Shown one piece after another: positions 1-41,746 of a stretch of 41,746 nt of DNA (position 1 is its first letter; each line of letters opens with the position of its first letter). The stretch is from a virus. The position numbers were made by a program, and so were the translations under genes. The notes beneath the pieces were generated by a model. It had not been told where the DNA came from and ran no database searches. It saw only the letters and a list, made by a program, of their open reading frames with translations. Location of the stretch: positions 1-41,746 of IMG/VR virus record IMGVR_UViG_3300012954_001462; one strand, given 5' to 3'.

Positions 1-1
1 C

Positions 2-421
2 ATAATGTTTAAAAGGTGGAAAATTACATTTTGCGTGATGATCAGCTACCGTTTTTGGTTTGCTTTTGCGTCCTGGCTCCAATGGCACATGATCAAATGT
101 CATTACACGAATAATTAATTCTTCTTCTGGTATAGTACTTGGATCTATTTTATAAGTTGTTTGTTTTGGTTTTTGACTAGGCTTTCGATTAGGATGTGCA
201 TGCCATTCCCAATAAGCCTCTTCATATGCTATTGCACTAAGTTGTGCCGCCCTATTTTCTTTCGCTAGCTGAATTGTTTCTGGTAATTGAATGTCCTCTA
301 CACTTTCAACTATAGTATCAAATCGGTCATATTCTTCTGATAAACTGTAACAGTACGTTAATTTACTTTTGTGTATTTCTTTTAACATATCTTTGTTATT
401 GAGATAGTTTTGTTTCCTCAT
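2..421 (-). CDS. Conserved phage protein of unknown function (3' end outside window)
   Basis: An open frame of 140 codons without a stop runs from an ATG at 421-419 to the left edge, so the gene is cut by the window. The protein begins MRKQNYLNNKDMLKEIHKSK, is rich in charged residues and Tyr, and shows no signal peptide or membrane segment in the visible part. A stretch EEAYWEWHAHPNRKP is followed by a Lys/Pro-rich linker. Proteins with this kind of N-terminus occur in marine T4-like phages, from memory, but I know no function for them. AAGGA at 434-430 lies 8 bases before the ATG, and a consensus sigma70-like promoter is just upstream. Its orientation, opposite to the virion genes, fits early or middle expression. 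The reading frame is well supported; the function is unknown. Confidence 0.75.
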   Translation of the reverse strand, partial: MRKQNYLNNKDMLKEIHKSKLTYCYSLSEEYDRFDTIVESVEDIQLPETIQLAKENRAAQLSAIAYEEAYWEWHAHPNRKPSQKPKQTTYKIDPSTIPEEELIIRVMTFDHVPLEPGRKSKPKTVADHHAKCNFPPFKHY

Positions 422-445
422 TAAATGTTTCCTTACTTTGTTTTA

Positions 446-474
446 ATTATACTACCTGAGATAGAGCTTGTCAA
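446..474 (-). promoter_or_regulatory. Consensus sigma70-type promoter for the leftward gene
   Basis: Read on the minus strand, TTGACA (474-469) and TATAAT (451-446) are perfect consensus boxes with a 17-base spacer. Transcription would start near 439 and give a short leader with AAGGA ahead of the ATG at 421. This is the expected form of a phage early promoter read by unmodified host RNA polymerase. Confidence 0.85.
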
Positions 475-490
475 TAACTACACAGTTATT
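473..490. repeat. Perfect 7-bp inverted repeat between divergent promoters
   Basis: AATAACT (473-479), a 4-base loop ACAC (480-483) and AGTTATT (484-490) form a perfect inverted repeat. It overlaps the last two bases of the leftward -35 box and ends 5 bases before the rightward late promoter. It could be a protein-binding site coordinating the two promoters, or a weak hairpin. It has no U-tract of a terminator. The regulatory role is inference. Confidence 0.5.
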
Positions 491-495
491 TCTAC

Positions 496-503
496 TATAA
501 ATA
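496..503 (+). promoter_or_regulatory. T4-type late promoter (TATAAATA)
   Basis: TATAAATA is the exact T4 late-promoter consensus, read by host core polymerase with phage sigma gp55 and clamp co-activation. It lies in a non-coding gap 18 bases before the ATG at 522. Transcription would start near 509, just before AGGAG at 511-515. It probably drives the virion gene block. Confidence 0.8.
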
Positions 504-521
504 CAAGTGTAGGAGACTTTG

Positions 522-1115
522 ATGAGATATGCACAACTAAATGAAGACATAGCTTCTGATATTGCTGTTTTTTATGGCGGCAGATTTCAGCCTATGCACA
601 AAGGTCATCATAAGGTCTATATGGATCTAGTGGAACAGTTTGGTTCCTCTAACGTATTTATCGCTACTACAGTTAGCAAGACTGCTACTCCAGAACGTGA
701 TCCATTTAGCTTTGATGAGAAGAAACAAATTATGAATGGTATGTTTGGAATACCAGAAAAACAAATTGTGCAAACACAACCCTACAGACCCGATGTAAGC
801 ATGACAGGTAAAGATCCTGCAAACACTGCGGTAGTGCTGGTGTTTAGTGCTAAAGATGCAGGTAGACTAAAACGCGGGGGATTTTTAAGAGATTATGTAC
901 CGGGTGCTGAAATGGTACCTAGTGACCAAGGAGCATATATCCTTGAGGTAGGAATACAAGAAGGTGGCATGAGTGCTACTGATTTTAGAACAGTAATGAA
1001 AAACGACAGTTTAGATGACAATCAAAAGATGATGAAGTTCAGAGAATTTTTTGGTACAATTAATGCTGATGTGTTTAATTTTGTAAAGGATAAACTAAAT
1101 GCCAGTGCTAGCTGA
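522..1115 (+). CDS. HxGH-type nucleotidyltransferase (cytidylyl/NMN-adenylyltransferase-like)
   Basis: This 197-residue protein has the nucleotidyltransferase start GGRFQPMHKGHH at residues 19-30, with the HxGH signature at H26-H29. Late in the protein GGMSATDFR resembles the ISSTxxR phosphate-binding motif of NMN adenylyltransferases and CTP-transferring enzymes. The family moves a nucleotidyl group onto a phosphorylated substrate; whether this one uses NMN, a polyol phosphate or something else cannot be told. ATG at 522 is chosen over an in-frame TTG at 519 because AGGAG (511-515) is 6 bases upstream. It follows the late promoter and overlaps the next gene by 17 bases, so it is expressed with virion genes. 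Fold is fairly certain, substrate unknown. Confidence 0.75.
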   Translation: MRYAQLNEDIASDIAVFYGGRFQPMHKGHHKVYMDLVEQFGSSNVFIATTVSKTATPERDPFSFDEKKQIMNGMFGIPEKQIVQTQPYRPDVSMTGKDPANTAVVLVFSAKDAGRLKRGGFLRDYVPGAEMVPSDQGAYILEVGIQEGGMSATDFRTVMKNDSLDDNQKMMKFREFFGTINADVFNFVKDKLNASAS

Positions 1116-1701
1116 AAATAGAGCAAAACTACAACTTAAACCTGGCGCACCAGGTCTTTATTTTGCTGGCCCTGCAAGGCCGTTGCTAGAACACAGAGGT
1201 ATATTATTTCCGTATCAACCAGATATCACTTATCAACAAAGTGTTGCATATAGTCCTTATGATATGGTACACACAAATTATACATTTAATGCTTATAGGA
1301 ATACACCTAGTCCAAGTATACAAATGAACGCACAATTTGCTAGTGTAACAGAAGAAGAAGGTGCTTACACATTAGGAGTTATACACTTTCTAAGAAGTAT
1401 AACTAAAATGTTTAGTGGATTAAATCAAAGTTTTCCAACAGCAGGTACTCCGCCTCCTGTATTAGAATTTAGTGCTTTTGGAACAGAACAGTTTTACAAA
1501 ATTCCAGTTGTAGTTACTGCTTTCTCTGTTAACTTTGATAGTAATGTTGATCTTAAATTGTTTAAAGGAGGACAACAGCTTCCAGTTATGCAAAACATGT
1601 TTATCGACTTGTCGGTACAACAAAATCCTGATAGACAAAAAAGAAAATTCACAACTAATGCTTTTATCGGAGGGCAAGCATATAAGGATGGATTTATTTA
1701 A
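1099..1701 (+). CDS. Baseplate tail-tube cap protein, gp48/gp54-like
   Basis: The protein has 200 residues. The C-terminal half has a pattern seen in tail-tube/baseplate junction proteins of T4 gp48/gp54 type: EFSAFG, then YKIPVVVTAFSVNFDSNVD, then LPVMQNMFIDLSVQQNP, then FTTNAFIGG near the end. These proteins close the top of the baseplate and start tail-tube polymerisation. It is shorter than T4 gp48 (about 364) or gp54 (about 320), so only the conserved core may be kept. AAGGA at 1086-1090 supports the ATG, which lies inside the end of the previous gene. The next gene, gp53, begins at a TAATG overlap. The assignment rests on motif pattern and gene order; another small baseplate protein remains possible. 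Confidence 0.6.
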   Translation: MPVLAENRAKLQLKPGAPGLYFAGPARPLLEHRGILFPYQPDITYQQSVAYSPYDMVHTNYTFNAYRNTPSPSIQMNAQFASVTEEEGAYTLGVIHFLRSITKMFSGLNQSFPTAGTPPPVLEFSAFGTEQFYKIPVVVTAFSVNFDSNVDLKLFKGGQQLPVMQNMFIDLSVQQNPDRQKRKFTTNAFIGGQAYKDGFI

Positions 1702-2003
1702 TGGCAGTATCTTATAACAATTCTAGTAATTATTCAAACACTGGTCTTAATCGAAGAAACTTAGACTTATATAATCCTAAGATTAGTGCTGATAATTTAG
1801 ATGAGGAAACACTTACAATTATCGTACAAAATAAATTTGACAAACGTCCTGACCTACTAGCATTTGAATTGTATGGTAGTGCAAGACTTTGGTGGGTGTT
1901 TACACACTATAATAGAGATAAATTAAAAGATCCAATATTTGATTTTAAGGCGGGTATAAAGATAGTAGTTCCAAAGACCTATCGAGTAACGGGATCTAGC
2001 TAA
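1701..2003 (+). CDS. 53: Baseplate wedge subunit gp53
   Basis: This 100-residue protein matches the core of the gp53 family. LDEETLTIIVQNKFDKRPDLLA is followed by the diagnostic YGSARLWWVFTHYNRDKLKDP and an end of the form FKAGIKIVVPKTYR. In T4, gp53 joins wedge subunits around the central hub. T4 gp53 is longer (196 residues); short single-domain versions are usual in marine relatives. Start and stop are shared with the neighbours through TAATG overlaps at both ends, which implies translational coupling. Gene order (cap protein, gp53, hub) agrees. Confidence 0.85.
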   Translation: MAVSYNNSSNYSNTGLNRRNLDLYNPKISADNLDEETLTIIVQNKFDKRPDLLAFELYGSARLWWVFTHYNRDKLKDPIFDFKAGIKIVVPKTYRVTGSS

Positions 2004-4732
2004 TGGCTAAACAAAACATCTATCAAGATAATATTCTTAACCAGTATGACAACTACACTTATAACTGGGCCATTCACATGGTTAATCCTATTAATGCTCA
2101 TAGGTTTGAAAAAAACATTAGTCAAGGAAATGTTAAAACTATTGCTCATAGCGGTGTAGAATCTGAGATTAATATTGAGAGCATTGAGCATATACTGAGT
2201 ACTGCATTTAAAAAGAATCAAGATAGAAGTAGTTTTGCTAATATGTTTGGTGTCACAATGACGGAACCAGGCGGAGCAACACTTTTTACTAGGATTGTTA
2301 AAGCCGCACAAGATTTAGATATTGAAAATCATTTGCAAGCATGTTATCTATTAGAATTAAAGTTCTTAGCATATGATCAAATCGGTCAACCGGTGGTGTG
2401 TGATGTTGGTCCATATTACTATATGTGTACTCTAGTAAATTTAACTTTTAACTATAATGACGGATCAACAACGTATACTGGTGACTTCTTAGAAACACAT
2501 CAAGACGCATACAAAACACAAACACTGCACGTTAAACAAGAAATTCCCAATCTAACAGCAAGTACATTTGGAGAGTTTTTAACTGCCTTAGAAAAAGAAA
2601 TAAATGTACAAGAACAAAGGTCTACTTTTGCAAGTCCTAGTAAAGATATATTTGATGATTACAAATTAGGGTGTTTAGAAACAGAATGGTTAGACCTTCC
2701 GTTTGGCGCAACTGGCGCAGGAGGCGATACTTCTTTAAGTAGTGTAAGCGTTAAAGGAAATGGCACACTTACATTTAACATTAAACCAGGTACTAGTGTT
2801 AGTGACGCAATGGTTGTGGCATTATTACAAACTGATCATTTTAGAAAACTTCCTACAGCCGGAGGTGGGTTTCACAAAGATCATCCAGATGATGCAGAAG
2901 CAAAACCAAAAACTTTTGGAGAACTTAGTCAATGGTTTATATTTGATAATGAAGTACTGTATGGTCTGTATGATAAAACAGCAAAAAGATATTCTAAACA
3001 AATAACCTACAATCTTCATAAATTTTTAGTGCCTGAATTAAATCATGATGCTCTTAGTTACCAAGCAATGATATCGGACTTGGGAGTGCAAAAAGAAAGA
3101 CTTAAAAAAATTGTAGAAAACGGACTATTAAGAAAACGTTTTGATTTTACATACACTGGATTGAACACAGAAGTACTAGGATTAGATGTCACACTGAACA
3201 ATACATATTACAGTATGCAAGCAATAAACAGTGGTAGGTTAAGTAACAGAGCAAAAGCGGTAGCTGGTGCTAGTGGATCCACAGACGAACTAAACCAAAC
3301 ACAAACAGAATACGAAACTATAAAAAAACAAATTGATGCTAACAAAGCTAAAATTGCTAAACTTAAAAAACAAGCGGCACAAATAAGATCCGATCGAGAC
3401 TCAGGAAATGTTCCTGATAGAATCATCGGTGTAGAAGCAGAGATAGCCGCTCGAGAAGCTGAACAAAGTGCTCAAGCACTTGAGCAAGAGAATATTCGAT
3501 TAGAAAAAGAATTAAGTAAAGCATTTGACGAGTCTAAAAAAGTAATTGATAGGCTCAAAGAACAAGCAGGTTTAAGGTCAATACAACCTGTTAATAAAAG
3601 ATATATAACACAAAGTGAACTAACAGGACAAGCTGTAAAAAAAGATAGAGATCAAGAATTGCCTGTAAGTTATCTGCCAATGCCAATTAGCAGTAAAGCT
3701 AATGCTGGACCAGACACAGGCGATACAGCAGGCGCGGTGCTTTTAGGTGCAGTTGAACTAAATTTAAATTCACTAGGTGATTTAATTCAGCAACAAATAC
3801 AAATACGAGGTGACCCGTACTGGTTAGGAAAACCCAAAGGAGCTCATACTGTACTCAACGAAGTCAATGATGTAACCGGAAGAGCAGGTGCTAACTATAC
3901 GCAAGGCGGATGTATGTATTTTTTAAATATGAACTTTCCGACTTACCCAGATCAATTTACTGGATTAATGAATATTCCAGAAGCTAACTTTGGTATAATT
4001 GGACTGTACCGTGTTTATAGAGTTGTAGCAAGATACCAAGACGGTAGATTTGATATGACTATAGAATCATACAGAGATATGAATTCAAACACTGGTTTAA
4101 TTTGGGAAGAAATATCAACTGGCAGAATTGACGCAAACAGAGTAAGACAGGAAGAAGAATTCAAACAGCAACAACCAGATGATATTGACGATGCATTTGA
4201 TCCGCCAGTCCAGCCCGGAGACGAATTAGGAACTGTTACAGACGGGACAGGTAATGGTACTGTTACAGAAGATCAACCAAATGTAGCAGGTGTTAGAACA
4301 CAACTTATTGCAAGTGACTTAAAGCAAATACTAACCAAAGCTGGACAAGAGAGTGGACTTAATGTTAGAGTTGTAAGTGGCGGACAGCCAGCTAAAGGCA
4401 CTAGTACTGATAGAGTAGGAAGTACTAGACACGACAACGGTCATGCGGCTGATATCGAACTAACTGGAGCAGATGGCAGAGTACTAAGTTTAGACAATCC
4501 AGCTGATGTTCCATTGATACAAAATTTTATTATAGAAGCAAAAAATGCAGGTGCTACTGGTATTGGTGCTGGAAATGGATACATGGGCAATAACAGAATA
4601 CATGTTGATAATGCGGCACAGTATGGTCAAGCACCAGGCGGTACTAGTTATTGGGGTGGCACACCTGACAATCAAGGTAACATTAGAGCTAAAAATGCAC
4701 CACAATGGCTTAAAACAATTATGACAGGATAA
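2003..4732 (+). CDS. Baseplate hub protein with C-terminal M15-type peptidase domain
   Basis: This 909-residue protein has three visible parts. Residues 1 to about 420 resemble hub-type structural sequence, with NPINAHRFEKNISQG near the start and a region LELKFLAYDQIGQPVVCDVGP. Residues about 427-525 are a long Lys/Glu/Gln/Ala-rich coiled coil. The last 130 residues form a likely zinc peptidase: H810 and D817 in STRHDNGHAADIE (H-x6-D) and H867 in RIHVD match the ligand pattern of M15/VanY-like D,D-peptidases. This suggests peptide-bond cleavage in murein at the tail tip, where T4 uses the gp5 lysozyme. It sits between gp53 and the gp5-like spike, as expected for a hub gene, with a TAATG start. 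The hub role is inferred from position; the peptidase motif is clear. Confidence 0.75.
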   Translation: MAKQNIYQDNILNQYDNYTYNWAIHMVNPINAHRFEKNISQGNVKTIAHSGVESEINIESIEHILSTAFKKNQDRSSFANMFGVTMTEPGGATLFTRIVKAAQDLDIENHLQACYLLELKFLAYDQIGQPVVCDVGPYYYMCTLVNLTFNYNDGSTTYTGDFLETHQDAYKTQTLHVKQEIPNLTASTFGEFLTALEKEINVQEQRSTFASPSKDIFDDYKLGCLETEWLDLPFGATGAGGDTSLSSVSVKGNGTLTFNIKPGTSVSDAMVVALLQTDHFRKLPTAGGGFHKDHPDDAEAKPKTFGELSQWFIFDNEVLYGLYDKTAKRYSKQITYNLHKFLVPELNHDALSYQAMISDLGVQKERLKKIVENGLLRKRFDFTYTGLNTEVLGLDVTLNNTYYSMQAINSGRLSNRAKAVAGASGSTDELNQTQTEYETIKKQIDANKAKIAKLKKQAAQIRSDRDSGNVPDRIIGVEAEIAAREAEQSAQALEQENIRLEKELSKAFDESKKVIDRLKEQAGLRSIQPVNKRYITQSELTGQAVKKDRDQELPVSYLPMPISSKANAGPDTGDTAGAVLLGAVELNLNSLGDLIQQQIQIRGDPYWLGKPKGAHTVLNEVNDVTGRAGANYTQGGCMYFLNMNFPTYPDQFTGLMNIPEANFGIIGLYRVYRVVARYQDGRFDMTIESYRDMNSNTGLIWEEISTGRIDANRVRQEEEFKQQQPDDIDDAFDPPVQPGDELGTVTDGTGNGTVTEDQPNVAGVRTQLIASDLKQILTKAGQESGLNVRVVSGGQPAKGTSTDRVGSTRHDNGHAADIELTGADGRVLSLDNPADVPLIQNFIIEAKNAGATGIGAGNGYMGNNRIHVDNAAQYGQAPGGTSYWGGTPDNQGNIRAKNAPQWLKTIMTG

Positions 4733-4736
4733 CAAT

Positions 4737-6335
4737 ATGCAATATATGGGTAAAAATCAAACAAGCGGCGGCGTACCTGGTATGTACGATAAATCAATGA
4801 ACGTAGGCGGAATACACAAACAAACAGGACTATTTCTAGCCAAAGTAATGAATATTGTTGATGATAGATATGAAGGATATTTGTATGTTGAAATTATAGG
4901 ACATGAATATTTGGGTGACTTCAGTGATGGAGCCGCTTCACAACAAGAATATGTTCGTGTTAGAAGATCAAGTCCATACGGAGGACACTATCAATCTGAA
5001 GGTCATACTAGATCATATGGTATGAGCAGTCATCCTCCTGCACCTGGTACAGAAGTATTAGTAGCATTTGTACATAATAGTGATGTGGGAATATTAATTG
5101 GTGTTCTTCCTGACACTACTCGTAATTCAGCTATTCCGTCAAACCCAGCAGGATTTATGGAAGATGAAAAAGATACACCCGGGCATTGTTTTGATCCAAG
5201 CCCGCTTAAAGATCCAGGCAAAAATGAAAGACCTGCAAATCCTGAGCAAAGTTTCGTTAATGAACAAGGTATACCATTGGATACAATTAGAGGGTTGAGT
5301 AGTAGCAGTCAAAGAAGAGAATCGCCTACTAATGTCTTTGGATTCAACACACCAGGCGGACATCAATTTATTATGGATGATGGCACACGAGCTAATGATG
5401 ATAAGTGTCTAGCTCCTGATAAAAATAGAAAACCAGGATTAAGTAACTTAACAAGAATGCGAAGCGGAAAAGGCGCACAACTGTTAATGCACGATGGAGC
5501 AGAGATAGTTTATCTTACTAATCATAGAGGTAGTTGTTGGATACAACTTAATGGCAACGGAAACTTAGATATCTATACAGACAATGATATTAGTATGCAC
5601 ACTAAAACAAATTTTAACTTACATGTTGATGGAGATTTTAACTTAGATGCAGATACAATCAATATGAAAGCTAGAGGTACAAAAGGTACAACTATTGAAA
5701 ATTTAACAGGTGAGTTTAATTTACATGCAAACAAAGATATCAAATTAACAACGGATCTCAATGGCAATATAAAATGTGCTGGTAATATGAGAGTTACAGC
5801 GGCATTAATTGATTTGAATGGTCCTGAAGCTACAGCGGCAACAAAAATTGAAGACAAGAATTTAACTACTAATAGAGATGTTAAAACTAGTATTAGTGAT
5901 AGAGTTCCAGAGCATGAACCTTGGGGCGGGCATGTTGAACCACAAGAATTTTTACCTTGTGTTGCTAGCCCAAACATTGACCTATCAGCAATTGATATTG
6001 ATATGAGTAAAATTAAAAATACTTCAACTCAGCCCAGCAGGACTGCAGAAACTGATAATAGGATAGCTGATGACGGATTTATTGCTCAGCCAGGTGCAGA
6101 AAATTTTATTACGGACACTCAAAGTTTCTCTATTGGACAAAATTATTTGAAAAATCCAAGAGCATATAGCCAAGCTGATTTAGAAAGCGTTGAATCTTTA
6201 CGTGGCTTCAATGAATCACTTGGAGGTGGAGGAGCTCAAGCTGAACTTACTCAAGGGGAAAGAGCATACGCACTCGAAAAAGGATATATAAAAAATAGTC
6301 AAACAAAATTACCTGGAAGGCGCGGGCCAAGATGA
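4737..6335 (+). CDS. 5: Central spike protein, gp5-like (OB-fold plus beta-helix)
   Basis: This 532-residue protein has a gp5-type OB-fold at about residues 28-135, running from KQTGLFLAKVMNIVDD to SDVGILIGVLPDT and containing SSHPPAPGTEVLVAF. A repetitive beta-strand region at about residues 270-365 (NLDIYTDNDISMH, NFNLHVDGDFNLDADTINM, GEFNLHANKDIKL) matches the trimeric beta-helix needle that pierces the outer membrane. No T4-lysozyme domain lies between them, unlike T4 gp5, in line with enzymatic activity on the neighbouring hub protein. About 120 C-terminal residues are low in recognisable motifs and end in Lys/Arg. AGGA at 4726-4729 precedes the ATG. It overlaps the next gene by ATGA. 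Confidence 0.85.
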   Translation: MQYMGKNQTSGGVPGMYDKSMNVGGIHKQTGLFLAKVMNIVDDRYEGYLYVEIIGHEYLGDFSDGAASQQEYVRVRRSSPYGGHYQSEGHTRSYGMSSHPPAPGTEVLVAFVHNSDVGILIGVLPDTTRNSAIPSNPAGFMEDEKDTPGHCFDPSPLKDPGKNERPANPEQSFVNEQGIPLDTIRGLSSSSQRRESPTNVFGFNTPGGHQFIMDDGTRANDDKCLAPDKNRKPGLSNLTRMRSGKGAQLLMHDGAEIVYLTNHRGSCWIQLNGNGNLDIYTDNDISMHTKTNFNLHVDGDFNLDADTINMKARGTKGTTIENLTGEFNLHANKDIKLTTDLNGNIKCAGNMRVTAALIDLNGPEATAATKIEDKNLTTNRDVKTSISDRVPEHEPWGGHVEPQEFLPCVASPNIDLSAIDIDMSKIKNTSTQPSRTAETDNRIADDGFIAQPGAENFITDTQSFSIGQNYLKNPRAYSQADLESVESLRGFNESLGGGGAQAELTQGERAYALEKGYIKNSQTKLPGRRGPR

Positions 6336-7249
6336 CAACTACTATAGATAGAAAATTTCAAACAGTATGGACTGATTATATTGTAAAAGATACAACAGCT
6401 TATACAACTGATATTGATATAACCAAATTAACAGCAAGTGAAAATGCTATAAATTTAGCACTACATTTCTTTAGCGGATATAGTGGATTTGATCAAACTG
6501 CATACGGAGAAGGCAATTTCTCAGAAGGCTTAACCGAACAACAATCATACGACAATTGGCTTACAGTCTTTAATAAACAACAGACTATTGTTAAGAAACA
6601 AATTACACAAAATAGTATTGAATCGCCAGCAGTTATACCTGCAATACCACAATCTGTATATGATGGACTAGTATTACATCATTGGGCAACAGGAAGAGTT
6701 TTTACTGTTGAAGCAGTCGAAGCTACATACGAACTATTACCAGTTTTAAAATCTAAAGATTATGATACTATTGCAAGTATGATGATGCGTGGTTCTAGAA
6801 ATCGAAATCTTTGTATTAAATCTGCTACAGTTTTAAGATTAGCAGACTATGGATCTATTAAATCTAGGTCACTGTCTAGAACAAACGGAATACATCAAAT
6901 GCGTTCTTTCAATGAAAGAGATGCATTAAATGATGAACAATTACGCAGAGCTAGATTTGCATACTATGCCGAGACAGGAAGTTTTTTACCTTTTACTCCT
7001 GAGAGTATACAGCGTAATATTGTTAAAGAATACAACAAGACACTAATAACTAAAAATTTTACATTTGATGGAACTAATACATTTACATTAGAAAAACCAG
7101 CTAGTATGACACCTGTAGAAAAGCTATCGGTTACTATAAATGGAGATATCCAACAGCATTTTTATGACTTTACAATAGTAGATGATTTACTTACAATTAC
7201 TAAATCTATGAACACAGGTGATATTATTGCAACTACCATTAAAATATAA
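6332..7249 (+). CDS. Baseplate-region structural protein with possible lysozyme-like fold
   Basis: The protein has 305 residues. From about residue 40 to 180 the pattern recalls phage lysozymes (GH24): FFSGYSGFDQTAYGEG, a segment YDGLVLHHWATGRVF, then LLPVLKSKDYDTIASMMMRG and RNRNLCIKSATVLRLADYG, like the R-x2-R...L..G end of lysozyme. The usual N-terminal catalytic Glu is not evident, so it may be inactive or structural. The last 80 residues look like a beta-rich appendage (FTFDGTNTFTLEKP, LSVTINGDIQQHFYDFTIVDDLLTI). It lies between the spike and gp25 and starts at an ATGA overlap. The lysozyme relationship is a weak inference; a virion location is likely from context. Confidence 0.5.
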   Translation: MTTTIDRKFQTVWTDYIVKDTTAYTTDIDITKLTASENAINLALHFFSGYSGFDQTAYGEGNFSEGLTEQQSYDNWLTVFNKQQTIVKKQITQNSIESPAVIPAIPQSVYDGLVLHHWATGRVFTVEAVEATYELLPVLKSKDYDTIASMMMRGSRNRNLCIKSATVLRLADYGSIKSRSLSRTNGIHQMRSFNERDALNDEQLRRARFAYYAETGSFLPFTPESIQRNIVKEYNKTLITKNFTFDGTNTFTLEKPASMTPVEKLSVTINGDIQQHFYDFTIVDDLLTITKSMNTGDIIATTIKI

Positions 7250-7268
7250 ACTCAGCAGTTAATTTTGC

Positions 7269-7276
7269 AATAAATA
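7269..7276 (+). promoter_or_regulatory. Probable late promoter before gp25 (AATAAATA)
   Basis: AATAAATA fits the NATAAATA late motif of marine T4-like phages and lies in the 32-base gap 7250-7281, the first real intergenic space inside the baseplate block. The motif ends only 5 bases before the gp25 ATG, so the transcript would start at or next to the start codon. No Shine-Dalgarno sequence is visible in the gap. Confidence 0.55.
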
Positions 7277-7281
7277 CTTGT

Positions 7282-7644
7282 ATGGTAACGTATATAGGAT
7301 ATAGCACAGTAGGCACGACATACGGCAGTAAAACACTGACTGATGTTGATATTGCTCGAAGAGATTTACTAAATCATTTTTACACTAGAAGAGGCGAACG
7401 TGTACAAAATCCTACATTTGGAAGTATACTTCCGGACTTAGTATTTGAACCGTTAGATGCTCAAACAGAACAACTAGCAAAAGATGATGTAGATGCAATA
7501 GTAAACAATGACCCACGATGGAAACCATTGGAAACGCTATTATCAAAGCCCGATGATCATACATTGGACATTACAGTAAGGCTTGAATATATCGATACAG
7601 GAACAGCAGAAGAATTGTTTCTAAATTTTATAGGTGAAGAATAA
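7282..7644 (+). CDS. 25: Baseplate wedge subunit gp25
   Basis: This 120-residue protein shows the GPW/gp25 domain: DIARRDLLNHFYTRRGERVQ, then NPTFGSILPDLVFEPLDAQT, then a beta-rich end LDITVRLEYIDTGTAEEL. gp25 is a conserved wedge and sheath-initiator protein of contractile tails, and the T4 protein is of similar size (132 residues). It follows a late-promoter-like motif with no visible ribosome-binding site and runs into gp6 by TAATG. Gene order gp25-gp6 is the same as in T4. Confidence 0.92.
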   Translation: MVTYIGYSTVGTTYGSKTLTDVDIARRDLLNHFYTRRGERVQNPTFGSILPDLVFEPLDAQTEQLAKDDVDAIVNNDPRWKPLETLLSKPDDHTLDITVRLEYIDTGTAEELFLNFIGEE

Positions 7645-10600
7645 TGGCACAAGGCGCAAGACAGAGTAGTTTATTTGCCGCAGAAGACTTTAGCGTAGCA
7701 TACGAAAGTTTTAGCGAAGCAAACTTTCAAGCATATGATTTTGAAACCATAAGAAATGCTATGGTTGATTATATAAGCACAAACTATCCAGAAAACTTTA
7801 ATGACTATATCAATAGTAGTGAATTTATAGCACTATTAGAACTATTGGCATTTTTAGGACACAATCTAGCATTTAGAGCAGATCTAGCTAGTAGAGAAAA
7901 TTATCTAAGTACAGCAGAACGAAGAGATAGCGCCTTGCGTATTGCTGAGTTTTTAGGATACAAACCAACTAGAAATGTTGTTGCAAACGGATATTTAAAA
8001 ATTGACAGTGTAAAAACTGACGAAGCTGTGTTTGACACAAATGGCAATAGTCTAGCTAATAGTACTGTACAGTTTGAAGACTTAACTGATACTAACAGCT
8101 ATCAAAACTTTTTAGCTATTATGAATTCAATATTCCAATCTAGTAGCCAGTTTGGTTCACCTTATAGTAGTTTTAACACTACTGGTATTACCAACGAAAT
8201 TTACAGAACAAATAGTACAGCTAATACAGCTGAAAGAAACTTTTCAAACAAAGTTAATGGGTCATCATCTAGTTTTAGTTTTTACAGTCCAGAATTCAAT
8301 AATACTACACAAACCCTAGTAGAAAAAACTCCAGATCCTTATGCAGTGGTTGACTTATTGTATAAAAATGATAGTAGTGGTAATAGTAGTCCAGATACTG
8401 GTTTCTTTATAGGATTTAAACAAGGTCAACTAGAACACAAAGATTTTCAAATTACAGAAGGACTTCCTAATTTAGTATTGGATATTAATGCTGATAATGT
8501 TGCAAATGGAAATGTATGGGTACAAACAATAGACGAAGTAGGTCAAATTCAAAAAAATTGGACACAAGTAGATAGACTGTTTGGAAACGGAACATTGTTT
8601 AACGCAAAGAACAATGCTATCAGAGATATTTTTAGTGTTGCAAGCAGAGAGAATGATCAAATTAGTGTTGTATTTGCTGATGGTAACTTTGGAAATATAC
8701 CACGTGGCATTATTAGAGTATGGTATAGAACTGGACTTAATCAAACATATAGTCTAACTCCAGACAGTTTTAACAGTACTAGTTTTACACTTAGATATAT
8801 TGGTGCAAACGGAAATACATTCAATGCAATGTTCAATGCAAGTTTAAAAACTAATGTTACAAATGCAAGTGTTAGAGAAAGTGTTGCTAGTATCAAAGCC
8901 AACGCTCCTCGATTCTTTGCTACGCAAGATAGAATGGTAACAGCAGAAGATTACAGTATTTTTCCTGTTACAGTAAGCGAAAACATTCGTAAAATTAAAA
9001 GTATTAATAGAGTACATAGTGGTCATAGTAGATTCCGTGACATATATGATCCAACTGCGACTTATGCAGATGCAATACAATATACAGATGATGCTTACAT
9101 TTACGAAAATAATGTAACAACTAGAAGTGTAATTAATTTACCTACTAACCTGTCAGGAGCAAGTGTATTCAATAAATTTATTAAACCAATGCTAGCTAAT
9201 CCAGAAGTTAGTAACTTTTATTACAATAGACATGGTTATAGTACTACAACACACAATGCACAAACAGATTTTACAGATACTACAAATGGTATAAAATATT
9301 TGGGTACATCAGATGCAGATACATTCCGTTGGACACAAGTGACAAAAGGTGCTAATGCTTGTAGTGGATATTTTACATTGAATTCAAATGTACAACGAAC
9401 AGGACTAACAGCAACCAATAGTTTGAAAAAAGCAGAACTAAACGGATTAGTAGAATTTATTAGCAGTCCTTACAAAGAAGGATATATTAGTATAGCTACT
9501 GTTACCAATGGCGGTAGTGGATATACCAGTACACCAACAGTAACAATTACTGGAAAAGGCACAGGAGCCACAGCAACATGTACAGTAGCTAATGGTTCAG
9601 TTACTAGTGTTGCAATTATTAACAGCGGTAGTGGGTATGATCAAAGTACAAACATATCATTTGCTAGTGGCGGAGGCAGTGGTGCAAGTGCAAGAGCTAC
9701 AATCGTTGACGCAGATATTCAATGGGTTAAAGTTGATAGAATTTATAAAAATGGACTAGGCGAGGATGACAGTACAGGTACACCAACTGGTATTGATAAT
9801 ACAGGAAAAGGTGCTGTAGTTATTAATGGTATTATTCCTACAGGAGCAAGAGTTAAGCGTATTGTTCCTAAGATTGCAACAGACTTAACAGCTACAACTA
9901 GACAAAATGTTATTGATAAAATTGACAGCAGAAATAGTTTTGCTTTAAGATATAATGCTCAAAGCCAACAGTGGATAATTATTGATAGTTCAAACTTGCC
10001 TGCAAATACTCTAGCACTTAATGATCCATCGAACTGGAATAGAAAATTTGAAGGTGACGGATCTAGCACAGGATTAGATAACAGTTGGGTCTTGCGTTTT
10101 AATTATAGTGCAACTGAGTGGGAGATGCTAGCAAGGAAAACACAGTTTGTAATTGGTAGTCCTCAGAAACTTAAATTTACAAACTTAAACTTTAATAGTT
10201 CGTTTAGTAGCGAAACACAAAAACCGCTCAGAGATAACATTAAAATATTAAAAATTAATCCTAAAAGTAAAACGGATCCAGACCCAATGGGCAGAGAATA
10301 TAAGTTCAATGCATTTGGAACATTTACATATGCAGACGGATATACAGATCCGCACAATATAAGAGTAAGTCTAGCTGACCCTGATAATGACGGATACCCA
10401 AATAATCCTGAAGCATTTAACAAAATACTTGCAAATCAAACTATAAATTTAGGTAAAACTTCAGTTGACGGATATGATTATACTGTAATTGACAACACTA
10501 ACGGAACTACCCAAGTAAATGGAGCTTGTGATTTACATGTTCAGTATAACAGAATTGCTGACATTAATCAAGTGATTGATCCAAGTACTACAAACATTAT

Positions 10601-11171
10601 CGACACTTATGTATTGTTAAACAGTTACAATACACAGTTCAGAACATGGGCACAATATGATGGAAGAATTGAAACTAAACCTAATAGTCCAACTGTTAGT
10701 GAATTAGGAGAGTTGTTCAGTAATCTAAACGAAAAGAAAAGTATAAGCGATCAAGTTATATACAGACCTGTCAAGTACAAAATACTGTTTGGAGATTTAG
10801 CTAGTGGAGAACTTCAAGCTAGATTTAATGTAACAAAAACTGTAAACAGTACACTTAGCGATACAGAAATTAAACAAAGGGTTATCAATCTAATTAATTC
10901 TTACTTTAGTATTGACAACTGGGACTTTGGTGAAGAGTTTTACTTTACTGAAATGGCGGCTTTTATTCATAATAATATGATAGGAGAGATAAGCCAGATA
11001 ACAATTAGTCCAGTTAGTACTTCGGAAGATAGTACTGCACTATTTGAGATAACTAGTGATAGTGATGAATTATTTTTACCTATATTGACAAGTTCGAATA
11101 TTGTTGTTACTAAAACAATAGCTGGAAACAGTACTACAATTTCACAAAATACTGGAGTTAGTATTCAATGA
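7644..11171 (+). CDS. 6: Baseplate wedge subunit gp6 with inserted Gly-rich repeat
   Basis: This 1175-residue protein has a gp6/J-like N-terminus (FSEANFQAYDFETIRNAM, then LELLAFLGHNLAFRADLASR, then ERRDSALRIAEFLGYKPTR). gp6 forms the iris-like ring that joins wedges and controls baseplate expansion. It is much longer than T4 gp6 (660). The extra length includes a Gly/Thr-rich segment at about residues 612-690 with the repeat NGGSGYTSTPTVTI and a second partial copy NSGSGYDQSTNISF. The same type of module appears in the giant protein downstream. The C-terminal part keeps wedge-like sequence (LGELFSNLNEKKSISDQV, IDNWDFGEEFYFTEM). It starts by TAATG after gp25 and overlaps the giant gene by ATGA. 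Confidence 0.9.
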   Translation: MAQGARQSSLFAAEDFSVAYESFSEANFQAYDFETIRNAMVDYISTNYPENFNDYINSSEFIALLELLAFLGHNLAFRADLASRENYLSTAERRDSALRIAEFLGYKPTRNVVANGYLKIDSVKTDEAVFDTNGNSLANSTVQFEDLTDTNSYQNFLAIMNSIFQSSSQFGSPYSSFNTTGITNEIYRTNSTANTAERNFSNKVNGSSSSFSFYSPEFNNTTQTLVEKTPDPYAVVDLLYKNDSSGNSSPDTGFFIGFKQGQLEHKDFQITEGLPNLVLDINADNVANGNVWVQTIDEVGQIQKNWTQVDRLFGNGTLFNAKNNAIRDIFSVASRENDQISVVFADGNFGNIPRGIIRVWYRTGLNQTYSLTPDSFNSTSFTLRYIGANGNTFNAMFNASLKTNVTNASVRESVASIKANAPRFFATQDRMVTAEDYSIFPVTVSENIRKIKSINRVHSGHSRFRDIYDPTATYADAIQYTDDAYIYENNVTTRSVINLPTNLSGASVFNKFIKPMLANPEVSNFYYNRHGYSTTTHNAQTDFTDTTNGIKYLGTSDADTFRWTQVTKGANACSGYFTLNSNVQRTGLTATNSLKKAELNGLVEFISSPYKEGYISIATVTNGGSGYTSTPTVTITGKGTGATATCTVANGSVTSVAIINSGSGYDQSTNISFASGGGSGASARATIVDADIQWVKVDRIYKNGLGEDDSTGTPTGIDNTGKGAVVINGIIPTGARVKRIVPKIATDLTATTRQNVIDKIDSRNSFALRYNAQSQQWIIIDSSNLPANTLALNDPSNWNRKFEGDGSSTGLDNSWVLRFNYSATEWEMLARKTQFVIGSPQKLKFTNLNFNSSFSSETQKPLRDNIKILKINPKSKTDPDPMGREYKFNAFGTFTYADGYTDPHNIRVSLADPDNDGYPNNPEAFNKILANQTINLGKTSVDGYDYTVIDNTNGTTQVNGACDLHVQYNRIADINQVIDPSTTNIIDTYVLLNSYNTQFRTWAQYDGRIETKPNSPTVSELGELFSNLNEKKSISDQVIYRPVKYKILFGDLASGELQARFNVTKTVNSTLSDTEIKQRVINLINSYFSIDNWDFGEEFYFTEMAAFIHNNMIGEISQITISPVSTSEDSTALFEITSDSDELFLPILTSSNIVVTKTIAGNSTTISQNTGVSIQ

Positions 11172-14100
11172 GTGAACGCCAAGCAAAACCAATTGTAACA
11201 CCGTTATCTACTAGACCAGGAGAATCTATTGAACACACTGGTTCTAGAGAAGTTACCAAGTTACTTCCGAGTATTTTACAAACTACAGTAAACAAACAGT
11301 TCTTTGATAGCACATTTGAACAGTTAATGTCAACTGGTAATTTACAACCAATTAAAAATATTGTTGGTAAGCAAACTGCTAATAGAGATATAACTGACAA
11401 TTATCTAATAGATAATAGAAGCAACGATCCATATCAGTTTGCTCAAGGATTTGTTAATAGGAACGAAGATAAAACTGTTAGCGGAACACTAGCATATGAT
11501 GATTTACTGAGATCCTTAAAATACAATGAAGTTGAAACCAACAATCATAATAGAGTTTTAAGCGAACTTGGATATACATTAGACTTACCTATCAACTATG
11601 ATATGTTTGTAAACCACCAAAAGTATTTTTGGCTAGTAGATGTTATGCCACCGTGTGCTATTAAAGGTAAACCAAATTTTAACATTAATATCGATGACGC
11701 AATAGGCGAAACAACATACACATACACAAATCTTTTTGATGGAAAAGACTTGACATTGCAAGACGGAATGCGTATAGTATTCTCTCCAACAGATATTACA
11801 AGAAGAATTCAGACAGTAGTAGGCAATACTACTTTTACAGCCGGCATGGCAAATGGTGCAGTAAGAACAAAAGTATTTTTAGATAATGTACTACTAGCAC
11901 CGTCAACTTATTCATACAACAACACAACTGGTGTTGTAACATTAAACACAGCACCAGCACTACAACAAGAAGTAGAGATACACACATACTATGCAACAAG
12001 TAACAGTGGAACAAATAATATTGATGAAATCTACATTGTAGATAATGTAGGTCAACCCGGCGGTATTAAATTTACAAAACAATTTGATGCTGGAATTGCC
12101 GCAGGACAATACGGAAAAAGACAATGGGTAAATGTTACAGTTTACAATAATCAAGAACCTAGCGGATTTGATGCAGATGATGGTAGTTTTGATTTTAGAC
12201 CCTATGACCTCAGAGAACATAGATTAACAACAAGAGATTATCTTGTTGAACAAAGATGTAGCACAGATCAAAGTGCATGGGCAAGAAGCAACTTGTGGAT
12301 ACACGAAGATGCGGCTCAAGCTATGCTTACATTTAGTGGATTAGATAGTTCTATATACTTGTTAGACAAGTATAGAGGTGTAAGACCTATCATTGAATTT
12401 AAAGAAAATATTGAAAAATACAACACTGGTATTAGACACCTAGCAAATATTGACCATGCATTAGAGAGCACCGAAGACCCAGCACAAACTATTGTTGGTA
12501 AAACAAGTTATAGTGTAACAGTTAGTGGAATAACAACTGAATGGAGTAATGTAAAAGGTGCAATCAAAAAAGACAAAGTAAGAGTTACAAACGGCACAGC
12601 TCCAAATCAAGTTATTACATATTGGGAATGTATACAGAATCACGCAACACCAATTAATCCACAAGATTCAACAAACCGAGACGTTTGGCAACAAATTGTT
12701 CCTGTCGAGTTAGAAAATGACGATCTAATTATATTTTTTGAAAGTGCAAATGTCGCATACAAGAATAAAATCTTTAGAGTAGGAGGAGTGCAAAGTAGTA
12801 TTACACTTACAGAAGTTTACAACGGCGACGGATCCAATGGTGCTACAGCGTTAGTATCGGGAGACAAAATTGTTATCCTCAATGGCTTTAATACACTAGA
12901 CATTTCAAATATTGCTAATACTGAAAACGGTGAAAAGGATGATCCGTTCAGTGGCGCAGAGATATATTGGAATGGAACAGCATGGGTATACGGACAGCAG
13001 AAAGAACACAGAAGTGCAGGAATACTGCATGAACTTTATGATGTTGACTTAATTAAATTAGACGATGCAACAACTTATCCAACCAGTGATTATGTTGGCG
13101 GGTATATTTTTAATTTTACACACAGTACAACTAATAAATTTGATGATGCACTGGGGTTTAAACCTGAGTATGTAGACTATGGAAACAATCCTGGTTTAAA
13201 CTTTGAAGTAGGATTGCTACATACTAGGTTTAATTATACGGAGCAGAGTCCAGACTTTCAAAAGAATTTAACTATAGAAATTACTGGAAACTATTACTAT
13301 AAAAATTTAAACAACAATAGATATTACAATGGTTGGTCTACTGTTAGAGATGGTCAGCCTGTAAGTAGAGTAATTAACAAGACAGTTACAGATGCAACTG
13401 TTCCGTTAAAGTTTGATGTCGGGCATAATAATTTTGATAAAGACAGATATTTTAGAATGTTTAAAGAAAATGACTTGCTGGCAGTACAAAGTAATGATGT
13501 GATTGATACAAGTAGAGTTAATAGATTAAACGGAAAACTACCTAATTTATACTTGAATACAAATACAACTTACTTTATTCGTACTCAGTTTCCACAAGCT
13601 GAATTAGAATTTGTGGACATGGACGGAACAACATTAAGTAGTGGTATTACAAGAACGGCAGGTGTAAGAGATGATTTTGATCTTGTCATAGCAAGTCCAA
13701 CTATTAAAAGTTTTAAATATAGACTAGCGGCAAGTCCTAATAACTTTGGTGTTGTGTATTTGCATACAAGCACACAAGATACAAATATTAAGGTTACTAA
13801 AAACGGTGTTGATTTCACAAATTATATTTTGAATGGAAACATATTAGAAGTCAACAGCGGTCTTAGAAAAGACGACCATTATCAAGTTTCGGTGTTTACT
13901 ACTGCAAAGTATAGTGATACTGCTGAAGGTAATTTTGAAGTAGTAGATGTACATAAATTTAATCCACAAAATTTAACATTCGATAAAGTCAGCTACGGAG
14001 ATTTATTATTACATCTAAAATCTCAGATGACACAAATTCCAACGTTTACAGGCGAATGGGCTGGATTTAATAACTATAGAAATATTCCACATGATCATAC

Positions 14101-17100
14101 CTTTGGTGGCATAATTAGACAACAACCTTATTCAACTGAACTTCTTAATCAGTTGTTTACAGAGAACGACACAGATCCAATCAGTAGTTTACAGTACAGT
14201 AGTAACAGTTATAAAAACTTTATTCGATCTTTCAAAACAAAAATTAGACAACTAAATGAAAGTGTTGATATTACAGAGCCTGTTTATTCACTAGTTGATA
14301 AAACTTTAGAAGCAATAAACATTGGCAAAAACAAAACAAGTGCATTTGCTAGAAGTCAAATGGCAATGTACAGAGATTATGAAGAAGCTAATTTTAGTTG
14401 GGTATTAAATCAAACTCCAACATTTGACTTACCATTTACTGTGAACGAATATGATGATACTTTTAATCACACACAAGCATGGATACAAATTCCAGATCCT
14501 GCAGGCAATCACACATGGAGAGCATTAAAGTATCCAGAAGAATATACGTTTAATAACTATCAAATTACAATTACACTTAGTGGAATTACATTTCCAGCAA
14601 GTGGTCAAAACAATTTACATTTTAGATGGTACAAAAGAGATAGTGTAAGTTTTGTACCACCAAGTAGTGTTAAATTAGGATTAACAAGACCTTTTACGCC
14701 TGAACTAAGAAGTAATTATAGTAAAGATAGTACAGGCACAGCAACAGATAGTGTTATTGTTGGACACGATGGTAGTATCCATGTACGCAACGGAACAGAA
14801 CTATTTGATAGACAGGTAGTAGGATTTGATCCAGTTGATGCAGGTCTATGGGACTTAGAGTTGCGTATATCTAATAATTTAGGTGTAGAATTAACATCGG
14901 TTGTTAATTCAAAGCAGTATTGGCCCAATGCAAGTAGAAATACTCCTTACACTTGGGCCGACTTTCAAGATTCGATTAAAAGCGAATACAATAAATGGAA
15001 AACAGAAAACAACGTAACCAATTTTAATTCTTCTACTTACTACAGCGGAACTGATAAGTTTACTTGGAACTATAGCAGTGTCACTCCAAATATTGGTGGT
15101 TGGAGAGGATTATATCGTTACTTCTTTAACACTGACAAACCACATACTGATCCGTGGGAGATGATGGGTTACAACGAAAAACCAACTTGGTGGGACACAT
15201 ATTATAGTTGGACAGATGCGGCGAAACGCACAGCATTGATTACAGCATTAAAATATGGTAATATCAGTAATCCTGGACTAGCAAGTAATCTACAAGTATA
15301 TGATTTAGATTATAGTTACCCTTCATACGACTGGGCAACAAATACATTGGTCACATTACTTGGAGTATTAAATGATCCAGTAACAGCAAGTGTAGTGCAA
15401 ACACCGTCACTAGCAGAAAGACAAAAAGATTTTGTATATGGCGATTGGGGTCCGGTAGAAGAACAATGGCGCAGAAGTAGTGAATTTAAATTTGCATCAG
15501 CTTTGGCATTGCTACGAACAAGACCTTTAATTGGCACTAACTTATATTTTAAAACTAATAAGAGAAACAATGTAAGTACCTTAGGATATGATAATCCACA
15601 AATACGTGACATAGATAAAAGAAAGCTAACAAGCTGGAGTAACATTGAACTTAGCGACGGTAAAATTATTGGCGCTATTATTGAAAGTGTTAAAATTAAA
15701 GATGCAGGCAGTGGTTATACCACTACACCAACTGTAACAGTTTTTGATAATTTTGGATCGGGTGCTGAAGTTAAAGTTAGTATCAAAGATGGAAAACTAA
15801 TTGCCGCTAGAATTACAAAGCAAGGACAAGAATATTTTAATAAACCTAGATTAGTTTTAAGCAGTGGAAATGGCATACTAGAAGCTATTATTGAAAAAGA
15901 TACTCGACGTTACTTTAGTGGATTTAGTAACAGTATTACATCATATGCTTTGTTGAGTGGAACAACAACTGATGTAATACTACAAAGATTTAAAAATATG
16001 ACATTCAACCCTATTGTTAAAGCAGGCGGATTTGTAAACAACAATCAAAACTTTATATTAGAAAGTAGCCAAGACAAAGGCAGAGTGTTTGTACCGGAAG
16101 AAAATTTTAGCACACACTTGTATGTTAACAAACCTGACGTTGAATTTTTCTTTGGAGGTATTATAATTAACAAAACAGCTAATGGTTATACTATCAATGG
16201 CTACGACAATAGCTTAGGATTATTTAGATATAACGCACCAGCAACTAACGGACCTAGTGCTAAAGTAACATTCAGCGGAACACTACAAGTAGATGTTAGA
16301 AGATACACCAACTTTGAAAATACTATTAGTGAACTAGACTATAACACAGAACTAAGATCAATACAAGAAGTTTATGACTTTATTCAAGGATACGGACATT
16401 ACTTAACTAGTTTAGGGTTTACACAGTCCTGGAAGAATGCAGGCAGTAATTTTGGTAATTGGGCAACTGGTAATAGTACACAAACATTGTACTTGATTCC
16501 AGATCCAAACAAAGTAACAGTACAAGATGATAGACTAGGATACTTTGATAATTTAAACACAAGATATGATGGTGTGTATAATATTGTTAGTAACTTAGGC
16601 AAACAAATTAGTTCTAGCGATATTGCTATTAACAGAAGTTCAATGTCATTGGATGAAGAAACTGTTTTTGAAACTAAAGAAACTACAACTAATATGTTTG
16701 GTTTAAGACTTTATAAAGTACAGATGGAACATATTTTTATATTTGATAATGTAACTAACTTTGATGATGTTATAGCTTCGAGTGAAATAGGACAAATACA
16801 CGAACGAATTATATGGAGAGGCAATAGAACTAAAAACTGGAATGGTAAATTGTTTACACCAGGACACATAGTTAATGGTAATAGTATATTACCAAACTTT
16901 GATAGTGTAGCTGGACAATTAGATCAATATTATGCTAGGACAAATACATTAAGCAATAAACAAATCAGTGATGTTGCTAGATTTAATAGTGGATATAATA
17001 GACCAAACTGGGCTGATACACTAGACTTAGATGATGACAGTGTGTACGAGTTTGTTAAAGGAACATACAAATACAAAGGCACTCGTTATGCACTTGATGC

Positions 17101-20100
17101 ATTTATGAGAAACAAAGGTTTGTTTAACGGAGATGCTACAGCTGATTTAAATGAACTGTGGGCAGTTAGAATGGCTGACTTTGGAGATACTGCTAAAAGA
17201 AAGTTAACAGAGTTTCAAATTACACCTGAGTTGCTAGTGACAGATCCACAACCTATTAGATTTATAAGTGGACAAAAGTATGATGTACTAAGTGACATTG
17301 TAATTGATATTGATGATACTAGTCCTCTAAATGTTTACAATCCAGATTCTGAACAGTTTACAACCAGAGAAATAAAAACATATGACGATCAAAATCAAAA
17401 CAGTATGTTTGCAAATGATTTTATAAATGCTGGCTTACCATTGTTAACTGAAACTGATTATAGAACGTTAAACAAAGAAGACTTTACATTATTTCCAACA
17501 GAAACAAAAATAGCATACGACTTTGATGGCGAATGGCAAGAATATGACAAATGGGATAGCAAGACAAGTTATAAATTAGGAGATAAAGTAATTCATCAAG
17601 GAAGAGTATGGGAGATGTTAGATCCAGACGGAGCTAGCGGATTAACTACAGCAAACAATCCTATTGAACTTACTGGAACAGTACAACTACCTATTATTCC
17701 TAGTGCAGGACAAACTTTAGTAGTTGACGGCACCACTATTAGTTTAACAAAGAGTGCAACAAGTACAACATTAAATGTAGTCACTGTTGATGGTTCCAAA
17801 GATATTAGAACCAATAATGTAGTAGCACATGATACTACATTGATACTAGGACAAACAAGTGCATTAGCTTCAACAATAACATTTAATAATAGTGTTGTTA
17901 CTACAGTGTTTAATGACATTGTAAAAACTGGTACTACTGTAAACCCAATTATACAAGGCAGTGCAACAGCTACTTTGATCATTGAAGGAACAACAGTTAA
18001 CTTTAATGAACAACAAACTGGTACTACAAACATTACAGCTCAACAAGCGTATGAGAATACATTCAACAGTAGTAGCTGGATACAAAATGGCGGTACTGTA
18101 TCAAGTACAGCAACAACTAGAATTAGTAGAATTGAAAGTTTAAGATCAGCATACATTGCGGCTAATAGTGCGGCGGCATGGACAACATGGATAACAACTT
18201 ACTATGCAAATAACGCAGGATTAAATATTTCTCATTTGATAACACTAGTAGCATTAGGTGGTTCTACAGCAACAGCGGCACAACAATTTTTAGACCAAGA
18301 TGTAATTCTTATAAACAACATGTTAGGTACAAGTTTTGTAGGCACACAAGTTGCTAGTGGTGCTCAAGTAATTAGTCCTGCTCAAATAGCAACCTGCCAA
18401 GGTCAAATGAATTTAGGAACATTTACAGATGATATTGCAACATATCTAAAATCTAGTGCTAATGCTACAACTACATTTGCGGTAACCACAGTGGTTGCAC
18501 AGCAATCTGCTACTGGATTTAAACCTTACAGTTTAACTGATATCGTTAACAGAATTAATGCCGCAGGTATTAGTAATATTACAGCTGGAGCAAATGCAAG
18601 TAGTCAATTAACAATTACAAAAACAACTAGTACGCCTTCAGTTGCATTTAACTTAACAATCAGTGTTGGTACAATGAATGGTACTGTGGGATTCAACAGT
18701 GCTCAAGAAACAATACAGTCGCAAGGTACAAATACAGTCACTACACCTAACTTAACTCAACAGCAGATAGTAGATCAAATTAATAATGCTAATGTTACAG
18801 GCATTAGTGCAAGTGTATTAGGAAACGTATTAAGACTACAATGTAACCTAAGTCAGTTCTTTATTGGCACTGGTACAGCTAATGCAGATATTGGGTTAAC
18901 GTCAGGTGTAACACCAGCTTCTACAACTACAAGTACAACTAGTACCAGTTTAACTTTGCCTGATATATTAGAAAGTATTAATCTTGCTACAATAACAGGT
19001 GTAACGGCAGTATCTGCTAATAACAAAGTTAAACTTATAAGCACAAATTCAACACTAGTAATAGGTGCTGGAACTGCAAACTCGACTATTGGATTTACTG
19101 CACAAACTTACAGTGCTACAACAGGTAATGTTAGCAATGTATTCAATGCTATTGTTGGCAGTGACGGAAATCAAGTGTTTCAACAGATGACAAACGATCC
19201 AAACATTTTTAGTATTTGGGTTGCTGACAATAGTGAATTTGGAAATTATAATTTAGGACACGAGATTTATCAAACAATGGACTTTGGCATGTATACACAT
19301 AATGCATGTGGAGGCATAGAAGATGCAGATGAAGCACAACTTGATGTAACTAGACAAAATGGCGAAACACAAGCTCATAACTTAGTAGTTGGCGATTACA
19401 TTTTAATTAGAGGAAGTGACACAGTACCTAATATTGATGGTATTCATCAAGTTACTAGAGTGGACCCAAATAATGTAAGAAGATTTTATATTGACCAATA
19501 TATTGAAACAGAAGGACATGCTGGTAACATTTATCCATTGAGAAAAATGAGATTTAGTACATTTGCCGCACTTGAAGCTGATAAAAACACTAAAGTAAAT
19601 GGAGTTTACAAGTATAATTTTGCAGGTGTTAGACAAGACAATGCGTTGAATCCTATATTTGTTTTTGTTGACAATGACGGAAATGCTAGCAACCCTAGTA
19701 GTCAAGTTTACAAATGGGTAGGAACATGGAATGACACAAATGGTAATGTTGGCGACTGGGAAATAGTTAGAAGTGGTAATAAACAAGCAAGAAACGATTT
19801 GGTTAACAATGTTAAACTATATGATGCAGTTAAGCAAACAACTATTACTAACTTAGAAACATACGATCCAGTTAAAGGGATTATATTTGGATTTATTAAG
19901 AATGAAATTGATCATATCTTAACCAATGATGTAGCAAATTACAATTACAATTCCTTAGATGGCGAAATTGAAAATATCAACGCATGGCAAAGTAGCTATG
20001 TTGGAAAACGTTGGTGGGATTTGAGTACCGCAGTTTATTTAGACTACGAACAAGGTAGTATAGATTATATGCAAAACAACTGGGGTAGACTGTTTGATGG

Positions 20101-23100
20101 CGCTAGTATAGATATATACGAATGGACAAGATCTCCTGTATTACCAGAAAAGTGGAGTGAACTAGTAGACCAAGAAATTATCATTGATGGAAGAGTAGCA
20201 AGTGGTGAAGCATTTTCTACTATAATTAACAGCGAAATAGTTTACAACTGGACAGAAGAATCTTATTACAATAACAGAACAAAAAGAAACGAAACAGTGT
20301 ATTACTACTGGGTCAAAAATAAAACCAACTTCAGTGGCGCTAGACAATACAATGTACTACAACTAAGTCAATTGTTAGCAGACCCCACTGGATTTAATTT
20401 AAGTTGGTGTGCTACAGCAGGTACAGATACTTTGTTATTATCAGGTATAAGCAATACAGTTACAGAAAATACAGTAGTACAGCTAGATGTTGATAGAAGA
20501 TTTAACGCTTTGCCTATGCAAGATTGGCTTATGTTAGCAGAAGATGATCCTCAAAGCGTTATCCCAGAATACTTGCATATTAAAGTTAGAGATAGTTTAG
20601 CTGGATTTAATCGATTTAGTGTTACTACAACATTTACTACATGGTCAAATAGTACTTCATACACAGCTGATGCAGTGGTAAAAGAAGGTGATAATTATTA
20701 CATAAGTCGAGTTGATAGTAATTTAAATAATCAACCTAGTGCGGATAGTGATATGTCGCATTGGCAACGAGTGTACGACTTTTCATTCGATAACAATACA
20801 CAAATTGATGATATAACTATTCTTAGAAGTCAACCTGTGCCTAACTTAAAGTTACATAAATTTAATAGGTACGGACATCAAGTTAGACCTAGACAAAGTT
20901 TGTATAGAGAGTTAGAAGAAGCTAGACAAAACTTTGTTTATACTGTAAACTTGTTGTTAAGTGAAGTTAATGTTGTCGACGAAATAAACAACTGGGAAAA
21001 TGCGTTTGCAACTACATTTGTAGAAGGTGTTATAACTTATGATATAAATGATTATATTGCACTAGTAGATTGGAAGCTAACTGAAAAAGATGCAGACGGT
21101 AATGTTACATATAAATTTCCAGAAAACACAGTACCTGATTTAGTATACAATACAAAGCAGGACTATGTTGATGCAGGCGAACCAGTAGACGGAAGTTATG
21201 TATTAATTAAAAACACACACTCAGGTGATGATATTATTCGAAGTGAAATGTATCACTTTATCAATGGTGCTGATAAACTTGTGTTTAAAGAAAAAGCAAC
21301 TATAGAGCTTAGTGAAGAAGTTTGGTTACAAAGAAAGTTTGGACACGGATTTGATGTAGCAAACTTTGATGTTGTTCCCTTTGATAGTGGAAGTGAAAAT
21401 GTTATTAGCAAACTGTTTGACTTATTAAGAACAGAGATTTTTATTAATCATCACAAAGTAAAATATAATAAGCTATGGTTTAAAATGTTGTTTACTGCAC
21501 TACTACAAAATACAGCTGACGATTTTGCTTTTAAAACAACTTATACACGTTTAAATGTTAAGCGTCCTCTATTACTAAACAAAAAGTTTTATCAACCAAC
21601 TTCAATAGAACCAGTTGAAGAATTTTTTAATAGTGTAAAACCTTTCCATACAAAACTGTTAAGCAGTATGGATAGCAACACACACGGAGAGTCAACAAAC
21701 ATTGAAATTGACGAAGTAAGTAGAAACACATCTATAACTATCAAATACGGAGATCACACAACAAGAACATGGGCAGGCGATACTATATTAAGTGGCGGTG
21801 GATTTTCTAGCAATGTTCCGACTGATGAAGATTATTCAATGTTTAACTTCCAGCCAGCAGACTTTGAATTTGATTATGATGGTAATATTTTTGACCAGCC
21901 AGATAAAGAAGGTTGGGGAGAAGAACTGATGCCTGTAGATTATACAGAAAATGTTAGTATATCAGTACAAACAAATCCACAAGGTACGGTTACAGCAGGT
22001 GCAACTTACAGTGTGAATCCTGAAGAAACTGGTCCTAGAGGATTAACATTTAATGACACTGGAACAAAAATGTTTGTAGTTGGTACAACAGGAGATGATG
22101 TTAATGAATATACTCTTTCCGTTGCATTTGATTTAACTTCTACAGTTACTTTTGTAGACAGTTATGCAGTTACTGAATGTCCAAATCCAACGGCAGTAAA
22201 ATTTAATACCAATGGTACAAAGATGTTTGTTACTGGCGTAGGAAACAGCAATGTCCATGAATATGCACTTACAACTGGATTTGATGTATCAACTGCTGGC
22301 TTCACACAAACACTTGTTACAACTGTAGACACAGATAACTTTGGACTTGACTTTAAAGATGATGGCACTAAAATGTATATCACAGGAGATCAAAATAACA
22401 AGATATATGAATTCAATTTATCCAGTGCATTTGATATTTCATCAGCAACATTTAACCAAGATTTAAGTGTAACTGCTACAGACATAGAACCATTTGGTAT
22501 AGAATGGAAACCTGATGGTACTAGACTGTTTATAGTTGGCACACGAGGAAACGGTGTAGATTTATTTAATGTAGCTACACCTTGGGATATATCAACAGCA
22601 ACGCACAGTGAATTTTACTTCATAGGTGGTAATCCTTCCGGTATACATATTTCGCCTGACGGTACAAAAATGTTTATTACTGGAAATACAAGTGACCTAG
22701 TAAAATCATATACACTTTCAGTTCCATATGAATTTACAACAGGTAGTACAGCTACAGTAGATAGTAGAGCGTTCAGAATTAACATGTACGAACCACAAGG
22801 ATTACAAGAAAGTGTTGCTATTGTTGATGCTTCTAAGACAACAACAACTGCTAATATCACAGCAACAGATACAACTATTCCGGTAACTGATGATACAGTA
22901 TTAGATAGTGTAGATAGAGGTGACGGAGATATTGGATTAGTACCTGGAGTAGTTTGGATAGGAACTGAAAGAATAGAATACAGTGCAGTTGATACAACTA
23001 ATAATCAATTGTTATTCTGTAACAGAGGAACAAGAGGAACTTCATCTCAAGCACACACAAGCGGTGCAACTGTTACTAATGCAGGACCAAGTAAACGTAT

Positions 23101-23236
23101 ACCAACAGTACAAAAATTCTCACATTATGAGAACGGATTACGTTTAGCGTACAATGACAGCGGAATAAGCCTCACAGCGGCAGGTACAAGCCCTGAACAT
23201 GCGTTCATTAGAAATGCAGGGCAAGGATCGATATAA
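11168..23236 (+). CDS. Giant virion protein at the gp7 position (4022 aa)
   Basis: One uninterrupted frame of 4022 codons, about four times T4 gp7 (1032), follows gp6 directly, where T4 has gp7. The N-terminus (VNKQFFDSTFEQLMSTGN, later LAYDDLLRSLKYNEVETNNHNR, INYDMFVNHQKYFWL) is of the kind seen in large virion proteins of marine T4-like phages. Modules visible inside are three Trp/Tyr motifs like chitin-binding type 3 domains (near W459, W2129 and W3159), a GSGYTTTPTV beta repeat (about 1505-1577), a Thr/Ser-rich region (about 2158-2660) ending in three Flagellin_IN-like repeats, and five propeller-type repeats (3622-3859). No signal peptide or membrane segment is visible. It likely builds the outer baseplate and carries fibre-like or glycan-binding parts. 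The gp7 equivalence rests on position. Confidence 0.75.
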   Translation: MSERQAKPIVTPLSTRPGESIEHTGSREVTKLLPSILQTTVNKQFFDSTFEQLMSTGNLQPIKNIVGKQTANRDITDNYLIDNRSNDPYQFAQGFVNRNEDKTVSGTLAYDDLLRSLKYNEVETNNHNRVLSELGYTLDLPINYDMFVNHQKYFWLVDVMPPCAIKGKPNFNINIDDAIGETTYTYTNLFDGKDLTLQDGMRIVFSPTDITRRIQTVVGNTTFTAGMANGAVRTKVFLDNVLLAPSTYSYNNTTGVVTLNTAPALQQEVEIHTYYATSNSGTNNIDEIYIVDNVGQPGGIKFTKQFDAGIAAGQYGKRQWVNVTVYNNQEPSGFDADDGSFDFRPYDLREHRLTTRDYLVEQRCSTDQSAWARSNLWIHEDAAQAMLTFSGLDSSIYLLDKYRGVRPIIEFKENIEKYNTGIRHLANIDHALESTEDPAQTIVGKTSYSVTVSGITTEWSNVKGAIKKDKVRVTNGTAPNQVITYWECIQNHATPINPQDSTNRDVWQQIVPVELENDDLIIFFESANVAYKNKIFRVGGVQSSITLTEVYNGDGSNGATALVSGDKIVILNGFNTLDISNIANTENGEKDDPFSGAEIYWNGTAWVYGQQKEHRSAGILHELYDVDLIKLDDATTYPTSDYVGGYIFNFTHSTTNKFDDALGFKPEYVDYGNNPGLNFEVGLLHTRFNYTEQSPDFQKNLTIEITGNYYYKNLNNNRYYNGWSTVRDGQPVSRVINKTVTDATVPLKFDVGHNNFDKDRYFRMFKENDLLAVQSNDVIDTSRVNRLNGKLPNLYLNTNTTYFIRTQFPQAELEFVDMDGTTLSSGITRTAGVRDDFDLVIASPTIKSFKYRLAASPNNFGVVYLHTSTQDTNIKVTKNGVDFTNYILNGNILEVNSGLRKDDHYQVSVFTTAKYSDTAEGNFEVVDVHKFNPQNLTFDKVSYGDLLLHLKSQMTQIPTFTGEWAGFNNYRNIPHDHTFGGIIRQQPYSTELLNQLFTENDTDPISSLQYSSNSYKNFIRSFKTKIRQLNESVDITEPVYSLVDKTLEAINIGKNKTSAFARSQMAMYRDYEEANFSWVLNQTPTFDLPFTVNEYDDTFNHTQAWIQIPDPAGNHTWRALKYPEEYTFNNYQITITLSGITFPASGQNNLHFRWYKRDSVSFVPPSSVKLGLTRPFTPELRSNYSKDSTGTATDSVIVGHDGSIHVRNGTELFDRQVVGFDPVDAGLWDLELRISNNLGVELTSVVNSKQYWPNASRNTPYTWADFQDSIKSEYNKWKTENNVTNFNSSTYYSGTDKFTWNYSSVTPNIGGWRGLYRYFFNTDKPHTDPWEMMGYNEKPTWWDTYYSWTDAAKRTALITALKYGNISNPGLASNLQVYDLDYSYPSYDWATNTLVTLLGVLNDPVTASVVQTPSLAERQKDFVYGDWGPVEEQWRRSSEFKFASALALLRTRPLIGTNLYFKTNKRNNVSTLGYDNPQIRDIDKRKLTSWSNIELSDGKIIGAIIESVKIKDAGSGYTTTPTVTVFDNFGSGAEVKVSIKDGKLIAARITKQGQEYFNKPRLVLSSGNGILEAIIEKDTRRYFSGFSNSITSYALLSGTTTDVILQRFKNMTFNPIVKAGGFVNNNQNFILESSQDKGRVFVPEENFSTHLYVNKPDVEFFFGGIIINKTANGYTINGYDNSLGLFRYNAPATNGPSAKVTFSGTLQVDVRRYTNFENTISELDYNTELRSIQEVYDFIQGYGHYLTSLGFTQSWKNAGSNFGNWATGNSTQTLYLIPDPNKVTVQDDRLGYFDNLNTRYDGVYNIVSNLGKQISSSDIAINRSSMSLDEETVFETKETTTNMFGLRLYKVQMEHIFIFDNVTNFDDVIASSEIGQIHERIIWRGNRTKNWNGKLFTPGHIVNGNSILPNFDSVAGQLDQYYARTNTLSNKQISDVARFNSGYNRPNWADTLDLDDDSVYEFVKGTYKYKGTRYALDAFMRNKGLFNGDATADLNELWAVRMADFGDTAKRKLTEFQITPELLVTDPQPIRFISGQKYDVLSDIVIDIDDTSPLNVYNPDSEQFTTREIKTYDDQNQNSMFANDFINAGLPLLTETDYRTLNKEDFTLFPTETKIAYDFDGEWQEYDKWDSKTSYKLGDKVIHQGRVWEMLDPDGASGLTTANNPIELTGTVQLPIIPSAGQTLVVDGTTISLTKSATSTTLNVVTVDGSKDIRTNNVVAHDTTLILGQTSALASTITFNNSVVTTVFNDIVKTGTTVNPIIQGSATATLIIEGTTVNFNEQQTGTTNITAQQAYENTFNSSSWIQNGGTVSSTATTRISRIESLRSAYIAANSAAAWTTWITTYYANNAGLNISHLITLVALGGSTATAAQQFLDQDVILINNMLGTSFVGTQVASGAQVISPAQIATCQGQMNLGTFTDDIATYLKSSANATTTFAVTTVVAQQSATGFKPYSLTDIVNRINAAGISNITAGANASSQLTITKTTSTPSVAFNLTISVGTMNGTVGFNSAQETIQSQGTNTVTTPNLTQQQIVDQINNANVTGISASVLGNVLRLQCNLSQFFIGTGTANADIGLTSGVTPASTTTSTTSTSLTLPDILESINLATITGVTAVSANNKVKLISTNSTLVIGAGTANSTIGFTAQTYSATTGNVSNVFNAIVGSDGNQVFQQMTNDPNIFSIWVADNSEFGNYNLGHEIYQTMDFGMYTHNACGGIEDADEAQLDVTRQNGETQAHNLVVGDYILIRGSDTVPNIDGIHQVTRVDPNNVRRFYIDQYIETEGHAGNIYPLRKMRFSTFAALEADKNTKVNGVYKYNFAGVRQDNALNPIFVFVDNDGNASNPSSQVYKWVGTWNDTNGNVGDWEIVRSGNKQARNDLVNNVKLYDAVKQTTITNLETYDPVKGIIFGFIKNEIDHILTNDVANYNYNSLDGEIENINAWQSSYVGKRWWDLSTAVYLDYEQGSIDYMQNNWGRLFDGASIDIYEWTRSPVLPEKWSELVDQEIIIDGRVASGEAFSTIINSEIVYNWTEESYYNNRTKRNETVYYYWVKNKTNFSGARQYNVLQLSQLLADPTGFNLSWCATAGTDTLLLSGISNTVTENTVVQLDVDRRFNALPMQDWLMLAEDDPQSVIPEYLHIKVRDSLAGFNRFSVTTTFTTWSNSTSYTADAVVKEGDNYYISRVDSNLNNQPSADSDMSHWQRVYDFSFDNNTQIDDITILRSQPVPNLKLHKFNRYGHQVRPRQSLYRELEEARQNFVYTVNLLLSEVNVVDEINNWENAFATTFVEGVITYDINDYIALVDWKLTEKDADGNVTYKFPENTVPDLVYNTKQDYVDAGEPVDGSYVLIKNTHSGDDIIRSEMYHFINGADKLVFKEKATIELSEEVWLQRKFGHGFDVANFDVVPFDSGSENVISKLFDLLRTEIFINHHKVKYNKLWFKMLFTALLQNTADDFAFKTTYTRLNVKRPLLLNKKFYQPTSIEPVEEFFNSVKPFHTKLLSSMDSNTHGESTNIEIDEVSRNTSITIKYGDHTTRTWAGDTILSGGGFSSNVPTDEDYSMFNFQPADFEFDYDGNIFDQPDKEGWGEELMPVDYTENVSISVQTNPQGTVTAGATYSVNPEETGPRGLTFNDTGTKMFVVGTTGDDVNEYTLSVAFDLTSTVTFVDSYAVTECPNPTAVKFNTNGTKMFVTGVGNSNVHEYALTTGFDVSTAGFTQTLVTTVDTDNFGLDFKDDGTKMYITGDQNNKIYEFNLSSAFDISSATFNQDLSVTATDIEPFGIEWKPDGTRLFIVGTRGNGVDLFNVATPWDISTATHSEFYFIGGNPSGIHISPDGTKMFITGNTSDLVKSYTLSVPYEFTTGSTATVDSRAFRINMYEPQGLQESVAIVDASKTTTTANITATDTTIPVTDDTVLDSVDRGDGDIGLVPGVVWIGTERIEYSAVDTTNNQLLFCNRGTRGTSSQAHTSGATVTNAGPSKRIPTVQKFSHYENGLRLAYNDSGISLTAAGTSPEHAFIRNAGQGSI
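18530..19120 (+). repeat. Three Flagellin_IN-like repeats within the giant protein
   Basis: Three related protein segments follow one another at residues about 2455-2650: DIVNRINAAGISNITAG, QIVDQINNANVTGISAS and DILESINLATITGVTAV. Each is followed by a short beta stretch, and the last two end in IGTGTANADIGLT and IGAGTANSTIGFT. The pattern (I..IN.A.I.GITA, then L.IT/L.ST) resembles the IN motif of flagellins and hook-cap proteins. They are encoded by diverged DNA, so the repeat is at protein level. Confidence 0.5.
22031..22744 (+). repeat. Five propeller-type repeats near the C-terminus of the giant protein
   Basis: Five units begin at 22040, 22193, 22343, 22496 and 22640, that is 48-51 codons apart. 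Each has the core G[LI].[FWI]..[DN]GT[KR][ML][FY][VI].G followed by VNEYTLSVAFDLT-like strands. This is the pattern of YVTN/TolB-like beta-propeller blades. Five blades could close a small propeller or be part of a larger one. Confidence 0.7.
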
Positions 23237-23239
23237 ATA
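23232..23239 (+). promoter_or_regulatory. T4-type late promoter (TATAAATA) overlapping the end of the giant gene
   Basis: TATAAATA overlaps the giant gene's stop codon (23234-23236) and lies 19 bases before the ATG at 23259. Transcription would start near 23246, ahead of a TGGAAAG ribosome-binding region. This would supply the fibre genes independently of the 12-kb gene upstream. Confidence 0.75.
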
Positions 23240-23258
23240 CTTTAAATTGGAAAGAACA

Positions 23259-23858
23259 ATGAGTTTAGAAAAGATAGAAACATCATTAATAGGGATAGAA
23301 GGTCACATTAAGATATGGGATCCAGAATCTGGCGAAGTACTAGTACGTCGACGTAATGCTATTAACTACGAAAATATGAGTATTGCGATAGCTAGTCTTT
23401 TAGCTAATGAAAGCGGCGCAACTAGCACACATCAAGTTGCTACAATGAGATTTGGAAATGGTGGAACTACTATTGACGGACTCGGCGCAGTTACATATAA
23501 AGCAACAAACACTAACACTGCTAGTGGAGCATTATATAATCAAACGTTTAGTCAAGCAGTTGATGAAACAGTAACAGGAAGTGCAGATAATGGAACAGAG
23601 TTTGCTCATACCAGTCCAAACACATTTAGTGATGTTATTACAACATGCACACTTGACTATGGTAGTGTAACTGGACAAGATCTACTAGATACAGCTACCA
23701 ACATGAACGGAACATATGTGTTTGACGAACTTGCACTATATTCAGGTAACAACGATTTGTTAACCCATGTTATTTTTCATCCAGTACAAAAAAGTGCAAA
23801 TAGAAAAATACAAGTAATATACACATTAAGAATTAGATCAAGTTTTGCAGACTTGTAA
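23259..23858 (+). CDS. Conserved phage structural protein
   Basis: This 199-residue protein has a clear N-terminal pattern: GHIKIWDPESGEVLVRRRNA followed by INYENMSIAIASLLAN, then a Gly/Thr-rich beta region (MRFGNGGTTIDGLGAVTYKA) and an end IQVIYTLRIRSSFADL. Similar short proteins lie next to tail-fibre genes in marine T4-like phages, but I cannot name a T4 counterpart. The frame is open from 23199, but ATG 23259 is preferred because the late promoter at 23232-23239 would start the transcript after 23199, and because AAAG precedes it. It is followed after 11 bases by a fibre gene with AAGGAAAAG as ribosome-binding site. A virion role is inferred from the neighbours. Confidence 0.65.
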   Translation: MSLEKIETSLIGIEGHIKIWDPESGEVLVRRRNAINYENMSIAIASLLANESGATSTHQVATMRFGNGGTTIDGLGAVTYKATNTNTASGALYNQTFSQAVDETVTGSADNGTEFAHTSPNTFSDVITTCTLDYGSVTGQDLLDTATNMNGTYVFDELALYSGNNDLLTHVIFHPVQKSANRKIQVIYTLRIRSSFADL

Positions 23859-23869
23859 AAGGAAAAGAC

Positions 23870-24781
23870 ATGCCATACACAATAGATTTTAGCAATAGTG
23901 GAAAAACAGCAATAGTTGTAAATGACGGAACAATAGATACTAGCACTAGTATTGGACTAATAGGTAAAAACTTTACAAGATTTGGTGAAACAATAAACGA
24001 AAACATGTTACACCTCTTAGAAAATTTTGCTAATGCCTCAGCGCCAAATAATCCAACTGAAGGTCAACTTTGGTATGATAGTGGAAATAGTCAATTAAAA
24101 ATTTATGATAACGGTGTTTGGAGCGTTATTATTAGTGGATCTGGTACAACAAAGATTGAGTTTAGAAATAGAAAAGACACAGGCGGAAACTTTCATAAAA
24201 CAATAGAACATATTGTCGATGGAAGCATTGTTAGTATTACAACAGACGACACTGTAGCTTGGACACCTCATAATGATGAAAAATTAGAAGATGGTGTTAC
24301 AGCATTGAGTACACAATTTGCAAGTATTCAAGCAGGCATTCAAATGAATAGCACAACAGACTATAAGTTTAGAGGTACAGCAACTACAGCAGAATACGCT
24401 GACTTGGCAGAGCGTTACGAAGCTGATGCAGAATATGAAGCTGGAACAATAGTGATATTAGGTGGAGACAAAGAAGTTACACAAACTACAGAAGCAAACG
24501 ATGTTAAAGTTTTTGGAGTTGTAAGTACTGCACCAGCATTTGAAATGAATGCAAGTGCAGGTACAGATGCTACACATCCATATATTGCACTAGCAGGTAG
24601 AGTACCTTGTAAAGTAATTGGAAAAGTAGGCAAAGGTTCTAGAATTGTTTCAAGTGCTACAGCTGGTACAGGAATGGAAGCAGGAGATGATTATAGTTGG
24701 AAGTTTGTTGTAGGACGAGCTTTAGAAGAAAAAACTACCGAAGAAGCAGGTACGATAGAAGTAGTAGTTGGAGCGAAGTAA
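23870..24781 (+). CDS. Short tail fibre-like protein
   Basis: This 303-residue protein opens with MPYTIDFSNSGKTAIVVNDG and IGLIGKNFTRFGETINENML, then NPTEGQLWYDSGNSQLKIYD, a pattern common at the N-terminus of fibre proteins in marine T4-like phages. From about residue 173 a C-terminal domain begins with YADLAERYEADAEYEAGTIV and continues with VFGVVSTAPAFEMNA. This recurs at the end of many phage fibre and appendage proteins. It probably forms a trimeric fibre or adaptor at the baseplate edge. It is followed after 3 bases by the next fibre gene. Confidence 0.75.
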   Translation: MPYTIDFSNSGKTAIVVNDGTIDTSTSIGLIGKNFTRFGETINENMLHLLENFANASAPNNPTEGQLWYDSGNSQLKIYDNGVWSVIISGSGTTKIEFRNRKDTGGNFHKTIEHIVDGSIVSITTDDTVAWTPHNDEKLEDGVTALSTQFASIQAGIQMNSTTDYKFRGTATTAEYADLAERYEADAEYEAGTIVILGGDKEVTQTTEANDVKVFGVVSTAPAFEMNASAGTDATHPYIALAGRVPCKVIGKVGKGSRIVSSATAGTGMEAGDDYSWKFVVGRALEEKTTEEAGTIEVVVGAK

Positions 24782-24784
24782 ACT

Positions 24785-25957
24785 ATGGCAAATTCACCAG
24801 GTGATATTGCAACCGCGGCACATTTTAATGCAGTAGGTTCAAAAATTAATAAAGTGTTTGGTGATATCTACGCTACAGCCGCAGTCACAGATCCAAATAG
24901 AATTAATACACACAAATACGGATGGGGATCAGGCAACGTTGCTGTCGTAATAGGAGATGACATTACTGCGGCACAGGTTCAAGGACTAGTGGCAAAAACA
25001 AATATTTCGATCAACCATACAGATCTTGTAGACAGTATAATAGTTTTTACTGTTCCAACAAATAGAACTGATATTGGACTTGGCACTCTTATAAGAGCAG
25101 AAGACCTAAATAAAATTGATGATAAATTTGCTCCAATTTTACTTAACAACAAACATTTAACTATTGATCCTACAAATGCAAGTGCAATACCTATTACACC
25201 TAGCGGAGGTCCATACAGTAGAACTACAGGCTGGCAAACTAAACTAGTAGGCGAACACAAATGGACATGGGGAAGTTATAACAAAGCAAGATATTTCTTT
25301 AATGCAGGCGGACAAGTTAGAGTTAGTTTAACTATGAGTGGCGGTAGCACAGCTGGATATTATAACTGGTCAGATGTTATCAACGAAATGGGCGTATTAA
25401 ACTTTGACTGGGATACAGTTACACAAAGTACAGCAACTACACTTGGTACTAGTGAAGGTAAAGGTTTTTACGATTTAACAGACAAGTACGGAGATGGTAG
25501 CGATGGAGCCGCAACAAACGAAGGATTACTATTTCAAAGTAGTGGCGTAACGCTAGGTAGACAAATAGGCAGTTATGGTTACGGCTACGGATACGGATAT
25601 GGTGGACAAGCATTTGGTTATATTACTGGAAAAGGTCTATATCCAAATTTTGCTGAAAGAGCTGTTATTGGCGGTACATATAGCAATACCATCTATGTTA
25701 GTAGTTACAGCATTTATAGTAGTTACCAGCAATTAAAATTTAGAATGTATGGCAAATATGTAGATAATGGTGCAAGTGTACAACTTAAAATTGTACTTGA
25801 CGACACAGCTCATGCAAACATTATTGACGGTTCAATTACACCAACATTAAGTATATTGATGCCTGATACAATTACAAGCGGTGCTACTAGTTTAGATGTT
25901 ACACCAAATCCAACATGCACAGTTATTAACTCATTTACAAGTGCAGACGATAGCTAA
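24785..25957 (+). CDS. Putative tail fibre/adhesin with Tyr-Gly tract
   Basis: This 390-residue protein starts MANSPGDIATAAHFNAVGSK, has an attachment-like first half and a beta-rich, Ser/Tyr/Gly-rich second half. Residues 264-273 are five consecutive Tyr-Gly pairs followed by Gly, and a nearby segment is rich in Ser-Tyr (YVSSYSIYSSYQQ). Such low-complexity tracts occur in receptor-binding tips, though I recognise no specific domain. It is the last gene of the structural block, the usual place for host-range genes. No terminator is evident after its stop; a promoter region follows. Fibre function is inferred from position and composition. Confidence 0.6.
   Translation: MANSPGDIATAAHFNAVGSKINKVFGDIYATAAVTDPNRINTHKYGWGSGNVAVVIGDDITAAQVQGLVAKTNISINHTDLVDSIIVFTVPTNRTDIGLGTLIRAEDLNKIDDKFAPILLNNKHLTIDPTNASAIPITPSGGPYSRTTGWQTKLVGEHKWTWGSYNKARYFFNAGGQVRVSLTMSGGSTAGYYNWSDVINEMGVLNFDWDTVTQSTATTLGTSEGKGFYDLTDKYGDGSDGAATNEGLLFQSSGVTLGRQIGSYGYGYGYGYGGQAFGYITGKGLYPNFAERAVIGGTYSNTIYVSSYSIYSSYQQLKFRMYGKYVDNGASVQLKIVLDDTAHANIIDGSITPTLSILMPDTITSGATSLDVTPNPTCTVINSFTSADDS
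25574..25603 (+). repeat. Five Tyr-Gly codon pairs in the fibre gene
   Basis: The codons are TAT GGT TAC GGC TAC GGA TAC GGA TAT GGT. The protein repeat is exact but synonymous codons differ, so the DNA is an imperfect 6-base repeat. This points to selection on the amino acids rather than a recent slippage product. Confidence 0.85.
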
Positions 25958-25964
25958 AAAACAC

Positions 25965-25994
25965 TTGACAATCACAGCATAAATAAGTTATAGT
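25965..25994 (+). promoter_or_regulatory. Sigma70-type promoter of the accessory operon
   Basis: TTGACA (25965-25970) and TATAGT (25989-25994, five of six consensus bases) are separated by 18 bases in the 62-base gap before 26020. Transcription would start near 26001, just ahead of AAGGAG at 26007-26012. This would let the accessory genes be read by host polymerase before late expression. Confidence 0.65.
25978..25985 (+). promoter_or_regulatory. Late promoter motif CATAAATA nested in the sigma70-type promoter
   Basis: CATAAATA fits the NATAAATA late motif. It lies inside the spacer of the TTGACA/TATAGT promoter, so the two forms of polymerase would compete for the same site. A transcript would begin near 25991, leaving AAGGAG (26007-26012) inside the leader. 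Confidence 0.6.
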
Positions 25995-26019
25995 AGTAGT
26001 TAACTGAAGGAGAAACTCT

Positions 26020-26367
26020 ATGGATGAGAGACTCGAGAAAGCTCTAGACTTTGCAAATTATCGCATCACTCTAAGTAATCAAAAAAATACACTAAAGCAA
26101 CGAGCTTTGGTATTACAAACTGTCCATTATAATAATGGAGTATTTCATGCTGATCCAGTTACAATAAGTTTTGTAAAAACTTTGATCGATAAAGGGAAAA
26201 CATTTAGCATTATTTTAGATACTAAAGAAAATCCTATTGAGATAACTGATCTGGCTGATTTCTTAGAAGCATTACTGAGTGCTTATACTGAATCTACAAA
26301 TGAATACAAAGTTCAATTGGAGAAGATTAAGAAAGCTAGAAATATCAAGACTTTAATGGACTGGTAA
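26020..26367 (+). CDS. Small conserved phage protein of unknown function
   Basis: This 115-residue protein begins MDERLEKALDFANYRITLSN, continues with DPVTISFVKTLIDKG and PIEITDLADFLEALLSAY, and ends in a Lys-rich helix (KVQLEKIKKARNIKTLMDW). It is mostly helical in appearance, with no membrane segment. Similar short proteins are common in marine T4-like phages, from memory, without a known role. It is the first gene of the accessory operon, with a strong AAGGAG ribosome-binding site 7 bases before ATG, and is followed with no gap by a glycosyltransferase. Confidence 0.7.
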   Translation: MDERLEKALDFANYRITLSNQKNTLKQRALVLQTVHYNNGVFHADPVTISFVKTLIDKGKTFSIILDTKENPIEITDLADFLEALLSAYTESTNEYKVQLEKIKKARNIKTLMDW

Positions 26368-27285
26368 ATGGCGGAAAAACATGAACCTCAAGGCATTTGT
26401 ATGTTCGCATACAATAACCAAGAATTAGATTATATTAAATTTGCTAGTCTAGCTTCACGTTATGCCAAACACTATATGAATGGAATAAAAGTAGCCCTCA
26501 TTACAGATGAAGGTACTGAAAATTGGCTGAACGAAACTAAGTCACAGCAAGAGATACAATCGTTATTTGATTATATTATAATCAACAATGTTCCGCATGA
26601 AATGAACATGCGTAAACACATGGACAGTCCATGGACAGAATTTAACGCACAATTTACTAATACAAATAAGCATAAAGTTTTTGAATTAACTCCTTTTAAA
26701 AAAACATTGCTGGTAGATACAGACTTTTTGATTATGAACGACTTTTATGAGTATCTGTTTAAAACAGATATTCCTATTGGAATGCACAGGTATGCCGAAT
26801 ATATCGGTGGCGAGCGTCCTTATGTAAATGAGATAACATTAAACGAAGGAGGAATCAGTCATTGGTGGAGTACAATAGTATATTTTGATCAAAGCGAACA
26901 AAGTAAAATATTCTTTGATATGTGGGCTCATGTAAAAGAGCATTGGGAGTACTACAGTTTGTTGTATCAGTTTCCCAAATCATTATTTAGAACAGATTTT
27001 TGTGTAAGTATTGCCGCACATTTGATGAATGGGTTTACAACTGAAGAATTTGTACACGACTTCCTTAATACGCCATTGTTAAACATGGATCAAAAAGATG
27101 ATATTATAGGAATGAACTCACACGAAGACATTATATTCTTAAAACACAATAGGGTTGAACAATGGAAGAATATATTGGTTAGGCATACAAAGCAGAATCT
27201 ACACATTATGAATAAGAGGGCATTAGACAGACATTATTTTGGTCTATTAGAAGGATTAGATAAAGCAGAGGCGATAAATGAGTAG
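26368..27285 (+). CDS. GT-A-fold glycosyltransferase-like protein
   Basis: This 305-residue protein has a GT-A layout: an N-terminal nucleotide-binding region with FASLASRYAKHYMNGIKVALIT and the metal-binding DxD motif at D117-T-D119 in KKTLLVDTDFLIMND. A later ISHWWSTIVYFD segment is typical of the acceptor half. Such enzymes transfer a sugar from a nucleotide sugar to a glycan or protein. Acceptor and donor cannot be told. ATG directly follows the stop of the previous gene. It is the first of three DxD-containing proteins in this operon. Its end overlaps the next gene by 8 bases. Confidence 0.7.
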   Translation: MAEKHEPQGICMFAYNNQELDYIKFASLASRYAKHYMNGIKVALITDEGTENWLNETKSQQEIQSLFDYIIINNVPHEMNMRKHMDSPWTEFNAQFTNTNKHKVFELTPFKKTLLVDTDFLIMNDFYEYLFKTDIPIGMHRYAEYIGGERPYVNEITLNEGGISHWWSTIVYFDQSEQSKIFFDMWAHVKEHWEYYSLLYQFPKSLFRTDFCVSIAAHLMNGFTTEEFVHDFLNTPLLNMDQKDDIIGMNSHEDIIFLKHNRVEQWKNILVRHTKQNLHIMNKRALDRHYFGLLEGLDKAEAINE

Positions 27286-28156
27286 AGGATTTATTACACT
27301 AGGTATCGACACCGATGAAGATAAAATTAAACACTGTTATACATTAGCTTGTAGTTTAAAAATAATCGAACCTACTGCTGAAATTTGTTTAGTAGTTGAC
27401 AAAGGTCGATTAGATATGATAAGTGATTATTACTCACATGTTTTTGACTACATAGTTGAATTACCATACGGCAATAGTGCATACAAAGATGGTTTCCATG
27501 GTATGAATTTATGGCAACTTTATCATTGTACACCTTTTGATGAAACTATATATTTAGATTACGATACAATACTAGTTAATGTTGATTTAGATACTCTATG
27601 GGAACTAATGGCAACCAATGATATAAGTTTTCCAGGAAATGCTAATAATTATAGAGGATTTTCTGCTAATCAAAATTTAAGATTCGAATATGAAATACAG
27701 TATAAACTTCCTAAATTGTATTACAATGTAATATACTGGAAACAAAAATCTGCACTAGCTATTGAATGGTTTAAAATGGCAGATCCAGTCCTACAATACT
27801 GGAGAGATGTATACAGCAAAGTTTTTACTGATAAAAAACCGCAAGACTTTGAAAAGAATGTTTTGTGTAATCTAGTGACACATTTCTTAGATTTAGAATT
27901 AGATACAAGAATCTTCTTAAATAATCATACAGACCTACATAGATTTTCACATGGAATATTTGACGAAGATGTACCAGACCGATGGACTGAGTTTATGAAT
28001 ACTTGGGTAACCAATCATCAGAAGATACAAATAGAAAACTATATACTACCTAGTGGAATTATTCACTACAGCGACGAAACATTTTTAACCGATGAAGTAA
28101 TGCATGTCTACAGAACCAAGTTTATTACAGACTCTAAAAAAAGAAAAAGCACCTAA
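27278..28156 (+). CDS. GT-A-fold glycosyltransferase-like protein
   Basis: This 292-residue protein has a GT-A pattern: KHCYTLACSLKIIEPTAEIC near the start, then FDYIVELPYGNS and the DxD motif at D94-Y-D96 in ETIYLDYDTILVNVDL. The later LYYNVIYWKQKSALAIEWF segment resembles GT8-like families. The C-terminus has PSGIIHYSDETFL, like the closing His motif of retaining GT-A enzymes. It overlaps both neighbours, by 8 bases upstream and 53 bases downstream. A cytosolic sugar transferase is likely; the acceptor is unknown. Confidence 0.7.
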   Translation: MSRGFITLGIDTDEDKIKHCYTLACSLKIIEPTAEICLVVDKGRLDMISDYYSHVFDYIVELPYGNSAYKDGFHGMNLWQLYHCTPFDETIYLDYDTILVNVDLDTLWELMATNDISFPGNANNYRGFSANQNLRFEYEIQYKLPKLYYNVIYWKQKSALAIEWFKMADPVLQYWRDVYSKVFTDKKPQDFEKNVLCNLVTHFLDLELDTRIFLNNHTDLHRFSHGIFDEDVPDRWTEFMNTWVTNHQKIQIENYILPSGIIHYSDETFLTDEVMHVYRTKFITDSKKRKST

Positions 28157-29111
28157 AAAGTGGTGCGTCTACTATGACGATGATACTGGCGAAGTTATAA
28201 CAGTCACTAATCGTGTCTTAGATGAAATAAAATCACCTCATTTTTTTACAGAAAATGATGATGCTCGAAAAATTCTTATGGGCATTATCGACCCTAAGAA
28301 ATTTTCTGTGCTTGAAATTGATACTGGATTTATATTAGGAGAAAAATCAGCAGTATTGCGTATCAAAGAAGCTGAACAGTCTCTTAGTATGATTCCTGTT
28401 AATGATAAAGCCAAAGCAGATGTGAATATTATTATGTATGTCAACAGTTGGAAAATGGAAGTAAATTTTGACCAAGACACACTTTATAAGATGACTGGTA
28501 AACGCTATTTTAAACAAGCAACGATTAATCCAGAGAGAGATGGAAAATACGACAACATTACATTATACATTATTAAAGATAAAGATCCTAACTTCTTAAT
28601 TAAAAAAATTGATATTGATCCCGGCGAACTTATTGAACAAGGGTACTTGCTATTTGATATGAGTGCATTTAGAAACGTTTGTGGACTTGGAGAAATGAGT
28701 ATTTTAACAAAGAAAATCTTTAAGACTTATCGTGTCACAAAGAAAGCAACATTTGTTGGTGCTGATTATACAAGCAGACGTAGCCTCAGAAGAAGGCATA
28801 TTGTTCCACAGATAAGTAATGAGGAAGTGTTATGTGATTTTACCATAATACCAAAAGAGCAATCGTTCAGTATGAGAAGTAATTTTAAAGATCCAACAAC
28901 AGTTAAAATTTATCATGATGTTGGTTTATATGTAACAGATAAAAATGATCCTAATAGACTATTAGGAACATTGATCTTACCTAAATCAGCTGTTGGGTAT
29001 AACTCCACAGTAGAAATTGAATCTGACTTAGATCTCAATAACAGTGCATTTCTATTAAAAGAAGAAAACAGAACTATAACATTTGACATAACAGAGGAAT
29101 CGCCAGTATGA
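28104..29111 (+). CDS. Phage protein of unknown function
   Basis: I do not recognise this 335-residue protein. Its first part (KKWCVYYDDDTGEVITVTNR, later FFTENDDARKILMGI) and its later KKIFKTYRVTKKATF and TSRRSLRRRHIVPQ show a mixed, mostly beta protein without membrane segments. The ATG at 28104 is inside the previous gene, giving a 53-base overlap; no later ATG gives a sensible start, as the next Met is far inside the conserved-looking region. It ends with an ATGA overlap into the next gene. The position between glycosyltransferases suggests shared expression, not a known role. Confidence 0.6.
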   Translation: MSTEPSLLQTLKKEKAPKKWCVYYDDDTGEVITVTNRVLDEIKSPHFFTENDDARKILMGIIDPKKFSVLEIDTGFILGEKSAVLRIKEAEQSLSMIPVNDKAKADVNIIMYVNSWKMEVNFDQDTLYKMTGKRYFKQATINPERDGKYDNITLYIIKDKDPNFLIKKIDIDPGELIEQGYLLFDMSAFRNVCGLGEMSILTKKIFKTYRVTKKATFVGADYTSRRSLRRRHIVPQISNEEVLCDFTIIPKEQSFSMRSNFKDPTTVKIYHDVGLYVTDKNDPNRLLGTLILPKSAVGYNSTVEIESDLDLNNSAFLLKEENRTITFDITEESPV

Positions 29112-30085
29112 CAATAATACCAATAACAGAATTTGACATTGTATACATTAGCTATGATGAGCCAAACGCTGAACAAAATTATGCAAATTTATTAGAAAAA
29201 TGTCCGTGGGCAAAACGTAGTCATGGAGTATGGGGCAGTGATGCGGCACACAAAGCGGCGGCGGCAATGAGTGATACAGACAGATTTGTAACTGTAGACG
29301 CTGACAATATTGTCAGAGAAGACTTCTTTAATGTTGAATTGGACATGGACAGGATTAAAGATACAGATGTAATTAGTTGGGCAGGTAAAAATGCTGTAAA
29401 CGGATTGGTATATGGCAATGGAGGTATCAAATGTTGGCCCGTAGATGTTGTTAACAAAATGCGTACACACGAAGCCGCACCAGAAAGTGATAAAGCCGCA
29501 CAGGTTGATTTTTGTTGGAATATACAATATGTGCAAATGAATAATATCTATTGTGATGTTGCTAACAATGCTAGTCCACTACAGGCATGGAGAGCAGGTT
29601 TCCGCGAAGGTGTAAAGATGGGACTAGAAGGCGGAGACGTAGTTGATGCAAAAGATCTTAAAAAAATCTTTCACGAAAATTACAAAAGGCTATTAGTATG
29701 GATGACTGTTGGCGAAGATGTAACAAATGGTTTATGGGCAATCTATGGTGCTAGACTTGGATGTCACATGACCAATGTTGAAAGACGCAAGTGGGACTGG
29801 CGTAATGTGAGAGATTTTGATTGGTTAACTAACTTCTTTAATACAGAATTATTTCCTGAGTTTGAAGGTGGAACTGAAATGTGTGTAAACACTGGAGTAA
29901 CATGGGATTGGGATAAACTTAAAAAGAAAACAGTAGAACTTGGTGTAGATCTTCGCGGTGAGCTAGATTTAGAAATTTCAGATATGGACAAAGTCGGTAG
30001 TAGATTCTTTAAAATTGTTTACAAAAATCCACACAGACTTGGTGCAATGGTTAGAGAAAACCAAGTTGATGACAGTATCGAATAA
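29108..30085 (+). CDS. GT-A-like glycosyltransferase-family protein
   Basis: The protein has 325 residues. Residues 1-70 read FDIVYISYDEPNAEQNYANL, then AKRSHGVWGSDAAHKAAAAM and RFVTVDADNIVREDFF, with a DxD motif at D64-A-D66. This agrees with the nucleotide-binding half of GT-A enzymes. A further block YGNGGIKCWPVDVV resembles their acceptor region. Four successive Ala codons (29255-29266) are GCG GCG GCG GCA. It starts by ATGA overlap and contains the start of the next gene in its last 17 bases. Sugar transfer is inferred from the motif and neighbours. Confidence 0.6.
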   Translation: MTIIPITEFDIVYISYDEPNAEQNYANLLEKCPWAKRSHGVWGSDAAHKAAAAMSDTDRFVTVDADNIVREDFFNVELDMDRIKDTDVISWAGKNAVNGLVYGNGGIKCWPVDVVNKMRTHEAAPESDKAAQVDFCWNIQYVQMNNIYCDVANNASPLQAWRAGFREGVKMGLEGGDVVDAKDLKKIFHENYKRLLVWMTVGEDVTNGLWAIYGARLGCHMTNVERRKWDWRNVRDFDWLTNFFNTELFPEFEGGTEMCVNTGVTWDWDKLKKKTVELGVDLRGELDLEISDMDKVGSRFFKIVYKNPHRLGAMVRENQVDDSIE

Positions 30086-30851
30086 ATCTACAGTACTAGT
30101 TACTGGCGGATTTGATCCTCTACACAGTGGACACATAGCATATTTTAAAGCCGCTAGAGCATTAGGCGACAAGCTAGTCGTTGGTATAAACAGTGACGAT
30201 TGGCTAATGCGTAAAAAAGGAAAAGCGTTTATGCCTTTTGCAGAACGTGCGGCAATTATCAGAGAACTAGAAGTAGTAGATAAAGTAATTGGTTTCGATG
30301 ATTCAGACGATACAGCAAATCAAGGAATATTTTTAGCACTATGTACCAACGCTGGTAAGCTAATATTTGCAAATGGTGGAGATAGGACTGATACAACTAC
30401 ACCCGAATATCGTATGTATGGAGATCATCCAGATGTAAAATTTGCATTTGGAGTAGGAGGTAATGAAAAAAAGAATTCAAGCAGTTGGATATTAGATGAA
30501 TGGAAGACACAAAAGACTGAACGTGATTGGGGATACTGGCGTGTACTTGATGACAAAAACATAGTAAAAGTTAAAGAACTTGTAATTAATCCAGGATGTA
30601 GTTTAAGTGATCAAAAACATCAACATCGTTCAGAACATTGGTATATATTAGAAGGAAGAGTAACTATAGAATGCGAATACCCACCTAATAGCGACACCGA
30701 GTGGTCTAAAACTGTATTAACTCCTCATCAAACATGTATTATTGATCCAGATGTTTGGCACAAGACTACTAATATAGGCGATGCTCCTGCACACATTCTC
30801 GAAGTACAATATGGTGAAAAGTGTGTTGAAGAGGACATCATAAGACGATGA
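30069..30851 (+). CDS. Cytidylyltransferase-cupin fusion protein
   Basis: This 260-residue protein has two parts. The N-terminal 140 residues are a nucleotidyltransferase of the glycerol-3-phosphate cytidylyltransferase/RfaE2 type: TGGFDPLHSGHIAYFKAA, with HxGH at H19-H22, then INSDDWLMRKKG. The C-terminal part from about residue 165 is a cupin like the end of ManC-type mannose-phosphate isomerases: H184 and H186 in KHQHRSEHWYILEGRV and a later DPDVWHKTTN. It probably makes a CDP- or ADP-activated polyol or sugar, with the cupin as isomerase, epimerase or sensor. ATG 30069 is chosen over the TTG at 30015, which would add a non-conserved extension. It ends in an ATGA overlap with the first radical SAM gene. 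Confidence 0.8.
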   Translation: MTVSNKSTVLVTGGFDPLHSGHIAYFKAARALGDKLVVGINSDDWLMRKKGKAFMPFAERAAIIRELEVVDKVIGFDDSDDTANQGIFLALCTNAGKLIFANGGDRTDTTTPEYRMYGDHPDVKFAFGVGGNEKKNSSSWILDEWKTQKTERDWGYWRVLDDKNIVKVKELVINPGCSLSDQKHQHRSEHWYILEGRVTIECEYPPNSDTEWSKTVLTPHQTCIIDPDVWHKTTNIGDAPAHILEVQYGEKCVEEDIIRR

Positions 30852-32308
30852 CAGACACAAACAATTACGAACTTGATCCAGATCCAGAAACAGCCGCACA
30901 ACTAGTAAAGCCAAAACTTGCTGAAATAAGTGATAGTATGTGTATGGCTAAATGGTTGTGGACTAGTATTCATTTAACCAATGGAACAACTAATAGTTGC
31001 TACTTGCCTCCTATACATAAAATTAATGCAGAAGATCTTAAAGATAATCCAAAAGCATTACACAATACACCAGAGAAAAAAGAACAACGAGCTATGATGC
31101 TCAAAGGAGAACAGCCTAGCGGGTGTGACTACTGTTGGAATATTGAAAAGATGGATCGTAATTTTAATAGTGATAGACACTATCGAAGTAGCGAACCATG
31201 GGCACAGGCTGGTTGGAAAGATGTATTAGCAAAAGGCGCAGACGGTGACATAGAACCTACAAGTATGGAAATTAATTTTAATCATGCTTGTAATTTAGCG
31301 TGTAGTTATTGTAGTCCACATTTAAGTAGTGCCTGGGCTAAAGACATTGAAGAGAATGGACCTTATCCAACCAAAGTACCTCACAATAGCATTGACTATT
31401 TTAAACAAATAGGACAATATCCTATTAAAAACAGAGATCACAATCCATATGTAGATGCATTTTGGGAATGGTGGCCAGAACTTTATCCAAAACTAAAAAA
31501 CTTTAGAATGACAGGCGGTGAGCCGCTCATGGATAAAAATACATTCAAAGTTTTAGATCATGTCATTGACAATGGCAGAGACGATTTAGAAATGGCTGTA
31601 ACTACAAATTGTAGTGTACCTGATAAATTGTGGAATAACTTTGTTGATAAAGTAAGTTTCATAAGTGAATATAAGAAACTAAAACGTTTTCGTATGTTTG
31701 TAAGCGTAGATGGTTGGGGTAGACAAGCTGAATATATGCGTCATGGATTAGACTTTGATCGCATGTGGAACAATGTAAATAATTATCTAACTAGAGTAGA
31801 CGAAGGATTGGTAACATTTATTGTAACGTTCAACATGCTTAGTTTGCCTAGCATACAGCGTTTAATGGAAGGTATATTAGAATTACAGCGTATTCATAAT
31901 GTTACAAAAAGTAGAAGAGATGACAAAGGTAAAATTATAGTATATGGACACAGTAAAGTATTTTTGGATACTCCTATGCTAAGACATCCAGAGTGGCAAA
32001 GTTTACAGCTTACACCTGAAAGCCATTGGTATCTTGCTGATGAGTGTTTAGCATTTATGAAAGAGAATCAAGACAGGCACAGAGCTAGTAGATGGGTAGG
32101 ATTTAAACCACATCAGATTGAAAGATTTGATCGTAGTATTGAATTTATGAAGCAAGGATTTGATAACGACCAGCAGAAACAAGATGCAGAAGAAAATTTT
32201 GTTAGATTCTTTGGAGCACATGACTACAGACGTAAAACAGATTTTAGTCATACATTTCCAGAGTTTGCACAGTTGTTCTTAGATTGGAAAGAAAAGTACA
32301 ATGTTTAA
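30848..32308 (+). CDS. Radical SAM protein 1, N-terminal twitch/SPASM-like cysteines
   Basis: This 486-residue protein carries the radical SAM signature C148-x3-C152-x2-C155 in HACNLACSYCSP and the SAM-binding MTGGEPLM motif. In front of it lie four extra cysteines, C32 (MCMAKW), C51 (NSCYLP) and C93/C96 (GCDYCW), spaced like a twitch/SPASM cluster site. The enzyme would use one 4Fe-4S cluster to split SAM and a second, auxiliary cluster to bind or oxidise the substrate. It is closely related to the next gene: both have NPYVDAFFEWWP-like and HNT..KK motifs. It begins by ATGA and overlaps the next gene by 8 bases. The substrate is unknown. Confidence 0.85.
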   Translation: MTDTNNYELDPDPETAAQLVKPKLAEISDSMCMAKWLWTSIHLTNGTTNSCYLPPIHKINAEDLKDNPKALHNTPEKKEQRAMMLKGEQPSGCDYCWNIEKMDRNFNSDRHYRSSEPWAQAGWKDVLAKGADGDIEPTSMEINFNHACNLACSYCSPHLSSAWAKDIEENGPYPTKVPHNSIDYFKQIGQYPIKNRDHNPYVDAFWEWWPELYPKLKNFRMTGGEPLMDKNTFKVLDHVIDNGRDDLEMAVTTNCSVPDKLWNNFVDKVSFISEYKKLKRFRMFVSVDGWGRQAEYMRHGLDFDRMWNNVNNYLTRVDEGLVTFIVTFNMLSLPSIQRLMEGILELQRIHNVTKSRRDDKGKIIVYGHSKVFLDTPMLRHPEWQSLQLTPESHWYLADECLAFMKENQDRHRASRWVGFKPHQIERFDRSIEFMKQGFDNDQQKQDAEENFVRFFGAHDYRRKTDFSHTFPEFAQLFLDWKEKYNV

Positions 32309-33983
32309 AAATATTGATTACTATACTGAACGTGACGTAATGAAAAAACATTACGGCTGTGATACCATGTGTACAGCAAAGTTTTTAAGTAGTACAATAT
32401 ATTTACAAACAGGTGAAACACATAGTTGTTATCATCCGTTGCCTCATAAAATTCCATTAGCGGAAATTAAAAAGAATCCAAGTGCATTACATAATACACA
32501 GTTTAAAAAAGATAGAAGAGAACAAATGCTCAAAGGCAATCGCCCGAGCGAATGTAACTATTGTTGGCGTGTCGAAGCAATGGGCGAAGAACACATAAGT
32601 GACAGAATTATTAAAAGCAAAAACGAAACACTACTTACGCCTGAAGCACACAAAATAATATTAGAAAAAGGTTGGAAACATGATTACAATCCTACATACT
32701 TAGAAATAAGTTTTGGTAATGAGTGTAACATGAGGTGTGCATACTGTCATCCTAAGGCTAGCAGTGCTTGGATGAAAGAGATGCAACTAAAAGGTTCGTT
32801 TGAAAATGCAGAACACCTACAAGTGGTAGAACAAGAAATTTACGAAGAAACAAGCAATCCTTATGTAGATGCTTTTTTTGAATGGTGGCCCAGTTTAAGA
32901 AAAGATCTTAAAGTACTTAGGGTAACTGGTGGTGAACCATTACTACAGCAAAACGTATGGAAATGGTTAGACATGCTAGAACAATCGGACGATTGTAAAG
33001 ATATGATTTTTCAACTCAATACTAATCTAAATGTTAAAAACAAACTTGTACATAGGTTAATACAAAAAGTTGATAAGTTACTCAAAGAGAAAAAAATAAA
33101 AAAGTTTGCAGTATTCACAAGTGTTGAAAGTTGGGGAGATCAAGCCGCATATGCTAGGAACGGATTAGACTTGGATTTATTTGAAACAAATTTAGAAAGT
33201 GTAATGAGGGGACTGTCTCACCACGATGAACATTTGTTTAGTGGTGTCAAGATAATGAATACATTCAATATACTAAGTGTTACAAGCTATGTCAAGTTCT
33301 TAGAAAAAATAAGATATTGGAGAGGTAAGTTACATAACAAAAAATATTGTCCTAAGATTACATTTGATATTCCACATTGTACAGAACCAAATCAGTTTTC
33401 ATTGATTGGGTTACCAGATGATTATGAAAGTTACTTTGAGTATATTACTGAATATTTTGATGAATGGAGTTGGCCAAATAATCAAAGCAAGTATGGAAAA
33501 TCTCACCACGACACAGTTAGTAGTAATTACTTTAGTAGAGAAGAAGTTAAAATGTGGGATAGGGTAATTAGCTATTGGCACAGTATTGTAGAACAAAGAG
33601 GAAAAGTAAGACAAACTGATGAAAATCAATACTTGCAGTGTAGACAAATTGATGATGCTAGAAGAAACTTTATATTGTTTATCAAAGCAACAGATAAAAG
33701 AAGAGGTACTAACTTTAAACAAGTGTTCCCTGAAATGAGCGAGTATTATGATTTGTGTGCTACATTAGAAGATATTAAAAACATTGAATATAATAATGAA
33801 TGTAAGCAATACCTAATGAAAGATACTATAGATGGAACCGCTGTAGAGTTTCATTGGGATGATGATTTTGTTTGGCAACACCCAAAACTAGCAAAAAGTA
33901 TTTTAAATTGGCGGCGTATTAGAAACTTACCTACAAAAATTTATGACAAAGATGAGCTCAAGGATCAGATAGGCTATGTCTAA
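32301..33983 (+). CDS. Radical SAM protein 2, N-terminal twitch/SPASM-like cysteines
   Basis: This 560-residue protein has C142-x3-C146-x2-C149 in NECNMRCAYCHP and VTGGEPLL further on. The preceding cysteines are C24 (and C20), C43 (HSCYHP) and C85/C88 (ECNYCW). It is a paralogue of the previous gene, sharing the HNTQFKK, NPYVDAFFEWWPSL and C-terminal FPEM features, but is about 70 residues longer because of a C-terminal extension with Trp/Asp-rich sequence (VEFHWDDDFVWQHPKL). It overlaps both neighbours by 8 bases, so it is translated in the same run. The reaction and substrate are unknown. Confidence 0.85.
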   Translation: MFKNIDYYTERDVMKKHYGCDTMCTAKFLSSTIYLQTGETHSCYHPLPHKIPLAEIKKNPSALHNTQFKKDRREQMLKGNRPSECNYCWRVEAMGEEHISDRIIKSKNETLLTPEAHKIILEKGWKHDYNPTYLEISFGNECNMRCAYCHPKASSAWMKEMQLKGSFENAEHLQVVEQEIYEETSNPYVDAFFEWWPSLRKDLKVLRVTGGEPLLQQNVWKWLDMLEQSDDCKDMIFQLNTNLNVKNKLVHRLIQKVDKLLKEKKIKKFAVFTSVESWGDQAAYARNGLDLDLFETNLESVMRGLSHHDEHLFSGVKIMNTFNILSVTSYVKFLEKIRYWRGKLHNKKYCPKITFDIPHCTEPNQFSLIGLPDDYESYFEYITEYFDEWSWPNNQSKYGKSHHDTVSSNYFSREEVKMWDRVISYWHSIVEQRGKVRQTDENQYLQCRQIDDARRNFILFIKATDKRRGTNFKQVFPEMSEYYDLCATLEDIKNIEYNNECKQYLMKDTIDGTAVEFHWDDDFVWQHPKLAKSILNWRRIRNLPTKIYDKDELKDQIGYV

Positions 33984-35262
33984 GCTATTACATAGTAAAA
34001 ACTTTTGTATGGCACCTTGGATAACAATGCATCTTTGGCCCAGCGGGGAAGCGTTTCCTTGTTGTGTTGTATTACCAGACGAGGATAAACCTTTTAGTGG
34101 AAAGTTAGGAAATATCAGAGACAGTAGTTTATCTGATTTATGGAATAGCAGTCTAATGAAAGAGTTGCGTATTAATATGCTTGCTGACAAGCCAAGTCAA
34201 ACTTGTGAACGTTGCATACAACAAGAACAAGCAGGCAATCAATACACACTAAGACGAGAACTAAACCAAAACTTTGCAGATTACTTTCACAGGACAGAAG
34301 CTACTAATACAGATGGAAGTCACGACGATCCAAAAATATACTATTGGGACGTTAGATTTAACAATCTTTGTAATCTAAGATGTTTGAGTTGTAGTGTAAA
34401 ATTTAGCAGTAGTTGGTATCAAGACAGTATTAAAAGACACGAATATGATGGACCCGCATTACTACAATTACCTAAGAGTTTTTGGAAACAAGCACTTCCT
34501 TTAATAGGCGAAGTCAAACATGCTTATTTTGCAGGCGGCGAACCTTTAATGACCAAAGAGCATTATGAGATGTTAGACACATGGATTGAATCAGGCAATA
34601 CTGATTTAAAGATAAGTTATACAACTAATTTTACACAAACTAGATTAGGCAAACGTTATATATTTGATTACTGGAATAAGTTCAGTAATGTACATGTAGG
34701 TGCTAGTTTAGATGATAATTGGCAACGGGCAGAATATTTGCGTAAAGATACAATATGGACTGATATTGTAAAAAATCGCAAAGAGATGATTAGAGCAAGT
34801 CCTGATACTAGATTCTTTTTAAGCAGTACTATTAGCATCTTTAATGCACTACATTGGCCCGATTTCCATAAAGAATGGATAGAAGAAGGTCTAGTAGATC
34901 CTATAGAGTTCAACCTCACATTGCTTACTCACCCTGAGTATTTGAGTATGACTGTTATGCCAAAAGAATTTAAGAAACGTGTTGAGAAGCGTTGGATTGA
35001 ACATCAAGAATATATTGAACGTGCATTTCAAATAACACATCCAGACTGGCAGTATGATCCTTCAATAGTACAAAGTATGATTGACGGATTGCTTAAATAT
35101 CTATGGAGCGAAGATAATTCTCAACTCATTGACAGGTTTCATGATGAACAACGTTGGATGGATAAAATCCGTGACAACGATTGCTATGAAGTCTATACTG
35201 AGTTGGAAAAACTTAAAGAGTACGGTGATCACTATGAGAAAGTGGTTAACAGAGGATGGTAA
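33976..35262 (+). CDS. Radical SAM protein 3, N-terminal SPASM-like motif
   Basis: This 428-residue protein starts with a SPASM-type motif before the core: C11 in NFCMAPWITMHLWPSG, C29/C30 in AFPCC, and C77/C80 in TCERC. The radical SAM cluster site is C132-x3-C136-x2-C139 (NLCNLRCLSCS), followed by FAGGEPLM. The remaining TIM-barrel half includes YLRKDTIWTDIV. It is a close paralogue of the next gene. Normally SPASM follows the barrel, so the order here is reversed. The family includes enzymes acting on peptides and glycans, and I cannot choose. It overlaps the previous gene by 8 bases. Confidence 0.88.
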   Translation: MSKLLHSKNFCMAPWITMHLWPSGEAFPCCVVLPDEDKPFSGKLGNIRDSSLSDLWNSSLMKELRINMLADKPSQTCERCIQQEQAGNQYTLRRELNQNFADYFHRTEATNTDGSHDDPKIYYWDVRFNNLCNLRCLSCSVKFSSSWYQDSIKRHEYDGPALLQLPKSFWKQALPLIGEVKHAYFAGGEPLMTKEHYEMLDTWIESGNTDLKISYTTNFTQTRLGKRYIFDYWNKFSNVHVGASLDDNWQRAEYLRKDTIWTDIVKNRKEMIRASPDTRFFLSSTISIFNALHWPDFHKEWIEEGLVDPIEFNLTLLTHPEYLSMTVMPKEFKKRVEKRWIEHQEYIERAFQITHPDWQYDPSIVQSMIDGLLKYLWSEDNSQLIDRFHDEQRWMDKIRDNDCYEVYTELEKLKEYGDHYEKVVNRGW

Positions 35263-36515
35263 TGAACGACAAAAAGTATAATCTAACTGAGAGCAAATTC
35301 TTTTGTATGGCTCCGTGGATTCATATGCATGTATGGCCCAATGGTCGTGCATTTCCTTGTTGTTTGGCAGATCCTGCTAAAGGAGATTACGGAAATACAA
35401 ATCAAAGTACACTTAAAGAATTATGGAACAGTGATGTTGCTAAAAAACTTAGACTTAATATGCTAGCAGACAAACCACACCCTACTTGTACAAGGTGTTA
35501 TAGATTAGAAGCTGACGGCGATGCACATACACTACGCATTAATATGAACAAAAAGTTTGGTGAAAAGCACTATAGCAAAGCTCTTGAAACACAACAAGAC
35601 GGAACGCACAATAATGTAAACTTCACATACATGGATTTTAGATTTAGTAATTTATGTAATATGAGTTGTAGGAGTTGCAGTCCTACATTTAGTACACAAT
35701 GGTACGACGACTTTATGAAAAAGTTTGGTGAGGTACCCAACGATGTTGCACCTCAAAAATTTATACAACTTAAAAACAAAAAAGGTTTTGTAGAAGAACT
35801 TTGGCCCTACTTGGATACTGTTGAAGAAGTTTACTGGGCAGGAGGTGAGCCGCTTGTAACTGATATGCATTGGAAAATTATGAACTATTGGATTGAGACT
35901 GGCAGAGCTCATGAAGTAAATGTTTTGTACACAACTAATTTTAGTCAGCTTACTTACAAAAGACAAAATGTATTGGACTTATGGAAAAAATTTAAAAGTG
36001 TAGAATGTACAGCAAGTTTAGATGGTATGGGCAGTCGTGCTGAGTATATAAGAAAAGGCACAGTATGGAGTGATATAGTTGCAAATAGACAACTAATGAT
36101 GGAACAAACACCTCACATTAATTTTGATATTACACCAACAGTAAGTTGTATGAACGTACATCATTTACCAGACTTTCACGAAGATTGGGTAAACAAAGGA
36201 TTACTTAAAGTAGGACAGATGCGTATCAACAACTTACTAGATCCTGATTACTTTTGTATGCAAGTATTGCCTAAGGCATTTAAAGATAAAATTACAGCTA
36301 AATGGGAACAGCATATTCATTGGGTTCAAAACCATCCTCAATATGATCCAGGACAAAACTTTGTTCGCAGTGCAGAAGGTATGCTTAACTTTTTACACAG
36401 CGAAGATCGCAGTGACTTATTGGAAAAAACTATTCATCAGCTTGAAGAATGGGATCCTATTAGGCATGAAGATTGGCGTATAGCAATACCTGAATTAGCA
36501 GAGGCACTAGCATGA
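35262..36515 (+). CDS. Radical SAM protein 4, N-terminal SPASM-like motif
   Basis: This 417-residue protein has C15 in FFCMAPWIHMHVWPNG, C33/C34 in AFPCC, and C76/C79 in TCTRC ahead of C132-x3-C136-x2-C139 (NLCNMSCRSCS) and WAGGEPLV. It matches the previous gene in domain order, cysteine positions and the segment YIRKGTVWSDIV, so the two are a tandem duplication that has since diverged. ATG 35262 is preferred over 35256 because AGAGG (35251-35255) then lies 6 bases upstream and the start forms the TAATG overlap seen elsewhere in the operon. The substrate is unknown. Confidence 0.88.
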   Translation: MNDKKYNLTESKFFCMAPWIHMHVWPNGRAFPCCLADPAKGDYGNTNQSTLKELWNSDVAKKLRLNMLADKPHPTCTRCYRLEADGDAHTLRINMNKKFGEKHYSKALETQQDGTHNNVNFTYMDFRFSNLCNMSCRSCSPTFSTQWYDDFMKKFGEVPNDVAPQKFIQLKNKKGFVEELWPYLDTVEEVYWAGGEPLVTDMHWKIMNYWIETGRAHEVNVLYTTNFSQLTYKRQNVLDLWKKFKSVECTASLDGMGSRAEYIRKGTVWSDIVANRQLMMEQTPHINFDITPTVSCMNVHHLPDFHEDWVNKGLLKVGQMRINNLLDPDYFCMQVLPKAFKDKITAKWEQHIHWVQNHPQYDPGQNFVRSAEGMLNFLHSEDRSDLLEKTIHQLEEWDPIRHEDWRIAIPELAEALA

Positions 36516-37792
36516 GTAAAACTTTTTGCTTACATCCTTTTGTAAATTTAAACAGCAACACTGAAGGTAGTGTGAAGTTATGTTGTAGCATCACTGAAAA
36601 TATACATGCAAAAAATGCTGACGGTAGCGAATTTAATTTTGGCACCAACAGTATAGAAGAGATTTGGTATAGTGATTATATGGTAGATATAAGATCACAA
36701 TTATTAAATGGTGAAAAGCCAAAAGCATGTGACGTATGCTGGCGATTAGAAGATTTAGGAATACAAAGCAGTAGACAAAGTGCTTTTACTGAATACAACG
36801 ATATAGGTCTAAAGCGTGATAGTACTATGCACAGTAGACCTCCGTTGCCAACTAGTTTAGAACTTAGACTAGGAAACTTCTGTAATTTAAGATGCAATAG
36901 CTGTTGGAGTCTGAGCAGTGATAGAATACACGACGAGCGTATGAAAATACTAGATAAAGATTTTAATGTACCTGGTTGGATTCGTAACGAATGGTCAAAA
37001 GAAGTTGACATGGCAAGTTCTAGTAATATGAAATGGTGGCAAAACAAAGACTTCGACAATACAATAAAAAAACTTGCCCCAACACTCAAAAGACTTTATT
37101 TGACCGGTGGTGAACCTACACTTATAAGACGCAATATAGAAATAATGAATATGATATTACAAAGTGGCAATGATAAATGTTATGTTGCACTAACAACAAA
37201 TCTTACACATTGGAATGAAGAGTTTTATGATACACTTACTGAGTTTAAAAATGGCGAAGTGCAGATCAGTATAGACAGTGTGTATGACAGAAACGAATAT
37301 ATTAGATTCCCGACTAAATGGGATCATGTAGAAAAGAACATACTTAAACTTTGGTATAAACTTCCAGAAACATGGAAAATAAAACACTACACTGTATTTC
37401 AAAATTATAACTATGATGATATTCCGCAAATTTTAGATTGGGTTACACAGTTCAAACATAACAACAAAGATCGAGACTTACTTTATATATGGTCTCCTAT
37501 AGTGTTGGATAATCCTCCGTACTTAGATGTTCGCATAGTAGATAGACAAGTAAGACAAGAAGCCGCAGATAGACTTAAAAATTATACTCCTTATTATGAT
37601 AACTTAAACTTATATTGGAATCATGGAGTACAGCAAGCAATTAAGTTATTAGAGTCTGATGCAATGGAAGAAAAAAAGAGACAAAAATTGTTAAGTAGAT
37701 TTAGAGAATTTAACGACACTATGGATCGAAATAGAAAAACAAAATGGTATGAAACATTTCCTAACATTGCTTCAAAGGTATTAGTAGAATGA
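36512..37792 (+). CDS. Radical SAM protein 5, N-terminal SPASM-like motif
   Basis: This 426-residue protein has C6 in TFCLHPFVNLN, C24/C25 in VKLCC, and C73/C76 in ACDVCW before the core C124-x3-C128-x2-C131 (NFCNLRCNSCW) and LTGGEPTL. A segment YIRFPTKWDHVEKN aligns with YVRWPGKWSKWERN in radical SAM protein 7, which suggests these two are nearer to each other than to the rest. Met-rich and Trp-rich linkers separate barrel elements. It begins and ends in ATGA overlaps. The reaction is unknown. Confidence 0.87.
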   Translation: MSKTFCLHPFVNLNSNTEGSVKLCCSITENIHAKNADGSEFNFGTNSIEEIWYSDYMVDIRSQLLNGEKPKACDVCWRLEDLGIQSSRQSAFTEYNDIGLKRDSTMHSRPPLPTSLELRLGNFCNLRCNSCWSLSSDRIHDERMKILDKDFNVPGWIRNEWSKEVDMASSSNMKWWQNKDFDNTIKKLAPTLKRLYLTGGEPTLIRRNIEIMNMILQSGNDKCYVALTTNLTHWNEEFYDTLTEFKNGEVQISIDSVYDRNEYIRFPTKWDHVEKNILKLWYKLPETWKIKHYTVFQNYNYDDIPQILDWVTQFKHNNKDRDLLYIWSPIVLDNPPYLDVRIVDRQVRQEAADRLKNYTPYYDNLNLYWNHGVQQAIKLLESDAMEEKKRQKLLSRFREFNDTMDRNRKTKWYETFPNIASKVLVE

Positions 37793-38796
37793 ATGAACTA
37801 GTTAGGATAGAACAATCAGGAGAACCATTTGTTAATATTACATGGCAAGTAAGCAACTTGTGTAACTTTCGTTGCACCTATTGTAATGAATACAACTGGA
37901 ATGGTAGCAATCTAAATTTAGATGTAGAAGCTCTCAAAACAGGATTGACCAAACTGATTGATTATGAACTTGCTAGAGGATATACAAGACTAAAAGTGTT
38001 CTTTAGTGGAGGCGAGCCTTGCTATTGGAAACCTCTTACTAAAGTAATGGATCATATATTAGCAAGCGGAATGAGTGAAGTCAAATTTGCAGTGAATACA
38101 AATTTAAGCAGTAAACTAAAATGGTGGGAAAAGAATGTACACTACTTTGATGATGTAGTAGCAAGCTATCATCCAGAGTTTGTAAACAGCGATCATTACC
38201 TAGAAATATACAAGTTCCTTAGCGACAAAGTAAATTACTTGTGTGGTCGTATGATGATGCATGAACCTACATGGGATCAAGTAATGGATTTTAGTAAACG
38301 TATAAAACAGGAAATGAAAGATGACAACTGGCGTATTGAATACGTTCCGATATTTGAAGAACTAAGTCACACTACTCGACCGTACAACTACAAAAATCCA
38401 GAGCATAAAAAGTTTTTAGAAACTACAAACTTAGAACAAGATATAAAGTTTGGTGTACCTGCTAAAGCTGAAGGTATGGCAAGTGTTGAAGTATATGATA
38501 ATGGATCAGTACAGCCTATTAACTGTAATAGACTGGTAGCAGAAAGTCGCAATTACTTCAAAGGATGGAAATGTTTGATACCAATGGAAAGTATTTTTAT
38601 TAACTGTGAAGGTAAAATAGATATGGGTAGTTGTGGTGTTATGCCTCAAGTAGGAAACTTGTACGATCCTAATCTACAATTAGATTTACCAGAAAGTGTG
38701 ATATGTCCAAAAAGTCATTGTCACTGTGGTACAGACATTTATATAACAAAATACAAGGATAGAAATTATGGAACAACTAGTACAGCGATACTTTGA
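37789..38796 (+). CDS. Radical SAM protein 6, core first, C-terminal SPASM-like cysteines
   Basis: This 335-residue protein is the shortest and differs in layout from the other six. The cluster site C25-x3-C29-x2-C32 (NLCNFRCTYCN) is right at the N-terminus, followed by FSGGEPCY. The extra cysteines are at the other end: C262, C273 and C282 (WKC, NCEGKIDMGSC) and C306, C311 and C313 (ICPKSHCHC), which is the ordinary SPASM position. The C-terminus thus resembles an auxiliary-cluster domain of peptide- or nucleobase-modifying enzymes. It overlaps the previous gene by ATGA and contains the start of the next gene in its last 29 bases. Confidence 0.85.
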   Translation: MNELVRIEQSGEPFVNITWQVSNLCNFRCTYCNEYNWNGSNLNLDVEALKTGLTKLIDYELARGYTRLKVFFSGGEPCYWKPLTKVMDHILASGMSEVKFAVNTNLSSKLKWWEKNVHYFDDVVASYHPEFVNSDHYLEIYKFLSDKVNYLCGRMMMHEPTWDQVMDFSKRIKQEMKDDNWRIEYVPIFEELSHTTRPYNYKNPEHKKFLETTNLEQDIKFGVPAKAEGMASVEVYDNGSVQPINCNRLVAESRNYFKGWKCLIPMESIFINCEGKIDMGSCGVMPQVGNLYDPNLQLDLPESVICPKSHCHCGTDIYITKYKDRNYGTTSTAIL

Positions 38797-39088
38797 TGCG
38801 TGGAATGCAAACAGTGTAGAACAGCTAAGACCTTTACTACATGATGCAGTAACACTAACAGATTGGGAAATTAGTGAAAGTGGACTAGAAGCAGTTATCA
38901 ATGCTAATCAAAAGATATTTGATGCAGTACCAGGAATACACGTTACTGTACACGATATGGCTACAAGTACAAATCAAGTTATGGCACAAATAACAGTGCA
39001 TGTCAATGAACAAGAACAATTATCAGTTATTGACGTACTAACTATTAGTAACGACAAAATAACAAGTATCAAGGCATATAAAAAATAA
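38768..39088 (+). CDS. NTF2/SnoaL-like small protein
   Basis: This 106-residue protein has the SnoaL/NTF2 fold pattern. MEQLVQRYFDAWNANSVEQL is followed by LLHDAVTLTDWE and GLEAVINANQKIFDAVPGIH, then the beta strands VTVHDMATSTNQVMAQITVH and LSVIDVLTISNDKITSIKAY. Such proteins are small cone-shaped barrels that bind or isomerise small molecules or serve as partner domains. Placed between two radical SAM genes, it may bind a product or intermediate, but that is only inference. It starts within the previous gene and ends in a TAATG overlap with the next. Confidence 0.75.
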   Translation: MEQLVQRYFDAWNANSVEQLRPLLHDAVTLTDWEISESGLEAVINANQKIFDAVPGIHVTVHDMATSTNQVMAQITVHVNEQEQLSVIDVLTISNDKITSIKAYKK

Positions 39089-40314
39089 TGGAAGAAGAAA
39101 CCTATTGCGTATTAGCTTACAATCATTTGAGTATTGATCCACAAGGTCAAGTACGTCCTTGTTGTAACTATAACCTTCACAAGCAAAGTTTTAGAGATAC
39201 AAAATGGAAATTTAAAAGCATATGGAATAGTGATAATCTTGCTGACTTGTTAACAGGGCAACCGCATGTAGAATTAAGAAAAGACATAGAGAAAAATCAC
39301 AAGCACACATTCTGTGATAGATGTTGGGTAAGCGAACTTAATGGTGGCGAAAGCTATCGTAATATGTGGAATGATATTTTTAAATGCGGTACCAAAGACA
39401 AGTTTCAGCGTGAGATAAAAATTGAGTATGTAGAGTTTACACTAGGCAACAAATGTAATATACAATGTAGAATGTGTAACCCTTGGAGTAGTAGTATGTG
39501 GGCTGACGAGATTTATAAAAATCCGCAGTTAGATTTTTGGGATACTGCACCACATCTGAACAAAGATAGATTTGAATGGTACTACACTCCACAGTTTGAT
39601 AAAATATTTGCAGAAATATTACCCACACTTAAACATGTAAACATGCTAGGCGGTGAGCCATTGTTTAATGCAAAGTACTATGAGATACTACAACATATAA
39701 TAGATAGCGGAAGATCCAAAGATATTGTAGTACAGTTCAACAGCAACATGCTAGCAGTACAATCTAAAGTATACGACTTGTGGAAGCAGTTCAAAAGTAT
39801 ACACATCAATATGAGTTGTGACGGTGTTGAAGGTGTAAATGAATATGTTAGATGGCCTGGCAAATGGAGCAAGTGGGAACGAAACTTAAATAGAGTATTT
39901 GAATTACAGCAAGAACTAGGAGAGGACAAACTAAGATTACAGGTACACAGTACATTGAGTAGTTTAACATGGCTTGACTTAGGTAACTTGTACAACTATA
40001 CCAAAACATTACCTATAGGTCCAACGTTACCTTTTCTTATACAAGTGACACAACCTGCTCAGATGGACGCAATACATTTACCGCAACCACTCAAAGACAA
40101 AGGCTATGAACAAGCTATCACAGCAATAGAAAATGCTGATGCAGAAGATTGGGAGGTGTCAAACAATCGCAGTTTATTAGAGCATGTAATGAATACAGAG
40201 CGTGATCCGGATAAGTGGGAAAAGTTTATAGTAGAAACAAATCAACTTGACAAAGTACGCAAACAAAGCATACTTTCGTTTATACCTGAATTCGAAGAAT
40301 ACTGGCATGAATAA
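39088..40314 (+). CDS. Radical SAM protein 7, N-terminal SPASM-like motif
   Basis: This 408-residue protein has C7 in TYCVLAYNHLSIDPQGQ, C25/C26 in VRPCC, and C76/C79 in FCDRCW before the core C123-x3-C127-x2-C130 (NKCNIQCRMCNP) and LGGEPLF. It thus has the same front-loaded auxiliary site as radical SAM proteins 1-5. Similarity to protein 5 is visible in YVRWPGKWSKWE. It is placed beyond the NTF2-like gene and overlaps the downstream glycosyltransferase by 8 bases. The substrate is unknown. Confidence 0.87.
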   Translation: MEEETYCVLAYNHLSIDPQGQVRPCCNYNLHKQSFRDTKWKFKSIWNSDNLADLLTGQPHVELRKDIEKNHKHTFCDRCWVSELNGGESYRNMWNDIFKCGTKDKFQREIKIEYVEFTLGNKCNIQCRMCNPWSSSMWADEIYKNPQLDFWDTAPHLNKDRFEWYYTPQFDKIFAEILPTLKHVNMLGGEPLFNAKYYEILQHIIDSGRSKDIVVQFNSNMLAVQSKVYDLWKQFKSIHINMSCDGVEGVNEYVRWPGKWSKWERNLNRVFELQQELGEDKLRLQVHSTLSSLTWLDLGNLYNYTKTLPIGPTLPFLIQVTQPAQMDAIHLPQPLKDKGYEQAITAIENADAEDWEVSNNRSLLEHVMNTERDPDKWEKFIVETNQLDKVRKQSILSFIPEFEEYWHE

Positions 40315-41446
40315 CTTGCATACAATTAGTGAATCCCACAGACCTTTGCGTGGAACCACACTTGATCTTATTTCTCAAGGCAGTAAACATTGTCTGGTGC
40401 TGGATACACCTTTTCATTTAGCACACACTGATATACCTTTTGATCAAGTACATTATTTTTCAAATTTAGATACTATCTATCCAGACGCATGGCAGGACAT
40501 ATTAGATAGAAAAACAAAACTTATATTCATGTTTACAGATTGGTGGCACACAGTAAATGTAAATGAAACTCACAATCAGCCGAGTGGTAATTTAATTAGT
40601 TTAGACCTTTATAAAATTTGTTATGAACTTTGTAAACGCTATAGCATCTTAGATAACAGTAGTTTTATAAGTCCTAGTAGTATACAATATGTAGAACAGT
40701 TCGACGATTGGCCTATAGTAAATTACAACGAACCATTTAATAGATACTTTGAATTCTCTCGTGACATTGAGGTATTGTATAATACAACACCAATGCAAAA
40801 ACATTTTTTATGGCTTAATAGAAGAAGTAGAGAGCATAGAATGTATGCTCAACATCAAGCATACAAAATGGACTTGTTTAATAATTGTATATATAGTTTA
40901 CACGATTTAGAAAATTGGTCTGACCAAGAATTTACTAAGTTTCTAAGCGAGTATTTGGATCCTAAAGATATTGATCTAACTTTTAGAAAATTAAAAAAGA
41001 GATTGGATCACGGTTATAGTGCAGTTACAGATAAACAACATTTGTCTGAAATAACAGATTTAAAATACTACAGTGAACAAACTTATTTAGATATTGTTGG
41101 AGAATTTAATTGTAGTAATCACAAAGTTTTTCTAACCGAAAAAGTAAGTAGGAGTATTGTATTAGGAAAACCTTTTGTGGTGTTTGGAGATAGAGGAAGT
41201 TTACATGAACTTAGATCCTTAGGGTTTCGCACATTTGGTGACTTCTGGGATGAACGTTATGATAAACTTAGTACATCAAAACAGCGTATAGATGCCGCAC
41301 TACAAACGCTAGATTGGATAAGAAATAATATTGATATCACACAAGGATACAGCAACGATATGATAGAAATATTAGAATATAATCGCAAGCACTATAATAC
41401 AATATGGATGCAAAGTCAATTGGAGTTATTTAAAAAAATACTATGA
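40307..41446 (+). CDS. GT10-like glycosyltransferase-family protein
   Basis: This 379-residue protein is recognised mostly by its C-terminal half. FLWLNRRSREHRMYAQHQAY resembles the GT-B donor-binding region, and VFLTEKVSRSIVLGKPFVVF followed by GSLHELRSLGFRTFGDFWDE is a pattern of fucosyltransferase-like (GT10-related) phage proteins, where the F.TEK motif binds the nucleotide. The N-terminal half has no clear motif. ATG 40307 is chosen over an upstream in-frame start at 40247 that would read through 60 bases of the previous gene. It probably adds a sugar in the same pathway as the upstream enzymes. It overlaps the following partial gene by ATGA. Confidence 0.65.
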   Translation: MNNLHTISESHRPLRGTTLDLISQGSKHCLVLDTPFHLAHTDIPFDQVHYFSNLDTIYPDAWQDILDRKTKLIFMFTDWWHTVNVNETHNQPSGNLISLDLYKICYELCKRYSILDNSSFISPSSIQYVEQFDDWPIVNYNEPFNRYFEFSRDIEVLYNTTPMQKHFLWLNRRSREHRMYAQHQAYKMDLFNNCIYSLHDLENWSDQEFTKFLSEYLDPKDIDLTFRKLKKRLDHGYSAVTDKQHLSEITDLKYYSEQTYLDIVGEFNCSNHKVFLTEKVSRSIVLGKPFVVFGDRGSLHELRSLGFRTFGDFWDERYDKLSTSKQRIDAALQTLDWIRNNIDITQGYSNDMIEILEYNRKHYNTIWMQSQLELFKKIL

Positions 41447-41746
41447 AACCGCAACAAGTAATAGAACAAGTTACTGATATGGCAATATGGGAAAATGCTG
41501 TATGGGTTAATGCTGTAGAAAAAGTATTCTTTGTACCAATTTGGAGAAATGCTAATACTGAGTTTATGCATCTTGCAGAACAGTTTGGATACACACTAGA
41601 ATACGATTACGATCTCACGGACTATACAGGATATGCATTTGTCAGACATCCAAACAAAAGAATAGCAGGACAAATATGGCGGGCAATGCAAAACCAAAAC
41701 TATAGTTTAGAAGAATGTTTACATTTTATTAACAGCAATGACTTTA
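41443..41746 (+). CDS. Possible sulfotransferase-like protein (3' end outside window)
   Basis: An ATG in an ATGA overlap opens a frame that stays open to the edge, giving 101 visible residues starting MKPQQVIEQVTDMAIWENAV. A segment VFFVPIWRNANTEFMHLAEQ resembles the first strand and phosphate-binding loop of sulfotransferases, and YAFVRHPNKRIAGQIWRA resembles their 3'-phosphate-binding RxP..R motif. The usual Lys/Gly/Thr loop residues are not all present, so activity is uncertain. If correct, it would transfer sulfate from PAPS to a glycan, which fits the glycosyltransferase context. The frame is well supported; the function is tentative. Confidence 0.55.
   Translation, partial: MKPQQVIEQVTDMAIWENAVWVNAVEKVFFVPIWRNANTEFMHLAEQFGYTLEYDYDLTDYTGYAFVRHPNKRIAGQIWRAMQNQNYSLEECLHFINSNDF

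Follow-up and report, generated by a model that had tools for sequence, protein, structure and literature searches.

The 41,746-nucleotide contig of a large bacterial virus analysed here over its whole length (IMG/VR record IMGVR_UViG_3300012954_001462, hereafter the window) carries seven radical SAM genes that, together with one SnoaL/NTF2-like gene, fill positions 30,848-40,314. To judge from sequence, this array is placed directly behind a conserved core of fibre genes, a p115 gene, two GT8-like genes and one GT-A-like gene, and sugar-nucleotide-like enzymes lie behind it. The array and its related sets probably build an unusual sugar structure, and we see an even chance that the array is part of an operon by which the phage makes and attaches an unusual glycan, with the radical SAM enzymes tailoring the sugar. 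The features concerned, with open reading frames called mechanically, longest first, are:

7282..7644, + strand: baseplate wedge protein, presumably gp25-like; PHROG baseplate wedge subunit match
7644..11171, + strand: baseplate wedge protein, closest among cultured phages to the jumbo phages Atu_ph07, Phosso and SCTP-2
11168..23236, + strand: 4022-aa ORF, comparable by position and size only to the giant virion structural gene behind the Atu_ph07 wedge gene
23232..23239, + strand: T4-type late-promoter element TATAAATA, heading the fibre genes
23259..23858, + strand: gene 1 of the fibre block, from the ATG behind the promoter element (longest ORF begins 23199)
23870..24781, + strand: fibre/virion-like protein, family fib5, a conserved neighbour; its PHROG matches include virion and tail-fibre entries
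24785..25957, + strand: family fib4 protein, fibre-like to judge from its place; it contains a (GY)n loop
25978..25985, + strand: late-promoter-like element CATAAATA, ahead of the glycosyltransferase/radical SAM run
26020..26367, + strand: family p115 protein of 115 aa, lying between the fibre genes and the glycosyltransferase genes
26368..27285, + strand: GT8-like glycosyltransferase 1 (family profile against glycogenin, E 2e-6)
27278..28156, + strand: GT8-like glycosyltransferase 2 (GT8 family profile)
28104..29111, + strand: family F15 protein (PHROG match of unknown function)
29108..30085, + strand: GT-A-like protein, family GTA, DxD invariant
30069..30851, + strand: nucleotidyltransferase (cytidylyltransferase-like, RfaE/TagD type) fused to a ManC-type cupin, from its ATG (longest ORF begins 30015)
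30848..32308, + strand: radical SAM w1 (N_Twi), NF033640 332 bits
32301..33983, + strand: radical SAM w2 (N_Twi), NF033640 268 bits
33976..35262, + strand: radical SAM w3 (N_Twi), NF033640 338 bits
35256..36515, + strand: radical SAM w4 (N_Twi), NF033640 386 bits; structure modelled
36512..37792, + strand: radical SAM w5 (N_Twi), NF033640 298 bits
37789..38796, + strand: radical SAM w6, of another kind; PF04055 slightly over cut-off, under the NF033640 cut-off
38768..39088, + strand: SnoaL/NTF2-like protein, 106 aa (SnoaL_2, PF12680, E 1e-15)
39088..40314, + strand: radical SAM w7 (N_Twi), NF033640 291 bits
40307..41446, + strand: family F1 protein, from its ATG (longest ORF begins 40247)
41443..41746, + strand: start of a UDP-sugar-dehydrogenase-like gene, truncated by the window end; the longer copy in relative G002 matches PF00984 and PF03721

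A first-pass annotation of the DNA had described seven radical SAM genes with every junction overlapping and an NTF2-like gene among them, and this is what was found. CxxxCxxC and GGEP are both present in all seven ORFs, the overlaps at the junctions 30848 through 39088 measure 4, 8, 8, 7, 4, 4, 29 and 1 bases, and gene overlaps carry on to either side of the array. Six of the seven proteins pass the curated 170-bit cut-off of NCBIfam model NF033640 (N_Twi_rSAM), at 267-386 bits over nearly the whole model, a subfamily-type model whose name gives no function; no substrate for the N_Twi family was found in print in the open-licence literature. The exception is w6 (35.5 bits), which lacks the N-terminal twitch, has conserved C-terminal cysteines, and is nearest to family STM4011 at 54.7 bits, far below that family's cut-off of 200 bits. 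The PF04055 cut-off is passed by four proteins (30848, 36512, 37789 and 39088), while 32301 and 33976 fall under it and 35256 gives no match at E 0.01. Judging from dN/dS values of 0.04-0.12 in comparisons with two near relatives, purifying selection acts on all seven genes, which are intact and, as had been supposed from their cluster cysteines, look functional. Chance or decayed genes are ruled out by the HMM scores together with dN/dS, and so is recent tandem amplification of one gene, since the array paralogues share 24-42% identity whereas the orthologues, which keep their order, are 90-98% identical in G002 and 64-88% in G005.

The reading given in the same annotation is borne out in that the genes are intact, distinct and conserved together; its statement that radical SAM genes occur singly in phages proved wrong. 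Family matches number 16 and 18 in two nearly identical relatives whose sequences reach further, all seven genes co-occur in eight other virus records, and at least four family genes are found in 72 of the 80 best viral loci (out of 514 relatives), so that the genes are not scattered singly. Among 44 further virus records (of 78, mostly the longer contigs), 43 have at least five matches at E <= 0.001; such counts include other radical SAM proteins, since all 14 control genomes match at that threshold too, although none of the 14 exceeds the NF033640 cut-off. The profile behind both the viral-locus fetch and the genome scan includes one fragmentary row, from a gene that straddled two pieces of sequence.

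The array is, on the present sequence comparisons, an optional add-on to the fibre/glycosyltransferase core, which occurs without radical SAM genes too. The best 80 of 514 loci retrieved with the radical SAM profile contain GTA in 58 cases, GT8 in 50 and p115 in 44. When the best 80 of 593 loci were instead seeded with GTA, 67 had p115, 62 had at least two GT8 genes and 40 had radical SAM genes, one of which adjoins GTA in 33 of those 40; the two sets share at least three contigs. In loci that lack radical SAM genes, a mixed set of genes follows GTA; thymidylate synthase, desaturase and AAA are among the 15 of 18 family representatives scanned. GTA itself has a GT-A-like fold but is only a candidate glycosyltransferase, since it also resembles nucleotidyltransferases such as IspD and MobA (Z 8.9-9.1), and its TM-scores in Foldseek are low. 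Nothing useful came from PDB sequence searches with GTA and F1 or from running GTA, GT8 and p115 against cultured phages by tblastn. A Pfam search of ten fibre-side or glycosyltransferase-like window proteins returned nothing for nine, the fib4 protein had no match in PHROG or Pfam, and the 4022-aa ORF gave a weak CBM match and nothing else in Pfam. F1, which we take to be glycosyltransferase-like solely from a C-terminal motif, had no match in NCBIfam, Pfam or PDB, and a weak one to a PHROG of unknown function.

Elements resembling T4-type late promoters precede the fibres and the core. TATAAATA is at the matching position in all five relatives (sequence context printed for three) and CATAAATA at the same place in three of the five. 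A strong sigma-70-like match (TTGACA-18-TATAGT, 25965-25994) overlaps CATAAATA at 25978, so that the core need not be late-only; it is one of the two best of 87 sites in a scan that gave 84.7 +- 9.9 in shuffles. Terminator candidates numbered 13, against 7.7 +- 2.8 in shuffles; three are on the + strand, two inside the array and one in w1, with 3-4 G-C pairs.

As to chemistry, the AF2 model of w4, the one protein modelled, shows a confident radical SAM fold, and thus bears out for this member the expected barrel. BtrN, an aminocyclitol dehydrogenase, has a twitch domain that matches the N-terminal one found here (E 3e-6); by our own count the cysteines are spaced 18, 43 and 3 apart in w4 and 18, 45 and 3 in BtrN. 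The six N_Twi array proteins share all four twitch and all three SAM cysteines without exception, as do all 73 sequences aligned with w4, in which a fifth cysteine, C36 of w4, is invariant too. BtrN oxidises an aminocyclitol, and its auxiliary cluster has four Cys ligands, in the parts of the source at hand (PMC9012708). By sequence, six array proteins have the four cysteines of such a fully ligated cluster in a homologous twitch domain, although theirs is N-terminal and that of BtrN is C-terminal to the SAM domain, and because of these cysteines two-electron oxidation of a hydroxyl is the likeliest chemistry. The fold comparison of w4 does not separate peptide from sugar substrates, since the peptide enzymes anSME, SuiB and a protein we take to be CteB (Z 11.5-11.7) tie with DesII, which acts on a sugar (Z 11.1); in the profile search the SAM part matched 8vpo best, an entry with no named function.

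The glycosyltransferase and activated-sugar setting claimed at the outset was recovered, as glycosyltransferase-like and activated-sugar genes around the array. Downstream in G002 follow a UDP-sugar dehydrogenase, a C-methyltransferase, an epimerase, a DegT aminotransferase, a ribulose-phosphate epimerase, a SIS isomerase and a carbamoyltransferase. Sugar families in the virus-side neighbour scan mostly occur once each among 70 representatives, and the bacterial scan includes many unrelated families; the scans cover the neighbours alone, and no enrichment is claimed. In the proposed pathway the downstream enzymes would make activated sugars, which the glycosyltransferases would transfer to an acceptor. 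The radical SAM enzymes would remove hydrogen from carbons of the sugar, a single site at a time, and the product of hydroxyl oxidation could then be aminated, C-methylated or carbamoylated by later enzymes. The acceptor would be cytoplasmic or built in the cytoplasm, our guesses being virion fibres first and a host surface glycan second.

In near relatives a second array follows, which resembles arrays on Bdellovibrionota chromosomes. In the tree, Bdellovibrionota proteins are the closest or dominant neighbours of seven of its 11 genes, and genes w1-w6 of the first array sit in virus-only clades; the label 'MAG?' pools contigs of Elusimicrobia and other MAGs, putatively chromosomal, with Flavobacteriales and Rhizobiales loci. 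Because the genome scan used one peptide pattern, the prominence of Bdellovibrionota may come from sampling. At more than 60% identity, gene s11 of the second array occurs in three of 59 Bdellovibrionota genomes. Locus L140, filed under a Rickettsiales MAG, was rejected as bacterial, because its contig carries the fibre/p115/GT8/GTA core and is thus viral.

The radical SAM enzymes might instead cross-link, epimerise or oxidise residues of virion proteins, for example in the (GY)n loop of fib4, and so make the adhesin harder or more varied. Peptides are the substrates of many characterised SPASM/twitch enzymes, and the literature listing fits this; CteB, anSME and SuiB are among the top matches of the modelled w4 fold, and fibre genes lie directly upstream of core and array. 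However, every junction in the array overlaps, so that there is no intergenic room for a short precursor-like gene of the kind that accompanies the maturase in RiPP radical SAM systems, though one may lie elsewhere. The surroundings are rich in glycosyltransferase-like genes, and no fibre family was labelled in the Bdellovibrionota loci. In the window, G002, G005 and L107, and in those of L035-L040 that have fib4, this protein carries the GY loop; in most other radical SAM carriers listed it does not, for which reason the loop was rejected as a general substrate. The cultured relatives of baseplate gene 7644..11171 are jumbo phages in the 25 listed of 60, and Atu_ph07 is like the window in having a related baseplate gene, a giant virion gene and then a radical SAM cluster. 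Its radical SAM proteins, at the corresponding place, have C-terminal cysteine motifs and by eye lack the N-terminal twitch; the annotation of the stretches covered names no glycosyltransferase, and the neighbouring gp170, with its Cys/His-rich tail that ends CHSSCHASCHNSRSRR, hints at peptide modification in that phage. For the window we regard protein modification as rather unlikely. Far less probable, indeed very improbable, is hypermodification of DNA or RNA bases as a shield for the phage genome. Radical SAM genes participate in some phage base modifications, and KVP40 carries QueC-like and radical SAM genes together, whereas the window genes stand in a virion block behind late-promoter elements, beside fibre genes, and the scanned genes of the window and of part of G002 include no nucleic-acid-modifying partner.

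It could also be that the phage alters the lipopolysaccharide or capsule of the infected cell against superinfection or re-adsorption, using host export machinery, a possibility on the unlikely side that overlaps the glycan-tailoring explanation and differs in the acceptor. The published reading of the glycosyltransferases of the pelagimyophage cluster, in the sections available, points this way (PMC7029224), as does a Brachyspira hyodysenteriae plasmid, described in the accessible part of its report as having six radical SAM genes, five adjacent plus one, in a glycosyltransferase/rfb cluster (PMC4267127), although that cluster is bacterial and ours is of a phage. The sigma-70-like match ahead of p115 would allow earlier expression, and the second array agrees through its Bdellovibrionota neighbours and the patchy occurrence of s11. 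Such patchiness is known from surface-glycan islands. Against this, the late-promoter elements and the unbroken run from the fibre block into the array point to action alongside virion assembly, and in the tree w1-w6 stand in clades of viruses alone. Serotype conversion of the gtrABC type modifies O-antigen by means of a membrane flippase and a membrane glycosyltransferase. The window region is unlike this, as flippase, polymerase and membrane glycosyltransferase were not seen in the phage region in a crude hydropathy scan, which found a clear membrane protein in none of 16 window genes and borderline cases in one of 58 in G002 and two of 41 in G001.

Already in print, in the portions of the sources consulted, are 12 radical SAM genes in the T4-like marine virus TARA_ERS488813_N000010 (Nishimura 2017, PMC5332604) and the radical SAM cassettes of the hypervariable pelagimyophage host-recognition cluster, with tail fibres, GT8, rfaE and UDP-glucose dehydrogenase (Zaragoza-Solas 2020, PMC7029224). 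The former are discussed there as Fe-S-cluster metabolism, and gene order, fibre/glycosyltransferase core and substrate are absent from those portions; the latter resembles the window in layout, with a fibre and glycosyltransferase region behind baseplate genes, yet the baseplate gene of the window has jumbo phages as its nearest relatives, and the available account lacks the seven-gene set and the conserved core. Our study adds the conserved core, the late-promoter elements, the BtrN twitch match, the sugar enzymes behind the array and the Bdellovibrionota-like second array.

Radical SAM chemistry is matched by few other enzymes, and the order fibre, p115, GT8, GT8, GT-A, array is a strong context for N_Twi that directs testing to a fibre or host-surface glycan. 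If virions carry radical-tailored sugars, host range gains a chemical layer invisible in the fibre sequence, and the Bdellovibrionota link would connect a predatory bacterial phylum with this chemistry. One may speculate further, with considerable doubt, that a radical line of up to about 20 enzymes per genome carves an otherwise unknown sugar structure onto a tail-fibre glycan, that the adhesin is diversified by enzyme swap instead of by fibre sequence, and that Bdellovibrionota run a sister system on their own surface glycan; the sigma-70-like match at 25965 makes this slightly less likely. In tblastn searches over a plasmid collection w5 had no match, and s7 of the second array matched one Azospirillum plasmid.

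Seven radical SAM genes are packed on the + strand of the window, and each junction within the array is an overlap of 1 to 29 bases:

30,848-40,314, + strand: seven radical SAM ORFs (w1 to w7) and one SnoaL/NTF2-like ORF
37,789: w6, 335 aa
38768-39088: the SnoaL gene, between w6 and w7

Both CxxxCxxC and GGEP are present in all seven radical SAM ORFs, and six of the seven proteins pass the curated cut-off (170 bits) of the twitch-domain family NF033640 (N_Twi_rSAM); w6 falls below it and has extra conserved cysteines in its C-terminal part. The paralogues share 24-42% identity among themselves, and comparison with the near-identical virus records G001 and G002 gave a purifying pattern for each of them (dN/dS 0.04-0.12). 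A scan using w4 as query led to five virus records, in all of which the order of w1 to w7, including a 106- to 120-aa ORF between w6 and w7, is kept. All seven orthologues were also found, at 51-87% identity, in three loci from a wider profile scan (L038, L040 and L041), with an altered gene order in L040, where w5 lies ahead of w3. L040 and L041 have w6 and w7 with no SnoaL gene between them, so the set does not depend on it. A further family, F9, is located after w5 or w4 in L038-L042, and the F9 member that was scanned, a radical SAM protein, also has a B12-binding domain.

Members of the radical SAM family abound in environmental viruses: a profile scan confirmed at least 514 relatives. 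Among the best 80 viral loci drawn from these, 72 carry at least four family genes, and CxxxCxxC is retained in 415 of their 416 proteins of at least 300 aa. All of 44 further virus records, chosen from 78 and mostly longer contigs, match the family, and 43 of them have five or more matches (maximum 21) at E <= 0.001, a count that includes other radical SAM proteins. By tblastn, the Vibrio natriegens phages nt-1, CZ01 and QD01 have relatives at 22-25% identity; the four matches of KVP40 fall below the N_Twi cut-off, and K566 has two above it. Radical SAM genes in such settings have been reported before: one T4-like genome with 12 radical SAM genes (Nishimura 2017, PMC5332604), pelagimyophages with radical SAM cassettes, GT8 and rfaE (Zaragoza-Solas 2020, PMC7029224), Tasman Sea phages enriched in radical SAM and glycosyltransferase genes (PMC7150976), 261 viral genes annotated as ahbD, a label that is doubted (PMC9301287), and a Brachyspira plasmid glycosylation cluster with six radical SAM genes (PMC4267127). 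In the open-licence literature searched we found no function assigned to N_Twi proteins, and no description of the array together with the conserved core described below.

The gene-order strings read fib5 and fib4 (fibre-like families), p115 (a 115-aa protein), two GT8-like glycosyltransferases, often one variable gene, GTA (a GT-A-like family), and then the array. In order to keep radical SAM genes out of the seeding, GTA was chosen as the search seed, and the best 80 of at least 593 relatives were taken. p115 was present in 67 of these 80 loci and two or more GT8 genes in 62, and radical SAM genes occurred in 40, in 33 of which one adjoins GTA. The remaining 40 have no radical SAM gene within the fetched stretch, a figure that is an upper bound on absence because nine of these loci end less than 1.6 kb from the first GTA. 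In all 20 core loci examined among those whose fetched stretch is free of radical SAM genes (e.g. L181-L197), GTA stands in two or three tandem copies. Since the core occurs both with and without radical SAM genes, the fibre/glycosyltransferase core is the constant part and the array an optional extension. As side observations, the gene behind GTA in L181 ends like the methyltransferase-like family MT18, and the window and its close relatives share a (GY)n loop in fib4 (window 24785-25957; 10 ORFs among those listed, not all from different records), a loop that is absent from fib4 of most other listed radical SAM carriers.

The sequences of G001 and G002 extend past the end of the window, and there w1 to w7 are followed by the genes below.

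Genes downstream of w1-w7 in G001 and G002, in order
F1 (a protein family)
UDP-sugar dehydrogenase
C-methyltransferase
Epimerase
DegT aminotransferase
Ribulose-phosphate epimerase
SIS isomerase
Carbamoyltransferase

Behind the carbamoyltransferase, eleven further radical SAM genes (s1 to s11) form a second array in G002, past which lie genes including two Asp_Arg_Hydrox (2OG-oxygenase-like) members. The radical SAM family has 18 matches in G002 and 16 in G001, and by our own count 13 in each are over the NF033640 cut-off. Since the window ends within the dehydrogenase gene, we can only infer that its virus also has the second array.

The structure model of w4 (pLDDT 94.5) gave nine Foldseek matches at E <= 0.001, radical SAM enzymes without exception. 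In VIA-align, anSME and what we take to be CteB scored Z 11.6-11.7, SuiB 11.5 and DesII 11.1, and because these scores are tied, the modelled fold does not separate a peptide from a sugar substrate. The top match of a six-protein profile was 8vpo, whose name says no more than radical SAM core domain protein; further matches include SkfB, viperin, MoaA and cytosylglucuronate decarboxylase. The N-terminal twitch domain matches BtrN by sequence profile (E 3e-6) with like cysteine spacing. BtrN carries out the two-electron oxidation of an aminocyclitol and has an auxiliary cluster with four cysteine ligands, the MoaA cluster having three (PMC9012708). The GT8 proteins match glycogenin. The N-terminal half of GTA (residues 3-153) is GT-A-like (Z about 10) with an invariant DxD, and it likewise aligns with nucleotidyltransferases (Z 8.9-9.1); a sequence search of the PDB with GTA gave no significant match.

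From the genes, their order and conservation, the modelled fold of one member and the domain homology, the best-supported reading is that a phage-made glycan is tailored by radical chemistry, which we consider about evenly balanced between right and wrong. The radical SAM enzymes would act on a sugar substrate, their chemistry would be a two-electron oxidation, and any acceptor of the tailored glycan would likewise be putative. Against glycan tailoring count the tied fold matches of w4, the Cys/His-rich tail beside the radical SAM genes of Agrobacterium phage Atu_ph07, the mixed genes behind GTA in loci free of radical SAM genes and a sigma-70-like site before p115. The rival explanation, directed at the host surface, overlaps with the best-supported one, and glycan tailoring with any acceptor is, in all, somewhat more probable than not.

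The baseplate protein has matches in 60 cultured phages, the best being Atu_ph07 (490 kb), Sinorhizobium phage Phosso and Salicola phage SCTP-2. In Atu_ph07, a giant virion gene sits at the matching place, and about 5 kb past it comes a radical SAM run with C-terminal cysteine motifs (read by eye). From the baseplate matches and this gene layout, the window probably belongs to a jumbo phage. The Atu_ph07 cluster (L155 3998-11070) comprises three annotated radical SAM genes and a 304-aa radical SAM-like ORF annotated as gp164, 'hypothetical'; its neighbour gp170 ends in CHSSCHASCHNSRSRR, resembling a modified-peptide tail.

Elements that bear on the timing of expression are:

2-421, - strand: late sigma factor match
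496, + strand: T4-type late element TATAAATA
23,232, + strand: T4-type late element TATAAATA
25,965-25,994: sigma-70-like site (TTGACA, 18, TATAGT; 11 of 12), overlapping the next element
25,978: late-like element CATAAATA, 42 bases upstream of p115

TATAAATA occurs at these two positions only, each 20-30 bases upstream of a gene start, and is rare in the window, since shuffles gave 7.3 on average and 98 of 100 had two or more. The 23,232 element is at the matching position in all five relatives and the 25,978 element in three of the five, three of these five relatives being near-identical to the window. Late expression of the fibres is thus likely from such motifs, and that of the core and array plausible, whereas the sigma-70-like site, among the two best of 87 in the window, counts against a late-only reading.

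As to origin, in a tree of 473 radical SAM proteins the clades around w1 to w6 contain viral proteins only, as far as the listed levels go, and the fourth supported clade of w7 is mixed. Bdellovibrionota proteins are nearest to, or dominate the surroundings of, seven of the eleven second-array proteins (s1, s2, s4, s7, s8, s9 and s11), and some of the clades concerned are small. The trio s1, s2 and s11 occurs together in 10 of 18 Bdellovibrionota-type loci (16 by title, L133 being titled Oligoflexia and L132 only 'bacterium'), nine times with GTA or MT18. Three such genomes, one being that of L132, have 33, 27 and 22 family matches, of which 19, 12 and 13 exceed the cut-off by our own count; the islands read in these three sit among panBC, serS and rpoB operon genes (read by eye). 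A scan of 42 non-array island proteins found two GT2-type matches, one UDP-sugar dehydrogenase, one PMT_2 match and further radical SAM proteins. An s11 orthologue of more than 60% identity was found in 3 of 59 Bdellovibrionota genomes. These links are a hint that the phages infect Bdellovibrionota bacteria or exchange genes with them, but the genome scan used a single peptide pattern and is biased. The L161-L163 islands also have, among their radical SAM genes, recurrent small membrane-protein pairs and two SGGLDS ATP-pyrophosphatase-like genes, one of them a QueC match. Lastly, NZHE01000012.1 (L140, L165-L167), a contig deposited under a Rickettsiales MAG, is phage DNA: it carries the fibre/glycosyltransferase core described above, 17 radical SAM-matching ORFs and apparent tricarboxylate-transporter genes (read by eye).
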